Assembly (NCBI RefSeq): GCF_003952385.1
Contig: NZ_CP034444.1
Span: 1,736,001-1,800,000 of the forward strand
DNA from: Mesorhizobium sp. M1D.F.Ca.ET.043.01.1.1
GTDB taxonomy: Bacteria > Pseudomonadota > Alphaproteobacteria > Rhizobiales > Rhizobiaceae
DNA: 64,000 nucleotides
Direction: 5' to 3'
Shown here in pieces: positions 1 through 64,000 of this stretch. Below the pieces are notes generated by a model that searched no databases, was not told where the DNA came from, and was given only the letters and a program-made list of their open reading frames with translations. Each line of letters begins with the position of its first letter. The first letter of the stretch is position 1. Position numbers and translations under genes: made by a program.

Positions 1-31
1 GGTCGCGGAGGTCGATGCAGCCTGCCCGGCG

Positions 32-424
32 ATGACGCGGAGCCAGCGATTGGAACGCTGGGCCGCACTTCTCGAGCGCGATCCAGAACGGTGCCTCGGA
101 GCGCTGCCCGGCACCGAGTACATGCGACTGGATGTACGAGACAAAGCGCAATGTCCCGAATCTCCGCTGAGCATCGCGTTCGCGGATCCAATCTTGCGCT
201 CGCAGGGTCTGAAGAGCGACACCTATGGCGAGGCGAGACGCTTCTTCGAGCTATCGGATTGGCAGTTGCATGCCGTCGTTTGTCATTGTCATGTCGGCGC
301 CACCATGAAAGCCGGTTGGGTTGCCGTGCAGGTCCGTGCCGCCGCCAACGAAGATGGAAAGCTTTTCAGCAAACTGCGGGAGACGATCGCCGGTTGGCCA
401 GCAATTCGCTTTTTCAGGGGATAG
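32..424 (+). CDS. Conserved rhizobial hypothetical protein (DTYGEA family)
   Basis: This 130-residue soluble protein has no function I recognise. It carries a core with 'SPLSIAFADPILRSQGLKSD' followed by DTYGEARRFFELSDWQLH and a CHCHVG segment. The same core appears, broken, at 2985-3225 next to a PRC-barrel gene, so it belongs to a family duplicated in this window. The reading frame is open back to the window edge, so the true start may lie upstream; the ATG at 32 is the first available. No signal peptide or membrane segment is visible. I infer a stress-associated role from the neighbours only. Confidence 0.6.
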   Translation: MTRSQRLERWAALLERDPERCLGALPGTEYMRLDVRDKAQCPESPLSIAFADPILRSQGLKSDTYGEARRFFELSDWQLHAVVCHCHVGATMKAGWVAVQVRAAANEDGKLFSKLRETIAGWPAIRFFRG

Positions 425-600
425 CCGGAGCTGCGGTTGCGCCTGCTTTCGAGGTTTCCCGGACGCTCCGATCTCGGCATCCAACGCTGCATATCTCATT
501 TTGAAATTTGCTTATCAAAATTGGAACCGAGAACGCTGCTGTGAATTGACCCACCAAGCGGTCGATTTCCTTCAGGATGTGGCCGCTTCAAGCAGCAAAA

Positions 601-635
601 GCCCGTCGCCAACGTCCCCACAATAGGCGGCGGGC
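601..635. terminator. Bidirectional hairpin with A and T flanks
   Basis: Arms gcccgtcgcc (601-610) and ggcggcgggc (626-635) pair with one mismatch. The hairpin is preceded by aaaa and followed by ttt, so it could terminate transcription in either direction. A near-identical hairpin lies at 24680-24717, and its right arm recurs near 44660. Confidence 0.55.
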
Positions 636-688
636 TTTCCTTGCTGGTCCGGTCGGATGCAGAATGTGAATGCGGGCCAAAACTCGCT

Positions 689-745
689 GGATAGCCCGGT
701 CTGCCAAATCCTGTGTCACTTGATTAGGCAATAGCCGGGCTATCC
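689..745. repeat. Dispersed palindromic repeat, copy 1
   Basis: Perfect 11-bp arms GGATAGCCCGG (689-699) and CCGGGCTATCC (735-745) enclose a core containing caaatcctgtgtcac. The same architecture and core recur at 23828-23879, 24503-24561 and 60982-61043. It resembles in kind the rhizobial intergenic mosaic elements. Apart from this and the hairpin at 601, I see no gene in 425-1146. Confidence 0.7.
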
Positions 746-1146
746 AGCCACGGCTTTATTGTAGAGACCGCACTTTGCCAGGCTTGGGTGCAGGCGCGTT
801 CATCTTCTCGCAAGGTCTTCCAATCGCTAGAGCGTCTGACTATCCGCAGGCTACGCCCGACAAAATTTTCGCGTTCTTATAGATGTGGCCCCTGAAGCTG
901 GCGGCTCATCCGTTGAAGCAATGGTCTATTTGAAGGCAATGGAGCCCGCGGTGGCACCGCAATCGACATGTCTCGACGACCGGTTCGTTCCACACTGGGG
1001 TAGCGATAGGTCATAGAAAAACCCGCGCCACACTGAAGGTCGTATAGCGCGGGCCAGTTGATGTTGCTTACGCAAGAGCCAAGCGGCGGCCCGTACACTC
1101 GTATGCAACCATTGGAAATGGCTAAAGTTCCAGCGAAGGAGAGTGA

Positions 1147-1942
1147 CTATGCCGATTTCCGGCGAGCCTTGGGATGCTCCTTGATGCCTTCCTTGGCAAG
1201 GCTCTTGCGGAGCACCGATGCCAGATCGATAACGTTCTCCTTCGGCTTTGGCGCCGGCTTCGGAGGCTTCTTGCCCTTGCGCTTGGCATCAATCATCGCA
1301 ATCAGCGCGTCTTCGTAAGTGTCCTCTAATTTCGAGGGATCGAATTTCGTCACCTTCTTGTCAAGCAGATCTTGTCGTATTTGGTGCTTTTCAGGTCTTT
1401 GAAGACGCTGCGTTCCGAGATCATCTCGTTGTGGGTGCGCAATTCGGTCAGCAGCATTCCTTGTCCGAAGGGCTGGATGACGACCTCGCGGCCGCGCTGG
1501 TAGAGCACCACGCAGGACCCGGCCGCAACCCGCTTTTTCGCAATTGCCTCACGCAAGACGGAAAAGGCTTCGACGGCGGCGCCATCGGTGGGAATGACGT
1601 AGTAGGGTTTCTCGAGATAGCGGGTGTTGATTTCGTCGAGAGCCACAAATTCCTCGACTTCCAGCGTATGGGCAGGGTCAGCTTCAGCTTCTTGATTTCG
1701 GCGGGCTCGATCTCGATGAAGTCACCTTTCTCAACCTCGTAGCCCTTGATCTGATCTTCCGAATCGACGACGTCCCCGGTCTCTTCGTCAACATAGGCGC
1801 TCTTCACCGGAGGGCCGTCTTCCCGGTTGAGAATCTTGAAGTGTATCTTTGAGGATTCGCTGGTTGCCCCGACCAGCTTCACGCCGCACGCGACCGATCC
1901 GACCTTCAGGAAGCCTTTCCAAACCGCTCGTGGCGCTGCCAT
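1147..1942 (-). pseudogene. ku: Frameshifted Ku DNA end-binding protein gene
   Basis: Pieces in different frames line up end to end with the intact Ku at 61113-61937. The N-terminus (MAAPRAVWKGFLKVGSV) starts at the ATG at 1942. The middle (residues from ALDEINTRYLEKPYYVIP) is in another frame after a shift near 1660. The C-terminus (from TKFDPSKLEDTYEDALIAMI) follows a second break near 1355, where the segment corresponding to LLEIAELLIDKK is lost. Bacterial Ku is a homodimer that binds double-strand ends and recruits ligase D. As read, this copy cannot make a full protein. The breaks could be decay or sequencing errors; the missing segment favours decay. Confidence 0.85.
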
Positions 1943-1999
1943 GGCTATTCCTCGTGCTTGCAAACGAAGGCGTCGGCAGCCTTTGCCCCGACGCACGTC

Positions 2000-2197
2000 T
2001 CATCGGCCGACGGCTCGTCCGTCGATCTCTTCGGCTACAGCAGTCAGCGCTCGTGAGAGATTGAGCAGCTTTCGGTGTTCGAACGACCGCGCACGCCGTT
2101 GGAGGATCGCGACGTACCTGTTTCGTTCGGCGATGACTGCAGCGTCGCTGACGAGGGCTGGGTCTGCGGCGACGTCAGTGGGAAGCATGATCATCAT
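2000..2197 (-). CDS. Small hypothetical protein
   Basis: A 65-residue charged, probably helical protein (SDAAVIAERNRYVAILQRR and HRKLLNLSRALTAVAEEIDG). It overlaps the end of the broken gene at 2194-2483 by a few bases and lies upstream of the ku relic on the same strand. I do not recognise a family. Support comes only from open frame, composition and context. Confidence 0.4.
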   Translation of the reverse strand: MMIMLPTDVAADPALVSDAAVIAERNRYVAILQRRARSFEHRKLLNLSRALTAVAEEIDGRAVGR

Positions 2198-2483
2198 CGA
2201 TGCGCCCTTGTTCTCGCGGCCTTCTTTGCTGACGCCGAGCCTTCGGCGGCAGAGCGATTGGCTGAGGCAGCGCCACCCTTCCTTCCGCCCTTATGCGCGG
2301 CTGGATTTCCGGTATGCTTGCCGCGGCCGGAGCCGTCTTCCTTCTTGCCACCAGCATCGTCCTTGTTGACGGTCACCCAGGCGCGCCGCTCAGCTTCCTT
2401 CTCGGAGACGCCACGCCTCTCGCAATATGGTCGGCGTTGCGTTCCTGCTTGTCGGTGTATTTCGACTTGTCGCCGCGTGGCAT
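2194..2483 (-). pseudogene. Broken 'plasmid stabilization'-type small basic protein
   Basis: The ATG at 2483 follows a GGAGGC-like ribosome site and begins MPRGDKSKYTDKQERNADHIA. The frame is then lost, and the rest continues in another frame as RGVSEKEAERRAWVTVNKDD, GSGRGKHTGNP and a KGGRKGG tail. The family is a short lysine/glycine-rich protein often labelled plasmid stabilization protein in Rhizobiales. A short deletion near 2425 that removes a few expected codons (the equivalent of ESYEK) explains the frameshift. Confidence 0.65.
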
Positions 2484-2698
2484 GAAAGCCTCCTATTTGT
2501 TTCGTTTCGTTTTCAGCGCATCTCCGAGATCGCGTTTGTCGGGGTCCTTGAGGTTTTCGCCGGCGGCATCGCGATCTTCGTCCGGATCGTCTTTGGCAGG
2601 CAGATAGCCCGGAGGCCGGTTTTCCGGGGCGCCCTCCCAGCGCGGTTTTTGATCGATGGTGCCTGGGCACCGTGGCGCGGCGTAGTCATATTGACCTC

Positions 2699-2983
2699 CT
2701 AGTCGCGGTGTTCGGGCATGTCCTTGAGCTGACCCTTCGTCCAAGACGTCACGGCGTGCACGTCGCCATCTTCGTCGCGCATGAAGTCGAGCTGGTTTGC
2801 GGCAACGGCAACCGGTTTGGCGCCGATGCCGAGGAAGCCGCCGACATCGATGACGACCTGGCTGCCGTGGACATGATCGACAGAGCCGATCTTCTCGTCC
2901 TGAGGTCCGTAGATAGTTGCGCCTTCGAGGATTTCCGGGGTGAGCTCGGCGTTTGTTAGCCTTACGTGATTTGTGTGGTCCAT
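2699..2983 (-). CDS. PRC-barrel domain protein
   Basis: A 94-residue cytoplasmic protein. The start at 2983 gives MDHTNHVRLTNAEL, and a PRC-barrel follows: ILEGATIYGPQDEKIGSVDH, VVIDVGGFLGIGAKPVAV and a C-terminal WTKGQLKDMPEH. PRC-barrels are small beta-barrels found in photosynthetic reaction centre H subunits, RimM and many stress proteins. The VDVGGFLGIG(E/A)K signature is shared with the secreted double-PRC protein at 27368. It lies downstream of an Nramp transporter at 3298, with a decayed gene in between. A second Nramp/PRC-like pairing occurs at 6630-8583. Confidence 0.85.
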   Translation of the reverse strand: MDHTNHVRLTNAELTPEILEGATIYGPQDEKIGSVDHVHGSQVVIDVGGFLGIGAKPVAVAANQLDFMRDEDGDVHAVTSWTKGQLKDMPEHRD

Positions 2984-2984
2984 G

Positions 2985-3225
2985 GCTCGTATCTCCGCTG
3001 GATGATTTGCCAGTCGCCCAGTTCGAAGAAGCGCTTGGCTTCTCCATAAGTGTCGTTCCTGAGACAGCACGCAGCAAAGGATCTTCGAATGCCACGGTAA
3101 TGGGGGAACCATCCGCGCGTGCAAGCTCGAGAGCCTCCGCAGGCAAGTATTCGGTGCCGATGTCGTCCCCTCGCGCTACCTTCCAGCAGCGGAACGGAAG
3201 CTTTCTGCAACAGCGTCGCGACCAT
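2985..3225 (-). pseudogene. Relic of the DTYGEA-family gene
   Basis: Two frames together resemble the protein at 32-424: GTEYLPAEALELARADGSP with ITVAFEDPLLRA in one frame, then NDTYGEAKRFFELGDWQIIQ in another. A frameshift near 3065 separates them, and the C-terminal third is missing because the sequence runs straight into the PRC-barrel gene. No intact start was found. Confidence 0.6.
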
Positions 3226-3297
3226 GTGATGGCGGTCCTAACCCCTGCGGCAACGAAGGAAGGGTGAGCCCGGAGCAAGCCCCCCGTTGGCGCCATT

Positions 3298-4608
3298 TCA
3301 AACTATCCATTGGAGCGCGAGGCCAACCACAGACAAGATCATCGTGCTGGTAGCGAGCCATCCGAGAGCCCGCAGCCCACCCGCTACAGGAAACTCGCCC
3401 ATGACTTCGGAGCGCCCCGTCATTTGCATCATGACGACCATCAATGGAACTGCGCATATGCCGTTGATGACAGCGCTCCAATACAGCGCCTTGATTGGAT
3501 CAATCGGTGTGAAGATGATAGCCATTCCGAGCATGGCCGCCGCAGCCAATGTCGTATAAAACGCCACCGCCTCCTTGGGCTGTCGCTCCAGCCCCACCGG
3601 CCAACGGCACGCTTCACCGACGGCGAATGCAGCCGAACCTGCGAGAACCGGCACCGCAAGGAGACCGGTGCCGATGATACCGGTCGCGAAGACCATAAGC
3701 GCGAACTTACCTGCAACCGGCTCCAGGGCTTTGGCGGCGTCAGTCGGGGAATTGATCTCAGTCACTCCCGCCTTGTGTAGTGTGGCGGCCGTCGTAACGA
3801 TGATCGCTATCGCTATCAGGTTCGAAAATGCCATGCCGACTAAGGTGTCTGCGCGAATACGCCGAAAGGCGCCAGATGCTTGCCATGGCGCCCATTTCAA
3901 CGGCTTGGCTTTCGGGTTCACCGCCTCCTCTTCCACCTCTTGCGACGACTGCCAGAAGAACAGATAGGGGGAAATCGTAGTGCCCAGAACGGCAAGAACC
4001 GTTGTGAAAAAAGACCGGTTCCATTCTACGTGCGGAATGAAAATGCCTTTGAGCGCTTCTCCCCAGGGGATATGCGTCATGAACGCAGCCATAACGTAGG
4101 CGAAGAGGCTGAGCGTCGTCCATTTCAGAACCGTGACATACCGGCTGTAGTCGACAAAGACGATCGCAGCAATAGACGCCAAGCCGAACCCAACCACGTA
4201 GAGCGAACTGGGGCCACCCACCAGCAATCGGAGCGCCTCAGCCATCGCGCTGAGGTCCGCGCCAATATTGATAACATTGGCGCCGAACAACAAGGAGACC
4301 ACAAAATACATCAGTTCTGCAGGATAGTGCCGAGTGAGGTTTCCCGAGATACCTCGGCCTGTCGTCCGACCAATCCGCGCCGCAATCTCCTGGATCGCGG
4401 CCATGAGCGGAAAGGTGAATATCATTGTCCAGCCAATATTGAACCCGAGCTGAGCACCCGCTTGGCTGTAGGTGCCGATACCCGAAGGGTCGTCGTCTGC
4501 AGCGCCTGTAATAACGCCGGGCCCAATTGTGCGCAGAAATCGCTGAAATGGCCCTTTTGCCAGCCTAATTGTCTGTTTCTCGCGGACTTCGGCGCCGATG
4601 TCGCCCAT
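3298..4608 (-). CDS. Nramp-family metal ion transporter
   Basis: A 436-residue polytopic inner-membrane protein with about eleven hydrophobic segments. TM1 contains ITGAADDDPSGIGTYSQAG, the Nramp metal site, here DPSG rather than the canonical DPGN of MntH. The loop GTTISPYLFFWQSSQEVEEE is typical of the family. The TM6 region (ATGIIGTGLLAVPVLAGSA) lacks the usual MPH motif, so substrate preference may differ from Mn2+/Fe2+. Known family role: proton-coupled divalent metal uptake. The ATG at 4608 gives MGDIGAEVREKQ with normal length. It is followed on the same strand by a decayed gene and a PRC-barrel gene. Confidence 0.9.
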   Translation of the reverse strand: MGDIGAEVREKQTIRLAKGPFQRFLRTIGPGVITGAADDDPSGIGTYSQAGAQLGFNIGWTMIFTFPLMAAIQEIAARIGRTTGRGISGNLTRHYPAELMYFVVSLLFGANVINIGADLSAMAEALRLLVGGPSSLYVVGFGLASIAAIVFVDYSRYVTVLKWTTLSLFAYVMAAFMTHIPWGEALKGIFIPHVEWNRSFFTTVLAVLGTTISPYLFFWQSSQEVEEEAVNPKAKPLKWAPWQASGAFRRIRADTLVGMAFSNLIAIAIIVTTAATLHKAGVTEINSPTDAAKALEPVAGKFALMVFATGIIGTGLLAVPVLAGSAAFAVGEACRWPVGLERQPKEAVAFYTTLAAAAMLGMAIIFTPIDPIKALYWSAVINGICAVPLMVVMMQMTGRSEVMGEFPVAGGLRALGWLATSTMILSVVGLALQWIV

Positions 4609-5049
4609 CGCATTACTCCAAGAACTCAGTCCCGATGCAGTGACCGCGCATCAATCAAAACCCGACATGGTGCTGCTAGTTCCAGATCGATCCTGGTGGC
4701 GCTCTGCGATAGCTAAAGCGGATGGCCGGGGGGACGTCGCCATTGCCGGCGTCGAAGTCGACAAGGGTGCTCGGTTTGCGTGCTTGATCCTTCCGACAAG
4801 GCCTAGCAGTCTACCTACGGGGCCTGCATGTTTGGATCTGACTGAAACCACCCGAGGTGTTTTCTGATTGGCACTTCTATGCCTTTCGCGCGTTGAGGCA
4901 TGTTCGACAAATGCGCCAAGGGATGATGAACGCTAATCAGGCGTCCCAATGTTCATAGAGTCGCGCCAGCTCATTGCGGGTTGCGGCAAAAATATCATGG
5001 CCGCCGCCGCGCTCAGCGTTGACCCCCGTAGCATTGGCGGCTGCAGGCC
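4609..5049. other. Intergenic, divergent promoters expected
   Basis: Between the minus-strand Nramp gene and plus-strand ctaG. Promoters for both must lie here, but I see no recognisable operator, repeat or small gene. Confidence 0.4.
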
Positions 5050-5955
5050 ATGAGCTTCGATTCTCTCTTCTCGACTTCGCTCTGTTATGGCGCAGGCGGC
5101 CCAGATGCCGGCTGGACGTTCACGCTTCCCATTATCTTTCCATTGGCGGCAATCGCATCGCTCTATGTCGTAGGTGCCATCCGGCTTTGGCAACGGAGCG
5201 GGCGCGCGCGCCCTTTGCGTTTTCGGCAAGCCCTACTGTTCGCCGCCGGCTGGGTCGCATTGGTGGCAGCCTTGGTGAGCCCGCTTCATGCATTGGGCGA
5301 GCGGCTGTTCACCGCTCACATGATTGAACACGAATTGCTGATGGCGGTGGCGGCGCCCCTCGTAATTGCTTCATGTCCGGCGGCGCCAATGATATGGGCC
5401 CTACCCATGCGATTACGCCAGGCGCTCCGCGCAGCCGGGCATATACGCATGCTTGGGGCGACTTGGGTCTTCATGAGCCGACCCGTAATCGCCACCGTCC
5501 TGCATGGCGTCGCGATATGGGCGTGGCATGTCCCGGCGCTTTTCGAGGCCGCATTGCAACAAGGTCTTTGGCACTATGCACAGCACGCCAGCTTTTTCGG
5601 TACCGGTCTTTTGTTCTGGTTGGCACTGCTGCCTCGCCCGGGCGGAGTACACGCCTGCGGCAGCGCGGTGATGCATCTTTTTTTTACCTCGTTACATACC
5701 GGTCTGCTCGGGGCGTTGCTCGTGGTCTCGCCGCAGCTCTGGTATCCGGAAAACGCCATCGGCTCGAGCTTTTGGGGTCTCTCGCCGCTCGAAGACCAAC
5801 AGCTTGCAGGGCTTGTGATGTGGATACCCGCCGGCCTAATCTATGGCGGAGCGGCGTTGATCCTGGCTAGTTTTTGGATTCGCACAAGTGGAGGGCAGAC
5901 ACCACTTCGCGTCATCGAGATCGGCGCCGGCGTTTCGACGGATGTTTCGCCTTGA
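5050..5955 (+). CDS. ctaG: Cytochrome c oxidase assembly factor CtaG (caa3 type)
   Basis: A 301-residue membrane protein of the caa3_CtaG family with about seven transmembrane segments. Family hallmarks are HMIEHELLMAVAAPLVIAS, the histidine-bearing HGVAIWAWHVPALFEAA, WHYAQHASFFGTGLLFW and the tail LAGLVMWIPAGLIYGGAALI. Family knowledge: it supports assembly, probably copper delivery, of caa3 oxidases. That matches the terminal-oxidase operon at 11952-15973, which has a cytochrome c domain fused to subunit II. The ATG at 5050 gives MSFDSLFSTSLCYG. It stands alone on the plus strand. Confidence 0.9.
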   Translation: MSFDSLFSTSLCYGAGGPDAGWTFTLPIIFPLAAIASLYVVGAIRLWQRSGRARPLRFRQALLFAAGWVALVAALVSPLHALGERLFTAHMIEHELLMAVAAPLVIASCPAAPMIWALPMRLRQALRAAGHIRMLGATWVFMSRPVIATVLHGVAIWAWHVPALFEAALQQGLWHYAQHASFFGTGLLFWLALLPRPGGVHACGSAVMHLFFTSLHTGLLGALLVVSPQLWYPENAIGSSFWGLSPLEDQQLAGLVMWIPAGLIYGGAALILASFWIRTSGGQTPLRVIEIGAGVSTDVSP

Positions 5956-6382
5956 CCTCGGCGGATAACGCAAAACCCCATCCGGAAGCGTGCCTTCGAT
6001 ATGTCCAACGGGATTTGGCCCCGCTTGCTCGAAACCGTCCGAGCGCCCGGCGCGAAGCTGAAGCACATCTGACGCTGCCAACGCGGCGCGTGTCTTCAGC
6101 ATTCGGACAAGCTCTGGGCGAAGGCCATCGCCCCTGCAAGCGGCCAGATCATGGAAGAAAGCAAAGGGATACATTGGCTGATCTTTCGATAGCGACGCCC
6201 CCCTCGATGGTCATTTCCTTGACAATTCAACGTGCCCGCCAAAGGCATGTTCCGTTTCATGCGGTCGGGTTTAAAATGGTTCGCACGAGATTGGAGTTTG
6301 GCTGCGAAGGAGAACAGTCCATGATGTAACACCGCGACGGCATTCACCGGGCACAAAACACCCATGCTCGGGCCGGGCCTGA

Positions 6383-6633
6383 CAAGGCTCCCGGGTTCGA
6401 TCTGCCGCTGCGCCTCAAATCACCGACGCGGAGGCGGGAGATGCGTCAATTCTTGCTGCAGATAAGTCTCCACAGGACGCGCCGCGATTTAAGAACGAGG
6501 CTAGCTTTGCCGATGTCATGCGATCGAAAGAGGACGAAGCCGAGGCCCGGCGGGCAGCAACTGGCCCTTGCTGGTGATTGCCGCGGTTGTCGTTGCCGCA
6601 GCGATCTTCGTTATGGCAAGTCTCGTGCGCTAG
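6383..6633 (+). pseudogene. Possible broken small membrane-protein gene
   Basis: One frame reads ITDAEAGDASILAADKSP and FKNEASFADVMRSKEDEAEA. An adjacent frame then gives the hydrophobic tail WPLLVIAAVVVAAAIFVMAS and stops at 6633. Together they look like a short C-terminally anchored protein split by one shift near 6565. No convincing start is visible. The rest of 5956-6629 holds nothing I recognise. Confidence 0.3.
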
Positions 6634-7001
6634 CCTTTTGCGCGTCTTTTGCGAGACTTCTTTTGACCTTGCGACTGTCCGAGATCCCCTTTCATGCGGG
6701 CAAGGTCCTCCATCGGACACAAAAGCCTTGGCTGCGTGGGGTTGGATATATCGATCTTGTCCCAAGGAATACGATAGAAGCCACCGTCACGGCGTAGCCG
6801 AAATGCATCGAGCACCGCTGCGCCTATCGCGGACGCGGAAAGGCGCTCGAATGCGGCGTAGATGCCGATATGGAATTCGGTAACGACAAGATCGTGCCCG
6901 TCCTTTTCGGCGCGAATCTCTTCGATATAGCCGATGCTTTTCCCGCGCGGCGATAGCACGCGGCGGCCAACCAGCCGCTCGAGATTGATGGTTGTGGCCA
7001 T
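6630..7001 (-). CDS. PRC-barrel-like protein, second of an Nramp operon
   Basis: Starting at the ATG at 7001 gives a 123-residue protein. MATTINLERLVGRRVLSPRG and KSIGYIEEIRAEKDGHDLVV resemble a PRC-barrel strand set. A domain with FYRIPWDKIDISNPTQPRLL and a basic C-terminal tail (QKKSRKRRAKG) follows. Its ATG overlaps the stop of the upstream gene (TGATG), which implies translational coupling. A degraded copy of the same C-terminal motif lies at 54778-54909. The function is not known; I infer an accessory role for the co-transcribed Nramp-like protein. Confidence 0.75.
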   Translation of the reverse strand: MATTINLERLVGRRVLSPRGKSIGYIEEIRAEKDGHDLVVTEFHIGIYAAFERLSASAIGAAVLDAFRLRRDGGFYRIPWDKIDISNPTQPRLLCPMEDLARMKGDLGQSQGQKKSRKRRAKG

Positions 7002-7363
7002 CAGCCCGCTCCCGGGATGCGGCCGACGACGTGGTCGCGCAGCCAATTTTGCCAATCGAAGATCGCCGTCTCGCGAACGTCGATGTCGAACTGGATATCG
7101 ATCCCGACGTCGCGGACCTTGATCCAGGCGATCCGATGCGGCTCGCTATGGCGTTTGCCGCCCAACCTTGCCGACAGTGCCGCCATCCATAGTCCGGGCC
7201 GTGCACCTAGTCGGCGCGCCAGCGCAATCGATCCTAGTTCGATCGCAACGATCCTTGGTGGATTGCCTGTCCTCAGTTCCGCCACCAGGCCATCGACCTT
7301 GCCGATCTTGACTTGCTCGCGGTCGATCACTTGCTTGTCCAGAACGTCGCGGACCAAATCCAT
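7001..7363 (-). CDS. PRC-barrel-like protein, first of an Nramp operon
   Basis: A 120-residue protein beginning MDLVRDVLDKQVIDREQVKI and continuing GKVDGLVAELRTGNPPRIVA, a PRC-like 'same-as-input' pattern. It then has a region rich in basic and aromatic residues and ends with ETAIFDWQNWLRDHVVGRIP. The ATG at 7363 overlaps the TGA of the Nramp-like gene; a GTG one codon earlier is an alternative. The stop overlaps the next start. The three genes are therefore tightly coupled and probably act together at the membrane. Confidence 0.75.
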   Translation of the reverse strand: MDLVRDVLDKQVIDREQVKIGKVDGLVAELRTGNPPRIVAIELGSIALARRLGARPGLWMAALSARLGGKRHSEPHRIAWIKVRDVGIDIQFDIDVRETAIFDWQNWLRDHVVGRIPGAG

Positions 7364-8583
7364 CACGTGCCTCCGAATACTTGCAACGGGATTGTCACCA
7401 TCGCGAGCACGAAGCCAAGCGCGATAACAAAAATGACCGCGGCATTCGAGATCACCCCATTGCGATGCTTGCCGGCATAGCGTTTGTCGTTCATCAGGAA
7501 CAGGAAGGGTATCACGCTGAGAGGCAGGCTGGCAGCCGTGAGCGCCATAGAGAAGATCGTGAGTTTCAGTGGGTCAAGGCCGGCAGCAATCGGTAGGGCG
7601 CTGAAAAACAACGCCAACGTGTAAACCGTGCTGAAGCCAGGATTGTCCCGCGGTTTCTGGTCCTCGCCCCAGGTCCAGCCGAAGCCTTGGGCCACAAGAT
7701 AGGCCTGCTGCAGCCCAACCTCGAGCACAGCGCCGAAGCAAGCTATACCGAGCGAGGCAATGAACAGGACAAAGCCCCAGAAGCCGAATATCGGGATCAG
7801 GATCAGCGGCAACTGATGGTAGTCGTCCACCTGGTCTATGCCGTGCGGGGTAAGCACAAGCGCGGCGACAATCAGCACGCTGACCGAAATCGTGCCACCA
7901 AAGCTCATACCCATCGCCGCAATGGCGCGATTGGCCCCGAGATAGCTTTCATCCCACCGGTCCTCGATCGCCCCCGACGAGTAGAACATGAACAGGTAAG
8001 GCGAAATTGACGCCCCAAGAATGCTGACGGCCATGAACCAATAATTGGCCGCGTCATGGTCTGGCACAGTGGGAACAGCGCCCGCCACGACCTGCCCCCA
8101 ATCGGGTTTAAGCATCACCGCGCCGGCCACAAAACACAATGTGACCAGCCCGAGCACCGAAACGCCTTTTTCGATAAAGCCGAACGTGCCTTTCCAGAGA
8201 AGCACCCAGGCCAGCAATGCCACCAGCAGCGCCCACCATTGGAAGCCGATACCGGTGGCAAGTTCGAATGCAATGGCAACGCCGCCGATCTCAGCCGACA
8301 TGACCGTGAGATTGACCAGAAGAACCGCCAACAGCGGCCAAAGGAAGGCATTGAAGCCAAATCGTTCCCGAATCCCATCGGCAATGGTGTGATGGCTCAC
8401 AGCAGCGAAGCGGCCGGCCATCTCGACGAGGAAGATAATGCAGATCGTTCCCAGAACGATCGCCCAGATCAGCTGGAAATGGAATGCCGCACCGGCCTGA
8501 ACGGCTGTCGTCAGTGAACCTACTTCGAGAAAACCACCAACGCTGGTGACAACACCCAACGATATTTCGAGTACCTTCTTCAT
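7363..8583 (-). CDS. Divergent Nramp-like transporter lacking the DPGN motif
   Basis: A 406-residue polytopic protein with about eleven hydrophobic segments and the Nramp loop ILGASISPYLFMFYSSGAIE. The TM1 position that carries DPGN or DPSG in metal transporters reads SLGVVTSVGGFLEVGSLTTA here, without the aspartate. The protein is also shorter at the N-terminus than its relative at 3298. Its ATG overlaps the stop of a lipoprotein gene (ATGA), and its stop overlaps a PRC-like gene. Substrate and even transport activity are open. A non-metal or Mg2+-like substrate, or a sensory role, are possible. Confidence 0.8.
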   Translation of the reverse strand: MKKVLEISLGVVTSVGGFLEVGSLTTAVQAGAAFHFQLIWAIVLGTICIIFLVEMAGRFAAVSHHTIADGIRERFGFNAFLWPLLAVLLVNLTVMSAEIGGVAIAFELATGIGFQWWALLVALLAWVLLWKGTFGFIEKGVSVLGLVTLCFVAGAVMLKPDWGQVVAGAVPTVPDHDAANYWFMAVSILGASISPYLFMFYSSGAIEDRWDESYLGANRAIAAMGMSFGGTISVSVLIVAALVLTPHGIDQVDDYHQLPLILIPIFGFWGFVLFIASLGIACFGAVLEVGLQQAYLVAQGFGWTWGEDQKPRDNPGFSTVYTLALFFSALPIAAGLDPLKLTIFSMALTAASLPLSVIPFLFLMNDKRYAGKHRNGVISNAAVIFVIALGFVLAMVTIPLQVFGGT

Positions 8584-9083
8584 GGATGCGGGCTAAAGAA
8601 CTTAGCATAGGCGGCAGCCAGGGCGGCAATTGCGTTTCGCAAATCTCGCTGCGCCCGCTGCACTTTCGCGGGAGTGTCATCTTGCAATCCCGCCTCCGCG
8701 TTTGCTACCGCCATCGCTAAGCGGTTGATGGCCGTGATCAGTCCGGCTCGGTCCGGGACCTTAGATGACTCGGCTGATTGGATTTGGGTTTCGGCATCGG
8801 TGAGCTTCCGACCGACCGATTGCAGCGTGAGTGACGTATAATTTAGGGGAGCCGCCCCCGCGACCCAGGCGTCAAGGGCCATTGCCGCCGTTTCCGCCGC
8901 GGAAGCCACAGTCCTCAATTCGCTGTCAATCTGATCTTCCGACGAAGAGCACGCGGATAACATAGTCGATATCACGACAAAGCACAGAAAATTAAGTCTA
9001 GATCGGGTCAACTTTGTAGTTGCACCTCGAATTGTCGAGTTTCTGACACCCTGATTGCTCTTACTGGCAGAGAATAATCCCAT
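8580..9083 (-). CDS. Putative lipoprotein heading the Nramp/PRC operon
   Basis: The protein has up to 167 residues. A hydrophobic stretch NFLCFVVISTMLSACSSS contains a lipobox (LSAC), so it is probably lipid-anchored after cleavage. The mature part is alanine-rich and helical, with paired-helix character (AETAAMALDAWVAG, RAQRDLRNAIAALAAAYAK). The signal sits about 30 residues in, so the true start may be internal. The stop overlaps the Nramp-like start by four bases, which makes this the first of four overlapping genes. I recognise no family. Confidence 0.65.
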   Translation of the reverse strand: MGLFSASKSNQGVRNSTIRGATTKLTRSRLNFLCFVVISTMLSACSSSEDQIDSELRTVASAAETAAMALDAWVAGAAPLNYTSLTLQSVGRKLTDAETQIQSAESSKVPDRAGLITAINRLAMAVANAEAGLQDDTPAKVQRAQRDLRNAIAALAAAYAKFFSPHP

Positions 9084-9338
9084 CTTCTTACCACGCGCTG
9101 GATGTCGCGACGCCGGCGCGCTTTGTCGAGTTAGACTGGATACGCGATCGACCTGGCCGAATTCTCCGGCTCGTGTTTCAATTGATGACCGAGGAAAATG
9201 TTCCGCAGCGCTGTATGTGGCGAAGGAGGATTCGGCCGTCCGGTTTGCTCAAAAGCGGCTCCGTGGCTTGGCGGACTGGACGGGAACAATCGGTCGCGGG
9301 CGGGGTTCTGTTTTTGTCTCTTGCAAGGGTGGCCCGCC

Positions 9339-11657
9339 ATGAAACCTGCCGTGACCGATCATATAGAAATAAAGAAATACGAACACCCGACCGGCGGCTG
9401 GGGGTCGCTTCGTTCCCTGGCGCGTCACGCGCGTAGCGAAGGCCTCTTGCTGTCGGGAATATGGAGCACGCTGCTCAAGCAAAATAAGGCAGACGGCTAC
9501 ATGTGTGTTTCGTGCTCGTGGGCGAAGCCGGCTCAACCTCGGCCTTTCGAGTTCTGTGAAAACGGCGCCAAAGCCACAATGTGGGATCAGACGAAACTGC
9601 GCTGCGGGCCGGACTTCTTCGCACAGCACAAGGTCGCGGAGTTGCTCGATTGGCCGGACCGGGACTTGGAAAAGCAGGGCCGCTTGACGGATCCCATGCG
9701 CTACAACCCTGTCACCGACCAATATGAGCCGGTTGCCTGGGAAAGTGCATTCCGCGAGATCGCGGCCGAGCTCCAGCGGCTCAATCCGAAATCGGTTGTC
9801 TTCTACACCTCCGGCCGTGCCTCGCTGGAGGCCTCATTCATGTATCAGCTTTTCGCGCGCATCTACGGTTCATCCAACCTGCCGGATTCCTCGAACATGT
9901 GCCACGAATCGACCTCGGTCGGCCTGCCCGAGTCGATCGGCTCCCCGGTCGGAACCGTTCAACTCGAGGACTTCTCGAAAACTGACATGATGTTTTTCTT
10001 CGGACATAACACCGGCGTCACGGCGCCCCGGCTGCTGCATCCCTTGCAGGAGGCACGTCAACGACAGGTGCCAGTGTTCACTTTCAATCCTTTGCCCGAG
10101 CGAGGGCTGAAGCGGTTCAAGAATCCGCAAAACCCTGTCGACATGTTATCGCCGGGGCCTGGAACCAAGATGTCAAGCGACTTCTTCCAGGTTCGCTGCG
10201 GCGGCGACATCGCAGCCATGACGGGTATCGCCAAAGCGGTGCTTGCGCTCGACGATGCTGCTGGTGAGCACGCAAGTCAGCGTGTCCTGGACGTCGATTT
10301 CATCGCCGAGCACACCCACGGCTTTGCCGAATTCGAATCGTATCTGCGCGACGCCAGGTGGAATGATATTGTCAGACGCTCCGGTATCGCTCAGGCCGAT
10401 CTGGAGCATGTCGCGGAAATCTATAGCCTTTCCAGTGCTGTAATCGGAAATTATGGCATGGGCCTGACGCAGCACCGGCATGGCACCGAGAATGTCCAAA
10501 TGCTATGCAACCTGCTGCTGATGCGCGGCAATATGGGCAAACCCGGCGCCGGCATTTCGCCGCTGCGCGGCCATTCAAATGTTCAAGGTCAGCGCACTGT
10601 CGGCATAACTGAAAAACCCGAACTCGCTCCCTTGGACAAATTCGCCGAGTTCTATGCGTTCGATCCACCGCGCGAGAAAGGCCTCGACACGGTCGAGACC
10701 TGCGAAGGCGTTATCGAGGGACGGGTGAATGGCTTCATCGGACTGGGCGGCAATTTCGTTCGCGCAGTGCCCGAAACCGGCCCGGTCGAGAAGGCTTGGC
10801 GTGGATTGAGCATCCATGTCGAGATCGCAACCAAGCTCAACCGCAGCCATCTCATCCCGGGAGCCGTCACCTATCTTCTCCCCTGCCTGTCGCGGCTGGA
10901 AAGGGATCACCAGGCAAGCGGCGACCAGACCGTCTCAATAGAAGATTCGACCGCATGCATCCACGGCTCCTTTGGATCGCGGCCTCCCGCGTCGCCAAAC
11001 CTGCTTTCCGAGCCTAAAATCGTCGCCGAACTTGCCAAGGCCACGGTGCCGAACAAAAGTTCCATCCCATGGGACCAATGGGTTGCTGATTATTCGCGTA
11101 TCCGCACCGAGATCGAACGGTGCTATCCCCAACACTTCCGCGATTTCAACGCGCGGTTTCTCGATCCCGGCGGCTTTCATCGCGATATCAATGCATCGAA
11201 ACGCGTTTGGGAAACACCGAACAAGAAAGCCAATTTCAAGCTGCCGTCGATGCTCGAGGCAAATCCCGATATCGATCTTTCAGGTGACAATGTGCTGACG
11301 CTGATCACAGTTCGCTCCAATGACCAGTTCAACACCACCGTCTACGGCTATGACGACAGGCTGCGCGGCATCTACGGAACCCGCATGGTGCTGCTCATGA
11401 ATGAGGCGGACATCCAGCGTTTCGGATTGAGCGCGGGGCAGGAAATCGATCTCGAAACCCACGCCGATGACGGTGTGGAGCGGCGCGTGCGGGGTTTACG
11501 GGTCACACCCTATTCAATTCCCGAGGGCAACTGTGCCGGCTACTATCCGGAGCTCAACCCGTTGGTTCCGCTCTGGCACCGGGCAAAGAAGGCTCATGTT
11601 CCAGCCGGGAAATCGGTACCAGTCAGAGTTGTTCCCCGAGAGACTAGTGGCCTTTGA
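9339..11657 (+). CDS. FdhF/YdeP-family molybdopterin oxidoreductase
   Basis: A 772-residue protein starting MKPAVTDHIEIKKYEHPTGG. Near the N-terminus, CVSCSWAKP and FEFCENGAKA give the Cys set of the YdeP-type iron-sulfur site. The large molybdopterin domain includes FYTSGRASLEASFMYQLFAR, the SNMCHESTSVGLPESIGSP segment and MGLTQHRHGTENVQMLCNLL. A C-terminal dinucleotide-binding domain has NDQFNTTVYGYDDRLRGIYG. Family knowledge: formate-dehydrogenase-like oxidoreductases, with YdeP linked to acid resistance in E. coli. No TAT signal is seen, so it is probably cytoplasmic. The upstream in-frame extension to 9198 looks non-coding. Confidence 0.88.
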   Translation: MKPAVTDHIEIKKYEHPTGGWGSLRSLARHARSEGLLLSGIWSTLLKQNKADGYMCVSCSWAKPAQPRPFEFCENGAKATMWDQTKLRCGPDFFAQHKVAELLDWPDRDLEKQGRLTDPMRYNPVTDQYEPVAWESAFREIAAELQRLNPKSVVFYTSGRASLEASFMYQLFARIYGSSNLPDSSNMCHESTSVGLPESIGSPVGTVQLEDFSKTDMMFFFGHNTGVTAPRLLHPLQEARQRQVPVFTFNPLPERGLKRFKNPQNPVDMLSPGPGTKMSSDFFQVRCGGDIAAMTGIAKAVLALDDAAGEHASQRVLDVDFIAEHTHGFAEFESYLRDARWNDIVRRSGIAQADLEHVAEIYSLSSAVIGNYGMGLTQHRHGTENVQMLCNLLLMRGNMGKPGAGISPLRGHSNVQGQRTVGITEKPELAPLDKFAEFYAFDPPREKGLDTVETCEGVIEGRVNGFIGLGGNFVRAVPETGPVEKAWRGLSIHVEIATKLNRSHLIPGAVTYLLPCLSRLERDHQASGDQTVSIEDSTACIHGSFGSRPPASPNLLSEPKIVAELAKATVPNKSSIPWDQWVADYSRIRTEIERCYPQHFRDFNARFLDPGGFHRDINASKRVWETPNKKANFKLPSMLEANPDIDLSGDNVLTLITVRSNDQFNTTVYGYDDRLRGIYGTRMVLLMNEADIQRFGLSAGQEIDLETHADDGVERRVRGLRVTPYSIPEGNCAGYYPELNPLVPLWHRAKKAHVPAGKSVPVRVVPRETSGL

Positions 11658-11951
11658 AGATATAGATCTCGTTCCGATCCTCTTAAGGCGGCTGAAATAT
11701 TAGCCCCGCTGAGATTTGGGCTGCCGTAGCGGAAATCTCCCCCGACATGTGCCGTTGGTCGTGGCCCCTGCCCGCACTTAAACGGGCACAGGCCAACCCT
11801 ACAGAGGGTTCGCTCAGTTCGGTTTTCAAGCATGCCCTCAGTGACATGTGTTGCCGCAGCACTTCGCACCTATTTCGAACCAAAACCAACGGTGCTGAGC
11901 ATCCTTTTACAACCGGCCGCGTTATGGCCTTGGCACGATGGTAGATTCGTC

Positions 11952-13091
11952 ATGGCAAGGTGCATGAGTTCGTTGATCTGCCGTCGTCCGAAGCCGAGAC
12001 GATCCTCAATCCTGCCCGCCTTTGCACATCGAATTCAGATCTTACCCGGTAGTTTTGCCGCCCCCCCTTCAGGAAAAGCGGCAGGCCTGAGAGGGGCAGC
12101 TGTCGTGTCGAACACGTTTCTGACGGCGTGCGGCGACCGGCAATCGGCGCTCCATGCGCATGGTGCTAATGCCCAAAAGATATTTGACCTCATCTGGACC
12201 TTCAGTGCGGTTGCGGCAACCGTCTGGCTTCTTGTCGTACTGGTCCTGGCAACGGCGCTTTTGCGAGGTAACCTGGCGAAGGCGTCGCGATCACCGCTGC
12301 AGATCGATGCTGATCAGGAGCGTCGACTGACCCGTGCTGTCGGAAGCGCCACGGCTTTGACGGTGGTGGTTCTCATTGCGTTGACGATAGGAAGCTTTTT
12401 TGCAGGCAAGTCGATCGCTTCGCTGAGCGGAAGCGAGACGGTCACTGTCCGCGTCACAGGTCATCAATGGTGGTGGGAGATACGCTATCCCAAAACCGAT
12501 TCGTCGCAGGCGATCCTCACGGCGAATGAGATCCATGTTCCGGTCGGGGAGTCCGTAAAGGTCAAGCTCGACTCGCTCGATGTCATTCACAGCTTCTGGG
12601 TACCAAGCCTTGCAGGCAAAAGAGACCTTATCCCGGGTCGGCCGAGCGAACTGACCCTCACCGCCGACAAGCCCGGCATCTATCGCGGTCAGTGCGCCGA
12701 ATTCTGCGGTTACCAGCATGCCCATATGGCGATCATTGTTGTCGCCGAAAGCCGCGAAGCATTTGACGCCTGGCGATCTAGGCAAGACGCCAACGCTGTC
12801 ACCCCCGCCAGCGATGAAGAACGTCGCGGCCAGGCGGCTTTTCTCGGGACCGGTTGCGCGCTCTGCCATGCGATTAGGGGCACGCCTGCCACCGGAACGG
12901 TCGGGCCTGACCTGACCCATGTCGCAGGCCGCCGCTCACTGGCTGCGGACGCGCTTGTCATGACGCCGGGCGCCCTTGCTGCGTGGATTGCAGATCCCCA
13001 ATCGGTAAAGCCTGGCGCGAAGATGCCACGCATTGCCCTCAGCGCCGACGACCTCAATGCGGTTGTTACCTATCTTGGAAGCCTTGAATGA
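11952..13091 (+). CDS. ctaC: Cytochrome c oxidase subunit II with fused cytochrome c
   Basis: A periplasm-facing subunit. Two N-terminal membrane helices (IFDLIWTFSAVAATVWLLVV and TALTVVVLIALTIGSFFAGK) precede a CuA domain with GHQWWWEIRYP, the ligand histidine in DVIHSFWVP and the binuclear copper motif CAEFCGYQHAHM. A C-terminal class I cytochrome c has CALCH and the axial-Met region GAKMPRIALS. This is the caa3 arrangement. The start is uncertain: ATG 11952 leaves an unusual leader, while GTG 12105 follows GAGGGG with good spacing but leaves no signal before the LTAC sequence. The gene overlaps ctaD by ATGA. Confidence 0.9.
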   Translation: MARCMSSLICRRPKPRRSSILPAFAHRIQILPGSFAAPPSGKAAGLRGAAVVSNTFLTACGDRQSALHAHGANAQKIFDLIWTFSAVAATVWLLVVLVLATALLRGNLAKASRSPLQIDADQERRLTRAVGSATALTVVVLIALTIGSFFAGKSIASLSGSETVTVRVTGHQWWWEIRYPKTDSSQAILTANEIHVPVGESVKVKLDSLDVIHSFWVPSLAGKRDLIPGRPSELTLTADKPGIYRGQCAEFCGYQHAHMAIIVVAESREAFDAWRSRQDANAVTPASDEERRGQAAFLGTGCALCHAIRGTPATGTVGPDLTHVAGRRSLAADALVMTPGALAAWIADPQSVKPGAKMPRIALSADDLNAVVTYLGSLE

Positions 13092-15031
13092 GTGGCATGC
13101 CGGGAAAGAAGGCCAAGCGAATAGAGGAACGGGGGCTGAAAGGCATTCGCGACACCGGCCTTGACGAGGCGAGGCTGCGCGCTTTTCTCGCGCATGCCTG
13201 GCATACACCAAAAGGACTGTATGGGTGGCTGGCCACGGTCGATCACAAGCTGATCGGCAAGCGCTATGTCGTGACCGCCTTTCTATTTCTCATTCTAGCA
13301 GGTCTGTCGGCACTCGCTATGCGGTTTCAGCTCGCCGCGCCCGAGGCTGGCCGTATAAGCCCAGACTTCTACAATCAGCTCTTCACCATGCATGGCACGA
13401 CGATGATGTTTCTGTTCGCCGTGCCGGTAATGGAGGCGTTCACCGTCTACCTGGTGCCGCTGATGATTGGCACGCGCAACGTGGCCTTTCCTCGCCTCAA
13501 TGCCTTTAGCTACTGGATCTACGTTTCAGGCGGGACGATGATTTGGATAGCATTCGCCTTCAATACAGGCGCTGATGCCGGCTGGTTTTCCTACGTTCCC
13601 CTCGCCGGACCGGACTATGGCATTGGCAAGCGCCCGGACTTCTGGGCGCAGATGGTGACCTACACGGAAGTATCGGCTCTGGCGGTTGCCGTCGAGATCA
13701 TTGCGACGGTATTCAAACTGCGCGCCCCCGGCATGACGCTCGACCGCATCCCGCTCTATGTCTGGTCGGTGCTGGTCACAGCCTTTGTCATACTATTCGC
13801 CATGCCGGCCGTGATGGTTTCGAGCACAATGCTGATCCTCGACCGGCTTGTCGGCACCAAGTTCTTCGATCCAGCCGCGGGCGGCGATGCGCTGCTGTGG
13901 CAGCACCTGTTCTGGTTCTTCGGTCATCCCGAAGTCTATATCATATTCATCCCAGCGACCGGCTTTGTCTCGGCGATTCTGCCCACCTTTGTGCGACGTC
14001 CGGTCTTCGGCTATCTCGGGATTGTGCTGTCGCTGATTGCGATCGGCTTCCTGTCTTTTGGACTGTGGGTGCATCACATGTTCGCCACGGGTCTGCCGCA
14101 GCTTGGCGAAAGCTTCTTTACCGCCTCCTCGATGATGATCGCCATCCCGAGCGGCATTCAGATATTCTGCTGGATTGCGACGATCTGGGGTGGCAGGCCA
14201 ATCTTTGCCACACCGCTGGTATTCGTGCTCGGCTTCATCTTCACTTTCGTCATTGGCGGCATGACGGGGGTCATGGTCGCCTCGGTGCCGCTCGACCTGC
14301 AGGTGCACGACACCTATTTCGTGGTCGCGCATTTCCATTACGTGCTTGTAGGCGGCGCTGTCTTCCCCTTGCTCGGTGCTGTCTACTACTGGTTTCCCAA
14401 GGTCACCGGTCGCATGCTTTCTGAGCGGCTCGGCCACTGGAATTTCTGGTTTGTGTTCCTTGGCTTCAACCTCACCTTCTTCCCGATGCACATCCTTGGG
14501 CTGCAGGGCATGCCGCGCCGCATCTACACTTATCCGCTGGAAAGCGGCTGGGGCAGCGCTAACCTCTTCATCAGTCTTTCATCACTGGTTCTGTTCGCCG
14601 GCTTCGCGCTCCTCTTTCTGAACATGCTGCTCAGCCTTCGGAACGGCCGCCCCGCCGGCGACAATCCGTGGGGTGCGAGCACGCTCGAATGGGCTACGAC
14701 GTCCCCACCGCCGTCCTATAATTTTCCACACTTGCCGGTGGTCACTCATCGCGAGCCACTTTGGGCTCGGCCCGACACACTGCCAGTCATCGAGGGTCTG
14801 CGCGTCGATGCGCGCGAAGTGCTCGGCGGCACGGTTGCGGACGCTGTGCCGCAACTGCGCCTGCCATCGGCTGACAATTCGATCTGGCCGCTGCTTTCAG
14901 CGATCGCCGTAGGCGGTACATTTTTCGCCTCGATCTATACCCCATGGGCCGTGGTCTGGGGCGCGATTCCGATCTCAATCGGTTTCATCTGCTGGTTCTG
15001 GCCGAAGGGCGAACCGGAGGACGAGGAATGA
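13088..15031 (+). CDS. ctaD: Cytochrome c oxidase subunit I
   Basis: A 647-residue haem-copper oxidase core. The histidine ligands are in FTMHGTTMMFLF, in HLFWFFGHPEVYIIFIPATG (CuB His and cross-linked Tyr), in WVHHMFATG and in HDTYFVVAHFHYVL. About twelve to fourteen membrane helices are present, as expected for A-type oxidases. Its ATG overlaps the ctaC stop and its stop overlaps the ctaE start, so the operon is translationally coupled. The N-terminal 30 residues are charged and soluble. Confidence 0.95.
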   Translation: MSGMPGKKAKRIEERGLKGIRDTGLDEARLRAFLAHAWHTPKGLYGWLATVDHKLIGKRYVVTAFLFLILAGLSALAMRFQLAAPEAGRISPDFYNQLFTMHGTTMMFLFAVPVMEAFTVYLVPLMIGTRNVAFPRLNAFSYWIYVSGGTMIWIAFAFNTGADAGWFSYVPLAGPDYGIGKRPDFWAQMVTYTEVSALAVAVEIIATVFKLRAPGMTLDRIPLYVWSVLVTAFVILFAMPAVMVSSTMLILDRLVGTKFFDPAAGGDALLWQHLFWFFGHPEVYIIFIPATGFVSAILPTFVRRPVFGYLGIVLSLIAIGFLSFGLWVHHMFATGLPQLGESFFTASSMMIAIPSGIQIFCWIATIWGGRPIFATPLVFVLGFIFTFVIGGMTGVMVASVPLDLQVHDTYFVVAHFHYVLVGGAVFPLLGAVYYWFPKVTGRMLSERLGHWNFWFVFLGFNLTFFPMHILGLQGMPRRIYTYPLESGWGSANLFISLSSLVLFAGFALLFLNMLLSLRNGRPAGDNPWGASTLEWATTSPPPSYNFPHLPVVTHREPLWARPDTLPVIEGLRVDAREVLGGTVADAVPQLRLPSADNSIWPLLSAIAVGGTFFASIYTPWAVVWGAIPISIGFICWFWPKGEPEDEE

Positions 15032-15630
15032 AACAACGTCCGGTGGTCGATGTCAGCCATCTCCCCACATATGATTTCGGCGCAGCGAGCCCGATGTGGT
15101 GGGGAACACTGGCCTTCATCGCCCTTGAAGCGACCGGTTTCGCTCTGGCGATCGGCACCTATTTCTACCTGGCTGTCCTGGCGCGACACTGGCCAATTGC
15201 AGCGCCCGCACCCGATCTGGCGCCGGGCACGGCAGTACTGATGATTCTGCTCGCCAGCATTGTTCCTAATCATTTGGTCGACCGCTGGGCCAGACAGCAG
15301 GATCTGCATAAGGTCCGCGCCGGCATGGTGCTCATGACCATCGTCGGGATCCTTCCCCTGATCGTGCGTATCTGGGAATTTCCCGCGCTTCGCATCTCAT
15401 GGGACCAGAACGCCTACGGTTCAATTGTTTGGTTTCTGCTCGCACTGCACACATCGCATCTTCTGACCGATATCGGAGACACGATCGTGCTCGCGGTTCT
15501 GATGTTCACGCAAAAGGGAAAGGCCGGCCGCCGGCTCAGCGACGTGTCGGACAATGCGTTCTACTGGGACTTCGTAGTCGCTTCGTGGGTTGTGCTTTAT
15601 CTCGTCATCTATTGGGCGCCGAGAATGTGA
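15028..15630 (+). CDS. ctaE: Cytochrome c oxidase subunit III-like protein
   Basis: A 200-residue membrane protein, short for subunit III, with about five helices. It contains WWGTLAFIALEATGFALAIG, the HTSHLLTDIGDTIVLAVL region and a final FYWDFVVASWVVLYLVIYWA typical of subunit III. The ATG at 15028 overlaps the ctaD stop. It is separated from the next gene by one base. Confidence 0.85.
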   Translation: MKQRPVVDVSHLPTYDFGAASPMWWGTLAFIALEATGFALAIGTYFYLAVLARHWPIAAPAPDLAPGTAVLMILLASIVPNHLVDRWARQQDLHKVRAGMVLMTIVGILPLIVRIWEFPALRISWDQNAYGSIVWFLLALHTSHLLTDIGDTIVLAVLMFTQKGKAGRRLSDVSDNAFYWDFVVASWVVLYLVIYWAPRM

Positions 15631-15631
15631 C

Positions 15632-15973
15632 ATGCAGGCGATCCGCAATGGCGTTTCGTGGGCCGGCTTCGCTAGCGGGCCGACCGCTTGGGCAGTGTCG
15701 TTGCAACTCGACTATGCAATCTCCGACTGGCAGTGCCATGCCGGCTTTCGCCCGACGGCGCTGTTTTCGCTGCTGGCTGCCGCCGCTGTATTGGCAGGCA
15801 TTGCCTTATCCTGGCGCGGCCTACGCAACGTTGGCTTCGGCATAAGCCCGCCGCTCCACGCGCGCACGCGGCGCTTTCTGGCCGGCACTTCGGTCGGCAT
15901 CGGAGCGTTGTTTGCGCTGGCCATGCTGGCGCAAATCGCGGCTGGGCTCATCTTCAGCGGGTGCGAGCTATGA
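15632..15973 (+). CDS. Small membrane protein of the oxidase operon
   Basis: A 113-residue protein with three to four hydrophobic segments (FASGPTAWAVSLQLDYAISD, LFSLLAAAAVLAGIALSW and ALFALAMLAQIAAGLIFSGC). It starts one base after the ctaE stop, so it belongs to the oxidase operon. Such small proteins at this position are common in caa3-type clusters, but their role is not established. Confidence 0.7.
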   Translation: MQAIRNGVSWAGFASGPTAWAVSLQLDYAISDWQCHAGFRPTALFSLLAAAAVLAGIALSWRGLRNVGFGISPPLHARTRRFLAGTSVGIGALFALAMLAQIAAGLIFSGCEL

Positions 15974-16113
15974 GTATGCCAGGTTTCCGGCGACCGGCGA
16001 TCTGCTGCCAATGGCGGACGCATTGGCCTGTACGAGGGCGTCAGGCCTCGGGCTCCGGCCGAAACCACCGCACGCTCGTGCTGTGCGGTCGACCCCTTCG
16101 GCCCGGTCCTGCC

Positions 16114-17526
16114 ATGCTTCAGGCCTTCGCGGCCATCATCGCGCGATCCATCGTGGCCGTCTTGGCGCTGGCGGCCATTTGCATCCAACTGCGAGCGAAT
16201 GAAATCCAGAAGGGCGAATATCTTACCCGAGCCGCCGACTGCGTCGGGTGTCACACGTCCAACCCAAGTCGACGATTCGCCGGCGGCTATCGCGTGCCGA
16301 CGCCCTTCGGCGATGTCTATTCCACCAACATCACACCGGACCAGGACACCGGCATCGGGCGCTATTCGGAGGATGAGTTCGTACGAGCCGTCCGGGAGGG
16401 CGTAAGGCGCGACGGGACCGATCTTTATCCGGCCATGCCGTACGACAGCTTCGCCAGGATGAGCCGCGAGGACGTGCTGGCGATCAGGACATATCTCCTT
16501 GCGCAAACGCCGATCATTCAGCCACGGCCGCAAAATACCCTACCGTTCCCATTCAATCAGCGCTGGGCACTTGGCCTGTGGAAACTCGCGAACTATCGTC
16601 CCGGCAGCTTCACGCCGGATCGAAGTCGATCCCAGGCCTGGAACCGGGGCGCCTATCTGGTGGATGTGCTCGGCCACTGCGGTGCCTGCCACACACCGAG
16701 GAATGTCACATTCGGCGAGGATGAGGATCGCAAGCTCGCCGGCGGTGCCGCGGGCATCTGGCAAGCCTTCAACATCACCGGCGACAAGACGACGGGAATA
16801 GGTGGCTGGAGCGACGACGAGCTGTTTCGCTTTCTCAAAACCGGCGCCGCTCCTGGAAAAGCCTATGCCAGCGGCCCAATGGCGGAAACGGTAATGAACA
16901 GCCTGCAACATCTTTCGGATGACGACATCCGCGCCATCGTCGCCTATGTCAGGGATGTCCCCCGCCAATCCGGAGACGAGCACCAGCCGCGTTTCTCGTG
17001 GAGCGGGACGACTACGGCCAGTGCTGCCAAACCGAGCAACGTGGCGCAAGGCAGCACCAGCACGGCTGGCGATCTCTACGGGTCTCTGTGTTCCGGCTGC
17101 CATGGATTGGATGGAAGCGGATCGCCCGACTCTTCCAATGCCTCACTGACCCACAACAGCACTCTAGGTGCGGCTACCCCTGAGAATGTCGTCATGACAG
17201 TTCTTACCGGCGTCAAGGCGGGGGACGTAGCAGGTCGCAAATCGATGGCTGCATTCGCAGATTGGCTGGATGATGGCCAGGTGGCGAGCCTTGCAAACTA
17301 TGTGATAGCCCGTTTCGGAAATCCGGAAGTCAGCGTGACGGCAGCCGACGTGCGCCAGATGCGGGCAGGCTCGACAACAGAACAGGCGGTCATCCTGCTG
17401 GCCGGCCAGGCGCTGGTGACAACCGGTGCCGGTTTATCGCTCGGCTTGCTCCTTCTGCTGGCAAGGCGTTTTCGCCTTTCAGCCCGTCTTTCCGATTTCA
17501 TGTTCGCGCATAGAGATAGGCAGTGA
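16114..17526 (+). CDS. Tri-haem cytochrome c with C-terminal membrane anchor
   Basis: A 470-residue exported protein. The signal segment FAAIIARSIVAVLALAAICI is followed by three CxxCH sites: CVGCH, CGACH and CSGCH. The first two domains resemble the cytochrome subunit of membrane alcohol/gluconate dehydrogenases. A C-terminal hydrophobic helix (GAGLSLGLLLLLARRFRLSA) anchors it. The ATG at 16114 fits the signal peptide. An ATG at 15970 overlaps the previous stop, but the residues between look unnatural and may be a remnant. A role as electron donor to the oxidase is inferred. Its 3' end overlaps a convergent cytochrome gene by 29 bases. Confidence 0.85.
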   Translation: MLQAFAAIIARSIVAVLALAAICIQLRANEIQKGEYLTRAADCVGCHTSNPSRRFAGGYRVPTPFGDVYSTNITPDQDTGIGRYSEDEFVRAVREGVRRDGTDLYPAMPYDSFARMSREDVLAIRTYLLAQTPIIQPRPQNTLPFPFNQRWALGLWKLANYRPGSFTPDRSRSQAWNRGAYLVDVLGHCGACHTPRNVTFGEDEDRKLAGGAAGIWQAFNITGDKTTGIGGWSDDELFRFLKTGAAPGKAYASGPMAETVMNSLQHLSDDDIRAIVAYVRDVPRQSGDEHQPRFSWSGTTTASAAKPSNVAQGSTSTAGDLYGSLCSGCHGLDGSGSPDSSNASLTHNSTLGAATPENVVMTVLTGVKAGDVAGRKSMAAFADWLDDGQVASLANYVIARFGNPEVSVTAADVRQMRAGSTTEQAVILLAGQALVTTGAGLSLGLLLLLARRFRLSARLSDFMFAHRDRQ

Positions 17527-17959
17527 TGTCGCGCGCCTCCTGGGGCGAAAGGTTGGTGTTCGGCATGGCCGTCTTCGGATCGACGTCCCGTGCCCTGCTG
17601 ATCCAACGCATCATCGCATCGAACGAGTTCCGGCCGCCGCGCCCGCCAATATAGGCGCGTTCCGCAACACCGCGCAGAGACGGGCCAACGCTCCCATGGG
17701 CGCCGGGCACACCGGGAATTTCGTGGCATCCGCCGCAACCATTGCGGATCATTGCCGGAATGGCGCGCGCGGCATCGCCGCCGACTTGCTGGGAGACGGC
17801 GGCTTCATGCGAAGCGCTGCTGCGGATAATCCCCGTTGTGCCGGCGACGAGAATAGCAGCGACACTTGCCGTTACCCCGGCGGTCCACCAGAACGTTGAC
17901 ATATGTCGCCGCCGATCAGAAGTGGTCGGCCGTGTCCCTAGTTTCAGCCTCTTCGCCAT
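17498..17959 (-). CDS. Membrane-anchored mono-haem cytochrome c
   Basis: A 153-residue protein. An N-terminal anchor (TAGVTASVAAILVAGTTGII) precedes a class I cytochrome with NGCGGCHEIPGVPGAHGSVG and GPSLRGVAERAYIGGR. The axial methionine is in DPKTAMPNTNLSPQEARDIT. It is convergent to, and overlaps, the tri-haem cytochrome gene. The start at 17959 has AGGCG upstream; MSTFWW at 17902 is an alternative. Confidence 0.85.
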   Translation of the reverse strand: MAKRLKLGTRPTTSDRRRHMSTFWWTAGVTASVAAILVAGTTGIIRSSASHEAAVSQQVGGDAARAIPAMIRNGCGGCHEIPGVPGAHGSVGPSLRGVAERAYIGGRGGRNSFDAMMRWISRARDVDPKTAMPNTNLSPQEARDITAYLYART

Positions 17960-18215
17960 TGTTTTCGCCTGTCATTCTGAGTAAGTGCGAATGCAAATTC
18001 GCCGAAGCCAGATCGGCGCGCCTGCGCTAAATGGCTTGGCGAAAACTGAAACTCGGCAGCATTGTTCCCGGCAACGGTTCGGCGACGGCAAAAAAGACGC
18101 TCGTCGTCAGCGTGCCTCCCAATTCGGCGCGTTGCGAAAAGGATGCATTCGCACCGTCAGTCGTCCATCCCAAACGCTGATTTACGACTAGGCGCCGATC
18201 GTGGCCCTGGCCTTT

Positions 18216-18240
18216 GGAACAGCCACCTTTGCCTCGCGTT
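18216..18240 (+). promoter_or_regulatory. EcfG-type promoter (GGAAC-N16-CGTT)
   Basis: GGAAC at 18216-18220 and CGTT at 18237-18240 are separated by 16 bases. This is an exact match to the alphaproteobacterial general-stress consensus, 39 bases before the DUF892 start. The rest of 17960-18278 shows no gene. Confidence 0.7.
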
Positions 18241-18278
18241 GTTCTGGAGCTTTCGCCCAAATTGTCAGGAGCGCCTTC

Positions 18279-18785
18279 ATGGGACTTTTCACGAAAGACA
18301 TCAAGACGATGGACGATCTGTTCCTGCATGTGCTGCAGGACATTTACTACGCCGAGGAGCAGATCCTGAAAGCGCTGCCCGACATGATCGAGAAAGCGAC
18401 AAACCGCGACTTGACCGCGGTTTTCAAGAGCCACCTCGAGGAGACCGAGAGACACGTTCAACGTCTCAAACAAGCTTTCGAGCTTATCGGGGAATCGCCG
18501 AAGGGAACGGCTTGCCCAGCGATCGACGGCATCATCAAGGAGGCCGACGAGATCGCGGGAGAAGTTGCCGAGAAGAAGGTGCTCGATGCCGCGCTCATCA
18601 CGGCAGCACAAGCCGTCGAGCACTACGAGATCACCCGATATGGAACGCTCATTGCCTGGGCGGAACAGACCGGCAAAGATGCAGTGGCAAAGCTTTTTAC
18701 CACAACTCTCACTGAGGAAAAAGCGGCCGACAAGAAGCTGACCACGATCGCCGAGCGGAAAGTCAATCAGAAAGCTGCTCGCTAA
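18279..18785 (+). CDS. DUF892 ferritin-like protein (YciE/YciF family)
   Basis: A 168-residue four-helix-bundle protein. Typical family segments are DLFLHVLQDIYYAEEQILKA, LEETERHVQRLKQAFELIGE, CPAIDGIIKEADEI and the ferritin-like AAQAVEHYEITRYGTLIAWA. The conserved acidic and histidine residues suggest a di-iron site, as known for the YciF/YciE family. A perfect EcfG-type promoter lies upstream. This copy is more divergent than the pair at 32502 and 58099, which are close paralogues of each other. A FAD/Rieske gene follows after 24 bases, perhaps in one transcript. Confidence 0.9.
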   Translation: MGLFTKDIKTMDDLFLHVLQDIYYAEEQILKALPDMIEKATNRDLTAVFKSHLEETERHVQRLKQAFELIGESPKGTACPAIDGIIKEADEIAGEVAEKKVLDAALITAAQAVEHYEITRYGTLIAWAEQTGKDAVAKLFTTTLTEEKAADKKLTTIAERKVNQKAAR

Positions 18786-18809
18786 GCACCAGTGGACCGA
18801 AAGTTAGGC

Positions 18810-20360
18810 ATGAACGCGCAGGGCGAACAAACCAGGTCTCTCTGGATGAAGGTGGAAGTCGATCCCGCCGCTCCGCGTTTCTCGGGAACGCACAGTTGCG
18901 ACACGGTCATCATTGGATCCGGAATTGCAGGACTGTCCGTGGCCTACGAACTGACCGCCGTGGGCGAGACCGTTATCGTAATTGATCGCGGTCCCATTGC
19001 CGCTGGCATGACGTCGCGAACGACAGCGCATCTCGCGCCGATTTGCGACGATGGGTTGGGTGCACTGATCAATATTCGCGGTGAAGAGATGGCTCGACTG
19101 TTCCAGCAGAGCCAGGAAGCTGCGGTCGCCCGTCTTGAGGAGATCGTTGGCGAACTGCGCATCGATTGTAATTTCCGCCGGCTGGATGCCTTCCTGTTTC
19201 CGGCAATGGGTATTCGGCCGAAAGCCGCCCACAATCAGCGCCAGGAGGAGTTCGATGCCGCGAGAACGATCGGTGCGGCTGCCAAACTCGCGACCGGCGC
19301 GCCGCTCAAAGGGTTCGAAAAGGCGCCCGTCCTTCGTTATCCGAACCAGGCAACTTTCCACCCGCTGCGGTATCTTCGAGGACTTGCCGCGGCTATCCGC
19401 GAAAGGGGCGGTCTCATCTTTGCCAACAGCACCGTGACGGCGCTCGAGGAACTGGCGGAAGGCGGAGTGCGCGTCTCCACCGAGAACGGCGGATCGATCA
19501 CGGCATCGCATGCCGTCGTTGCCACCAATTCGCCGATCAACAATCGTTTTCGATTGCACACCAAGATGTCGCCATACCGAACGTACGCGATGGCCTTCAC
19601 TCTGCCGCATGGCGATCTTCCAGATGCGCTCTTCTGGGACACCGGCGACCCCTATCACTATGTGCGGATAGACCCAGGCCCGGGTTCCGTGGACTATCTG
19701 ATTGTGGGTGGCGCCGACCACAAATCGGGCGAAGCTGACGACGGCGACATCCGGTTCGAAGCGATCGAGGCGTGGATACGCTCTCTAGTGCCAACTTTGG
19801 GCAAAGAGGTAACGCGGTGGTCTGGACAGGTTCTCGACACGATCGATTATTGCGCCTTCATCGGTCTCAACCCTGGCAGCACGTCGGTCTATGTCGTTAC
19901 TGGCGACTCCGGACAAGGCATCACGCATGGCGCGCTTGCCGGGCTTCTTTTGAAGGATCTGATACTGGGCGAACCTAATCCCTGGGGCGAGGTCTATGAA
20001 CCTTCGCGCAAAACGCCTTCCGGCGTGGTCAACTATGTTCGAGAAAACGCCTCGATGGTGGCAAATCTTGCCGGATATGTACTGCCCGGCGAGTTGAAGT
20101 CGCTCGATGAACTCTCCGACGGTCAAGGCGGTATTTTGCGAGATGGAATACGCAAAATCGCCGCCTGCCGCGACATGGCGGGTAACGTCCACCTGCATTC
20201 CGCCGGCTGTACGCACGCGGGGTGCGAAGTCGCCTGGAACTCGACAGAGCAGTGCTGGGACTGCTCTTGCCATGGATCACATTTCGGCGCGGATGGGGCT
20301 GTTTTGAATGGCCCCGCTGTGCTTCCGCTGCAGACGATCGACTTTCCGGTGCGGGAGTAG
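18810..20360 (+). CDS. FAD-dependent oxidoreductase with C-terminal Rieske domain
   Basis: A 516-residue protein. The dinucleotide-binding motif VIIGSGIAGLSVAYEL is at about residues 33-48, and a DadA-type glycine/D-amino-acid oxidase fold follows. GDSGQGITHGALAG marks the C-terminal FAD contact. The last 55 residues form a Rieske [2Fe-2S] domain with CTHAGC and CSCHGSHF ligands. The substrate is unknown. Such fusions are often linked to amine or stress metabolism. I chose the ATG at 18810; a GTG at 18792 is possible. Placement behind DUF892 suggests shared stress control and perhaps electron delivery. Confidence 0.88.
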   Translation: MNAQGEQTRSLWMKVEVDPAAPRFSGTHSCDTVIIGSGIAGLSVAYELTAVGETVIVIDRGPIAAGMTSRTTAHLAPICDDGLGALINIRGEEMARLFQQSQEAAVARLEEIVGELRIDCNFRRLDAFLFPAMGIRPKAAHNQRQEEFDAARTIGAAAKLATGAPLKGFEKAPVLRYPNQATFHPLRYLRGLAAAIRERGGLIFANSTVTALEELAEGGVRVSTENGGSITASHAVVATNSPINNRFRLHTKMSPYRTYAMAFTLPHGDLPDALFWDTGDPYHYVRIDPGPGSVDYLIVGGADHKSGEADDGDIRFEAIEAWIRSLVPTLGKEVTRWSGQVLDTIDYCAFIGLNPGSTSVYVVTGDSGQGITHGALAGLLLKDLILGEPNPWGEVYEPSRKTPSGVVNYVRENASMVANLAGYVLPGELKSLDELSDGQGGILRDGIRKIAACRDMAGNVHLHSAGCTHAGCEVAWNSTEQCWDCSCHGSHFGADGAVLNGPAVLPLQTIDFPVRE

Positions 20361-20642
20361 GCCCGGGCTTTCAAACTGACTACGACATCGTATTCCATCA
20401 GGAATTGAAGATGATCGCGGCCGACAAATGAGCCGGAAGCACCCCCAAAGATCGCATGCCGTCGGGCTGTGTCCAGACGACGCAACAGTCCTGCGCATGT
20501 GTATTTCGAGGCGAACCGTGAGCAACGAACAGACACGTCATTCCGAAACCCCGCGGGGCCGACTTGCCGCTTGAGCCGGCAAGGCCTGGCGGTCACTCAA
20601 TCGGGCACAGAGCCGGCAAGTCAAAACCGCGCTCCCGACAAG
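20361..20642. other. Intergenic, nothing recognised
   Basis: Between the Rieske gene and the terminator of the minus-strand gene at 20694. Frames are short, and none resembles a known family. Confidence 0.4.
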
Positions 20643-20666
20643 AAAAAGGCGGACCATAAGTCCGCC
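20643..20666 (-). terminator. Rho-independent terminator
   Basis: On the minus strand GGCGGAC, a five-base loop and GTCCGCC are followed by TTTTT. It lies 28 bases beyond the stop of the gene at 20694-20981. Confidence 0.85.
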
Positions 20667-20693
20667 TTCATCTTGCATGGCTTGGAGACCGAG

Positions 20694-20981
20694 TTAGGCG
20701 CCCATCTTCTTTGCCATGGCGCAGAAATCTGCGTGCGGCTTGTTAAGCGTGGTATCGCCGCAATCTTTCAACACCGCTGTTTGTTCATCGGGTTTCATTG
20801 CCTTCCATGCGGTTTTGAAATCTGCTTCCGACTTCAATGTTTTCATGCCGGCATCGGGGAAGAAGGGCGACATCTTGGCCGGATCGTCGAGTGCAGACGT
20901 GCCCGTGGTGGAACCAGCCAACGCAGCACCACTCATCATTGCGAGCGCGATGGCGCCCATACTGAGCATCTTGATGTTCAT
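20694..20981 (-). CDS. Small secreted protein
   Basis: A 95-residue protein with a clear signal peptide (MNIKMLSMGAIALAMMSG, then AALA) and a mature part with two cysteines (KDCGDTTLNKPHADFCAMAK). GGGAGG lies seven bases before the ATG at 20981, a strong ribosome site. It is probably periplasmic. I do not recognise a named family; similar short exported proteins occur in rhizobia. A clean terminator follows. Confidence 0.8.
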   Translation of the reverse strand: MNIKMLSMGAIALAMMSGAALAGSTTGTSALDDPAKMSPFFPDAGMKTLKSEADFKTAWKAMKPDEQTAVLKDCGDTTLNKPHADFCAMAKKMGA

Positions 20982-21223
20982 CGGAATACCTCCCTTAGTC
21001 GACGTAGCGACCGTACACAAAAACATGCACCTGCTGGGCTCGATTCCAGGTCGCATCAAGCGGCTGAAATGAAGGATTGCGCACCGCGTTCCAGCTGCTG
21101 CCAAGCGGTTCCGCAGACCCTCTTGACGGTCAAAATCGACAAACCCATATCGACTGCGGGCGCCGACCGCTGTCGGTCCCTGCCTATCCCGAAACTCAAT
21201 TGTTCGTTCGCTTGGAGGAAACA

Positions 21224-21526
21224 ATGAACGATCGGATCTTCGACAGCCCTGTTTTCGTGAAGAGCGGCAACAGCCTGGTCCAGGAAATCGCCTGCCTCGA
21301 AGACGCCCTGGAATTTCTCTACGAGTGGCCGAAGCATAAACGCGGTCCAATTTATCAAACTGCCCTTCGTGCATGCCAAAGAGCATTCGACAGCGACTAT
21401 CCGCTGACGGCGGCGCGAGACGCTTTTTGCGGGTTTGCGAAATCAGCCAGAATCCTCGAGGAGGTGACCGCTCCATTGCCCTGGATGACCGGGAAGAGCG
21501 GTCATGGCGGTGGGCTGGCCGCCTGA
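21224..21526 (+). CDS. DUF982 protein
   Basis: A 100-residue protein with the DUF982 pattern: FDSPVFVKSGNSLVQEIACL, DALEFLYEWPKHKRGPIYQT and AARDAFCGFAKSARIL. The domain is widespread in rhizobia and of unknown role. GGAGG precedes the ATG at 21224. It is followed after 26 bases by a second DUF982 gene, so the pair is probably an operon. Confidence 0.8.
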   Translation: MNDRIFDSPVFVKSGNSLVQEIACLEDALEFLYEWPKHKRGPIYQTALRACQRAFDSDYPLTAARDAFCGFAKSARILEEVTAPLPWMTGKSGHGGGLAA

Positions 21527-21552
21527 CGTCATCGCGGAGAAGGAGATTCGCG

Positions 21553-21837
21553 ATGCTTTCCAAGCCCTTTGAGACGCCCATCCGCGTTTGGGTCGGATTG
21601 GGCTTCCCGCGCCAATTGAACACTGTTGTCGACGCCTACCAGTTTGCACTCGATTGGTGCGGCAACAGTCCCGAGCAAAGAGCCGCGATCCGCGCTTGCA
21701 AAGCCGCGTTGATCGGAGACATCGAGTCCGAAACGGCAAGAGGTGTTTTCGTGGCATTCGCGCGCAAGAAGGACATCCTGATCGAGGATGGAGCAATCCC
21801 TCTCGCCGTGGCAAAAGCTCGACCGACCCATGTTTGA
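21553..21837 (+). CDS. DUF982 protein, second of a tandem pair
   Basis: A 94-residue protein. PIRVWVGLGFPRQLNTVVDA, YQFALDWCGNSPEQRAAIRA and ETARGVFVAFARKKDIL match the DUF982 layout. AAGGAG lies at 21540-21545, eight bases before the ATG. It is clearly diverged from its neighbour, so the pair is an old duplication or two separate acquisitions. Confidence 0.8.
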   Translation: MLSKPFETPIRVWVGLGFPRQLNTVVDAYQFALDWCGNSPEQRAAIRACKAALIGDIESETARGVFVAFARKKDILIEDGAIPLAVAKARPTHV

Positions 21838-22042
21838 CGTCAAACGAGGCGGCGGCTACGCCGCCTCACCCGACCGCCTCAATTCCCAATTTTCACGAGC
21901 ACCACTGATGGCAAAGGAACCGGCGCTTAGAGCACCTTCCGGCTAGGTCCACGCCTGCCGCTATGACAGCGATTATGAGTTCTGAACATTCCAAAACCGA
22001 AGCACTAAGCATGGAGCACACCTCGACGGTTACGGGCCGGTC

Positions 22043-22528
22043 ATGTGCGGGGACATCCGCTATGAAATCATCGGGCCGATGTTCGACGTGGTGCATTGAG
22101 ACTGCGAAAGTTGTCGGCGCCACGGCTAGTGCTTTTGCGACATTTTTCAGTATCGATAGGAACCACTTCCGCTATGCCCGAAGAACGCCGGTGATCCTAC
22201 AAAGTCATCGCGCAGTGTCGAGCGCACGCTTTGCGGGCGATGCGGCTCGCCGATCTCCTACGAAAATGACCGGGAGTTCTCGATCCTTGCCTGCACGCTG
22301 GAAGATCTGATGCTGGTGAAGCCGCAGGCACATATCATGGTCGGCGAGATGCTCCCCTGGTTTGACTTCGCTGACAACCTACCCTGCTTCGAGAAGGGGC
22401 TTCATGGCAGTCCGGCCATCAGCCATGGTCCTTCCAATCTGCGGAAGGTCGGCGTCGGAACTGTTAGAGCCTACAGTGATGAAACCAATGCGGCCAGGGA
22501 TGAATTTTCCAAGACGGGCGCAGCCTGA
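22043..22528 (+). pseudogene. Broken GFA-family (glutathione-dependent formaldehyde-activating) enzyme
   Basis: From ATG 22043 the frame reads MCGDIRYEIIGPMFDVVH, then TGA at 22097, DCESCRRHG, then TAG at 22127. The protein continues in other frames: SAFATFFSIDRNHFRYARR, then ERTLCGRCGSPISYEND and LEDLMLVKPQAHIMVGEMLP to the stop at 22528. The zinc-binding cysteines of the family (CGD, CESC, CGRC) are recognisable. There are at least two stops and two frameshifts, so this is a decayed gene rather than a sequencing slip. Confidence 0.8.
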
Positions 22529-22675
22529 TCCAAGCTCACCAGCAGGCCGCGCATGGGAAACGCACTTCGCACGCTCGATGGATAATCATCAACGATATCG
22601 ATCCCCGCTGGCCGGCCAGGCAGCATAATGATTTGGCGAATAGGAACACGTTGGCTGCCGGAGTGGTTTATTGTC

Positions 22676-22879
22676 ATGCCGTCGACCCTGATACGCAAAA
22701 TAGAGTACGATCCGGACAGTCGAATACTCTCGGTGTGGTTCGTGGCCACCGACCAACTCTATGAGTTTGAGGACGTCCCGCCAGAGACCTTTGCCGCGTT
22801 GCGATCGGCCTTCGCCAAGGGCCGATACTTCAACAGTCACATCCGCAACCGATTCCGGTATCGTCGAAGCGATACCTAA
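22676..22879 (+). CDS. KTSC domain protein
   Basis: A 67-residue protein consisting of one KTSC domain: STLIRKIEYDPDSRILSVWF, YEFEDVPPETFAALRSAFAK and GRYFNSHIRNRFRYRR. The domain is related to the C-terminus of lysyl-tRNA synthetases and has no established role. The ATG at 22676 matches the usual family start. A GGAAC-N17-GGTT pattern at 22643-22668 is too close to the start to be a convincing promoter. Confidence 0.8.
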   Translation: MPSTLIRKIEYDPDSRILSVWFVATDQLYEFEDVPPETFAALRSAFAKGRYFNSHIRNRFRYRRSDT

Positions 22880-23047
22880 TGACGGCGGGTTTCAATTTCT
22901 AACCGATCGTGCACGGGCCTATCGTGCCATGTCGCTTGCCTGATCCCGCATATCGACCGCCTGCCCACAGATCGGACACGAGAAAAGTAGTCGGCTTCAT
23001 TCTCGCGCGGGCCGCCATTGCGTCTGCCGGTGGTCAATGGGCCAAGG

Positions 23048-23248
23048 TCAGAAATCTTGTCGCCGTGCGCCCAGCGCCTTGGCTTCGCGCTCCAGCGTCT
23101 CTCGGTCGTTGCCATGCTTTTTGATGAGGTCCCGGACCTCGGGAATTGTGAGACCGAACTTACTGGCGAAATACCCTACCTCGTATTCCTCGTCACCTGC
23201 GACGCGGTCGCGGTCGCGAAAATCTCGCTTGGTCTTGTCGTCCGTCAT
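23048..23248 (-). CDS. DUF3606 protein
   Basis: A 66-residue protein: MTDDKTKRDFRDRDRVAGDE, YEVGYFASKFGLTIPEVRDL and IKKHGNDRETLEREAKALG. This is the standard DUF3606 layout of rhizobial stress genes. GGAGAAC precedes the ATG, and an EcfG-like promoter (23271-23295) sits just upstream on the same strand. Confidence 0.85.
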   Translation of the reverse strand: MTDDKTKRDFRDRDRVAGDEEYEVGYFASKFGLTIPEVRDLIKKHGNDRETLEREAKALGARRQDF

Positions 23249-23262
23249 GGTTGTTCTCCTGG

Positions 23263-23597
23263 TTAGAAGAAACAGCGACTTGGCTGGAATGTTCCCAGCC
23301 GCGCGGACCTACGTCGGCTGTTCCTCATCAGCGGCTTGTAGACTGTCACGAGCCGGAGCGTATCCGCATTCACCGTCAATGGGACGCCAAGGTTCACCGT
23401 CACCCTCTCACGGTCGATATGGGTGACGTCGCCGATGAGTTCGATCGGCTTGCCCTTCTTTACTTTTGATGTTCGGTCGAGGAGCGAATGCGGGAAGCCA
23501 TAGCAGGGAGCGAGACGTTGACCCGGTCCTCGGTGACTCTTCGGCGCACGGTCGCGGTGATGGCAACCTCGTCGCCGATCTTGATGCCCTTCGCCAT
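23263..23597 (-). pseudogene. Frameshifted paralogue of the 54423 gene
   Basis: From the ATG at 23597 it reads MAKGIKIGDEVAITATVRRR and VTEDRVNVSLPA, then loses frame. The rest (YGFPHSLLDRTSKVKKGKP, ELIGDVTHIDRERVTVNLGV and LTVNADTLRLVTVYKPL) continues in another frame to a TAA at 23263. Comparison with the intact gene at 54423 places a single-base deletion near 23510. Confidence 0.8.
23271..23295 (-). promoter_or_regulatory. EcfG-like promoter (GGAAC-N16-TGTT)
   Basis: Read on the minus strand, GGAAC at 23295-23291, 16 bases, then TGTT at 23274-23271, 22 bases upstream of the DUF3606 start. It lies inside the 3' end of the broken gene at 23263-23597. Confidence 0.55.
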
Positions 23598-23827
23598 TCC
23601 CTGAGTCCGGGCAGCCGACGGCTTCGTCAAGCAGATGCTAATATTTACGAAGGGACATGGAACAGACGTTGGCGCTTCCTGGTTGTGGCAGGCAGCGGCC
23701 ATGACCGCTTCTGGGTTCCAAAGCCGGTCGCCACCCACATGGAATGGACACAACATTCACGGCATGATGGTCGACCTTGATCAGCTACTTGAAGGGGTAG
23801 GCCAGACTGGGCAAATCTAGCCTTGCT

Positions 23828-23879
23828 GGGCGGTCCGGCCAGCAAATCCTATGTCACCTCGACACCAGCCGGGCCGCCC
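23828..23879. repeat. Dispersed palindromic repeat, copy 2
   Basis: Arms GGGCGGTCCGGC (23828-23839) and GCCGGGCCGCCC (23868-23879) pair with one mismatch around agcaaatcctatgtcacc, the same core as copy 1. Confidence 0.65.
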
Positions 23880-23891
23880 TGACGGGCTGCA

Positions 23892-24113
23892 TCATTTTGC
23901 GAAGTCTTTGCGCTGAGCCGTCTCTTCGACCCCGAATTCGTGGACGCTGGCTTTTCGCTCGTCAACTACTCGAAACCAGTGCTGCTGACCAGCCCGCAGA
24001 GAAATTCGTCCGCCAATTACGCCTCTGAGGGCGCTCTTCGCATCGGCGGCACGTGTAGTGTGCCTGGCGATCACGACCTCACCAGACATTTCTTCAATGT
24101 GAAACTCTGGCAT
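23892..24113 (-). CDS. Small hypothetical protein
   Basis: A 73-residue soluble protein: MPEFHIEEMSGEVVIARHTT, AALRGVIGGRISLRAG-like and QQHWFRVVDERKASVHEFGV segments. I recall similar small proteins in rhizobia but no function. The ATG at 24113 is favoured over 24128 because the family-like part begins there. An EcfG-like promoter lies 24 bases upstream. Confidence 0.6.
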   Translation of the reverse strand: MPEFHIEEMSGEVVIARHTTRAADAKSALRGVIGGRISLRAGQQHWFRVVDERKASVHEFGVEETAQRKDFAK

Positions 24114-24137
24114 GCTTTCAAAACCCATTTCGGGCGC

Positions 24138-24162
24138 AACCGCGTCACCCCCCGAAAGTTCC
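24138..24162 (-). promoter_or_regulatory. EcfG-like promoter (GGAAC-N16-GGTT)
   Basis: On the minus strand GGAAC at 24162-24158 and GGTT at 24141-24138 with a 16-base spacer, immediately upstream of the small gene at 23892-24113. Confidence 0.45.
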
Positions 24163-24502
24163 GGTGGGAGTCACGGAAAGTGTGATTGAACGAACACGCC
24201 GCCGTTAGCGAAAAGCTCATTTGGACGACGGGCCTTCATTAGAAAATGTTAATGTGCCAGTCCCTGAAAGCCGGCGCATAGTGTACATCTGCCCCGCTCA
24301 CACCGGGGTAGAGCCCGGTCTGTATGCCCAAGTCGCCCCGGACTCCCCCGACAGGCCGGGCATCGCTTCACGGCGCGGTCCTATCTGCCGGACGCCGCCA
24401 CGTTGGGGCGCGTCTTCAAGAAATCGCTAATAGACCATTGGCCGTGTTGCGCGGGCTGCAAAGTGGCTGCAATCTAGCTGTGCCCTGAAGCCCGGCTTTC
24501 GG

Positions 24503-24561
24503 GACCCGGCCCGGCCCGCGAAATCCTGTGTCACCATGATAAGCGAGCCGGGCTGTGGGTG
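24503..24561. repeat. Dispersed palindromic repeat, copy 3
   Basis: The core gcgaaatcctgtgtcacc is followed by the right arm CCGGGCTGTGGG. The left arm (acccggcccgg) is degenerate. No gene is visible in 24181-24732 other than this repeat and the hairpin at 24680. Confidence 0.5.
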
Positions 24562-24679
24562 TTCCCACCAGCCCGCTTTTGCCATTCAGATTTCGCAAAA
24601 TTGTTCGGAACCGAATACCGCTCTCGCGATTATCAGGATAGACGGCCGAACCCCCCTCCGAGGTCGTCAGCACCAAAGC

Positions 24680-24717
24680 AAAAGCCCGTCGTTCTCTCCC
24701 TGAGGCGGCGGGCTTTT
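24680..24717. terminator. Bidirectional hairpin, second copy
   Basis: aaaa-gcccgtcg and cggcgggc-tttt pair with one mismatch. It is closely similar to the hairpin at 601-635 and sits beyond the stop of the broken gene at 24733. Confidence 0.6.
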
Positions 24718-24732
24718 AACGAGCGCTTTGCG

Positions 24733-24939
24733 TTATTGTCGTCGGTGCTTAGAGAGGGCGCGCAATAGCTCAGTTTCGTCGTGGGCGCCGTCGTCGAAAA
24801 GTTGGAACAGTTCCATGGCCAGGAACTCCCGCTGCTCACGGTCTTTCTTGGCTAGCCGGCGTTCGTCGCACAGCCGGTAAAAACCCGCTGGAGCATGTCC
24901 AGATCAGCGGGTTCGTACACTGTAGCGGGACAATGACAT
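24733..24939 (-). pseudogene. Frameshifted member of the YGPADLDLLQRVF family
   Basis: Reading from the ATG at 24939 gives MSLSRY. The family motif VYEPADLDMLQRVF is then in a second frame, and LCDERRLAKKDREQREFLAM with ELFQLFDDGAHDETELLRAL is in a third, to a TAA at 24733. The intact relatives are at 44288-44500 and 61968-62189. Confidence 0.75.
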
Positions 24940-25152
24940 TCGTCCTCGCCCTCAACGCCGCTCCGAATTATCTCACACGGCAGGCCTGACGCGAAGAAAA
25001 ATCAGGAGGACTGTCGGCGGCGAGTTAGTCCTTTGTGTCTTCTGGGGCCCAGGGTCCGCGAATGATCCCGTGGCTCAGCCGACGTCGAATTTTTTGCCTG
25101 ACTGAACAGTCCGCCTTCTAGATCATCCTAGAGATTAGGAGGCCATATTTTC

Positions 25153-25267
25153 ATGAGTGACGGTGACAACAGGTCAGGTTCGCAAAGTGGGGCGATGAAG
25201 GTTCTGGCCGATCGCTTGGTCAGATGAGACAGACATTACCGAAGAGCAAGCCCGCGAACTGATCACG
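25153..25267 (+). pseudogene. Frameshifted 5' part fused to the DUF768 frame
   Basis: From ATG 25153 the frame reads MSDGDNRSGSQSGAMKVLAD and stops at TGA 25226. The next frame carries WSDETDITEEQARELITLIG and TDWNSLLREAHFLKAK, the signature also seen at 33434-33616, and runs without a stop into the DUF768 part. This looks like the remains of a small stress protein joined to another gene. Confidence 0.55.
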
Positions 25268-25516
25268 TTGATCGGGACCGATTGGAATTCCCTGCTTCGA
25301 GAAGCTCATTTCCTGAAGGCGAAGTGGATCACCGACAACGTGATGCGCGGCGGCGTCAGCGCCGACATCATTTCTGTGGCGGAGCTGATGACCAAGCTGT
25401 TCGCCGATGCCAAGGCCGCAGGTATCTCGGAGGACGAGATCGAAGAGGAAATCGGCAGTGCCTATGAAGCGATACTTGCGGCGATAAATGGCCCGCCAGA
25501 TTTCGAATCCGAGTGA
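25268..25516 (+). CDS. DUF768 protein, chimeric N-terminus
   Basis: An 82-residue reading frame from a TTG. The C-terminal 60 residues (MRGGVSADIISVAELMTKLF, ADAKAAGISEDEIEEEIGSA and YEAILAAI) match DUF768, a domain of unknown role common in Mesorhizobium. The first 20 residues belong instead to the ITEEQARELI...NSLLREA family, so the start of the original DUF768 gene has been replaced. No ATG or GTG lies in frame upstream, so translation is doubtful. Confidence 0.5.
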   Translation: MIGTDWNSLLREAHFLKAKWITDNVMRGGVSADIISVAELMTKLFADAKAAGISEDEIEEEIGSAYEAILAAINGPPDFESE

Positions 25517-25648
25517 CTGCCGCGCAGGGCTTCACCCATTCTAAATTGGCATCCGTCCACAACGAAGGACACCTTGGCCCGCGCCGCGGAATTCGCTCTT
25601 CTACCTGTAGCTGGTCAAACTCGGATCGAGATTCTGCTACAGTCCCGA

Positions 25649-25822
25649 ATGGCCGTCCGAATCGTGGTTGTCCTGGCGCTTCTTTCCGCCTTCGCTTTGG
25701 GATTCGCAAAACTCGTGGAACGCTATGGCGGCGTTGGCGATCGGTCCCGTCCATGTGAGCAATTGTCTGATTGCCCCGGCCCGAATACGCCGCCTCCGGA
25801 GCCCGAACCTAATACGGGCTAA
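25649..25822 (+). CDS. Small exported peptide
   Basis: A 57-residue candidate with an N-terminal hydrophobic signal or anchor (MAVRIVVVLALLSAFALGFA), two cysteines (RPCEQLSDCPGP) and a proline-rich tail (PPPEPEPNTG). I recognise no family. Composition is coherent for a secreted peptide, but the evidence is only the open frame. Confidence 0.4.
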   Translation: MAVRIVVVLALLSAFALGFAKLVERYGGVGDRSRPCEQLSDCPGPNTPPPEPEPNTG

Positions 25823-25893
25823 CTGAGCAGCATATATCGCGTCCCATTTTGAAGGCGACCTCCCTGGCGAGTTTGCCGAGGGGGGCAACTGAG

Positions 25894-26132
25894 CTATAAG
25901 TGTGTCCCGACGCGCATCATCGCCGGCGCCATTGCCAACTCGGTTTCAACTTTGGCGTTTTCCTTCTGCGTCATGGTGTCGGCGGCGATCAGACGGCGTA
26001 ACACGCATTACCTCGCCGCGCTGCCAGCCGGCATCGAGCATGCAGTCGAGGATCGCTTGAAAGCCCGGCTCCATCGCCTGCTGGCAAATCGATCTCGCGA
26101 TCAGCCTAGTCGCCTTCGTGCTTTGGCGCCAT
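25894..26132 (-). pseudogene. Broken small hypothetical gene
   Basis: One frame gives IARSICQQAMEPGFQAILDC and MLDAGWQRGEVMR. A second frame gives RRLIAADTMTQKENAKVETE and LAMAPAMMRVG to a TAG at 25894. A stop also lies soon after the ATG at 26132. A short piece of the same tail (VEAELAIARAMRAREG) occurs near 62380-62450. The function is unknown. Confidence 0.5.
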
Positions 26133-26134
26133 GA

Positions 26135-26329
26135 TCATGCGTTACCTTCTACCGCGCTTTCCTGGTCCAGCGCATGCGGCACCGGAAGATAGGCGTTGGC
26201 CATCAGCCACTCGCCGACGATCCCCGCCACCAATTCCGGCTTGATTTTGCCCATCTCGGCGGCCAGACCGTTCAGCACCTCGTCGGTGTTCGGATCGAGG
26301 CTTAGCCCGCCCACGTTTCTCAGCAGCAT
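26135..26329 (-). CDS. Putative ribbon-helix-helix-like small protein
   Basis: A 64-residue protein, GLSLDPNTDEVLNGLAAEMG then KIKPELVAGIVGEWLMANAY. The spacing resembles CopG/Arc-type domains with an acidic tail. No good ribosome site precedes the ATG at 26329, so the gene may be 5'-truncated. A DNA-binding role is only suggested. Confidence 0.4.
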   Translation of the reverse strand: MLLRNVGGLSLDPNTDEVLNGLAAEMGKIKPELVAGIVGEWLMANAYLPVPHALDQESAVEGNA

Positions 26330-26547
26330 GCACGAATTGATGACGGGACATCGGTGCGCTCCTACAGGAATTTCTCACCTTCGCCGCGGTGTTCGAAACC
26401 CAGTGCGGCGCCTGCTAGGGCTTGGCGACCCCCCCACCTGCATCCCTACTGCCGTCGTGCTCGCGGACAGGTTCTGGACACCAGGCGGCGTGACATATTC
26501 GGACTTAGGTAGTCTGATTTCGGCGCTTATGGGTAGCAGTGAACGAA

Positions 26548-26950
26548 ATGAGAACAAAAGAGTCAAGCGGCCCCTTGCCGGACAGGAATATGTTCTCAAT
26601 TCGAATGCAGCCCGAGCAACCGGAAAAGTGGCCGCGAGGCGCCGCCTGGACCCTGACGCATGCCCCATGACGCCGGGCAGGTGGCGGGTATCCGCCGCGC
26701 CCGCTGCAACTTTGGCCGTGACGCAATTGAATCTCTCCACGCAACCTGGACGCATGGCCACGGTGAAGCGACCGAGAAGGAAATGACGGTGATACATGCA
26801 GGCAGTTCCCACGATCTCGCCTGGTGCCTGGCCACATATACGGAGGGGCTGGAAGTAGGCAACGGGACATCTTTTGCCGTCTTCGAACGGCGGGCAGACG
26901 GGCCGTGGCTGATACGGATGTGCAGCCTCAACAGCACCGACAACCACTGA
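26548..26950 (+). pseudogene. Broken SnoaL/DUF4440-like gene
   Basis: From ATG 26548 the frame reads MRTKESSGPLPDRNMFSIRM and QPEQPEKWPRGAAWTL, then stops. A second frame gives GRDAIESLHATWTHGHGEAT, MTVIHAGSSHDLAWCLATYT and FAVFERRADGPWLIRMCSLN, the C-terminal half of an NTF2-like fold. Part of the middle is missing. Family members are small enzymes or binding proteins of varied role. Confidence 0.6.
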
Positions 26951-27274
26951 GCCTCTATTGTCTTATCGGTAGCATCAATGCCGCCACCACCAGCGCGGCC
27001 CCTAACCAGCGAGCTTGCCGTCATACCCGACCATATCCCACTCCCACCAGCGCCAGACCGCGCTGGCGGGCATCAGATGGAAGCGTCAGGTAGTCTGGCG
27101 GAATCAGAAATAGTCCGATTTTTTCGGCTGCCCGACTTGCCGACCTGCTCAAGTGACGGCACCACGCCTTCAGGCCCACCTTTTGTCGGGGTACAGGTCG
27201 TCCAGCGCCATGGTTGTCTGCGTACCAAGCTAGGGCTTCCGTCTACGGGCGACTGGGACCCTAGGCCCAGGCGC
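26951..27274. other. Intergenic upstream of the secreted PRC gene
   Basis: I see no gene or repeat here. The EcfG-type promoter begins at its downstream edge. Confidence 0.4.
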
Positions 27275-27299
27275 GGAACGTAAGGCGATGGCTCCCGTT
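27275..27299 (+). promoter_or_regulatory. EcfG-type promoter (GGAAC-N16-CGTT)
   Basis: GGAAC at 27275-27279, a 16-base spacer and CGTT at 27296-27299, 69 bases before the start of the secreted PRC-barrel gene. Exact consensus. Confidence 0.7.
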
Positions 27300-27367
27300 G
27301 GTCGAAAGCGACGCCGGCAAAAGAACGGCGGTCCGTCAACCAGGCAACCACAACAAGGATACCTACG

Positions 27368-28216
27368 ATGATCCGGAAAATATTGGTGACCGCGGCGACC
27401 GCCGCGCTGCTGTCGACTGCGCTCTACACCGCCGGCGCCTACGCTGAAGACAAGACCAAGCCCGCTTCCCAAGCCGCGGTCGTCGCACCGGTGACCGATG
27501 GCAGCCTCGTGTCCAAGATCATGGGCGCGGCGGTCTATGACAGCACGGCCGATGATGCGACCAAAATCGGCGACGTCAACGACATCGTCCTCGACAAGGG
27601 CGGCAAAGCCAAATTGATCGTCATCGGCGTCGGGGGATTCCTCGGCGTCGGCGAGAAGAATGTCGCCTACGATTTCGGGAAGATCGAATGGGTCGACAAG
27701 AAAGGCGAGCGCCGGATCGTCGCCAAGACGACGAAGGAAGAGCTTCAGGCTCAGCCCAACTTCGACACCAAGGCCTATGAGACGGCATCCAACAACACCC
27801 AGCCCGCCGCCAGCACGGCTAACCAAACGGCCCCTGCCAAGACGGACCAGACCGCGACCGCCTCTATCGACAAATCGGCGCTGACCGATGTGCCGTCCGG
27901 CAAGATCAGCGCGACAGAACTGATCGGCACCAGGGTCTATGGCGCGGACGATGCGAAGGTCGGCGAAATAGGCGACGTCATCCTGACCGGCGACAAGAAA
28001 GTTGATGCCATCATCGTGGATGTCGGGGGCTTTCTCGGCATCGGCGAAAAGAAGGTCGCCGTCGGCATGGAGAACCTCAAGTTCATGACCGACAAGAACG
28101 GCAACCGCTATCTCTACACGAATTTCACGAAGGGCCAGTTGGAGGCGCAAACGGCCTACGACAAAGGCACTTACGCCCAGAACCGCGACAAGCAGCGCAT
28201 CGTCGTCAAGCAGTAA
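27368..28216 (+). CDS. Secreted double PRC-barrel protein
   Basis: A 282-residue periplasmic protein. The signal peptide ILVTAATAALLSTALYTAGA ends AYA. Two PRC-barrel domains follow: one at about residues 45-120 (IMGAAVYDSTADDATKIGDV, VIGVGGFLGVGEKNVAYDF) and one at about 180-265 (LIGTRVYGADDAKVGEIGDV, IIVDVGGFLGIGEKKVAVGM). A Ser/Thr/Gln-rich linker joins them. AAGGA precedes the ATG. An exact EcfG-type promoter lies upstream and a 24-residue membrane peptide gene follows. The role is unknown; envelope stress is inferred. Confidence 0.88.
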   Translation: MIRKILVTAATAALLSTALYTAGAYAEDKTKPASQAAVVAPVTDGSLVSKIMGAAVYDSTADDATKIGDVNDIVLDKGGKAKLIVIGVGGFLGVGEKNVAYDFGKIEWVDKKGERRIVAKTTKEELQAQPNFDTKAYETASNNTQPAASTANQTAPAKTDQTATASIDKSALTDVPSGKISATELIGTRVYGADDAKVGEIGDVILTGDKKVDAIIVDVGGFLGIGEKKVAVGMENLKFMTDKNGNRYLYTNFTKGQLEAQTAYDKGTYAQNRDKQRIVVKQ

Positions 28217-28276
28217 GGTCGAAATACCCCCGCGCCGGCTGCGGCTCGGGCGTTGCTAAACTTCAGGAGAGAGACC

Positions 28277-28351
28277 ATGAACAATATCATCTGGCTCGTA
28301 GGAGCAGTGGTCATCATAATCGCCATATTGAGCTTCCTTGGCCTTCACTGA
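28277..28351 (+). CDS. 24-residue single-helix membrane peptide
   Basis: The peptide starts MNNIIWLVGAVVIIIAIL and ends SFLGLH. CAGGAGAGAG precedes the ATG. A homologue of identical length (MNNVIYLIGLIVVVLAVL, ending SFLGFH) lies at 55056-55130, also between stress genes. Conservation of both ends and of length argues that the two are translated. It is too short for family assignment beyond small inner-membrane protein. Confidence 0.65.
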   Translation: MNNIIWLVGAVVIIIAILSFLGLH

Positions 28352-28512
28352 TTTCTACAAGTGAGAAGCTGCTCGCCCGGAGCCGGCACTAGCAGTTTGG
28401 CTCCGATGGCTCGGATTAGTCAGGGCGCCGCAAGCTGCGAGCTCGCGCCCGCAACCAAAGCGAGCAGCAAGGGCTTCCACTCGAGGGAGCGCGAACGACG
28501 GATACACTGAGA

Positions 28513-28734
28513 ATGGATTTTCTGACTTTGGAACTGGCTAGGGCAAGGCAACGTCTTAACCGAGCGGAGCTTACCCTCGAACGTTCCAACAAGATGTTGG
28601 ATGAGGACTGTGGCGTCGGAATAAATCTCGCGCTTTGCAGCAGGATAAGGTCAGCGCAACAGCGTGTCGCCGAGGCCAAGGTCCGCCTCGCAAAGATCGA
28701 TCCCGCCAGCATAGATAGAGCATCCACCGACTGA
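28513..28734 (+). CDS. Small coiled-coil hypothetical protein
   Basis: A 73-residue protein rich in Arg, Lys, Glu and Leu: LELARARQRLNRAELTLERS and RIRSAQQRVAEAKVRLAKID, probably helical. No family is recognised. The region from here to 29141 shows no other gene. Confidence 0.45.
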   Translation: MDFLTLELARARQRLNRAELTLERSNKMLDEDCGVGINLALCSRIRSAQQRVAEAKVRLAKIDPASIDRASTD

Positions 28735-29141
28735 CACTGACGGTAGGGTCGCGGTCGACCTCGGCGCTTGAGATGGATCGGCGTGCCGGCAATTCGACCG
28801 CGCGAGCGCGGCTGTCTGATCAGGGCGATATTTCTTGCGCCACGCGCATCAGACTTTGACCACCGCCGGCGCCGAAACCAAATGGTCAATAACAAATGAT
28901 CGTTTTCGGCCTTCTCACGTTGGCTGAAATTCTTTCCGGAACAAGCCGTTTCGGATCGAGTTGACGGACCACGAGGCCGTCGATCGGCGGCGCGGCACGA
29001 CCTCGGTGTTCTGCCCTGTGCCTTTTCGTACGAGATCGAAGGGCGCCGGCAAGACCGCACGAACGCCAAGGTCGGAGGATGAGCGGTTCGGTTTTTCGAT
29101 CAAACCAAACCGCTCCGGGGCGGCAAGATTGCGAGTGGCCG

Positions 29142-30053
29142 TCAGCCGCGAACGAACAGTGCCTCGTCTTCATCTCGTTGCTTGCCGCCGAGCGCTGCGG
29201 CAACGCTGGCGATGAAAGCGCCAACGATCATCGACAGGGCGCCGACCAGCGCGAAAGTGGCGCTCGCCTTCCTGGCCGTGTCCGCGGCCGCCTTCGCCTT
29301 GTTCTTGGCGTCATCGACGGCTGCGAGAACGGTGTCGACGCGCTTGGCGGCGTCGGCTTCCGAAAGCCCGGTGCGGGAAGCGACCAGTTTCACAAGATAG
29401 GCCTTATCCTCGGCCGATACTTCGCCCTTGGCGGCGCTTGCCACCAGGATGCGTGTAGCCTGCGCCGTTACGGCGGCATCGTTCTGTCCGGTTGCCGCGA
29501 CGGTGCCGGTCTCGGCCGGCCGGAATAGCGTATCGACGAAATAGCCCAGGCTGTTGTTGTCGGTTGTTCCAGCGGCCGCATTCGTGGCCGCAGACGAAGC
29601 GCCCGCTGCTGCGCCGGCCGCGACATTGGACGCAGCCTGCACACCTGCGCCAACCGTTGCGGACAATGCGGAACCAAGGACGCCGGCGACGAGCAACGTT
29701 GCCACTGCCCAGGCAAGGAAACCGTGCGCCGTATCGCGAAAGTAGACTTCGTCGTCATGGATACCGACCCATTTTGTCCGTAGCCGGCCGGTCAGATAAC
29801 CACCCAGGCCGGCCGAGAGCCATTGCACGACGACCAGCCAAACCGCGGCCGAAACCGCGAAAGTGGTGGCCGATGCGCTTGCGCCGGTCCAAGGGGACAC
29901 CATCGTCAGCCCAAGTCCAGAGCCGATCAGCATCAGGATCACCGTCAGTGTCGACGCAGCGAAAGCGCCCGCCACGATCGGGCCCCAGCTTACGGCAGGT
30001 GACGACGATTCCTTTTTGCCGGAGACTTCCACCTCAGTAACTGCGGGGTTCAT
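29142..30053 (-). CDS. Polytopic membrane protein of unknown function
   Basis: A 303-residue inner-membrane protein. Helices: WGPIVAGAFAASTLTVILML, FAVSAAVWLVVVQWLSAGLG, FLAWAVATLLVAGVLGSAL and a C-terminal FALVGALSMIVGAFIASVAA. A periplasmic or cytoplasmic Ala/Thr-rich loop carries ILVASAAKGEVSAEDKAYLV and SRTGLSEADAAKRVDTVLAA. It follows the 25-residue peptide gene at 30063-30140 by nine bases, so the two form an operon. Its 3' half is duplicated, in decayed form, at 59892-60248. Confidence 0.8.
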   Translation of the reverse strand: MNPAVTEVEVSGKKESSSPAVSWGPIVAGAFAASTLTVILMLIGSGLGLTMVSPWTGASASATTFAVSAAVWLVVVQWLSAGLGGYLTGRLRTKWVGIHDDEVYFRDTAHGFLAWAVATLLVAGVLGSALSATVGAGVQAASNVAAGAAAGASSAATNAAAGTTDNNSLGYFVDTLFRPAETGTVAATGQNDAAVTAQATRILVASAAKGEVSAEDKAYLVKLVASRTGLSEADAAKRVDTVLAAVDDAKNKAKAAADTARKASATFALVGALSMIVGAFIASVAAALGGKQRDEDEALFVRG

Positions 30054-30062
30054 GTGAAGCTC

Positions 30063-30140
30063 CTACCGTGCGAACAGCATGAGCAGGATGATGATCGGAA
30101 TCGGAACTCCGAGCAGCCAAAGTAATATACCGCGTCCCAT
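30063..30140 (-). CDS. 25-residue single-helix membrane peptide
   Basis: The peptide begins MGRGILLWLLGVPIPIIILL and ends MLFAR, a single hydrophobic helix with a conserved-looking N-terminus that I recall from many Proteobacteria. A strong GGAGG lies seven bases before the ATG at 30140. It heads the operon with the membrane protein at 29142. A weak GGAAC-N16-AATT pattern lies at 30173-30197. Confidence 0.65.
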   Translation of the reverse strand: MGRGILLWLLGVPIPIIILLMLFAR

Positions 30141-30197
30141 AGAAACCTCCTATATTTTCGAGACGAAATACCAATTCCGCGCACTGGCTTTCGTTCC

Positions 30198-30828
30198 AAA
30201 GGTTTAGCGAGCGAAATTGAAATAGGGTGCGCGATCTATTTGGCGATCTGCGCAGCCCGAAGGCCTTCGCTTCCCCGCCCCAGCTAGGAGCGTGGCCGAT
30301 CCGTTATCCTGCGCCGGGTCAGGGCCGGTGCCGCTGCAAAGCAAACTTCGAAACTGTATATTAGTTCCCCCTAAAGTGGCATGGGCCAAATATCGCGGCT
30401 GAAACACCTAGGGCAGCTCAACGCCTCCTCCGCCAGACCTGCGAGATCAGCAGCATTGCCAGGCTGCTGAAAACGACCCAACCGCGAACCTCGCTGTCGG
30501 GAACCGCGGACAGCGGGCCGAATCCGGGCGGCCGGTCCGTAGTGTTAGTCGGAGTGGATTGGAAGAGCTCTTCAGAAAGAGTCCATGGACGTTCGAACCT
30601 GAGTACTATGCTGTCGCCCACATTGCGACGCCGCTCGCTACCATCCTCACCTCGCCCTCCGAGGCCGACCCGTGCCTCGCTGGCCATGCCTCCAGGGCCG
30701 CGACCGCCACATCATCCGGCACCGCCCGTCCGGCCAGGAAGCAACATGTAGCTCGCCTCCAACCGATCGGATGCAACCGGCCGGTCCCACCTTCGTTCTA
30801 TGGCGATCCAGATCTGCGTGGTGGCAAT
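30198..30828. other. Intergenic, no supported gene
   Basis: A minus-strand open frame at 30418-30687 ends in a hydrophobic stretch plus arginines, but its N-terminal half looks non-coding. I see no repeat or convincing promoter. Confidence 0.35.
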
Positions 30829-30939
30829 ATGCAATCCCTTCGGACGAACAATCCCCTTATCGTTCTGGCGGCAATAGTTCTGACCGCGGCGCCCTTCATC
30901 GGCCTCGCCTGGCGCACCCACGAATGGCTGGGGTGGTGA
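30829..30939 (+). CDS. 36-residue membrane peptide
   Basis: MQSLRTNNPLIVLAAIVLTA followed by APFIGLAWRTHEWLGW gives one hydrophobic helix with a polar start and aromatic end. It lies six bases before the DUF982 gene at 30946, which supports a two-gene unit. Translation is likely but unproven. Confidence 0.5.
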   Translation: MQSLRTNNPLIVLAAIVLTAAPFIGLAWRTHEWLGW

Positions 30940-30945
30940 AGACGA

Positions 30946-31245
30946 ATGAGCAGGTTTCTGCCTCTGACCATCCGGTTCGTGAACGGTGGCACGATGGTGG
31001 TCGCATCGATCCCCGACGTGAAAAAGGCGCTTGGCGGGGCATGGAAAAACAAGGACGCGCCGGCCTATCTCAGGGCGGTGCACCTCGTGAATGACGCGGC
31101 TAACGGAATCTGCCGCCCGGCGATCGCCTTCGCCGCGTTCAAGAAGGCGGCTGCGGAACAAGGCATGCTGAAACCGGCCGATCGAAGTGCGGCGCTTACC
31201 ATGCTCGATGAGTTGTGGTCGAACAACAAATCTCGTCCCAAATGA
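30946..31245 (+). CDS. DUF982 protein
   Basis: A 99-residue protein: PLTIRFVNGGTMVVASIPDV, KKALGGAWKNKDAPAYLRAV and RPAIAFAAFKKAAAEQGML fit the DUF982 pattern (beta strands, then a helix with a W before the central loop). This is the third DUF982 member in the window. No regulatory site is evident. Confidence 0.7.
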   Translation: MSRFLPLTIRFVNGGTMVVASIPDVKKALGGAWKNKDAPAYLRAVHLVNDAANGICRPAIAFAAFKKAAAEQGMLKPADRSAALTMLDELWSNNKSRPK

Positions 31246-31339
31246 GCGGCTGTCAGCCGCTCATCAGGGCTCGCGGTCCTTGATGAGATAGGTCAGGCCG
31301 AAATCCGCGCCTCGACGAGCCAGCCCAATCCAGAAACGT

Positions 31340-31480
31340 GTTGAGATGGTTTGTCCAGTTGATCACGTTCATGCGCCGCGGCGTGCCCGATAACCTTTTC
31401 ATGTGGACCACTGAAAGGCCGAGCACATCGGCGAACTCGGACTACGACAGCGGCAGATGAAAGCTCATTTCCTGGGTCTT
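31340..31480 (-). pseudogene. Relic of a Crp/Fnr-type helix-turn-helix
   Basis: The minus strand reads EMSFHLPLS, a TAG, then SEFADVLGLSVVHMKRLSGT. This resembles the LPLTQEDLADVLGLTPVHVNRTLQ recognition helix region of Crp/Fnr regulators. Only the C-terminal domain remains, with an in-frame stop. Confidence 0.45.
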
Positions 31481-31555
31481 CTTCACTATAGCGGAGCCAG
31501 ACTCTCGCGGCTGGCGGAAGGCAGGCCTGGTGTTACGTCGATAGCGGTGAGGCTC

Positions 31556-31780
31556 CTATTGGCTATCGAGCTTTCGGATGCGTCCCTTATCCAGACGAAA
31601 CACCCCATCGGTCCCGCCTTGGCGTTCGAAGTCAGTCTGAAGCTCATCCCATGTGCCAAGATATTTGCCGCACTCGGCGCAGCTGATGGGAGTCGTAGGC
31701 TGCGCATCGGCCGGAATCTGCAGACGGATGGTGCCGCAAAAGGGGCACTCCAATTTGTGGTCCAGAAACTTGGCGGTCAT
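31556..31780 (-). CDS. Zinc-ribbon protein
   Basis: A 74-residue protein: MTAKFLDHKLECPFCGTIRL and ISCAECGKYLGTWDELQTDF. Two CxxC knuckles (CPFC, CAEC) are spaced as in a zinc ribbon, and a charged tail follows. I chose the ATG at 31780; an ATG four codons upstream is possible. Role unknown, perhaps nucleic-acid binding. Confidence 0.6.
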   Translation of the reverse strand: MTAKFLDHKLECPFCGTIRLQIPADAQPTTPISCAECGKYLGTWDELQTDFERQGGTDGVFRLDKGRIRKLDSQ

Positions 31781-32204
31781 GATGCGCAGCATGGTGCAAC
31801 CGGCACGCATGCGCAAGCTCAGGTCCGGGGGTCGCTGCGTGGCTTCTCTCACCGGCAACGGAGACGGGACGGCTGTAAAGCCAGGCCGCTGGAAGTTCCG
31901 TACAGCACGAGCGCCGCCTAACCCAGCCACCGAGAAAACGTCGGGGCTGGTCCGGCGATCTCCGAACGCTCGAAGGACGCGAAAGCCAAAATCGGGTCGT
32001 TAGTCCGACCCCTATATCGAGGACTAAAGGAACCTGGCTTCCAGTCCTGGCGGCTGGGATGCGCGGCCGGAATTCACGAAATATTTCGTCAGGAACATCA
32101 GTCGCGCGGCGCGATTGTTCCTACTCAAGGAGGCCAACTTCCAAGGGACCCGGATCCCGTCGAACCTCGTTGATCCCAATTCCACAACCGAAGGAGCAAG
32201 TAAT

Positions 32205-32406
32205 ATGCCCAATCAAGACGGAGCCCACGAAAAGCACGTCAAAGGCCGGCCAGCAGAGCCACAAGAACCGCGATGACCAGCGTCAGCGTGACGAGCAGCA
32301 GCAGGCTGAAGACCGCAACATGGGTCAGGAGAGGGGTGGGAGTGGCAACTTCGCCGAAGGCCGTGAGCGTGCCTCTGAGGCCGGCCGCAAGGGCGGCCAG
32401 TCCTAA
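32205..32406 (+). pseudogene. KGG/YciG-like stress protein gene with a +1 frameshift
   Basis: AAGGAG at 32191-32196 is correctly spaced for ATG 32205, which reads MPNQDGAHEKHVK. Skipping one G near 32242 restores AGQQSHKNRDDQRQRDEQQQ and the KGG motif GNFAEGRERASEAGRKGGQS to a TAA at 32406. A strong terminator and then a DUF892 gene follow, which parallels the E. coli yciG-yciF-yciE order. One inserted base explains the break, so a sequencing error or translational slippage must be considered. Confidence 0.65.
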
Positions 32407-32418
32407 ACCTTCGAAAGT

Positions 32419-32446
32419 GGCGCCTGTCATTGCAGGCGCCGTTTTT
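32419..32446 (+). terminator. Rho-independent terminator
   Basis: GGCGCCTG, a six-base loop, CAGGCGCC and then GTTTTT. It separates the KGG gene from the DUF892 gene, so the latter needs its own promoter or readthrough. Confidence 0.85.
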
Positions 32447-32501
32447 CTTGCCTGAACGACCACGTGATTTCGCGATCAAACGGAAGCAACGGAGCAAAGC
32501 G

Positions 32502-33023
32502 ATGCCAAGGAGAAACTCGACCGGCACGGCAAACGGCCTCGAAAGCCTTTTCGTCGACGGCCTGAAGGACATCTATTACGCGGAGAAAAAGATACTCAAG
32601 ACATTGCCGAAACTGGCAAAGGCGGCGCAATCCGAAGAGGTGAGCGCTGCCTTCGAGAAGCATCGTATGGAAACCGAGGGTCAGGTCGATCGACTCGAAC
32701 AGGTGTTCGAGCTGCTCGGCAAGGCCGCCAGGGGCAAGACTTGCCCGGCGATCGACGGCATTCTCGAAGAGGGATCGGAGATCCTCGAGGAATATGAAGA
32801 CCAGCCGGCACTCGATGCGGGGCTTGTCGGCGCCGCCCAGGCGGTCGAGCATTATGAGATCGCGCGCTACGGCACGCTAATCGCCTGGGCGGAGCAGTTA
32901 GGCCTGACGGATGCCGTGCCGCTGCTGCGCGAGACCCTTAAGGAAGAGTCCGCTACCGACGAGGCGCTTACCAGGCTCGGCGAAAGTGGTGCGAACGAGC
33001 GGGCCTTGCAGTCAGCCGCATAA
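32502..33023 (+). CDS. DUF892 ferritin-like protein
   Basis: A 173-residue protein: NGLESLFVDGLKDIYYAEKK, ILKTLPKLAKAAQSEEVSAA, TCPAIDGILEEGSEILEEYE and AAQAVEHYEIARYGTLIAWA. It is nearly the same along its length as the copy at 58099-58620, so one was copied from the other recently. The residues fit a four-helix ferritin-like bundle, as in YciF/YciE. The start at ATG 32502 matches the paralogue. A GGAAC at 32093 with GATT 16 bases on is a poor promoter match. Confidence 0.9.
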   Translation: MPRRNSTGTANGLESLFVDGLKDIYYAEKKILKTLPKLAKAAQSEEVSAAFEKHRMETEGQVDRLEQVFELLGKAARGKTCPAIDGILEEGSEILEEYEDQPALDAGLVGAAQAVEHYEIARYGTLIAWAEQLGLTDAVPLLRETLKEESATDEALTRLGESGANERALQSAA

Positions 33024-33069
33024 GGCGCTTCCTAGCCTGGGTTCGTATCCTAAGGGCATGGCTGACTAT

Positions 33070-33099
33070 GCGGCCTCGGTTCGTTTCAGCCGAGGCCGC
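33070..33099. terminator. GC-rich hairpin after DUF892
   Basis: Perfect 10-bp arms GCGGCCTCGG and CCGAGGCCGC with a ten-base loop, 47 bases after the DUF892 stop, without a T run. A similar GC-rich hairpin at 58029-58056 flanks the other DUF892 copy. Confidence 0.55.
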
Positions 33100-33219
33100 G
33101 ACTCCTTGATCTCATGTCGCAGATCTTCAGGAACGCGACCCCTATTCGGTCGTCGGGAGAGTCATCCGTCCTCATGGGGACGAAAAATAGCGGCCCTTGC
33201 CGAGCACCGGAATGCTTAG

Positions 33220-33396
33220 TCACCCCCACAGTTTCCTAGCCTCGCGCGCCAAAGTCTTGTGATCGTCGCCATGCTCGCCGATCAGTTCCCGAACCTGCTC
33301 GGGCGTGAGCGCTCGAAATTTGCCGCTTGCGCGGTCCCGGTCGTGATAATCCTGACGAGCTCGATCGGCCGGCCACGGCAACACCGCGCAAGTCAC
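33220..33396 (-). CDS. Shortened DUF3606-like protein
   Basis: The frame ends DYHDRDRASGKFRALTPEQV, RELIGEHGDDHKTLAREARK, LWG. Compared with the DUF3606 protein at 23048, the DRDR start and the HGxDxxTLxREA end are present. About 14 residues in between (the YEVxYxxxKFG segment) are missing. No ATG fits; a GTG at 33396 is the best start. It may be non-functional. Confidence 0.45.
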   Translation of the reverse strand: MTCAVLPWPADRARQDYHDRDRASGKFRALTPEQVRELIGEHGDDHKTLAREARKLWG

Positions 33397-33433
33397 AAGT
33401 GCACTGCCGCAATAGCAATGGGTGGAGATAATC

Positions 33434-33616
33434 CTAGGTCTGCTTCCTCGCCAGAAGGCGCGCCTCGCGAAGGAGCGAGTTCGGATCAATGCCAATCATC
33501 TCGACAAGGTCGCGGGCTTGCGCTTCCGTGATGCCCGTTTCGCGCACCAGGAACCGCACACGAAATTGCTTCTCCGCCTGTACGCGTGCGGCGCGCTCTT
33601 GCTTGCTCTCTGCCAT
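33434..33616 (-). CDS. Small stress-type protein (ITEAQARDL family)
   Basis: A 60-residue protein: MAESKQERAARVQAEKQFRV, RFLVRETGITEAQARDLVEM, IGIDPNSLLREARLLARKQT. GGGGA precedes the ATG. The second half matches the fragment at 25230-25320. An EcfG-like promoter lies directly upstream. The function is unknown; the helix-turn-helix-like spacing might indicate nucleic acid binding. Confidence 0.65.
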   Translation of the reverse strand: MAESKQERAARVQAEKQFRVRFLVRETGITEAQARDLVEMIGIDPNSLLREARLLARKQT

Positions 33617-33638
33617 AGAATTTTCCCCAATGGTCGAG

Positions 33639-33663
33639 AACTTCCGTCGAACGAATAGGTTCC
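33639..33663 (-). promoter_or_regulatory. EcfG-like promoter (GGAAC-N16-AGTT)
   Basis: On the minus strand GGAAC at 33663-33659 and AGTT at 33642-33639 with a 16-base spacer, 22 bases before the small gene at 33434-33616. Confidence 0.45.
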
Positions 33664-33882
33664 GCGCACCAGACGAAGTCGAACGCCGCGCTTGGGTAAC
33701 ATGATGCGAAGCCTGGTTCGCTCGCGCCGATCCGCAAGTTCGATCGCGATCTGCACGCTCGGTCCTGTTAGAACGCCTGTCACCGGATCGAGTTGGACAA
33801 GTGCGGCATTCGACATGTTGACCGCCGCTCTGATAACTCCCGTCGCTGCGATTTCAGTGAGGAGTTCATCACGTTCCGGCAT
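33660..33882 (-). pseudogene. 5' fragment of an ABC solute-binding protein gene
   Basis: ATG 33882 begins [20 protein letters not shown] and VNMSNAALVQLDPVTGVLTG, then PSVQIAIELADRR. This is the N-terminal lobe start of a family 3 amino-acid-binding protein without signal peptide. After about 55 residues the similarity ends, and the frame runs into unrelated sequence. It overlaps the end of the hpaI relic by 14 bases. Confidence 0.5.
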
Positions 33883-34659
33883 CGCGGACCGCTCCTTGCG
33901 ATGCAAATCGTGCCGCGAGTGCTTCCGATCCCCTCGCCAGTAAAGCGACATCGACACCAACGGCAGTAAATAGTGTTCCCAGTGCGATGCACCGTGCCGC
34001 GAACTTCTCATCCGGGGTAAGAATGCCCGCAGGCTTGCCCAACGCTTTCAGGCGTTCAATCGCGTCGACAATTGCATCGACCACCTCCGGGTGGCCCGGT
34101 TGGCCCCTGTGTCCGAAACTCGCTGCAAGGTCTGCCGGTCCTAGGAACACGCCATCCACCCCGTCTACCGAGGCAATCGACTCGAGGTTGCCAAGCGCTT
34201 CCCGCGTCTCAACTTGCAGCAACAGGCAAATTTCCCGTTCCGCATTTTGCGCATAGTGCGCAACTCGGCCGAAACGAGTGGCGCGTGTCAGGGCAGAAAC
34301 ACCACGAATTCCATCCGGAGGATATCGCACGGCCGCGACTGCGGCTTTCGCCTCTTCCGCGTTCTGAACGTAGGGAATGAGCAGTGTCTGGACGCCGATA
34401 TCCAGGAAGCGCTTGATCAGAACGGGGTCGTTGATGGCCGGGCGGACGACTGGGGAAACGTCGTATGATGCGACCGCTTGCAATTGTGGCAGGACGGTCA
34501 GAACGTCACCCGGGGAATGTTCCGTGTCGAACAGGAGCCAATCGAAACCTGAAGGCGCGACGATTTCCGCGGCGTAGTTTCCGGCAGGCCACACCACAGG
34601 CCGATCTGACTTTGACCGGCAAGGAGCTTCTGCTTGAACCGATTGACGGGATGATCCAA
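33869..34659 (-). pseudogene. hpaI: Frameshifted HpcH/HpaI-type 2-oxo acid aldolase
   Basis: Most of the aldolase is in one frame: [60 protein letters not shown] and [20 protein letters not shown]. This includes the metal-binding Glu and the catalytic His region. The N-terminus [20 protein letters not shown] is in another frame, so a one-base deletion near 34588 splits the gene. A TTG at 34659 after GAGGTG is the likely start. The family cleaves 4-hydroxy-2-oxoheptanedioate in homoprotocatechuate breakdown. The single indel could be an error, but the neighbours are also broken. Confidence 0.75.
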
Positions 34660-34667
34660 CTGGCACC

Positions 34668-34800
34668 TCACACGAACGACACGCCGATGGAGCCAACAGG
34701 GCCATAGTCGGCCTGGATGACATCACCTTTCGCGATATCGACAGGACGCGTGAAGGAGCCGGCCAGGACTATTTGTCCCTTCTTCAGGCCACCGCCCATA
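34668..34800 (-). pseudogene. hpaH: 3' fragment of an HpaH-type hydratase
   Basis: The frame reads [40 protein letters not shown] and FV to a TGA at 34668. This is the C-terminus of a 2-oxohept-3-enedioate hydratase/fumarylacetoacetate hydrolase. Its position just before hpaI is the usual pathway order. The rest of the gene is absent, and 34801-34946 shows nothing else. Confidence 0.6.
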
Positions 34801-34946
34801 GCATGAAGTGGGGCATCGAGTTAACGCGTGGATCGCGGCGGCAGTCGCCTTCACGCTCCATGCCAGCGCCTTCCTGGGCGAGACCGCTTGCCGATGAGTG
34901 CGGCCGGCCGGACTGTTCAAGGTAAGGCTGACGGTCAGCGCCTGGA

Positions 34947-36176
34947 TTATTCAGCATTCCGCTCGCGCACGGCTATGCCGTCGCTCACCCGGTCGCTCGG
35001 GTGCAGCACGACCCGATCGCCTTCCGACAGGCCGGACTCGACTTCAGCCATTTTGTTGTCCCGGTGGCCGATCTTGACCACGGTCGTACGCGCTCGTCCG
35101 GCCTTGGCGAGGTACACCGCCCAGTCATCGCCCGTTCGAAACAGCGCGGCCACCGGAACGGTAAGGACATTGTCGTCCCGCCAACTGGTCACGTGCACGA
35201 TCACGCGATAGTCGTGCCCGAGCTGCGACCATTTTTCGGGAGGGTCTACGAAGTCGATCTCCGTATGGACACGCTGCTCCTCGATCCCGAGCGCTGAGAT
35301 TTTGAGAAAGCCGGCGGGGTCGACACGCGTCACCTTGCCTTGAAGTGCAGTCCCTCCCCAGCCGTCGATCCGGACGGCGGCACCGGGCTTGATCTGGACT
35401 GCATCGGTCGACAGCAGGTCCGCCACCACTTGCAGATCGAGCGGGTCGCCGATCTCGACCAACGGCGCGCCCGGCTGGACCATGCCCTCGCTCTCCTGAA
35501 CGATCTTCAGGATGCGGCCGCTGACTGGCGAACGAAGCTGGATGCAGCAGGCCGGATCGGATTGCGCGACATCGTCGACGGGCTGGCCGAGCCGCGCCTG
35601 GATCATCGCCTTCTCGTTGCGCCGGACTTCGACCTGCGCCTTCGCGCTCGCCAAGGCCGCCTCGTTGGTATCGCCTTCGAACCTCGACTTGTCGAGAGCC
35701 CCCTGCGATATCGCCCCGGTCTTGGCGAGCTTTTCCGCCCGATCGAGTTCTGTACGCGAATAGGCGAGTGCCGCTTCGAGCCGCTTTACTTCCGCTTCCG
35801 CGAACGTCACGGCCGCTTCGGCCGCGCCCAGTGCCGCGAGCAACTCCTCGTGTGTGCGAACATCATGAAAGCTGGGGGTGGTCGGCTGCATCACCGCCAC
35901 CACGGTTTGGTCCTTGGTGACCTGATCCCCGACATGACGCGGCGGCGAGATCCTGAGAACCTTGCCGGCGATCGCCGCCGACACGGTATAGAGGTGCCGT
36001 ACCTGGGTCTTGGCTTCATCGTCGACCGTGACCTCCATCGGGCCCTTGGCCACCGTCGCCAGGTCGACTGGGATCGGCTGCGGCCATGCGAACCAGACCG
36101 CCACCGCGGCGATCAGGCCAAAGGCAGCAATGCCGCCGATTCTCTTCATCCAGTTGGTCATCGATTTGCCACGCAT
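34947..36176 (-). CDS. Periplasmic adaptor (HlyD/MacA-like) of an ABC exporter
   Basis: A 409-residue membrane-fusion protein. The N-terminal anchor IGGIAAFGLIAAVAVWFAW is followed by a lipoyl/hairpin/beta-barrel arrangement: VSAAIAGKVLRISPPRHVGD, a long helical hairpin (AAVTFAEAEVKRLEAALAYS) and the barrel LRSPVSGRILKIVQESEG. It lies five bases after the FtsX-like permease gene in a tight operon and is the last gene of the run. Family role: link between inner-membrane transporter and outer envelope. The cargo is not evident; copper-related context is inferred. Confidence 0.88.
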   Translation of the reverse strand: MRGKSMTNWMKRIGGIAAFGLIAAVAVWFAWPQPIPVDLATVAKGPMEVTVDDEAKTQVRHLYTVSAAIAGKVLRISPPRHVGDQVTKDQTVVAVMQPTTPSFHDVRTHEELLAALGAAEAAVTFAEAEVKRLEAALAYSRTELDRAEKLAKTGAISQGALDKSRFEGDTNEAALASAKAQVEVRRNEKAMIQARLGQPVDDVAQSDPACCIQLRSPVSGRILKIVQESEGMVQPGAPLVEIGDPLDLQVVADLLSTDAVQIKPGAAVRIDGWGGTALQGKVTRVDPAGFLKISALGIEEQRVHTEIDFVDPPEKWSQLGHDYRVIVHVTSWRDDNVLTVPVAALFRTGDDWAVYLAKAGRARTTVVKIGHRDNKMAEVESGLSEGDRVVLHPSDRVSDGIAVRERNAE

Positions 36177-36181
36177 GGTCT

Positions 36182-38545
36182 TCAATCCCGCGTCTTGAGA
36201 ACGGCAACGAGGTCGAGCCGATTGACTCGCCTGCGGACGATCAGTGCTGAGAACACAGCCGCCGCAATGACGACCGCACTGGCGAAAACATAGGTTGCAG
36301 GCTCGACGACCAGCCGCACCCGCATCAGTTCCCCGGCAAGGTTCGTCTTCATGATCCAGGCAAGACCGTAGCCCATAGCCCAGCCCGGCGGCTGCGCGAT
36401 CAGGGTCAACAGCGCGAGTTCAAGCAGAAGGATGCGCAGCACCTCGCCGTGCGTGAAGCCAAGCACCCTAAGGCTTGCCAGTTCCCTGGCTCGTTCGGAT
36501 AGGGAGACACGAGCGTTGTTGTAAACCACGCCGAACGCGATGACGGCCGCGAGCCCCGTGTAAATGCTGGACATCGTGGTGACCAGAATTGCCACAGCGT
36601 CGCGGAAAGTGGCGAGGGACGCCGTCTGCAAAGCCAGGCTGCTCACGACCGGCAGGGCCTCGACCGCCGCGTAGAACTCATCCTGCCTGTTCTTGTCCAG
36701 GCTGACGCTGACGCCGTTCGCCTTCGGCGCTTCACGCAGCAGCCTGGCCAGCGCTTCCTGATCCATCATCCCGCGAATTCCGAGATAGTCCTCGACCAGC
36801 GCCGCCACAGGAAGCGTGATCGTCCGACGCTCCCCGTCGAGCAGATCGACCTCGACGGTGTCGCCAACCCGCACCTTCAGGATCTTGGCAAGCATGTCCG
36901 AGATGGCGAGGCCCGATTCCGGCAGCACTACAGGCTGCAGGTCGGCATCGATGATGCGGTTGAGCTCCGCCCCGCGTGACCTGGCGCGGATCATGATGCG
37001 GCGCTCGACATGGCCGTTCCGGATACGAACCTGGACTTCTCGATAGGGCTCCGCGTTCAGCACGCCGGGAAGCCTCGCAATCTGGAAGGCCACTTCCCGA
37101 GGACGCTTCTCGAAAAAGCTTACCGTCACGTCCTGTCGATCCGCGAGGAAGTAGGTGACGTCGATGAGCTGCTCCATCGTGCCCCCCGTGAAGAGCGACA
37201 CGATCAGGATCGCCGTCGCCAGCGACATGCCGAACGCCGTAAAAAAGGACCGAATTGGATGACTCGCTATGTTGCGCAGCATCATTCTCGTCGGCTGCGA
37301 GACAGGGCCAGCCAGACTGAGGCTGAGCGGCAGCGTTCGATGGAAAACCGGTGGAGCCGGAGGCTGCATGGCGACGGCAGGGGCCAGATTGACGACTTCG
37401 CGCAAGGCGCGCAGCGCGCCGATTGCCGGGGCAAACACGCTCAATCCCGCCGCTGCGACGTAGAGATCGGGACTCTTGGTGAACAGGAGAAAGGGGAAGC
37501 GGAAGAAGTCCGCGAATATTCCGGTCACATAGCTGCCGAGCAAAGTGCCGACCACGCTGCCGATAACGATGCCGACCGCCGTGATGATGCCCACGAATTT
37601 CAGGTAGTGCAGGACGACGCTGGCGTTGCGGTAGCCGAGCGCCTTCATAAGGCCGATCTGTTCGCGCTCGAGGGAAACGAGGCGGCTGAGAGTAAGGTTC
37701 ACCAGGAACGCCGAGACCAGCAGGAAGATCGGCGGCAGCGTGCGGCTCATATTGTTGAGCATGTCGAGCTCGTGATCGAGCCAGGCATGCGATGTCTGGT
37801 CCTTGCGCCCGTAGGCAGCGCGCCCGCCATAGCGGTCCAGCAGGTCGTCAAGACGCGTCATCGCCTCGCGCTCCGACGTTCCCGGCAGCAGCTTCAGCGA
37901 CACGGACGAAAAGGCATCTTCCAGATCGTAGGCGCTGGCAAGGGTCCGTTCGGACATCCAGATGACACCGAAGCGGCGGCCGTCCGGCATAATGTCGCCA
38001 GGGCCGACCGCATAGATGTACTCTGGAGAAAGGGCGATGCCGACGATCCTCAGGTCGCGCTTGCGGCCGTTGAGGATTGCGCCGAAGTTCGAGCCCAAAG
38101 TGAACCGGTGCGCTTCGGCGAAGTTCTCGTTGACGACGACCTCATCTTCCCGGCTCGGATCGGGCGTGCGGCCGGCACGCATATAGAGGCGATTGAGCTT
38201 CGGCTCGCCGATCTCGGGCAGCGAGACGACCATTCCGGTAGCCGGTGCGGTCTGGCCTGGTATGTCGAGAAGCGCCAATTGCGCGATCCGCGCGTCGACG
38301 GCCGCCACGCCGGGAATCTCGGCAATCTGGTCGACCAGGGCCTTCGGTGCCCGCCGCACGGTGGCGAAGACATCGGCGAAGCGGTAACGCTCGTAGTAGG
38401 CAGTCCTCGTCTCGTCGAGAGAACGGTAGGAGCCGACGGCCAGCAGAAGCGTTGCCACCCCGCCGCCGACCACGAGCGCGATGGCGAGCGCCTGCGCCCA
38501 AAGGCGGACGAGGTCGCGAAAGAGCTTTATGTCCAGCGCGCGCAT
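36182..38545 (-). CDS. FtsX/MacB-type ABC transporter permease
   Basis: A 787-residue protein with two FtsX repeats: a first helix and periplasmic domain (LWAQALAIALVVGGGVATLL, then about 230 residues), then LPPIFLLVSAFLVNLTLSRL, VGIITAVGIVIGSVVGTLLG and a second periplasmic domain. Last helices are AVIAFGVVYNNARVSLSERA and LLELALLTLIAQPPGWAMGY. The twin-repeat form works as a permease of lipoprotein or small-molecule exporters of the MacB/LolC superfamily. It starts four bases after the ATPase gene. Confidence 0.88.
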   Translation of the reverse strand: MRALDIKLFRDLVRLWAQALAIALVVGGGVATLLLAVGSYRSLDETRTAYYERYRFADVFATVRRAPKALVDQIAEIPGVAAVDARIAQLALLDIPGQTAPATGMVVSLPEIGEPKLNRLYMRAGRTPDPSREDEVVVNENFAEAHRFTLGSNFGAILNGRKRDLRIVGIALSPEYIYAVGPGDIMPDGRRFGVIWMSERTLASAYDLEDAFSSVSLKLLPGTSEREAMTRLDDLLDRYGGRAAYGRKDQTSHAWLDHELDMLNNMSRTLPPIFLLVSAFLVNLTLSRLVSLEREQIGLMKALGYRNASVVLHYLKFVGIITAVGIVIGSVVGTLLGSYVTGIFADFFRFPFLLFTKSPDLYVAAAGLSVFAPAIGALRALREVVNLAPAVAMQPPAPPVFHRTLPLSLSLAGPVSQPTRMMLRNIASHPIRSFFTAFGMSLATAILIVSLFTGGTMEQLIDVTYFLADRQDVTVSFFEKRPREVAFQIARLPGVLNAEPYREVQVRIRNGHVERRIMIRARSRGAELNRIIDADLQPVVLPESGLAISDMLAKILKVRVGDTVEVDLLDGERRTITLPVAALVEDYLGIRGMMDQEALARLLREAPKANGVSVSLDKNRQDEFYAAVEALPVVSSLALQTASLATFRDAVAILVTTMSSIYTGLAAVIAFGVVYNNARVSLSERARELASLRVLGFTHGEVLRILLLELALLTLIAQPPGWAMGYGLAWIMKTNLAGELMRVRLVVEPATYVFASAVVIAAAVFSALIVRRRVNRLDLVAVLKTRD

Positions 38546-38549
38546 GCTT

Positions 38550-39257
38550 TCACCACTGCAACTCGGCCGCGGCGCGCCGGGCCTCGTTGGTGACGGCTTT
38601 CGATATCTGGCCGTCGCTGAAGAACAGAACCCGGTGCGCGACTTCCTGGATGATGGCGTTGTGGGTGATGATGACGGTGGTCGTGCCGAGCTCGGCGTTG
38701 ACCTTCATCAGCGCGTCGATCACCCGAACGCCAGTCCTGGAGTCGAGCGCGCCTGTCGGCTCATCGCAGAGCAGCACCTCCGGACGCTTGGCGATCGCGC
38801 GGGCGATGGCGACGCGCTGCTGCTCGCCGCCGGACATCTGCGCCGGAAAATGATGCATGCGCGGCTCCAGCCCGACAATGGCGAGAGCTTCCTCGGGACG
38901 CATCGGATCGTCGGCAATCTCGGTGACCAGCGCGACGTTCTCGTAGGCCGTCAGGCTGGGGATCAGATTGTAGAACTGGAACACGAAACCGACGTAACGG
39001 CGGCGATAGGATGTCAGTCCGCGGTCGTCCAGATCGGTCAGCCGCAAACCCTTGAATGACAGCTCGCCGCTGGTCGCGTGATCGAGACCGCCCATGATGT
39101 TGAGCAAGGTCGATTTCCCGCTGCCCGACGGGCCGAGCAAGACGACCACTTCCCCTGCCGAAATCTCCAGGTTCACGCCGCGCAGGGCATGCACCTGCGT
39201 CTCGCCGGAGACGTAGGTCTTGGTGAGGTCCTTTGCGGTGAAGACAGCGTTGGACAT
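38550..39257 (-). CDS. ABC transporter ATP-binding protein (MacB/LolD-like)
   Basis: A 235-residue ATPase: Walker [10 protein letters not shown] (residues 42-50), Q-loop [18 protein letters not shown], signature [14 protein letters not shown], Walker [13 protein letters not shown] and H-loop TTTVIITHN. The sequence type pairs with FtsX-like permeases. Spacing of four bases to both neighbours shows co-transcription. Confidence 0.93.
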
Positions 39258-39261
39258 GGGG

Positions 39262-39714
39262 CTACCTGATTCCCCCTGCGCGCATGGCGGCTTGCCTGAT
39301 CTCGATCACGAACATGCAGACGCTCGCCGCCCAGAGGATCGCGACTGCCAGCAACACCCACCGGAAATCGGATCCTATGAGGAAGTTGACCACAACCATC
39401 CATCCGATAGAGGCGACGCCGGCGGCGAGCACGCCCGGAACGGCGATCCGCTCGTGCCGCCGGAACGACGTCGCGGCGATCGTGACGGTCAGAACGCCCG
39501 AGGCGATGGCATACCCGCCGAGCACCTGAAACACGCGCTCAAGCCACGATGCTCCGGCTTGGAGCTGTTCCAGCGACACGCCGATGAACCGCATGTCTTC
39601 CGGCAGTAGCGGCGGTCGCACGAACATGAAGAAGGCGCCAATGCAGACGAGCGCCACACCGAAGACGGCGAGCAGGATTGCCGAGAACGGCCAGGATCGG
39701 CGGCGCTGTGTCAT
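39262..39714 (-). CDS. Four-helix membrane protein in the copper/ABC operon
   Basis: A 150-residue protein: [60 protein letters not shown] and [21 protein letters not shown] do not recognise the family. The start at 39714 is supported by its four-base distance from the ICMT-like stop. It may be an accessory subunit of the ABC exporter that follows. Confidence 0.75.
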
Positions 39715-39718
39715 GGCG

Positions 39719-40399
39719 CTAGGTCCGATCCGGCTTGGCGGAGCCGCCGACCGAACCGCCAGACAGCCGGTCCCACCTCGGAATGAATCCCGGAACCTGT
39801 GCCATGTATTTGCGATAGGCGTCGCCGAACTCGGCGATCGCTTCGCGCTCCTCGGCCCGCGCCAGCCTGACGTACATGACGACCAGCACCGGGAACATCG
39901 CAAGCGTCAGCAGCGTCGGCCACTGAAACAGGAAGCCGAGCATCACCAGGATGAAGCCGACATATTGCGGGTGGCGCACGTAGCTGTACGGTCCGCCGGT
40001 CGCGAGGGAGCGGTTCTGCTGCGCGTCGTAGAGAACCCGCCACGCGGCCGCGATCAGCCAGAACCCGCCGCCGATGAGGACGAAGCTCAGCAGGTGGAAC
40101 GGTCCGAAATGCGGATTGACCCGCCAGCCGAACATCATTTCCAAGAGGTGCCCGGCGTCGTGCGAGAACCAGTCGATATCCGGATAGCGCGACTGCAGCC
40201 AGCCCGACAGCAAGTAGATGGTGAGCGGAAAGCCGTACATCTCCGCGAACAGCGCGACCAGGAAGGCGCTGAACGCGCCGAACGAGCGCCAGTCACGGGT
40301 CGTCGTCGGCTTGAAGAAGCTGTAGGCGAACAGGATGAAGACGGCGGAATTGACGATGACCAGGCTCCAGAGGCCATAGGCTTGCGTGTCGGCGCTCAT
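39719..40399 (-). CDS. Isoprenylcysteine methyltransferase-like membrane protein
   Basis: A 226-residue protein with about five helices. The ICMT/PEMT motif GPYSYVRHPQYVGFILVMLG is followed by EREAIAEFGDAYRKYMAQVP, both typical of the family. Its ATG overlaps the DUF2933 stop (ATGA). Such proteins are frequent in copper and heavy-metal clusters, but their substrate there is not established; methylation of a lipid or a small molecule is possible. Confidence 0.85.
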   Translation of the reverse strand: MSADTQAYGLWSLVIVNSAVFILFAYSFFKPTTTRDWRSFGAFSAFLVALFAEMYGFPLTIYLLSGWLQSRYPDIDWFSHDAGHLLEMMFGWRVNPHFGPFHLLSFVLIGGGFWLIAAAWRVLYDAQQNRSLATGGPYSYVRHPQYVGFILVMLGFLFQWPTLLTLAMFPVLVVMYVRLARAEEREAIAEFGDAYRKYMAQVPGFIPRWDRLSGGSVGGSAKPDRT

Positions 40400-40653
40400 G
40401 ACGGGTTCCTTTCGTCGGGCTGGTTGCGGTGACCGCCGTGTCCGCCATGGCCATGTCCTCCATGCATGAAGAAGTGCATGAAGAGGCAACCGAATGGCAG
40501 CAGATAGAACAACGCGCCAAGGACATGGGCGCGGTGTTCTGTGAAGAGCAGGAACCCGCCGATCGCAAGGAAGCCGAGCAGGACCAGTCCTGCTCGTGAC
40601 GTCAGAAAAGAACCTTGCGGGTGGTCGTGGTCTGGGTGGTCATGTGTCGACAT
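40396..40653 (-). CDS. DUF2933 small His-rich membrane protein
   Basis: An 85-residue protein: MSTHDHPDHDHPQGSFLTSR, one or two helices (AGLVLLGFLAIGGFLLF, VLGALFYLLPFGCLFMHFFM) and a His/Gly tail HGGHGHGGHGGH. DUF2933 proteins usually accompany copper or mercury resistance genes. The His clusters at both ends suggest metal binding. Confidence 0.85.
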   Translation of the reverse strand: MSTHDHPDHDHPQGSFLTSRAGLVLLGFLAIGGFLLFTEHRAHVLGALFYLLPFGCLFMHFFMHGGHGHGGHGGHRNQPDERNPS

Positions 40654-40663
40654 TGCGGGTCTC

Positions 40664-41041
40664 CTATTCGACGACAAGGCGACCGCGGAACATGCCCATG
40701 GGACATGAGAATCCGAACTCGCCTGGTTGCTTGGGCATCAGCTCGACGGCGACGGTTTCACCCGTCGGCAGGTCGGCGCTCTTCTGGAAATCGGGAAAGA
40801 TCACCTTGTCCGAGCAGGAGGCGGTCTCCTCTCGGCGGAAGTTCAGGCGCACCGGGCGGCCGGCGCGGACGACGATCGTGTCGGGCGTGTAGCCGCCCTT
40901 CACGAGGATCATCGCCTCCTGGTAGCCGCCGCTCGTTTCCGCGGCATGGATGCCCTTCGAACGCTTGAGCCAGAAGAACCAGATGATGAACGCGACCAGG
41001 CCCATTCCGGCGAAGGTCACTATCCAGCGGTCGGGTGTCAT
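40664..41041 (-). CDS. Membrane-anchored cupredoxin-domain protein
   Basis: A 125-residue protein with an N-terminal anchor ([20 protein letters not shown]) and an EfeO-type cupredoxin fold: [20 protein letters not shown], the ligand region [15 protein letters not shown] and the C-terminal [19 protein letters not shown]. Copper binding in the periplasm is expected. The ATG overlaps the copA stop by four bases, so the two are made together. Confidence 0.88.
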
Positions 41042-43569
41042 GTGCCTGTCCTCCTCGGCTGAAAGAAGCGCAAACGGTTGGCGTTGGTGACGACGGTCAC
41101 CGAACTGAAGGCCATGGCGGCGGCGGCGATCAGGGGAGAGAGCAGAAGCCCGATGAACGGGTAGAGCACGCCCGTCGCGACCGGGATGCCAAGCGCGTTG
41201 TAGCCAAACGCGCCGACGAGGTTCTGCCGGACGTTGCGCATCGTCGCCCGGCTGATCTCGATCGCCGTGACCACGCCCATCAGGCTGCCCCTGATAAGCG
41301 TCACGTCGCTCGCCTCGATGGCGACGTCGGTTCCGGTGCCTATGGCGAAGCCAACGTCGGCCTGGGCGAGCGCCGGCGCGTCGTTGACGCCGTCGCCGAC
41401 CATGCCGACCGACTTGCCTTCGAGCTGCAGCTTTTGCACCTCGTGCGCCTTGTCGTCCGGAAGAACCTCCGCCAGCGCGCGGTCGATGCCGACTTCGCGT
41501 GCGATCGCGCGACCGGTACGCTCGTTGTCGCCGGTCAGCATCACGACCTCGATGCCCAGTCCTTTCAGGATTTCGATCGCCGCCCTGGAGTCCGGCTTCA
41601 CGGTGTCGGCGACCGCGATCAGCCCGGCCGCTTGCCCATCGACCGCAACGTACATCGGGGTCTTTCCTTCATTGGCGAGACGCTCCCATTGCGGCAACAG
41701 CACGTCTGCGGGAACACCACGGTCGCGCATGAGCTTGGCGTTGCCGAACAGCACGTCATGGCCGTCGATGCGACCACTGACGCCGTGGCCCGGGACGGCA
41801 GCGAAACCTTCAGCGTCGACCAGCTCGATCTTCCGCGCCCCGGCACCCTTCACGATGGCCGAGGCCAGCGGATGCTCGGAGCCCCGTTCCAGGGAAGCGG
41901 TGAGCCGCAGGACGACGGTCTCTTCGTGGCCTGGCGTGACGACGACGTCGGTAAGCGCCGGTTCACCCCTGGTGATCGTGCCCGTCTTGTCGAGGATGAT
42001 CGCATCGAGTTTCTCGGCCGCCTGCAATGCGTCGCCGGAGCGGATCAGGATGCCGTTTTCCGCTCCCTTGCCGATGCCGACCGTGAGCGAGGTCGGCGTT
42101 GCGAGGCCAAGCGCGCAGGGACAGGCGATGATGAGCGTGGTGACCAGGATGACCGTGGCATAGATCAGCCGCGGCTCAGGCCCGAAATCATACCAGGCCA
42201 CGGCCGCCAGGATTGCGACGATCATGACCGAGGGCACGAAATAGCCCGACACGGTATCGACGACGCGCTGGATCGGCGCCTTTGACCCCTGCGCGTCCTT
42301 CACCATGCGGATGATGCTTGCGAGTGCCGTGTCCTTGCCGACCTTCGTCGCGGTGAAGCGGAAGCTGCCGGTTTTGTTGAGCGTGCCGCCGATGACCTCG
42401 TCACCGGTCTGCTTCTCGACCGGCATGGATTCGCCCGTGATCATCGACTCGTCGACCGCGCTCGATCCGGCACTCACCTTGCCATCGACCGGGATCTTTT
42501 CGCCCGGACGGACAATGACCGTGTCGCTGACCAGCACTTCCTCCACGGGGAGGTCGATTTCCTTACCGTCGCGCACGACCCTCGCCGTCTTCGCCTGCAG
42601 CCCGATCAGCTTCTTGATCGCCTGCGACGTCCGGCCCTTGGCCTTGATCTCCAAGGCAAGACCCAACACGACGAGGGCAACGACGACGTCGGTCACGTCC
42701 CAGAAGACTTCGGCCAGCGCCATGTCGGGAAAGATCCCGGGCCATGCGACCGCCACGACCGAATAGAGGAACGCCGCCGTGATCCCGATCGAAATCAGGG
42801 TGTGCATGTTGGCCGCGCGGTGCTTCAGCGCGTCCCACATGCCGACGAAGAACTGCGATCCGGACCACAGCAGGACGGGCAGGCTCAGCACGCCGAGCAA
42901 TGCCCAAACGACCCGGCGCGTGCCACTGCCCATGGGCATCCACTCGCGCAGTCCCGGAATGAGATCGGGATAGCTGAACGCCATCACCGGGAGGGAGATG
43001 ACGGCGGCGAGCCAGAATCTCCGCATCAGGCTGCGGTAATCCTGCTCGTTCGCCGCCTCGGCAGGGTCCAGCGTCTCGTCCGTGGGTTTCACCTTCGGCT
43101 CGGCGACCCGGTAGCCGGAGGATTCGATCGAGGTCCGCAGCCGTTGGAAATCGGTCCGTTCCGGCTGATACTCGATGTCGACGGCGTTGGGCGCCATACT
43201 GGCGCGGGCGGCGACCACGCCCGGGGTCATCTTCAGCGCCAGCTCCACGCGCGTAGCGCATGAGGCGCAATGCATGTTCTTGATGGGAATGCGCATCGTC
43301 GCCGTACCGGCGGCGTAACCGACTGAGCGGATGGCACGCAGGATTTCCGGGACCTTCGCCTGGGCCGGATCATAGTCGACCTTCGCCGTCTGCGTGGCGA
43401 GATTGACCGAGGTGGCCTGCACCCCTTTGACCGCGCGAACGGCCTTCTCGATCGCTGGCGGGCAGTGGGCGCAAGTCATTCCGCCAATGCGGAGAGTGAG
43501 CGACTCGGGGCCCCCGCCCAGGCCACCAGGAGGGTAGTCAGGGATTGCGGCTTCTGTCCGCATGTTCAT
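41038..43569 (-). CDS. copA: Copper-translocating P-type ATPase
   Basis: An 843-residue P1B-1 ATPase. Two N-terminal heavy-metal domains carry GMTCAHC (C33, C36) and NMHCASC. The transmembrane CPC motif [15 protein letters not shown] is at about residue 482, the phosphorylation site [13 protein letters not shown] at about 525, HP in [15 protein letters not shown] and [20 protein letters not shown] at about 723. It pumps Cu+ out of the cytoplasm or supplies oxidase copper, as FixI/CtpA members do. GAGGAG lies seven bases before the ATG at 43569. A FixK-type box upstream of the run (44183) hints at low-oxygen control. Confidence 0.95.
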
Positions 43570-43671
43570 GGGCTTTCTCCTCGAAATTCGTTCGCGACCG
43601 GAGCCAGCGTTGGCCCAGCGCAAAGAGCGGTCCCGGTCGACAAGCGTGAGATTTGCTCGTCGAGCAGGTCG

Positions 43672-44124
43672 TCAGAGAACGGAACGAGGAGGCCGAAAGG
43701 CTTCGTCAGGCTTTGTCAGCGCGAAGCCAGATTGGTCGAGGAACGCCGGAGCGTAAGGCTCCGGTGCAATGCTGATATCCGATCCCGCCGCAAGAACTGC
43801 AGCCGAACAAGCGAAACAATGCCCACCCGCGCAGAGGCCGCAATTGGCGTGGGCTGCGCCGTGATGACAGCCTGAATCGTCCCCCGCAGATGCCGAAAGG
43901 ACGGTCGCTGCCCACGTCGCCGGATCGGTTTGGCAGCCGGCAATTGATGGAACGACCCTGGCAGACAAAACACCTTGCGAGGCGCCGAACTCGTGCGCCC
44001 GCGCGTGGCCCGAAGGCATCAGCGACAGGAAAAGAGCAAGCCCGAACGCAAGAAGGATCGCACCGAAGGAACCACTTGCGGTCCGATGGTTTCGCTGCCA
44101 GATCTGACAAGATCGTCCAAGCAC
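43672..44124 (-). CDS. Exported Cys/His-rich protein of the copper cluster
   Basis: A 150-residue protein from a GTG. Signal segment GAILLAFGLALFLSLMPSG ends HARA. The mature part carries DDSGCHHGAAHANCGLCAGG and HCFACSAAV, a dense set of possible copper ligands, then a proline-rich tail. I recognise no exact family. It precedes copA by 102 bases and lies 59 bases after the FNR/FixK-type box, so it probably opens the operon. A periplasmic copper-binding role is inferred. Confidence 0.7.
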   Translation of the reverse strand: MLGRSCQIWQRNHRTASGSFGAILLAFGLALFLSLMPSGHARAHEFGASQGVLSARVVPSIAGCQTDPATWAATVLSASAGDDSGCHHGAAHANCGLCAGGHCFACSAAVLAAGSDISIAPEPYAPAFLDQSGFALTKPDEAFRPPRSVL

Positions 44125-44182
44125 AGCAGGGCTTCCAAGCTCTTTACATTCCGCATGTTCGCTTGCTCAGCCCAAATGCGCT

Positions 44183-44196
44183 TTGACGTACGTCAA
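44183..44196. promoter_or_regulatory. FNR/FixK-type box upstream of the copper operon
   Basis: TTGACGTACGTCAA is a perfect 14-bp palindrome matching TTGA(C/T)-N4-(G/A)TCAA. Its centre is about 65 bases from the GTG at 44124, which leaves room for the usual 41.5-base offset to a start site and a short leader. The nearest plus-strand genes are too far away to be the target. Confidence 0.6.
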
Positions 44197-44287
44197 TTCG
44201 ATCGACCCCAGTTGAAGGAGCCGCAAGCAAGCCCGCGCAAGGCAAGCACTCCTTGGAAGTGTTCAGGTTGAATTTGCGTGGGAGCGC

Positions 44288-44500
44288 TTAGGCCCGGCGC
44301 CGCTTGGACATGGCACGCAACAGGTCGGCTTCCTCTGTGACCCCGTCGTCGAAAACGTGGATGACTTCCGCCGCCAGTTGGTTCCGCTGTTCCCTGTCCT
44401 TTTTGGCTAGACGGCGCTCATCGCACAACCGGTCAAATACCCGCTGGAGCAAGTCCAGCTCGGCTGGTCCGTAGATACCGCCGTAGCGTGACAATGGCAT
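44288..44500 (-). CDS. Small helical protein (YGPADLDLLQRVF family)
   Basis: A 70-residue protein: MPLSRYGGIYGPAELDLLQR, VFDRLCDERRLAKKDREQRN, VIHVFDDGVTEEADLLRAMS. Paralogues lie at 61968-62189 (intact) and 24733-24939 (broken). Repeated presence in one window implies a mobile or amplified rhizobial family of unknown role. The start at 44500 matches the paralogue. Confidence 0.7.
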   Translation of the reverse strand: MPLSRYGGIYGPAELDLLQRVFDRLCDERRLAKKDREQRNQLAAEVIHVFDDGVTEEADLLRAMSKRRRA

Positions 44501-44690
44501 TGCCGCCGCCCTCAAGCGCCGCATTTGAATTATCTCACGTTGCGGGCCATAGGCGAAGGAAAAACCCCGTGGCGCTGGCGAACAATCCGGCCGTCGAGCG
44601 CTTATCCAGACGAGTGGTCGATTCCTCAGGGATGTAGCGCTCGAGTGGCAACCGCTCCCAATAGGCGGCGGGCTTTTCAGCGTCATGAAG

Positions 44691-45030
44691 CTAATGTTCT
44701 GTGAGCGCGTGTCCCGAAGCCTGCCAGGCGATCATCCCGCCCGATAGATGACTCACATGCAGATAACCGAGTTTCGACAGCTGGTCTGCGGCGATCTCGC
44801 TCATGCGGCCACTGCGGCAGTACAGCACGATCTTCGCATTCTTGTCCGCTGGGAGCTTGTCAAGATTCCGATCGATCTTGTCGTAGGGGATAAAGGCATC
44901 CGTTCCCTCGATCTGGCCCTATGGAATATGGACGTTTGCAAAGAAGAAGTCCTTGCGCGGCAGCATCTGACTTAACTGCTCGCTCGTGATGGTTTGAAAC
45001 CCTGGACTACTTTGCTCTGCCGCGGCTGCC
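44691..45030 (-). pseudogene. Rhodanese-domain gene with in-frame stop
   Basis: The minus strand reads GFQTITSEQLSQMLPRKDFF, FANVHIP, a TAG, then [40 protein letters not shown] and [19 protein letters not shown]. The active-site loop CRSGRM with its catalytic Cys is intact. The TAG falls where relatives have PYEG, consistent with a small in-frame deletion. No start codon was found upstream. Rhodaneses transfer sulfane sulfur. Confidence 0.7.
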
Positions 45031-45226
45031 GCTGGGTACCTGAAACCGACAGTCCCATCCAAGATCGAAGGCCCAAGCACGATTGACCAAGGCTATGAAG
45101 CGGCTGGTTTGGACCGGTAGCGGAACGTCGGCTTCTGGGAACTCCGGGCTAAAAGCTGACTTGACGTGGTCGGCCTGGTCGAAACCAATTTCCAAGTCTG
45201 GCGATCGATGAAGTCGCATTGCTAGC

Positions 45227-46147
45227 TCAGGAGGCGCTGGGCTTTGTCCCGACTTGGGCAGCCGTCATGTTTCTTGCAATCCCGGCAAGCCGCAAGACGG
45301 CGCGATTTGGGTTGGATTCGAGCCAAACGCCGCAGATGGGAATGACGCTGCTTTGCCCTTCAACGGGTTTCCATGTCGCAGAATCGACGCCGACGTTTCT
45401 GGCATAGCTTTCCACCGCCAAAGCCACACCTTGCCCAAGCTGCACCTTGAAATTGATTGTCGCCTGATTTGCGCGACATATCTCGATGGTAGGGCCGCCC
45501 TTTTGCCCGATATTTTCGAGCAACAGCACGTCCAAAGGCGATCCCTCCAGTCCGATAGGTACAAGCAAGCGGTCGCCTGCAAGGTCGGGCCACGCGACAG
45601 CCTTTCTTCCCGCCAGTGGATGACCGGATGGCAGCAGAACAAAGAGCCGTTCGCGCCACAAGATCTCGCTTTTGCAGGACACGGCCGGACAAGGCCCGTG
45701 GGAAAAGCCGATGTCGAGGCGACGCTGGCGCACTGCAGCCAAGCACTGCCCCGCGGGAACATCCTCCAAGGTAAAGCGAACTCTGGGATGTAGGGCGCTG
45801 AACCGAGCGAGCAGTTGCCTCAGGAATTCGCCTCCCCTCACGGCGCATAATCCAATGCGGAGCGTCTTTGCATCCTCGTTGCGAGCACATTCAGTGACCG
45901 CGTCGAGTAAACGCTCATAGTGATCCCGCACCGCCTCGACCCAAGCCCGGCCCGCCTCGGTCAGACGAACGCCACGGACGTCGCGGTCGAACAATTGCAT
46001 CTCCAGAAGTTGTTCGAGCTTGACGACGTTGCGACTTAAGCTGGACTCCCTTATTCGCAGTTCCCTTGCCGCCTGCCGCAGGCTGGCGTGATCCGCCGCT
46101 GCCAAGGCGTAGGACAGCAACCGCAGGGCGTTGCCGTTTCGCGTCAT
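45227..46147 (-). CDS. LysR-family transcriptional regulator
   Basis: A 306-residue protein. The N-terminal winged helix has LRQAARELRIRESSLSRNVV, KLEQLLEMQLFDRDVRGVRL and TEAGRAWVEAVRDHYERLLD. The C-terminal effector domain is of the periplasmic-binding type (LRIGLCAVRGGEFLRQLLAR and later HPLAGRKAVAWPDLAGDRLL). The effector is unknown. It lies 112 bases beyond the stop of the methyltransferase on the same strand, so it could belong to that cassette. Confidence 0.9.
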   Translation of the reverse strand: MTRNGNALRLLSYALAAADHASLRQAARELRIRESSLSRNVVKLEQLLEMQLFDRDVRGVRLTEAGRAWVEAVRDHYERLLDAVTECARNEDAKTLRIGLCAVRGGEFLRQLLARFSALHPRVRFTLEDVPAGQCLAAVRQRRLDIGFSHGPCPAVSCKSEILWRERLFVLLPSGHPLAGRKAVAWPDLAGDRLLVPIGLEGSPLDVLLLENIGQKGGPTIEICRANQATINFKVQLGQGVALAVESYARNVGVDSATWKPVEGQSSVIPICGVWLESNPNRAVLRLAGIARNMTAAQVGTKPSAS

Positions 46148-46259
46148 GAGCTGGCTTTGCGTGTATTAAGGGTCATGTCTGCATACGCGAGACGGGATCG
46201 AATTTCTTGCAAGGTTTCGGCCGCGGTCCGACACTCAATTGGACGACCGGGCCCACACA

Positions 46260-47240
46260 TCATTTTTTCTGGCTAGAGCCGACGTATCGCTCAGTCTCAT
46301 AAACATACTCATGAGGAATGGCGGGGTCCTCCATTTGCGAAAGGTAGAGATTGAGATTTTCCCTGCTGTTGCTCGCAGCGAGACTGCAGAAATTTCCGCT
46401 ATTCCACGTCATGACGCAGTGTTTGAAATGCGCACCTACCGCATGAAACATCTCTTCCAGCGTCACCTCGTTGTTGAACATCGTCGTCAGGACGGCGGTC
46501 TTCTTCTTCTCGATTTCGTCCGGGGGGAAGTACCGCGCCTTGAAGCCAAAATCCTTCTGGTACTCACGGCGTATGTAGTCGTCGTTGTCACGGGCTCGAA
46601 ATTTCTCGACGAAAACGAAAATACCACCCTGCTTCAGGTGTTGTGCCACAAACTCGACCTGTTGCACCCTGTTGGGCGAATACATCTGGAAGGTGGTATC
46701 CTCGAGAATCACGTCGAATCCTGAAGCGAATTTTGCGAACCGGGTGTCGGAACCGAGCACGTCCTTGGTCAATCGATGGAACGGCCCGATGAAGAACTCG
46801 GCGTCGGGCGGCTCGCCATATGCCATGAAGCATTTGTAGTTTTCCGCATTCGGGCTGCATGAGAGGCTGCGGATCTGTCCGCCAGACAGCTCGGACAGCG
46901 TTCTGGCCATCGTGCCCTCCGCTGTCCCAAGGCTATACAGCGATAGCGGGGTGCCGAATTGTCGTGCGTATTTCATCACGGCATAAGCCATCCGGCATTC
47001 CTCCTCCAAACGATAGGGAATGCTGCCGTGATAGTGCCGGTCGAAAAACCCTTGCCGCACGGCATGCAGTCCGACCAGATCACGAAGCAGATCATCGCTC
47101 GGAAGAAGTCGGGCATCGACCACAGGTCTTCGGACCGGCATGCCGCTCTCCCCGGCTGCCGTTGCCGCGAAGAAGTCGGTGAGTTGGTTAATTCGCGGGC
47201 CCCGGTCGCATTCGGCCAGAAAGTCGTCGAGTCCCCGCAT
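46260..47240 (-). CDS. Class I SAM-dependent methyltransferase-like protein
   Basis: A 326-residue soluble protein. A Rossmann-like core begins with SLYSLGTAEGTMARTLSELS (SAM motif I). It continues with RFAKFASGFDVILEDTTFQM and FVAQHLKQGGIFVFVEKFRA, the usual post-I and 'loaded bed' strands. The C-terminal part (ARYFPPDEIEKKKTAVLTTM, FHAVGAHFKHCVMTWNSGNF) may shape a substrate pocket. The N-terminal 90 residues are helical and do not match a common methyltransferase cap that I know. It is transcribed divergently from the AraC regulator across 195 bases. A role in making a small molecule is inferred from the exporter two genes away. Confidence 0.75.
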   Translation of the reverse strand: MRGLDDFLAECDRGPRINQLTDFFAATAAGESGMPVRRPVVDARLLPSDDLLRDLVGLHAVRQGFFDRHYHGSIPYRLEEECRMAYAVMKYARQFGTPLSLYSLGTAEGTMARTLSELSGGQIRSLSCSPNAENYKCFMAYGEPPDAEFFIGPFHRLTKDVLGSDTRFAKFASGFDVILEDTTFQMYSPNRVQQVEFVAQHLKQGGIFVFVEKFRARDNDDYIRREYQKDFGFKARYFPPDEIEKKKTAVLTTMFNNEVTLEEMFHAVGAHFKHCVMTWNSGNFCSLAASNSRENLNLYLSQMEDPAIPHEYVYETERYVGSSQKK

Positions 47241-47435
47241 CGCTGTGTGCCTCCCACAACCGTTGATCGGTGAGACGCCTAAGGCTCGGCAGAGAAACGA
47301 AGATTAGTTCCACTTAATATTGTCTTCCGCCGAGTATAAGCGGAGGCGACGGATAGACCGTGGCGGTACAGACAGCTTTCACGTGATTGCCGTTTTTTCG
47401 ATCCAGCCACATCATCTACCAACCTAGAATTAATT

Positions 47436-48398
47436 GTGAATTGTCCGGCAACCCTAGGTTCGACACAAACCGATGGAGAAGGTATCTCTAAAGGAGACCA
47501 TTTTCGCTTGGCAGAGACTTTTTGCGTCAATCCTGAAATGATCCGCCCTTCAAGGCACCAGACCCTTACGCATCAGAGCGGGACCTGGGGTAATATTAGA
47601 GTCGACTTGATAAGAAGGACTGGCCTTGAGCGTCAGGAAACGAGGATCGCTCAGACTAGACATACGTTTCTGATGAACCTGAAGGGAGCGGCGCGGCGCG
47701 GAGAAGACTTCATCGATGGGCGCCGGATCCCCTTCTCGGTGCGACGGCCCGGCTCAATCATCTATATCCCTGCCGATAGCGAGTGGGTCGGTTGGGACGA
47801 GGGCGATGCTAGCGCGTCATATCTTCTGGTTTCGATCGCGCAGGAATTCGCGGAGCAGGCTTTTGGGGCATCAACCTTCCACCACCCGGCGGGGCTGCCG
47901 CCCTGGATCGGAATTCGTGACGGGACCATGGAGATGGCGCTGCAGAAGATAGCGGCCGAACTCAGATATCCTGACCCGATCAGCATAACGATGGTGGAGA
48001 GCCAGGTCACCCAATTGTTCGTGCAGATGATCAGGTCGAAGCGAACCTGCGTCCAGCCGGCAAAAGGCGGTCTCTCGGCTTTTGATCTCAGGCGCGTGGT
48101 GGCAATGATCGAGTCATTGTCGGAGGACAGACCCACGCTGGCAAGAATGGCAAAAGAGCTTGGCATCAGCCGGTTCCATTTCAGCAGGGCCTTCAAGCAG
48201 TCGACAGGCATGACCCCGCATGCATTCATCGCAAAGCGCCGGCTGGAGCAGTCCGCGGACTTGTTGAGATCCACAAAATTGTCGGCGACACAAATTGCGC
48301 TGGAATGCGGCTTCGCGAGCTCAAGCCACTTTACGATCGCCTTCAAGCGGGCCTTCGGCACGAACCCGATCGAATTTCGACGCAAGTCAAGGATATAG
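47436..48398 (+). CDS. AraC-family transcriptional regulator
   Basis: The C-terminal 100 residues hold two helix-turn-helices: PTLARMAKELGISRFHFSRA, FKQSTGMTPHAFIAKRRLEQ and LSATQIALECGFASSSHFTI, AFKRAFGTNPIEFRR. The N-terminal part resembles the cupin-like sensing domain of AraC proteins. GTG 47436 is the furthest start. TTG 47508 after AAAGGAG, or ATG 47538, are alternatives. A 22-residue frame (MEKVSLKETIFAWQRLFASI) lies in another frame over the start region. It probably controls the divergent methyltransferase and the genes behind it. Confidence 0.88.
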   Translation: MNCPATLGSTQTDGEGISKGDHFRLAETFCVNPEMIRPSRHQTLTHQSGTWGNIRVDLIRRTGLERQETRIAQTRHTFLMNLKGAARRGEDFIDGRRIPFSVRRPGSIIYIPADSEWVGWDEGDASASYLLVSIAQEFAEQAFGASTFHHPAGLPPWIGIRDGTMEMALQKIAAELRYPDPISITMVESQVTQLFVQMIRSKRTCVQPAKGGLSAFDLRRVVAMIESLSEDRPTLARMAKELGISRFHFSRAFKQSTGMTPHAFIAKRRLEQSADLLRSTKLSATQIALECGFASSSHFTIAFKRAFGTNPIEFRRKSRI

Positions 48399-48492
48399 AC
48401 TGACTGCTCAGTTCATTTGAGCAAGGATTTGAAAAATCCGCGTCGACGGCAAAGCACCAACTTCGCGGGAGACTGTATGACGAGCGCGCCGC

Positions 48493-49710
48493 TTGTTGGA
48501 TGTGCCGTCCTTGTCAGATACAGTTCGAATTCATTTCCACAGAAAGCCTAAACTTTGGTCCTTCGTGTTCGTTGGGTTCTTGGCCAGCACGTTGTCGGCA
48601 TCTGTCGGACGAAACGGGTACTACATTGCCTGCGCCTGGATTCTTGTCGACGCCGGGCACGGAAGTGCGGGCGTGGCGACGATGCTTGCGGTCGTCAGTA
48701 TTGTCGAGCTTGTTTCGAGCCCTGTGGCCGGCCTGGCGTCGGATCGGCTCGACCGAAGGTGGTTGAACATAGCGGCAGACCTCGGGCGCTTCGCTCTCAT
48801 GTTCGCAACAGCTTGCGCAATGTTCCATCTGGACGCGTTCGTGACGATCTGCCTCTCGGCCGCGGTCTTCGCTTTCTGCGATCGGGTGGCGCTTACCGCC
48901 TCGCAATCGATGATACCGATCGTGGTGCGCGGCAGTGACCTCGCGACCTCAAATTCGACTGTCTTCTTCGCGATGCAATCCGGCTGTCTTGGGGCAGCTC
49001 TGCTTGCCAGTTCCTTGCTTGCCAGGCATTCCCCTCCCCTGACGTTCGCAGTCCTCGCCGTGTTCTTCTTCACCTCGGCTGCCAGCCTGTCGTTAACCCG
49101 GCTGAACTCTGGACCGGAGGGCCCCAGCGGAGCCAGGAGTCTTGCAGTCAATATCGACCGGCGTCTGGTCGGCCTCTTTGCCGTGTACGCGCTCCTTTAT
49201 GCGAGTGCGGTGCTGGTCAGCGTGATGGGATCGAGCTTTGTCTTCGAGGAACAGCGAGGAACGGCTGCGGATTTCGGTTATCTCGAGGCGGCATGGTCGG
49301 CAGGCTCACTGATTGGCGCGATCGTTCTGGCCGGGGTGACACGAGTAACAAGCGCTCATACACTGCGTCTTGTGCTTTTAGGCTCAACTGCGTTCGCGCT
49401 GATGGCGCTGACCGTTGCGCGCTCACCGTGGACACTGATGATCTTCGCCGTTCTCGGCTTCCTTTACAATCTGGGCCGCGTGAGCGTCGAGGTCACATTG
49501 CAGTCGCGTGCGTCCGATAACGTTCTGGGCAGGGCGAAAGGTGCCATGCACAGCCTTGCTGTCGGGCTCGGATTGGTCATTTTCGGCGTCGCGGCGGCCT
49601 TGGGAGACAATATATTGCCGTCGACGATTTTCTTCGGCTTCGGTGTGCTGCTCATCATCGGCGTGTCCGCCTTGAGCATCGATATCGTACAACGAAAGAA
49701 CGGAACGTGA
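48493..49710 (+). CDS. MFS-family transporter, probable exporter
   Basis: A 405-residue protein with about twelve helices. Typical loop motif SPVAGLASDRLDRRWLN lies between TM2 and TM3, and GRAKGAMHSLAVGLGLVIF near the end. The start is uncertain (TTG 48493 or GTG 48502). The next gene begins one base after the stop, so the two are coupled. The layout (regulator, exporter, unknown protein, methyltransferase) suggests export of a product made locally. Confidence 0.85.
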   Translation: MLDVPSLSDTVRIHFHRKPKLWSFVFVGFLASTLSASVGRNGYYIACAWILVDAGHGSAGVATMLAVVSIVELVSSPVAGLASDRLDRRWLNIAADLGRFALMFATACAMFHLDAFVTICLSAAVFAFCDRVALTASQSMIPIVVRGSDLATSNSTVFFAMQSGCLGAALLASSLLARHSPPLTFAVLAVFFFTSAASLSLTRLNSGPEGPSGARSLAVNIDRRLVGLFAVYALLYASAVLVSVMGSSFVFEEQRGTAADFGYLEAAWSAGSLIGAIVLAGVTRVTSAHTLRLVLLGSTAFALMALTVARSPWTLMIFAVLGFLYNLGRVSVEVTLQSRASDNVLGRAKGAMHSLAVGLGLVIFGVAAALGDNILPSTIFFGFGVLLIIGVSALSIDIVQRKNGT

Positions 49711-49711
49711 G

Positions 49712-51112
49712 GTGGACGAGCTAGCTCCAAGCGGAGACGCGAAACAGGAAATCCTCGGATCACTGGCGATGCTTTACCCGTGGATGCGATCCTATTACTC
49801 ACGGCCGATCCGCGACTATGCGTTTCGCCTTTTCGAGCCGCCGTCATCGAAAGATCCGCCGGAAGTTCGCGGGCACGCCATGATCAAGCTCCTCGACACG
49901 ATCAGGAAGGCAGGTAAACGAAACGGACTCCGGGACAACGCGATCGCGCAGGCCTGCCAGGAACTTGAACAGCGGCGCGTATTGCAGACCGGACCTCATC
50001 TGCTTCTTCTCCTGGACCCGGAAGCTTACTACACGCATATTTTCAGCCTCCTTGGCCTCTCGGCGCATGGGTGCTCGACCTATGTCTCATATGCCGTCTC
50101 GACCGTCAGTCTTGCTGAAAGGGCGCGCAAGGGCCCAGGCTGGCTCACCATCGACGGGGAGCCGATCAACGTGTTCGGTCTCAGCCGAAGCCGCATGATC
50201 GGATACAGCCTTCTCACCGGGCCAGGATCCTATCGATTCGAGCTTGTGTCCGCAGAGCCAAGCCCTCAGGAAGATGGGCTTGCTACGCTTCGCGGCCTTC
50301 TGCCAAGCGGCGAATTCGAACGGCCGGCACATGCCATAAAGGCAGCCAATCTTAGCATTTGGCCGCACCTGTTCGGAAGCCGCTTTGCCTTTCTGCAGAT
50401 TGACGACGAGGATATCGCCGACCTGGTGGCGGATCATCTGTCGGACAACGATTCATGGTTACGCACAAGGTTGCTGGAAGATCCAAAGCTCGCGTCGAAC
50501 ATTCTTGCCGAGATCGACAAGCTTGCGGACGGACCTTGGAGCGGGTGGCTTACGCGCAGTACCGACTTCTTCTGGTTCTATGAAAACGGCAGGCGCCTGC
50601 CGCTGCGCCTCGAGGCAGGTGAACTCATCAACCAGTCGACCGGAACGAAGGTGGGTCGCCTCGCGGCCCCTGATATCATTGAGCGGCTGGCGAATCGCAC
50701 ACTTGTTCCCAACCTACTCTTGATGTTTTTAGTTCTGTCGATCCTGCCCGGTGTGCGCACACTCGGAGGGAGCCATCAGCCGGTCTATTTTCCTCTGATG
50801 CGTTACGTTGTCCATCGAGCGCTCGAAGCCGCGAGCATTGATGCGGATCTTCGACGCGCGCTGGCCAGCGACGATGTGCCCGGAGCTTGGGGACATCGAG
50901 TGATACAGGGCGATGACGATCCTTTCGAGCTGTTGCGCGATGGCGGAACCGGCGAAACCGGCGATCTCATAAAGCGCTTCGGCGACCTCCCTCTCTCGGA
51001 AGCGGGCGGCAGCATGACGAGTTTTGTTTCAGACACGTCTTGGCAAGAGCTTCGCGGACGGCTGCGAGACGAGGCGATCAGCCGGACTGATGCGGAATGG
51101 GCTTTCTCCTGA
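49712..51112 (+). CDS. 466-residue protein of unknown family
   Basis: I do not recognise this protein. It starts at GTG 49712, one base after the MFS stop. The N-terminal half is alpha/beta (LYPWMRSYYSRPIRDYAFRL, LLLLDPEAYYTHIFSLLGLS, GYSLLTGPGSYRFELVSAEP). The centre has FFWFYENGRRLPLRLEAGEL. A hydrophobic stretch VPNLLLMFLVLSILPGVRTL is followed by GGSHQPVYFPLMRYVVHRAL, which could be buried rather than membrane. The GGSHQ motif and conserved-looking aromatic residues hint at an enzyme. Coupling to the exporter suggests biosynthesis or modification of its cargo. Confidence 0.75.
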   Translation: MDELAPSGDAKQEILGSLAMLYPWMRSYYSRPIRDYAFRLFEPPSSKDPPEVRGHAMIKLLDTIRKAGKRNGLRDNAIAQACQELEQRRVLQTGPHLLLLLDPEAYYTHIFSLLGLSAHGCSTYVSYAVSTVSLAERARKGPGWLTIDGEPINVFGLSRSRMIGYSLLTGPGSYRFELVSAEPSPQEDGLATLRGLLPSGEFERPAHAIKAANLSIWPHLFGSRFAFLQIDDEDIADLVADHLSDNDSWLRTRLLEDPKLASNILAEIDKLADGPWSGWLTRSTDFFWFYENGRRLPLRLEAGELINQSTGTKVGRLAAPDIIERLANRTLVPNLLLMFLVLSILPGVRTLGGSHQPVYFPLMRYVVHRALEAASIDADLRRALASDDVPGAWGHRVIQGDDDPFELLRDGGTGETGDLIKRFGDLPLSEAGGSMTSFVSDTSWQELRGRLRDEAISRTDAEWAFS

Positions 51113-51262
51113 GTAGAGATGCGTCAGGCTCCGCAGATGACGTTATTTCGAATGGTGCCAAATCTGTGGCCCCACTCCGCGAAAGGCAGCAAGGCTGGAT
51201 TAAGGGCTTCGCTGCCTCGGCCTGATTGGAACCTGCGGAGATTGGCCCCATTTGCCTCGACA

Positions 51263-51380
51263 ATGGCCAAAACCGATCCGCGGACAGTCGCCAGCCTCCA
51301 AAAGGAACACGCACGTCGCACGTCGCTGCGCGGAGACAATCCCTATCGCACCAAGGCTTACTTGCGCGCGGCCAGCGCCG
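51263..51380 (+). pseudogene. polX: 5' fragment of a polX-type DNA polymerase gene
   Basis: ATG 51263 reads MAKTDPRTVASLQKEHARRT and SLRGDNPYRTKAYLRAAS, the N-terminal helix-hairpin-helix start of rhizobial DNA polymerase/3'-5' exonuclease X. It ends abruptly where IS66-like sequence begins. With ku and the ligase relic it is a third DNA-repair gene trace in the window. Confidence 0.5.
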
Positions 51381-51383
51381 AAC

Positions 51384-51865
51384 GCGAGCGAGGCGCTCCG
51401 GCGCATCGCAGAACTCTATCGCGTCGAGGACGACATCCGCGGCCAGCCGGCAGACGCACGTCTTGCCGTGCGCCAGGAAAGGAGCTGGTCGATCCTGGCC
51501 GAGCTCAAACTGTGGCTGCACGAGAAGCTCGGCCTAATTAGCCAGAAGACCAAGCTCGCCGAGGCAATGCGCTATACGCTCTCCCGATGGGAAGGACTCT
51601 CGCGCTTCCTCGATGAGGGCCGCCTCGAGATCGACTCCAATACCGTCGAGCGGTCGATCCGCCCGATCGCGCTCAACCGCAAGAACGCCCTCTTTGCCGG
51701 CACTGACGGCGGCGCCGAGCATTGGGCCGTCGTCGCTCGCTGATCGAGACCTGCAAACTGAACGACGTCGAGCCACTACCTCGCCGAGGTGCTCACCAGG
51801 ATCGTCAACGGCCACCCAAACAGCCAGATCGGCGATCTTCTGCCCTGGACCTACCAGGGCTTAAG
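51384..51865 (+). mobile_element. IS66-family transposase 3' fragment
   Basis: The frame reads EALRRIAELYRVEDDIRGQP, KTKLAEAMRYTLSRWEGLSR, FLDEGRLEIDSNTVERSIRP and IALNRKNALFAGTDGGAEHW, the C-terminal catalytic region of IS66 TnpC with its last Glu. A frameshift near 51742 separates it from YLAEVLTRIVNGHPNSQIGD and LLPWTYQG. The 5' half of the element, tnpA and tnpB are absent. From 51866 to 52049 I see nothing. Confidence 0.8.
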
Positions 51866-52049
51866 GCCGTCGCCTGAGAACATCGTTACGTTCGAGCAGA
51901 TTCTAAGGCTTTTCGGGGTCGCGTCGGCATCAGCTCGGTACGTTGCATTGATTGTTACAGTCGCCCGACGACCGGCCGCACAGCCGTCGCTGGCGTTGAG
52001 CGGGGCCGGCAATGAGCGGAGGACTCGGGGCTCCTCTAGGAGACGTCCA

Positions 52050-53762
52050 TTATGCCGGCAGCCCTGCTTTCACCAGCCCCTCGCGTAGAAGCTCCCGGTC
52101 TTCGCGCCGTTCCAGCAGGACGACCTGATTCATGAACGTTTGAATCGAATAGTCCGGTTTCGCTTTCAGGATAGCCGCGACCTCCGCCCTGGCTTCCTCG
52201 ACACGGCCGAGCTGCCCATAACAGGCCGCGAGCCGGGAAGACCACCTGCCCTCGCTCGGCATCCGGTTGATCGCCTGCGCTGCCTCCGCAAAGCGCTTCA
52301 GCGAATAAAGCGCTATGGCATGCGTTGCGTGGTACCAATGCGGGTGAAACGGATTGAGACGCATTGCCCTCTCGATCCATTGTAAACCCTCGGCCGGATG
52401 CCCGCGCATCGCGAGCATGTCACCCATCAGGATTATGCCGTCCGCGTCGTTCGGGTTGAGTTCTACGGCCCGCCTTCTGTGATATTCGGCGTCGTCGAGT
52501 TCGCGCGTGTACGCGAGTACGCGTCCCAACATCCGGTGGCAGCCTGCCTCCTGCGGGTCGAGATCGACGCCACGTTGGGCCATGGTCTTCGACGCCTGCT
52601 TGACCTCCGCCGGAGCCGCGCCGTAACCCTGCAGCGCGATGCGGGCAAACGCCAGGTACGAATGTGCCAAGGCATAATCCTGATCGCATTCAAGCGCCTT
52701 CTCGAAGAAGGCACAGGCCTGCTGGTTGTCGCCTTCGGCGAAGCCCCTGAAGTAGACGAGGCCTCGCAAGAAGAAGTCATAGGCCGCGAGGCTCACCGTC
52801 GGCTTGCGCAGCGATTGCCTGAGCTTTGCGTCCTCGATCCGTCCGACAAGCGTCGACACGATGGTGGTCGTCAGCTCGTCCTGAACTTCGAATATCTCGG
52901 TCAGGTTGCGGTCGTAACAGTCCGCCCACACGTGAGCGCCACTCGCCGCCTCGATGAGCTGTGCCGTGATGCGAATGCGGTCGCCTGCCCGCCGGACGCT
53001 TCCCTCGAGAAGGTAGGACACGCCGAGCTGCCTGCCGATTTCGTTCAGGCTGACAGTCTTGCCGCGAAACGAGAATGACGAATTCCGGGCAACGACAAAG
53101 AGGGACCGAAAGCGCGCGAGTCCGGTGATGATATCCTCGGTGATGCCGTCGCTGAAAATGGCATCCTCGGCTTGGCCGCTGAGATTGTCGAACGCCAGGA
53201 CGGCGATCGACGGCCTGTCGGGGAGCGGCAGCGTGGGTCGTTCGGACACTCCCGCCACGGACCACCGCCAGACGCGAATGGGCCGGGCGATGTTCTTCAG
53301 CGGCTGTTCGCCCGCATCCTGCCAAGTCATGTCGACCTTGCCCGCGACATCCTCGTAAACTCGACCCGAGATGGCGATGCCTCCCGGTTCGGCCAGCGAC
53401 TCCAACCGGGCAGCGACGTTGATCCCCTCGCCATAGACCTCGTCGCGATCGGCGACGATTTCGCCCTGGTTGACGCCGACGCGAAACTGGAGCCGTTGCG
53501 ATGCAGGTACCTCGGCGTTGCGGTCCGCGATGAGCTGCTGGACAGCTGCAGCGCAGCGGACCGCTTCGACCACACTTGCAAACTCGACCAGCACGCTGTC
53601 GCCCGCAGTGTTGATGACGCGTCCGCCGTGCTCGCCGATGACCGGGAAGATCGCCGCCTGCAGCTCCTGCAGGGCCCGAACCGTCCGCTCCTCGTCCTCG
53701 CCCATCAACCGGCTGTAACCGGCGATATCGGCGGCAAGAATGGCAGCCAGACGTCTCTCCAT
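52050..53762 (-). CDS. Class III adenylate cyclase with TPR region
   Basis: A 570-residue protein. Residues 1 to about 170 form a class III cyclase domain: RRLAAILAADIAGYSRLMGE with metal-binding D12, GRVINTAGDSVLVEF with the second Asp, and VYGEGINVAARLESLAEPGG. A TolB-N/FlgO-like segment follows (RPSIAVLAFDNLSGQAEDAI, ITAQLIEAASGAHVWADCYD). The last 250 residues are TPR repeats (AHSYLAFARI, GCHRMLGRVLAYTRELDDAE, GIILMGDMLAMRGHPAEGLQ). This layout is widespread in rhizobia. Catalysis is likely but the signal is unknown. It is a single gene with no evident operon partner. Confidence 0.88.
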   Translation of the reverse strand: MERRLAAILAADIAGYSRLMGEDEERTVRALQELQAAIFPVIGEHGGRVINTAGDSVLVEFASVVEAVRCAAAVQQLIADRNAEVPASQRLQFRVGVNQGEIVADRDEVYGEGINVAARLESLAEPGGIAISGRVYEDVAGKVDMTWQDAGEQPLKNIARPIRVWRWSVAGVSERPTLPLPDRPSIAVLAFDNLSGQAEDAIFSDGITEDIITGLARFRSLFVVARNSSFSFRGKTVSLNEIGRQLGVSYLLEGSVRRAGDRIRITAQLIEAASGAHVWADCYDRNLTEIFEVQDELTTTIVSTLVGRIEDAKLRQSLRKPTVSLAAYDFFLRGLVYFRGFAEGDNQQACAFFEKALECDQDYALAHSYLAFARIALQGYGAAPAEVKQASKTMAQRGVDLDPQEAGCHRMLGRVLAYTRELDDAEYHRRRAVELNPNDADGIILMGDMLAMRGHPAEGLQWIERAMRLNPFHPHWYHATHAIALYSLKRFAEAAQAINRMPSEGRWSSRLAACYGQLGRVEEARAEVAAILKAKPDYSIQTFMNQVVLLERREDRELLREGLVKAGLPA

Positions 53763-53913
53763 CGCTCGGGCTTCCCTTGCCGTTGCTTCGGACGCGAGAC
53801 TAGCTTCCCTTGACGGCCGCGTCAGCCGAATACTGCAATCAGGAGACGTGCTGCCCGGTTGCGGCGCCGCTAGGAAGCGATTTCCATGTGCTCGAACGTG
53901 TAGCTGGCCATAC

Positions 53914-54200
53914 TCAAGGCGCGTCGCGCCGCTTCATGATCTCAGCGCCGGCAAATACGCCAGTGAGCGACTGCGCCGTCGCTGTCAGCTTGCCGCCTGC
54001 GTCCTTGAGCATGGAAGAGCCCTCGTCAAGGCCGTCCAGGCAGACCTTAGGCCGCCTGGCCTGCTCCTGGTCTCTTCAAAGTGGGTGCGAATTCGCTCGC
54101 TGAGTTCGAGTAGCTCTGGATCCGGCTTAACTGGCCGGAGAGCATCGTTTCTGCTTTCCTTACCCATTGGATGAGCCATTCGCGCGATTCAGACATTGCC
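53914..54200 (-). pseudogene. Broken small hypothetical gene
   Basis: One frame gives KPDPELLELSERIRTHFEET and RSRPGGLRSA. A shift near 54030 leads to LDEGSSMLKDAGGKLTATAQ and SLTGVFAGAEIMKRRDAP to a TGA at 53914. The joined product would be a short helical protein of unknown function. The surrounding 53763-54422 shows no other gene. Confidence 0.4.
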
Positions 54201-54422
54201 TGCCTGCGTCAATTTGTAATCGCCCCGAACCGCGCATAACGCGGATTGTTCCTTGAAGGCGATTATGCGCCTCATTGATGTGAGACAGGAATCCTTCTGG
54301 AGGCGCTAGCTCCAAAAGACAGGGTGCAGCGCGGGTCCCGGAATGAGAGTTCCAGGGAAAGCCTGTCCATCGTTCTGTTAGCGTATGCTTGACGAAGCCA
54401 TTGGCCGCGCCAGAGTCATGGC

Positions 54423-54716
54423 ATGGCCAGGGGTATCAATATCGGCGATGAGGTTGCCCTCACTGCGACCGTGCGGCGACGGGTAAATGCGGATCGCGTC
54501 AGCGTGTCAATCCCGTCCTATGGCTTTCCGCACTCCCTCGTCGACCGAACGTCAAAGGTGAAGAAGGGTCAGCAGATGGAACTAGTCGGTGATGTGACGC
54601 ATATCCAAGGCGAGTGGGTGACCGTGAACCTGGGCGTGCCCGTGACGGTGAACATGGACACCCTCAGGCTCGTAACGGCTTATAAATCGCCGACGAGAAA
54701 GACGTCGGGTCCGTAG
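54423..54716 (+). CDS. Conserved small hypothetical protein
   Basis: A 97-residue beta-rich protein: MARGINIGDEVALTATVRRR, VSVSIPSYGFPHSLVDRTSK, GDVTHIQGEWVTVNLGVPVT. A single-base-deleted paralogue is at 23263-23597, which confirms that the frame was selected. The domain resembles an OB or SH3-like barrel by alternation, but I do not recognise a named family. Confidence 0.7.
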   Translation: MARGINIGDEVALTATVRRRVNADRVSVSIPSYGFPHSLVDRTSKVKKGQQMELVGDVTHIQGEWVTVNLGVPVTVNMDTLRLVTAYKSPTRKTSGP

Positions 54717-54777
54717 ATGGTTGCGCAAGGTGGATGATTGATCGCCGAGCTGAGGAAAGGCTGTCGCCTCAACCCTC

Positions 54778-54909
54778 GGTACTGCATTGCTCGATTTCTT
54801 CGCCTCGCGCATCCGCGATGGCCTCTATCGCATGGACTGGGGCCAGTTCGACATTTCCGATCTGGCGCACCCGCGGCTGCTCTGCCGGATGAAAAGCTTC
54901 CCGCTTTGA
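54778..54909 (+). pseudogene. Relic of a PRC-like gene C-terminus
   Basis: The frame reads GTALLDFFASRIRDGLYRMD and WGQFDISDLAHPRLLCRMKS. This corresponds to the FYRIPWDKIDISNPTQPRLL region of the Nramp-operon protein at 6630-7001. No start or N-terminal half is present. Confidence 0.5.
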
Positions 54910-54985
54910 GAGCGCAGCCCAACAGTAAATAGCCACTTACACTTCCCGCTTTGAGAGCGCAGCCGAAAGGTAAATAGCCACTTAC
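54897..54985. repeat. Tandem 44-bp direct repeat
   Basis: Copies at 54897-54940 and 54942-54985 share cttcccgctttgagagcgc and taaatagccacttac, differing only in six central bases. The first copy contains the stop of the PRC-like relic. The pair lies just upstream of the promoter at 55005. Confidence 0.8.
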
Positions 54986-55004
54986 AAAAAAGCTATCGTC
55001 CAAG

Positions 55005-55029
55005 GGAACATCGCAGCCGGCGCGAAGTT
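55005..55029 (+). promoter_or_regulatory. EcfG-like promoter (GGAAC-N16-AGTT)
   Basis: GGAAC at 55005-55009, 16 bases, AGTT at 55026-55029, 27 bases before the 24-residue peptide gene that heads the envelope-stress operon. Confidence 0.5.
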
Positions 55030-55055
55030 GGTACAGGCAAGGAGGAGCCTGTGCC

Positions 55056-55130
55056 ATGAACAATGTCATCTATCTCATCGGTCTCATCGTCGTCGTGCTC
55101 GCGGTGCTCTCGTTCCTCGGCTTTCACTAG
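55056..55130 (+). CDS. 24-residue single-helix membrane peptide
   Basis: The peptide starts MNNVIYLIGLIVVVLAVL and ends SFLGFH, with GGAGGAG eight bases upstream of the ATG. It is homologous and equal in length to the peptide at 28277-28351. The next gene begins nine bases after its stop, so it opens a four-gene operon. Confidence 0.7.
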   Translation: MNNVIYLIGLIVVVLAVLSFLGFH

Positions 55131-55139
55131 GAGGATGAC

Positions 55140-55748
55140 ATGCAGCGCGAGAATGATCAGGGCCGCAGGCCCGCCGACTTCGCCAAGACGAAGAACGAAG
55201 TTTCCGACCGACTCCAGAGAGAAACCCAAAGCGCCACCGAGGCGTTCCAGGACGCAGGTGATGAGATTGCCCGAAGGGCAGTCGACTACGCGTCGGAAGC
55301 ACAGGAGGCCCTATCCGAAAGGGCCGAGGAAACGCAGCGCGATATCGGATCGAGCCTGGCGGCGCTCGGCGGCGCCTTGCGCGCCGCAAGCGATCATCTG
55401 GCCAATAAGGAGCAAAGCGCGGCCTCGAAATTCATGCTGGATGCCGCCGGCGGACTGGAAAGCCTTTCGTCCTCATTGAGACAAAAACCGTTGGGGCAGG
55501 TGCTGGAGGACGTTCAGTCCTTCGGCCGCCAGAATCCCGGCGTGCTGATTGCCGGCTCGGTGCTGGCCGGCCTGGCGCTCGGACGGTTCATGAAGGCTTC
55601 CCCGCCCATGGGGTATGGATCGGTTGAGGCCGCGGCCGGGCCGGCCGGACAAACCGGTGTGAGAACAAGCGAGTCCCAGGACAACGCGGCGCCCAATTGG
55701 GGTGCCGACGGCGGCGTACCCGGACAGGCAGCGGAGTTGGAAAGATGA
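55140..55748 (+). CDS. Helical membrane-associated stress protein (DUF883/ElaB-like)
   Basis: A 202-residue protein. The first 110 residues are amphipathic helices (ADFAKTKNEVSDRLQRETQS, AVDYASEAQEALSERAEETQ, AALGGALRAASDHLANKEQS). A short hydrophobic segment follows (NPGVLIAGSVLAGLALGRFM), then a polar tail. This resembles ElaB/YqjD-type proteins in layout only. Its stop overlaps the next start (ATGA). A membrane-surface role during stress is inferred. Confidence 0.75.
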   Translation: MQRENDQGRRPADFAKTKNEVSDRLQRETQSATEAFQDAGDEIARRAVDYASEAQEALSERAEETQRDIGSSLAALGGALRAASDHLANKEQSAASKFMLDAAGGLESLSSSLRQKPLGQVLEDVQSFGRQNPGVLIAGSVLAGLALGRFMKASPPMGYGSVEAAAGPAGQTGVRTSESQDNAAPNWGADGGVPGQAAELER

Positions 55749-56137
55749 ACACTCAGGACAATCCAAGTCTCGGCACGCTGGTCAGCGATCTAGCTCAGCA
55801 GGTGAGCACGCTTATTCAGACGGAAACCAGGCTGCTGCGGGCGGAGATATCGGAGAGCGTGACCAAGGCTGAAGCCGGTGCAGTCCAGGTGCTGGGCGGC
55901 GCGATATGCCTGCTCGCCGCCCTGATGGTTCTGTTGCAGGCACTGGTCATTGCCCTGGCGCGTCTGGGGCTGGGCGCCGGATGGTCGGCTTTGCTCGTCG
56001 GGGTGGTTGTGGCCGTGCTGGGCGTCGTCCTGTTACGGACCGGCATGGCAAGCATGGCGCCTTCGGAACTGGCGCCGGACCGAACGCAGGAGCAGTTGAA
56101 GCGCGACGCGAACGTGATCAAGGGACAAGCGAGATGA
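55745..56137 (+). CDS. Phage holin family protein (DUF1469 type)
   Basis: A 130-residue protein: LGTLVSDLAQQVSTLIQTET, RLLRAEISESVTKAEAGAVQ, then two helices (GGAICLLAALMVLLQALVIA and GWSALLVGVVVAVLGVVLLR). This is the usual arrangement of the YqjE/holin-superfamily III proteins, which are not phage genes in this setting. Its stop overlaps the DUF3618 start. Confidence 0.85.
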   Translation: MNTQDNPSLGTLVSDLAQQVSTLIQTETRLLRAEISESVTKAEAGAVQVLGGAICLLAALMVLLQALVIALARLGLGAGWSALLVGVVVAVLGVVLLRTGMASMAPSELAPDRTQEQLKRDANVIKGQAR

Positions 56138-57030
56138 CCAAAAAATCCGCAGCCGAACTCGAACGAGAGGCCGAAGCCACGCGCGCCAGGGTAGTGGCGA
56201 CGGCCGAATCCATTCGAGACAAGATGACGCCCGGCCAACTGGTTGACGAGCTCGCCGGGCTTTTTAGCGGTGGTGCAGGCGCCGAGATGCTCGCCAACCT
56301 CAAGGCCCAAGTGCGCGACAACCCGTTGCCGCTGACCGTGATCGGTGCCGGGCTGGCATGGCTGATGCTGGGCAGCGGCGCTTCCGCCGCAGCCGCTGCT
56401 CCGGGCTATGCAACGCGCCGCAGTTCCGGCCAACGCGAGGGCGCGTCCGGCTCTGGTATGGCCATGACTTCGGACACCTCGGCCTCGGCTGGCGAGATGG
56501 CCGGCGGTGCGGCCGGAACTTTCTCTGGAATGGCCGGCAGCGCGGCCAATACCATGTCTGACATGGCGAGCGGCGCAGCCGGCACCGTATCCGACATCGC
56601 GAGCGGCACAGCGCAGACGCTGGCCAACTCCGCGGCCGCCACGGCTGACATGGCGACGCAGGCCGGCCGTTCCGCGCAGCAGTTGATGGAGGATCAGCCT
56701 CTTGCATTGGCTGCTGTCGGCCTCGCGATCGGAGCAGCGATCGGTGCGATGCTGCCTCACACGCAAGTCGAGGACGAGCGGCTCGGCGGCTATCGCGAAC
56801 AGCTTCTGGACAAGGCCGAGGACGCGCTCGAGGAGGGCGTCGATCAGGCGAAGCAGGTAGCAGCCGAAGTCTATCAGACAGCCAGCGAGGAAGCCGGGCG
56901 GCAGGCCTCGACCAAAGGCACGCTGGCCGACAAGGTCAGCGACGTCGTCAGGTCCGCCGCCGACAAGACCGACGAGGCGGTGCGCCGGAAGCTTTCCAGT
57001 TCTGAGCAGGCCGAGGAGCGTGAGCCGTAG
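56134..57030 (+). CDS. DUF3618 protein
   Basis: A 298-residue protein. The N-terminal DUF3618 part is SAAELEREAEATRARVVATA, ESIRDKMTPGQLVDELAGLF. A hydrophobic segment (PLTVIGAGLAWLMLGSG) is followed by a long Ala/Gly/Ser/Met-rich low-complexity region with repeats of SDMASGAAGT type, a second hydrophobic helix (ALAAVGLAIGAAIGAMLPHT) and a charged tail. The order membrane peptide, DUF883-like, holin-type, DUF3618 is a standard rhizobial envelope module. Confidence 0.85.
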   Translation: MTKKSAAELEREAEATRARVVATAESIRDKMTPGQLVDELAGLFSGGAGAEMLANLKAQVRDNPLPLTVIGAGLAWLMLGSGASAAAAAPGYATRRSSGQREGASGSGMAMTSDTSASAGEMAGGAAGTFSGMAGSAANTMSDMASGAAGTVSDIASGTAQTLANSAAATADMATQAGRSAQQLMEDQPLALAAVGLAIGAAIGAMLPHTQVEDERLGGYREQLLDKAEDALEEGVDQAKQVAAEVYQTASEEAGRQASTKGTLADKVSDVVRSAADKTDEAVRRKLSSSEQAEEREP

Positions 57031-57188
57031 TCCTGTGTCGTGGCTCTCAGGCTGCTCGAGCCGAGCGGTTGCTCGCTCGCCGCGTGCAATTGCGCCCGTT
57101 AATCACGCCAGTACCACATCCAGTCCTCGCGCAGGCCGGGAATGATGGAGTCCACTTGCCGTTACCGACAGAAGTACAGGAAAAAGCG

Positions 57189-57428
57189 ATGGCCGCACGC
57201 AGAACCCATGATCAGCAGATGCGCATCACCGAGGAGCGCGAGAACACGAAGAACGCACCCAAGGAATTCGACGCCGAGGCGGAGCTGAAGCGACCGCCTA
57301 CCGAGCCCGAGGCGCGGCGGAAGGGTTCGGATCTGAAGACCGACACGCCCGACCTCTTCAACCCAGGCGACTGCAACATCCTTCGCGCCAATCAAGAAAG
57401 CGAGCACAACAAAAATCGGGGCGATTGA
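57189..57428 (+). CDS. Small hydrophilic hypothetical protein
   Basis: A 79-residue highly charged, probably disordered protein: MAARRTHDQQMRITEERENT, EFDAEAELKRPPTEPEARRK, PDLFNPGDCNILRANQES. It lies 28 bases before the pyrophosphatase gene, possibly in one transcript. No family was recognised. Confidence 0.6.
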   Translation: MAARRTHDQQMRITEERENTKNAPKEFDAEAELKRPPTEPEARRKGSDLKTDTPDLFNPGDCNILRANQESEHNKNRGD

Positions 57429-57456
57429 GCAGGATGGCACAAGGGTAACCCGGATA

Positions 57457-58002
57457 ATGCCGGACTACGAGAAGCTGCCGACGATGAATGGCGACCAAAT
57501 AAGGGTCGTCGTCGAAACGCCGCGCGGCGCTGCAGCGAAATTCTCCTACGATCCCAAAACCGGCGTGTTCGAATTCACTCGCCCGCTGCCTGTTGGAAAC
57601 ACCTATCCCTACGATTGGGGCTTCGTACCGTCGACGATCGGAGAGGATGGTGACCCGTTGGATGGATTAATTATCCATCAGGCGGCGTCCGCGCCCGGCA
57701 TCGTCATCAATTGCGACCTGCTTGGAGCGCTTCGCGTCAAACAAAAGGATTCCGAAGGGTCAGAGTTCCGTAACGATCGTTTTGTCTTTCGCCCGCATAA
57801 ACAGGACTCGCCCGACAAGCCGGCCACGGAGGAGAGCGTGCCCGAAGAACTGCGCCGCGAGATCGAACAGTTCTTCAAGTCATCGGTGCTGGGCACCGAC
57901 AAGACGATCAGGCTGAAAGGCTGGCGCGACGCCACGGAAGCGTCCGCTCTTCTGAGAAAGGGAATGAATAGTTTCGCGAGGAAAAAGCGGAGAGCCCGCT
58001 GA
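57457..58002 (+). CDS. ppa: Family I inorganic pyrophosphatase
   Basis: A 181-residue enzyme. KFSYDPKTGVFEFTRPLPVG, the substrate-binding YPYDWGFVPSTIGEDGDPLD (signature EDGDPLDGL with metal-binding Asp) and the C-terminal KGWRDATEASALLRKGMN are typical. It hydrolyses pyrophosphate to phosphate. It is diverged from housekeeping PPases and lies among stress genes, so this may be a second, conditionally expressed copy. Confidence 0.88.
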   Translation: MPDYEKLPTMNGDQIRVVVETPRGAAAKFSYDPKTGVFEFTRPLPVGNTYPYDWGFVPSTIGEDGDPLDGLIIHQAASAPGIVINCDLLGALRVKQKDSEGSEFRNDRFVFRPHKQDSPDKPATEESVPEELRREIEQFFKSSVLGTDKTIRLKGWRDATEASALLRKGMNSFARKKRRAR

Positions 58003-58028
58003 TTGCCGTCCGTTGGTCAAAAATGATC

Positions 58029-58056
58029 GCGGCCTCGGCCGGGAGGCCGGGGCCGC
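58029..58056. terminator. GC-rich convergent hairpin
   Basis: Arms gcggcctcggcc and ggccggggccgc (one G-U pair) with a four-base loop lie between the ends of ppa (plus) and DUF892 (minus). It has no T run but is well placed to end both transcripts. Confidence 0.55.
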
Positions 58057-58098
58057 ATCGCAAGGCATGGCCTTTGGCAACCGAGAGTTTTCGACCTC

Positions 58099-58620
58099 TT
58101 ACGCGGCCGCCTGTAGGGCCCGCTCGTTGGCACCGCTTTCGCCGAGCTTGGTAAGTGCCTCGTCGGTGGCTGATTCTTCCTTCAGCGTTTCGCGCAGCAG
58201 GGGGAGGGCGTCTTTCAACCCCAGTTGCTCCGCCCAGGCGATCAGCGTGCCGTAGCGCGCTATCTCATAGTGCTCGACCGACTGGGCGGCCGCCACAAGA
58301 CCCGCGTCGAGCGCCGGCTCATCCTTGTATTCTTCGAGGATTTCCGAACCCTCTTCGATGATGCCGTCGATCGCCGGGCATGTCTTGCCCCGCGCCGGCT
58401 GGCCCAGCATTTCGAAAACTTGCTCGAGCCGGTCGACCTGACCTTCCGTCTCGGTGCGATGCTTTTCGAATGCCGCGCTTACCTCTTCCGACTGCGCCGC
58501 CTTGGCCATCTTCGGCAGCGTTTTCAGAATTTTCTTTTCAGCGTAATAGATGTCTTTCAGGCCATCCACGAACAGACTTTCCAGGCCGTTTGCCGCGCCA
58601 GATGAACTTTTCTTTGCCAT
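58099..58620 (-). CDS. DUF892 ferritin-like protein
   Basis: A 173-residue protein: NGLESLFVDGLKDIYYAEKK, ILKTLPKMAKAAQSEEVSAA, TCPAIDGIIEEGSEILEEYK and AAQSVEHYEIARYGTLIAWA. It is almost identical to the protein at 32502, including the C-terminal GESGANERALQ. GGAGGAGACG precedes the ATG at 58620. An EcfG-like promoter lies at 58703-58727. The family is ferritin-like; iron binding or peroxide protection is inferred. Confidence 0.9.
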   Translation of the reverse strand: MAKKSSSGAANGLESLFVDGLKDIYYAEKKILKTLPKMAKAAQSEEVSAAFEKHRTETEGQVDRLEQVFEMLGQPARGKTCPAIDGIIEEGSEILEEYKDEPALDAGLVAAAQSVEHYEIARYGTLIAWAEQLGLKDALPLLRETLKEESATDEALTKLGESGANERALQAAA

Positions 58621-58702
58621 CAACGTCTCCTCCGGTTGGGTTTGCTGTTCCAAAAAGCCGCGACTGCCCCAATGGATGGCGTTCCAGTGCCTAAGCAAAC
58701 AA

Positions 58703-58727
58703 AACCGACAGGAGCGACCGATGTTCC
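58703..58727 (-). promoter_or_regulatory. EcfG-like promoter (GGAAC-N16-GGTT)
   Basis: On the minus strand GGAAC at 58727-58723 and GGTT at 58706-58703, 82 bases before the DUF892 start. The surrounding aaatatttcg and GGAACATC-GTCGC sequence is shared with 32075-32105 upstream of the other KGG/DUF892 locus. Confidence 0.45.
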
Positions 58728-59146
58728 CCCCGAAATATTTTGTGACCCCTTTTCGACCAGTCCAGCCCGCGCCAGGTTAGCGCGGGGTGCATTCCTTCGG
58801 CGGGCGCTTGTCGTCGCCTGACCAGAGCTGGTAGCGAAAGTGATGACCGAGCAAGCCAATGAAGGAAGGGCGGAAAGCACAACGCGCAAAGGGATCGGGA
58901 GAGGCGTCGGTTTGCCTTTGAGCCTTCAGATTCGATTTCCTGGACCGCCTGATCCCAGTGCTCTGTTTGCCGTCCTTCTGGTCGCCCTTTCCGCTCCCAA
59001 ATCTCGTGGAGGCGGCGTCTGATGCGTTCTTCCCCTGTCCATGGCTGCGCTCCTCGCGCCTGACCCGGCACTTACACCGCTAATGGGTGGCGCCACGTTG
59101 TTCCATCAGACATGAACGCGAGCGGACGCAGGATGGCCTGCGTTGG
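58728..59146. other. Intergenic, nothing recognised
   Basis: Divergent region between the DUF892 gene and the small gene at 59206. I see only the promoter-like motifs at its edges. Confidence 0.4.
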
Positions 59147-59171
59147 GGAACGTTCTTCCGATGATCTTGTT
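59147..59171 (+). promoter_or_regulatory. EcfG-like promoter (GGAAC-N16-TGTT)
   Basis: GGAAC at 59147-59151, 16 bases, TGTT at 59168-59171, 35 bases before the small hydrophilic gene at 59206. Confidence 0.5.
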
Positions 59172-59205
59172 ATCCATCAGATCCACCGATTAACCGGAGG
59201 AAGTC

Positions 59206-59520
59206 ATGAGAAAGGGCGATAACCGCCGTGAGACAGGCGCCAGGAAATACCCGGCCAACGCCGCCCCGGATCCTTCGGACCAGTTCTCGCAGGCCGCCGC
59301 CAACAACGAGAAGCCTCACGATCGATTTGGGCTCACTCGCAAGCAGGGCGAGGTAGAGGACGAGACACATCAGTCCGAAGGCCAGAACCCTCCGCGTCGA
59401 GCCACACCCAGCCCGGCGACGGAGAAAAGCTCCGGGGCCGGGCCGTCGGTCGCCGAACATTCCAAGGACGCCAAGGCGCCCAAAGGCGGGCGTCAGCCCG
59501 GCGCCTATGTGAAGGATTGA
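59206..59520 (+). CDS. Small hydrophilic stress-type protein
   Basis: A 104-residue protein, rich in charged residues, Gly, Pro and Ser: MRKGDNRRETGARKYPANAA, EKPHDRFGLTRKQGEVEDET, KAPKGGRQPGAYVKD. It is probably disordered, like hydrophilin-type proteins. GGAGGAAG precedes the ATG and an EcfG-like promoter lies upstream. From 59521 to 59854 I see no gene. Confidence 0.65.
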   Translation: MRKGDNRRETGARKYPANAAPDPSDQFSQAAANNEKPHDRFGLTRKQGEVEDETHQSEGQNPPRRATPSPATEKSSGAGPSVAEHSKDAKAPKGGRQPGAYVKD

Positions 59521-59891
59521 GGCGGACGCAAGCAGGGCGAATCGGAGCCAGGCGGGACAGGTGCGAACGCCGTCGCCTCAGGTTCCTTGTTCGTCCGCAC
59601 CTTTTGCCTTGGATTGATCCCGACGGCATCGGTGGTTCTCGGCATCGCCTTCGACCTTTTTTCGCCCTGATCCAGTTTGTCGCCTTACTTGAAGGTGCCC
59701 TTGGATGTCCCGACGCCAGGGCGTTGCCGATATCGGCGCCGCTGGGCTTTTTCGATTTGTGCTGGTTTCCGATCATGGCCATTTTCACTGCGCGTACGAT
59801 TCACGACCGGGATGCGCCGAAGGTTCCCGTCAGTCTGATGTCGAATGGGCACCTCCAAACCGCTCCGGGGCGGCAAGATTGCGAGTGGCCG

Positions 59892-60248
59892 TCAGCCGCG
59901 AACGAACAGTGGCTCGTCTTCATCACGTTGCTTGCCGCCGAGCGCTGCGGCAACGCTGGCGATGAAAGCGCCAACGATCATCGACAGGGCGCCGACCAGC
60001 GCGAAAGTGGCACTCGCCTTCCTGGCCGTTCCGAGGCCGCCTTTGCCTAGTTCTTGGCGTCGTCAACACCTGCGATGATATCTTATCGTCGGCCGACATT
60101 TCACCCTTGGCGGCACTCGCCACCAGGATGCGTGTTGCCTGCGCCGTTGCGCCGGCTTCGTTCTGCCCGGCCGCCGCGACGGCACCCGTGTCGATAGCCC
60201 AGGCTGTTGTTGTCGGTTGTTCCCCCGGCGGCATTCGTGGCCGCCGAT
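59892..60248 (-). pseudogene. Truncated duplicate of the membrane protein gene at 29142
   Basis: Bases 59855-60245 repeat 29105-29600, with the same offset of 30750 at the left end and about 100 bases deleted in the middle. The C-terminal coding part (ASVAAALGGKQRDEDE-like) and ATRILVASAAKGEMSADDK remain. The 5' half is replaced by transposase sequence. Confidence 0.8.
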
Positions 60249-60600
60249 GTTCTGGGCGGCGGCTGCGATCAGGCATTGGCAAGCGACGTGGGGCGTGATG
60301 GTGCGCTCGGCCTTTGAGGTGCAGGACGCCAGCAGCGGACATTCGCGGCAGATGGCTGGATCACTTCTGTATTGGCGATAACCGCCGCGGTCGGTGGTGG
60401 CGTAGGTGAGCAACTGGCCCTGCGGACAACGATACCCGTCCGCATCCGGTTCATACACGAAGTCGCTCTTCCTCATCTTGCAGGGCTTTGGCGGGGTCGG
60501 GTTGCGATAGGCGATGACACCCCGGATGTTCCTGTCCTCCAGGCCCTTGGCAATGCCTGGCGTGGCATAGCCTGCATCCAGCCCGCCGCCGGCGCGAGCC
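60249..60600 (-). mobile_element. IS1182-type transposase fragment
   Basis: The minus strand reads GGLDAGYATPGIAKGLEDRN, IRGVIAYRNPTPPKPCKMRK, SDFVYEPDADGYRCPQGQLL and CRECPLLASCTSKAERTITP. This is the central domain of IS1182-family transposases with its Cys-rich knuckle. Both ends of the gene are missing. It adjoins the duplicate membrane gene on one side and the ligase relic on the other. Confidence 0.7.
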
Positions 60601-60628
60601 CGGCAAGCCGGCCGCCGGCATCATGGCA

Positions 60629-60883
60629 CGGGATGGCTGCTACGCCGGCGCAGCCGCAGTGACGCTACCGGCAAGTCTGCGCGAGCGGCTCTGGCAACGC
60701 GTGCAGCAGGCCAAGTCTGGCAAGCCAGCACGGCTGGTGCCGACGGCTGTCGCTGGCGCCGACGTCGAATGGGTCAAACCTGGCATCACGGGAAAGGTGA
60801 GATTTTTGCGTGGCGAGCATAAGCTTCGCCATGCTACTGCGCGAAGCATCGGATTGTGCGCAGGGGCGACCGCGAAGAGATAG
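60629..60883 (+). pseudogene. C-terminal fragment of an ATP-dependent DNA ligase (LigD-like)
   Basis: The frame reads DGCYAGAAAVTLPASLRERL, WQRVQQAKSGKPARLVPTAV, GADVEWVKPGITGKVRFLRG and EHKLRHAT, the OB-fold end of NHEJ ligases. The normal last residues are replaced by unrelated ones. It lies 230 bases upstream of the intact ku on the same strand, as ligD-ku pairs often do. Confidence 0.65.
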
Positions 60884-60981
60884 CAATCAAGGTGATGTGC
60901 CTTTTCGAAAGGGGCATAATCGATCCAGACCGGCTCTCGCTAGAGCTTGAAGACGTAGGCCAAGGGAAACCCCAGGCCCTG

Positions 60982-61043
60982 CCGGATAGCCCGGTTCAGG
61001 CAACTCCTGTGTCAACATGGATAAAACAAGCCGGGCTATTCGG
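60982..61043. repeat. Dispersed palindromic repeat, copy 4
   Basis: Arms CCGGATAGCCCGG (60982-60994) and CCGGGCTATTCGG (61031-61043) pair with one mismatch around ggcaactcctgtgtcaac. It sits directly upstream of the ku promoter. Confidence 0.65.
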
Positions 61044-61055
61044 ATTATCGCACCG

Positions 61056-61080
61056 GGAACTTCACAGATCCGGAAATGTT
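61056..61080 (+). promoter_or_regulatory. EcfG-like promoter (GGAAC-N16-TGTT)
   Basis: GGAAC at 61056-61060, 16 bases, TGTT at 61077-61080, 32 bases before the ku start. Confidence 0.5.
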
Positions 61081-61112
61081 CCTGTTGATCGGAATGGCGA
61101 CAGGACATAGCG

Positions 61113-61937
61113 ATGGCGGCCCCCCGCGCAGTTTGGAAAGGTTTCCTGAAGGTCGGTTCGGTTTCTTGCGGCGTCAAGCTCGTCGGGGCGACCAGCGAGG
61201 CCGGGAAGGTCCATTTCAAGATTCTCAACCGGGAGGATGGTCTGCCCGTAAAGAGCGCGTACGTCGATGAAGAGACCGGCGATGTCGTTCCCTCGGAAGA
61301 CCAGATCAAAGGTTACGAAGCGGACAAAGGCGATTTCATCGAGATCGAGCCCGACGAGATCAAAAAACTGAAGCTGACTTCACAGCATACGCTCGAGATA
61401 AGCGGTTTCATCGCTCTCGACGACATCGATACTCGCTACCTCGAAAAGCCCTATTATGTGATTCCGGCCGATGGCGCGGCGTTGGAAGCCTTCACCGTGC
61501 TGCGCGATGCGATGGCAAAACAGCGGGTCGCGGCAAGATCGTGCGTCGTCCTCTATCAGCGCGGCCGCGAGGTTGTAATCCAGCCATTCGGAAAAGGCAT
61601 GCTGCTGACCGAGCTGCGCACCCACAACGAGATGGTCTCGGAGGGTAGCGTATTCGGTGATCTGAAGAGTCCGAAATATGACAAGGACCTCCTGGAGATC
61701 GCCGAATTGCTGATCGACAAGAAAGTGACGAAGTTCGATCCGTCGAAATTCGAGGACACCTACGAAGACGCCCTCATTGCCATGATCGACGCCAAGCGCA
61801 AAGGCAAGAAGCCGCCAAAACCCGTGGCAAAGCCAAAAGAGAACGTCGTCAATCTCGCTTCGATACTTCGCAAGAGCCTGGAGAAGGAGGGCATCAAGCA
61901 ACTGCCCAAAGCAAAGGCCGCTCGCAAATCAGCGTAA
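61113..61937 (+). CDS. ku: Ku DNA end-binding protein
   Basis: A 274-residue bacterial Ku. MAAPRAVWKGFLKVGSVSCG is followed by the core beta-barrel (SAYVDEETGDVVPSEDQIKG, YEADKGDFIEIEPDEI, RYLEKPYYVIPADGAALEAF, ARSCVVLYQRGREVVIQPFG) and a Lys-rich tail (DAKRKGKKPPKPVAKPKENV). It forms a ring-shaped homodimer on double-strand ends and recruits LigD. It is intact, unlike the copy at 1147-1942. An EcfG-like promoter upstream fits stationary-phase NHEJ in rhizobia. Confidence 0.95.
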   Translation: MAAPRAVWKGFLKVGSVSCGVKLVGATSEAGKVHFKILNREDGLPVKSAYVDEETGDVVPSEDQIKGYEADKGDFIEIEPDEIKKLKLTSQHTLEISGFIALDDIDTRYLEKPYYVIPADGAALEAFTVLRDAMAKQRVAARSCVVLYQRGREVVIQPFGKGMLLTELRTHNEMVSEGSVFGDLKSPKYDKDLLEIAELLIDKKVTKFDPSKFEDTYEDALIAMIDAKRKGKKPPKPVAKPKENVVNLASILRKSLEKEGIKQLPKAKAARKSA

Positions 61938-61967
61938 CTGCCGAAGCAGGAACAATCGCCGCGACGA

Positions 61968-62189
61968 TTACATATTTGAGAAATCGGATGGCCGCTTAGA
62001 GAGGCCTCGCAATAGGTCAGCCTCGTCGGTGGTGCCATCATCAAAAACCTGGATGACTTCCGCCAGTTGATCCCGCTGTTCCCGGTCTTTCTTGGAAAGT
62101 CTTCTCTCATTGCGTAGCCGATCAAATACTCGCTGGAGCAAATCCAGATCAGCAGGTCCGTAGACACCACCGCAACGCCACAATGACAT
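61968..62189 (-). CDS. Small helical protein (YGPADLDLLQRVF family)
   Basis: A 73-residue protein: MSLWRCGGVYGPADLDLLQR, VFDRLRNERRLSKKDREQRD, VIQVFDDGTTDEADLLRGLS. It is closely related to the gene at 44288 and the relic at 24733. Convergent with ku. No function is known to me. Confidence 0.7.
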   Translation of the reverse strand: MSLWRCGGVYGPADLDLLQRVFDRLRNERRLSKKDREQRDQLAEVIQVFDDGTTDEADLLRGLSKRPSDFSNM

Positions 62190-62775
62190 GGCCGCCGCCT
62201 TTTAACACCATAGCGGCCCGGCAGGCTGACGGGGTAGGCCAGCAAACGCCGGGCCTAACCGGCGCTGCTGTCGGGGGCGAGCGCGGCGCCGGCTTACGGT
62301 AAATATACGCCTTTGCTAATGTGTCAGTTACGCATCCATAAGGCGGGGAGCTGCCTCACTCTTTAGAGTGCCCTTCCCGCGCGCGCATAGCCCTCGCGAT
62401 CGCCAGTTCAGCCTCGACTTTCAACGGTTGCAGCCAGGGCGCGTTAATTTTCTCTCAGTGGGAGGGAGGGGACGTGCCTAAGGATATGGATACCTATGAA
62501 ACAAAATGGATTTGGTTGAGGCGCTTCCCCATTGAACGGGCTTATGGAATCCGCTCTCGATGCGGCCATCCGACCGTCTGACGAAACCGCCAAAGGCAAG
62601 CTGTTTCGTTGCCGATGGATTTGCTGTCTAGCTTTGCCCCGCATCTGTGGGGCCGCACGCGACCAGCATGGAACTCGCGCAACGAGTCGTCTCTCTTCCG
62701 CACGGCACCAAACGCGATCTGCTAGCCTGGTCAAGAAAATGGCGGACTTGGAGCGTGGGGGGTGCACCAAAGGGC
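62190..62775. other. Intergenic with a short relic
   Basis: On the minus strand around 62380-62450 a piece reads VEAELAIARAMRAREGHSKE, the tail of the family broken at 25894-26132. A ggcccggc/gccgggcc inverted pair lies near 62217-62262. Nothing else is recognised. Confidence 0.35.
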
Positions 62776-62803
62776 AATGGGGGCAGCTAGTCCTGCCCCC
62801 ATT
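62776..62803. terminator. Perfect 11-bp hairpin
   Basis: AATGGGGGCAG (62776-62786), loop ctagtc, CTGCCCCCATT (62793-62803). No coding gene ends here, so it could end an unseen RNA or be a structured leader ahead of DUF3008. Confidence 0.5.
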
Positions 62804-62887
62804 CTCTTCCAGAGAACAGGCTAACCTCAAAGCGAGGACTTTCCAGGGGAGCAGGTCAGGGGCTCCCCGTTCCAAGACCGGCAGATG

Positions 62888-62913
62888 GGAACCGCCACCC
62901 CAGAACCTACGTT
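62888..62913 (+). promoter_or_regulatory. EcfG-type promoter (GGAAC-N17-CGTT)
   Basis: GGAAC at 62888-62892, a 17-base spacer and CGTT at 62910-62913, 47 bases before the DUF3008 start. Exact consensus. Confidence 0.7.
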
Positions 62914-62960
62914 ATCCGGAGTTCTCAAAGGGTGAGACAGAGAGAAAAAGGAACGAGCAG

Positions 62961-63143
62961 ATGCCTGCTAAATCCAAGGCCCAGCAGATGGCCGCCGGCG
63001 CAGCCCTTGCAGCGAAGCGCGGAGAAAAAAAGAAAAGCGAACTTAAGGGCGCTTCCAAGAGCATGGAGAAGTCCATGAGCGAAAAAGAACTCGATAAGAT
63101 GGCTTCGACAAAGCGAAAGGGAAAACCACAGAAAAAGTCTTGA
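62961..63143 (+). CDS. DUF3008 small basic protein
   Basis: A 60-residue lysine-rich protein: MPAKSKAQQMAAGAALAAKR, GEKKKSELKGASKSMEKSMS, EKELDKMASTKRKGKPQKKS. This matches the whole DUF3008 family, a common small protein of rhizobia with unknown role, probably nucleic-acid binding by charge. The EcfG-type promoter upstream is an exact match. Confidence 0.9.
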   Translation: MPAKSKAQQMAAGAALAAKRGEKKKSELKGASKSMEKSMSEKELDKMASTKRKGKPQKKS

Positions 63144-63245
63144 GCCGCGAATGACATTCAAAGGGGCCGTGGACGCGGTGCTACGTTGGGTGGTTTGGTC
63201 GAGGACTTGGTCGAACATCAATAAAGCCGTCCGCGGGATAGAGCC

Positions 63246-64000
63246 ATGCAGCACGGGGCCATGAGTGGTGCGGCCATGGGGCGAGGCCAGCGTGAGCCAG
63301 CCGACGGCGATATTGTCCGCGAGCAAGCCGTCCTCTTTCGCCTCACCGACCGACTTTACCGCGCCAACGGCCTTGGCGAGATCTACGATGCAGCGCTGGA
63401 CGCCATATGCGACGCCCTCGGCTCCTCTCGCGCCTCGATCCTGAGATTTGACAAACACGGCGTCATGAGCTTCGTCGCGTGGCGCTCACTCTCTGAAGAA
63501 TATCGCAAGGCTGTCAGCGGCCACACACCGTGGACCAGCAGTGAGCGCGACGCCAAGCCCATCTTTGTCGAGGATATTCGTCTCAGCGGTGAATCTCGGC
63601 AACTCATCGATACGGTCCTTGGCGAGGGGATCGAAGCGCTGGCCTTTATCCCGCTTGCCGGCTCCCGCGAGCTCATCGGCAAGTTCATGGTCTACTATCC
63701 AGCATCCCATCGCTTCGCCGATCGTGAACGCGAACTTGCGTTGACCATTGCCCGTCAGCTCGGGTTTGCGATCGAACGGGAGCGGGCGGAAACCATCGCG
63801 ACGCGACTGAGCGCGCTCGTGGAATCCTCGGATGATGCAATCATCGCGACCGATATGGATGGCATCGTCACGGACTGGAACCGTGGCGCCGAGCGTCTCT
63901 ACGGCTACGGCCGCGAGGAAATTATCGGACGTCCGCTCATGTTGCTGATACCACCCGATCGCCAGAACGAGGATCGGGAGATCCTGGCGCGCATTCGCAA
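63246..64000 (+). CDS. GAF-PAS sensor protein, 5' part (runs off the window)
   Basis: From ATG 63246 (or 63261) the frame stays open to the window end, about 251 residues. A GAF domain covers about residues 30-180: LTDRLYRANGLGEIYDAALD, AICDALGSSRASILRFDKHG, GIEALAFIPLAGSRELIGKF. A PAS domain begins at about 195: LSALVESSDDAIIATDMDGI, VTDWNRGAERLYGYGREEII, GRPLMLLIPPDRQNEDREIL. The missing C-terminus is probably a histidine kinase, perhaps of the HWE type common in rhizobia. If so, its place beside stress genes would fit control of the EcfG response. Confidence 0.85.
   Translation, partial: MQHGAMSGAAMGRGQREPADGDIVREQAVLFRLTDRLYRANGLGEIYDAALDAICDALGSSRASILRFDKHGVMSFVAWRSLSEEYRKAVSGHTPWTSSERDAKPIFVEDIRLSGESRQLIDTVLGEGIEALAFIPLAGSRELIGKFMVYYPASHRFADRERELALTIARQLGFAIERERAETIATRLSALVESSDDAIIATDMDGIVTDWNRGAERLYGYGREEIIGRPLMLLIPPDRQNEDREILARIR

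Follow-up and report, generated by a model that had tools for sequence, protein, structure and literature searches.

A compact gene cassette in the Mesorhizobium DNA analysed here (the window: 64,000 nucleotides, positions 1736001-1800000 of a 7.13 Mb genome assembled as one contig) is real and co-conserved, and probably biosynthetic. Its core is a pair of genes, one for a 466-residue protein (U466) and one for a class I SAM-dependent enzyme (MT), which an AraC-family regulator and an MFS transporter accompany in one of three clades. On balance we favour reading it as a minimal unit of biosynthesis and export, combining an ATP-using ligase of the BshC fold with a CmoA-like tailoring enzyme. 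The locus is composed as follows:

45227-46147, minus strand: LysR-family gene (Pfam LysR_substrate, 5.8e-26)
46260-47240, minus strand: MT, class I SAM-dependent enzyme, nearest to CmoA, core partner of U466
47241-47435, no strand: divergent MT/AraC intergenic region of 195 bp, from the ORF limits; presumed regulatory region
47436-48398, plus strand: AraC-family regulator (Pfam HTH_18, 3.4e-26)
48493-49710, plus strand: MFS transporter, presumed exporter (Pfam MFS_1, 9.6e-16)
49712-51112, plus strand: U466, putative ATP-dependent ligase of the BshC fold (class I aaRS-like)

The five open reading frames lie where an earlier note on this DNA had placed them, and the Pfam matches agree with its AraC, MFS and LysR identities. 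The one-base coupling that it described is also present, as a single base separates the MFS stop codon from the GTG start of U466. It is uncertain where the MFS reading frame starts (TTG at 48493); among NCBIfam models the transporter matches TIGR00900 (1.1e-22) and EntS (5.7e-9), each under the curated cut-off. Rfam on positions 40000-56000 and ARAGORN on the whole window returned nothing.

A profile scan of genome contigs with U466 yielded 54 loci and one distant match; the records of 53 loci are named as Rhizobiales and that of one as ‘Bacterium’ only. As scored with neighbour HMMs built from few seeds, partly drawn from the scored loci themselves, MT, AraC, MFS and U466 are all present in 48 of the 54 loci, 46 of them in the order seen in the window, which bears out the co-conservation of the four genes proposed earlier. 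MFS is missing from the A-type loci L019-L022, and no MT lies in the L049 stretch. In L050 and L054 MT is on the opposite side, at least 6.7 kb away, and L005 shows a partial AraC match 3.6 kb from MFS. What separates MFS from U466 in L049 is an IS21-type insert, and its genes were rejected as part of the cassette; their ORF families occur in two loci each, and the MFS-U466 spacing in L050 equals that in L049. Locus L018 retains U466 and an MFS remnant, MT and AraC not being found there. A KamA-like radical SAM gene stands beside its U466, near an IS66 element; as a single case, this gene was set aside as a cassette part. The LysR gene lies beyond the methyltransferase as described in the earlier note but, as a lineage-specific neighbour, probably falls outside the core unit. 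LysR genes scoring 120 bits or more turned up in 24 loci of the set L001-L026 (26 loci), against none in the 28 of L027-L054, and LysR was rejected as a member outside L001-L026.

Three layouts, corresponding to three clades, were distinguished among 97 classified loci. Once 11 duplicates with identical last 350 residues had been dropped, a FastTree phylogeny of the remaining 86 recovered A (51 tips), B (24) and C together with L147 (11) as monophyletic groups, with support of 1.0, 0.945 and 1.0, respectively. Type A comprises 45 loci with AraC-MFS-U466, of which 44 have MT no farther than 10 kb away and 43 have it divergent, and a further six incomplete loci; same-strand AraC and MFS genes accompany U466 in 56 of the 97 loci. 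In type B (24 loci spanning 14 genera) MT is directly upstream of U466 on the same strand, which is the criterion of the class. Type C (10 loci) has a GNAT gene beside U464, a more distant U466 paralog; this gene is upstream on the same strand in nine loci and convergent in L142, and wherever the neighbours of the paralog were read a GNAT gene adjoins it, the pairing being without MT. The MshD model gives the clade C GNAT 30.3 of 163.1 bits. We found no partner for L147, which is close to the end of a contig. The genome from which the window comes holds all three types, with type A in the window, type B at C1:2213169-2214557 and type C at C1:1966985-1968358.

The methyltransferase had been labelled an ‘orphan’, a description that does not hold, since MT is the core partner of U466. 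By hand count, 33 of 119 Mesorhizobium genomes carry MT with an A- or B-type U466, 83 carry neither, one has MT alone (G080, a fragment), two have U466 alone (G011, partial; G039, split) and 73 have U464, absences here and in the other genome surveys not being strict because few candidates per genome were scored (at most 13 here, 4-8 elsewhere). MT and U466 distances correlate with r = 0.90 over the 72 pairs that remain when only MT sequences above 300 bits and longer than 250 residues are kept; none of 2000 permutations came as high (maximum 0.14). Within clade B alone, where U466 identity falls to 37%, r is 0.93 (23 pairs). MT and U466 are the core pair, and the AraC-MFS arrangement belongs to clade A.

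Beyond Mesorhizobium the distribution is narrow. Relatives were scored in 34 of 394 genomes and 16 of 109 genera in the survey of the family, in seven of 249 genomes of the order and in 11 of 299 of the phylum, the last two sets lying entirely within the family of the window. They also occur in 145 plasmid records (Rhizobium 65, Sinorhizobium 43, Agrobacterium 18, Shinella 8, Ensifer 7 and four other names once each), on plasmids typed mostly as conjugative. Symbiotic plasmids are among them, namely R. etli p42d, where the relative is beside conjugation genes, and S. meliloti psymA.

An unexpected feature of the sister loci is their tie to LuxR, quorum-type regulation. By a home-made HMM, 16 of the 24 B loci have a LuxR gene preceding MT in the same orientation (in L111 some 2.6 kb away from the MT ORF); in the other eight it found none. 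All five LuxR proteins scanned, from four loci (L108, L109, L114 and two in L116), contain the autoinducer-binding domain PF03472 together with PF00196. A LuxI-type synthase is encoded next door in L116, and another lies 7.6 kb past U466 in L113. Downstream, 12 of the 24 B loci have a GNAT acetyltransferase gene, and both such proteins scanned (L109, L111) match Pfam GNAT. A divergent MFS of another subfamily is found in four of the 24 loci (the L115 copy is fragmented), a count covering two MFS subfamilies.

The palindrome search uncovered a perfect 20-mer, ATCTACCGAATTCGGTAGAT, in the LuxR-MT gap of L136. Used as a lux-box consensus, and therefore itself one of the scored sites, and matched at 15 or more of 20 positions, it has 14 occurrences in the B loci (458 kb), all at the MT start (-300 to +150), vs two in the other loci (1.31 Mb) and four in reversed control sequence (1.77 Mb). 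Such sites are present in 14 of the 24 B loci, or 12 of 22 once L136 and L137 are removed. Weaker matches of 12-13 of 20 stand at a similar distance in L114, L115 and L140 (17 to 100 of 300 shuffles reach them); L110 has 13 of 20 (25 of 300 shuffles), and L130 and L132 reach 14. No site was detected in L134 or in L063-L065, the latter being devoid of LuxR and GNAT as well. Judged by palindromy alone, the LuxR-MT gap stands out in L112, L131, L135, L136 and L137 only, where five or fewer of 200 shuffles match the 18- or 20-mer; upstream of LuxR no palindrome in the B loci does so. In the window and six A loci nothing exceeds 14 of 20; the MT/AraC intergenic region has no lux-box-like site, the best match within positions 45001-52000 being 13 of 20, and its palindromes are not clearly better than those of shuffled sequence. 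The enzyme pair of clade B is tied to LuxR genes, and the sites suggest that its expression would be under autoinducer-type control.

The 466-residue protein had been described as unplaceable in any family. This stands at the level of sequence: U466 has no Pfam or NCBIfam match at E<=1 and its profiles found no match among PDB sequences. It does not stand at the level of fold, where the structure model places U466 with BshC and class I aminoacyl-tRNA-synthetase-like ligases. In Foldseek the model shares the overall fold of BshC (4wbd) at 9% identity; the second fold match is class I LysRS (1irx). BshC itself is covered by PF10079 and PF24850. PF10079 does not match U466 at E<=1 or any of 25 family members at E<=10, and is over cut-off in none of 21 genomes (that of the window and relatives), the B. 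subtilis control being positive. PF24850, the C-terminal coiled coil of BshC, is likewise absent from U466 and the 25 members in a Pfam search; past residue 374 the modelled helices are all of 11 residues or fewer, with no long coiled coil. U466 is shorter than BshC and its neighbour genes differ.

Profile-profile comparison gave a weak signal. With 25 diverse relatives U466 aligns to BshC at E 0.031 and a probability of 1.6%, in a colinear alignment that scores above 30 of 30 column-shuffled decoys. A 42-row alignment scores lower (18.5 vs 31 BshC sequences, 21.9 vs 4), inside the decoy range (maximum 22.6). The QTGPHL motif of U466 aligns with GGQQAGL of BshC, the stretch around its invariant GQQ; the likewise invariant DHD of BshC has no clear counterpart, falling in a poorly aligned stretch. 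The absence of PF10079 and the weak profile matches rule out membership of the BshC family, and comparison with known enzymes leaves a likeness of fold only: a recognisable yet, in the model, highly diverged ligase fold. U466, with at least 271 clustered relatives among the matches listed, is an uncharacterised and probably enzymatic family, in keeping with the earlier suggestion of a novel enzyme.

CmoA is a carboxy-SAM (Cx-SAM) synthase, and it is the nearest relative of MT. It is the first Foldseek match, with the CmoA fold present, and the best, weakly similar relative by sequence among NCBIfam models and PDB sequences. MT is under every Pfam and NCBIfam cut-off; its sole NCBIfam match is CmoA, with 15.9 bits vs a cut-off of 285, and it is longer (326 residues vs 229-261). 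Arg199 of CmoA, which we take to be the residue for the Cx-SAM carboxylate, follows DFK and is an insertion in the hmmsearch alignment, beside K234 and R236 of MT. Sequence matches to STING (E 0.05 and worse) were judged to be chance because the fold search returned methyltransferases. The CysG and BelI O-methyltransferases bind metal through a His-His-Asp motif, according to the available text of PMC11408123. This motif needs an HH pair, and no HH dipeptide is seen when the MT sequence of the window is read by eye, so MT was rejected as being of this type. By sequence and motif criteria, the two proteins are thus not members of BshC, CmoA or CysG/BelI.

Related pairs adjoin cell-density sensors, and the cassette therefore probably makes and exports a small molecule. 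From the computed gene order, co-conservation, co-phylogeny, fold similarity and LuxR and lux-box-like association we infer its catalysis, substrates, product, export direction and regulation. U466 would activate a carboxylate, probably an amino acid, with ATP and join it to an amine, giving an amide. An adjacent group-transfer enzyme would tailor or cap, a role that would fall to MT in clades A and B and to GNAT in clade C and half of the B loci. MT, as a CmoA-like SAM enzyme, may act on substrate or product. From gene order, the MFS protein would export the product, and the AraC-family protein would regulate the cassette by switching on MFS-U466 and probably MT. Weighing against this reading are the lack of a PF10079 match, the weak profile signal and the want of a clear DHD counterpart in U466, the low sequence similarity of MT to CmoA, and the loci in which MFS (L019-L022, and most of clade B for the two subfamilies sought) or LuxR (eight of 24 in clade B) was not found. 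The equivalent pair of clade B would be under LuxR-type control, often with a GNAT, and the paralog of clade C would be paired with a GNAT in place of MT. More tentatively, these loci may be small biosynthetic clusters, forming a family within Rhizobiaceae, that make a new class of exported, cell-density-controlled molecules around a BshC-fold core; their CmoA-like enzyme, instead of simply methylating, may produce or consume a SAM derivative. If true, bacillithiol-type ligases have been recruited to make a regulated, exported metabolite. A family unrecognised by Pfam and NCBIfam is now given a fold and a testable reaction. Genome mining would overlook such clusters because neither enzyme makes the Pfam or NCBIfam cut-off; the LuxR tie and the lux-box-like site of the sister loci would allow a direct search for the product through induction and metabolomics.

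The same genes could serve detoxification or resistance, with MT, U466 and GNAT modifying a xenobiotic that an AraC-induced MFS expels. We regard this as unlikely, even though the transporter resembles the multidrug-type models TIGR00900 and Tap (under cut-offs), the GNATs match resistance acetyltransferase models among many others, and the distribution is patchy, with relatives on mostly conjugative plasmids. In clade B the core consists of MT and U466, and just four of the 24 loci also have an MFS from the subfamilies sought; the LuxR and lux-box-like association fits production better, and a BshC-fold ligase would be unusual in detoxification. It seems still more doubtful that U466 joins cysteine to an amine, as its likeness in fold to the cysteine ligase BshC might suggest, and that MT or GNAT then caps a thiol made beside glutathione. 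Mycothiol is made by MshC ligation followed by the acetyltransferase MshD, a logic of ligase and capping enzyme that the proposed pairing resembles by analogy; in fold, U466 matches MshC far more weakly than BshC. A redox buffer would not be expected to be coupled to a transporter or to have so narrow and patchy a distribution. An RNA-modification pair, in which MT supplies a SAM derivative to a LysRS-like U466 acting on tRNA, would suit the CmoA match (tRNA cmo5U34 pathway) and the LysRS match, but is improbable, since the C-terminal part of LysRS is unmatched (the alignment is confined to residues 3-316 of 507 in 1irx) and transporter coupling with autoinducer-type control would be odd for tRNA modification.

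For the preferred unit of biosynthesis and export, the closest parallel is bacillithiol synthesis with a capping step, which the cassette resembles in its logic. In N-methyl-bacillithiol synthesis BshC is followed by NmbA, so that a BshC-fold ligase is paired with a class I SAM enzyme, as far as the available text of PMC6282198 and PMC12719100 goes; this capping-enzyme pairing (PMC6282198) would speak for a thiol as well. The MT-U466 cassette differs in its transporter and AraC or LuxR genes. The nearest structures of NmbA in the available text of PMC12719100, 3D2L and CypM, are not among the 50 MT fold matches listed, which excludes nothing. In the openly licensed literature, which was the scope of our search, we found no account of an MT-U466 cassette.

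Viral contigs scanned for relatives of BshC and U466 gave none that was confirmed. The distant match L055, from Nomurabacteria, is related to U466 with an hhalign probability of 95% (E 3.5e-8) and gave nothing against BshC; it adjoins a gene for a MurC/Mpl-like ligase.

Immediately 3' of U466, the putative BshC-fold ligase of 466 residues, the window carries a transposase remnant, and further open reading frames (ORFs) surround the cassette.

41038-43623, minus strand: ORF of 861 residues, judged by eye to encode a P-type ATPase of the copper type that contains heavy-metal domains
43672-44124: small Cys/His-rich ORF close to the P-type-ATPase-like ORF
51252-51743, plus strand: C-terminal fragment of an IS66 transposase
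52050-53762, minus strand: ORF of 570 residues, judged by eye to encode a TPR-repeat-containing class III adenylate cyclase

The position of the IS66 fragment beside U466 suggests earlier mobile-element activity at the edge of the cassette.

Two other loci, of which L057 belongs to clade A with the layout of the window, have further genes beside U466.

L018 5993-9401 (Ensifer sp. IC3342): KamA-family radical SAM gene adjoining U466
L057 16782-22129: Xre-type regulator, CapA/PGA_cap protein, ABC importer and LysR genes, all 3' of U466

An MFS remnant lies between the KamA-family gene and U466 in L018, and an IS66 transposase is close by. The gene set of L057 was also seen 3' of U466 in further Rhizobium clade A loci. 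Among 55 loci, these ORF families were present as follows: Xre-type regulators in 32, CapA/PGA_cap proteins in 29, LysR regulators in 24, and the substrate-binding protein and permeases of the ABC importer in 28 each.

Clade B, in which the methyltransferase-like gene (MT) and U466 form an operon, shows other neighbours.

L116 4722-8189: LuxR and LuxI genes directly upstream of LuxR-MT-U466
L063 6914-7657, L064 11605-12396, L065 11716-12459: second methyltransferase family
L141 10374-11579: MT split into two ORFs

The second methyltransferase, Pfam-recognisable in a scan that covered the L063 and L064 copies, was found close to MT-U466 in all three Mesorhizobium clade B loci read.

The clade C paralog U464 also occurs in the genome of the window.

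L062 9477-10862 (G000:C1:1966985-1968358): U464

A GNAT gene lies upstream of U464 in L062 and L066-L073, and a hydrophobic ORF of 280-odd residues accompanies it in eight of these nine loci. Counted by hand, U464 was present in 73 of 119 Mesorhizobium genomes. Cyclase-TPR genes were likewise noticed near U464 in L062 and L066.

The candidate phylum Nomurabacteria holds a distant relative.

L055 7839-10488: relative of U466 whose gene overlaps that of a MurC/Mpl-like ligase

This pairing hints at a broader ligase superfamily.
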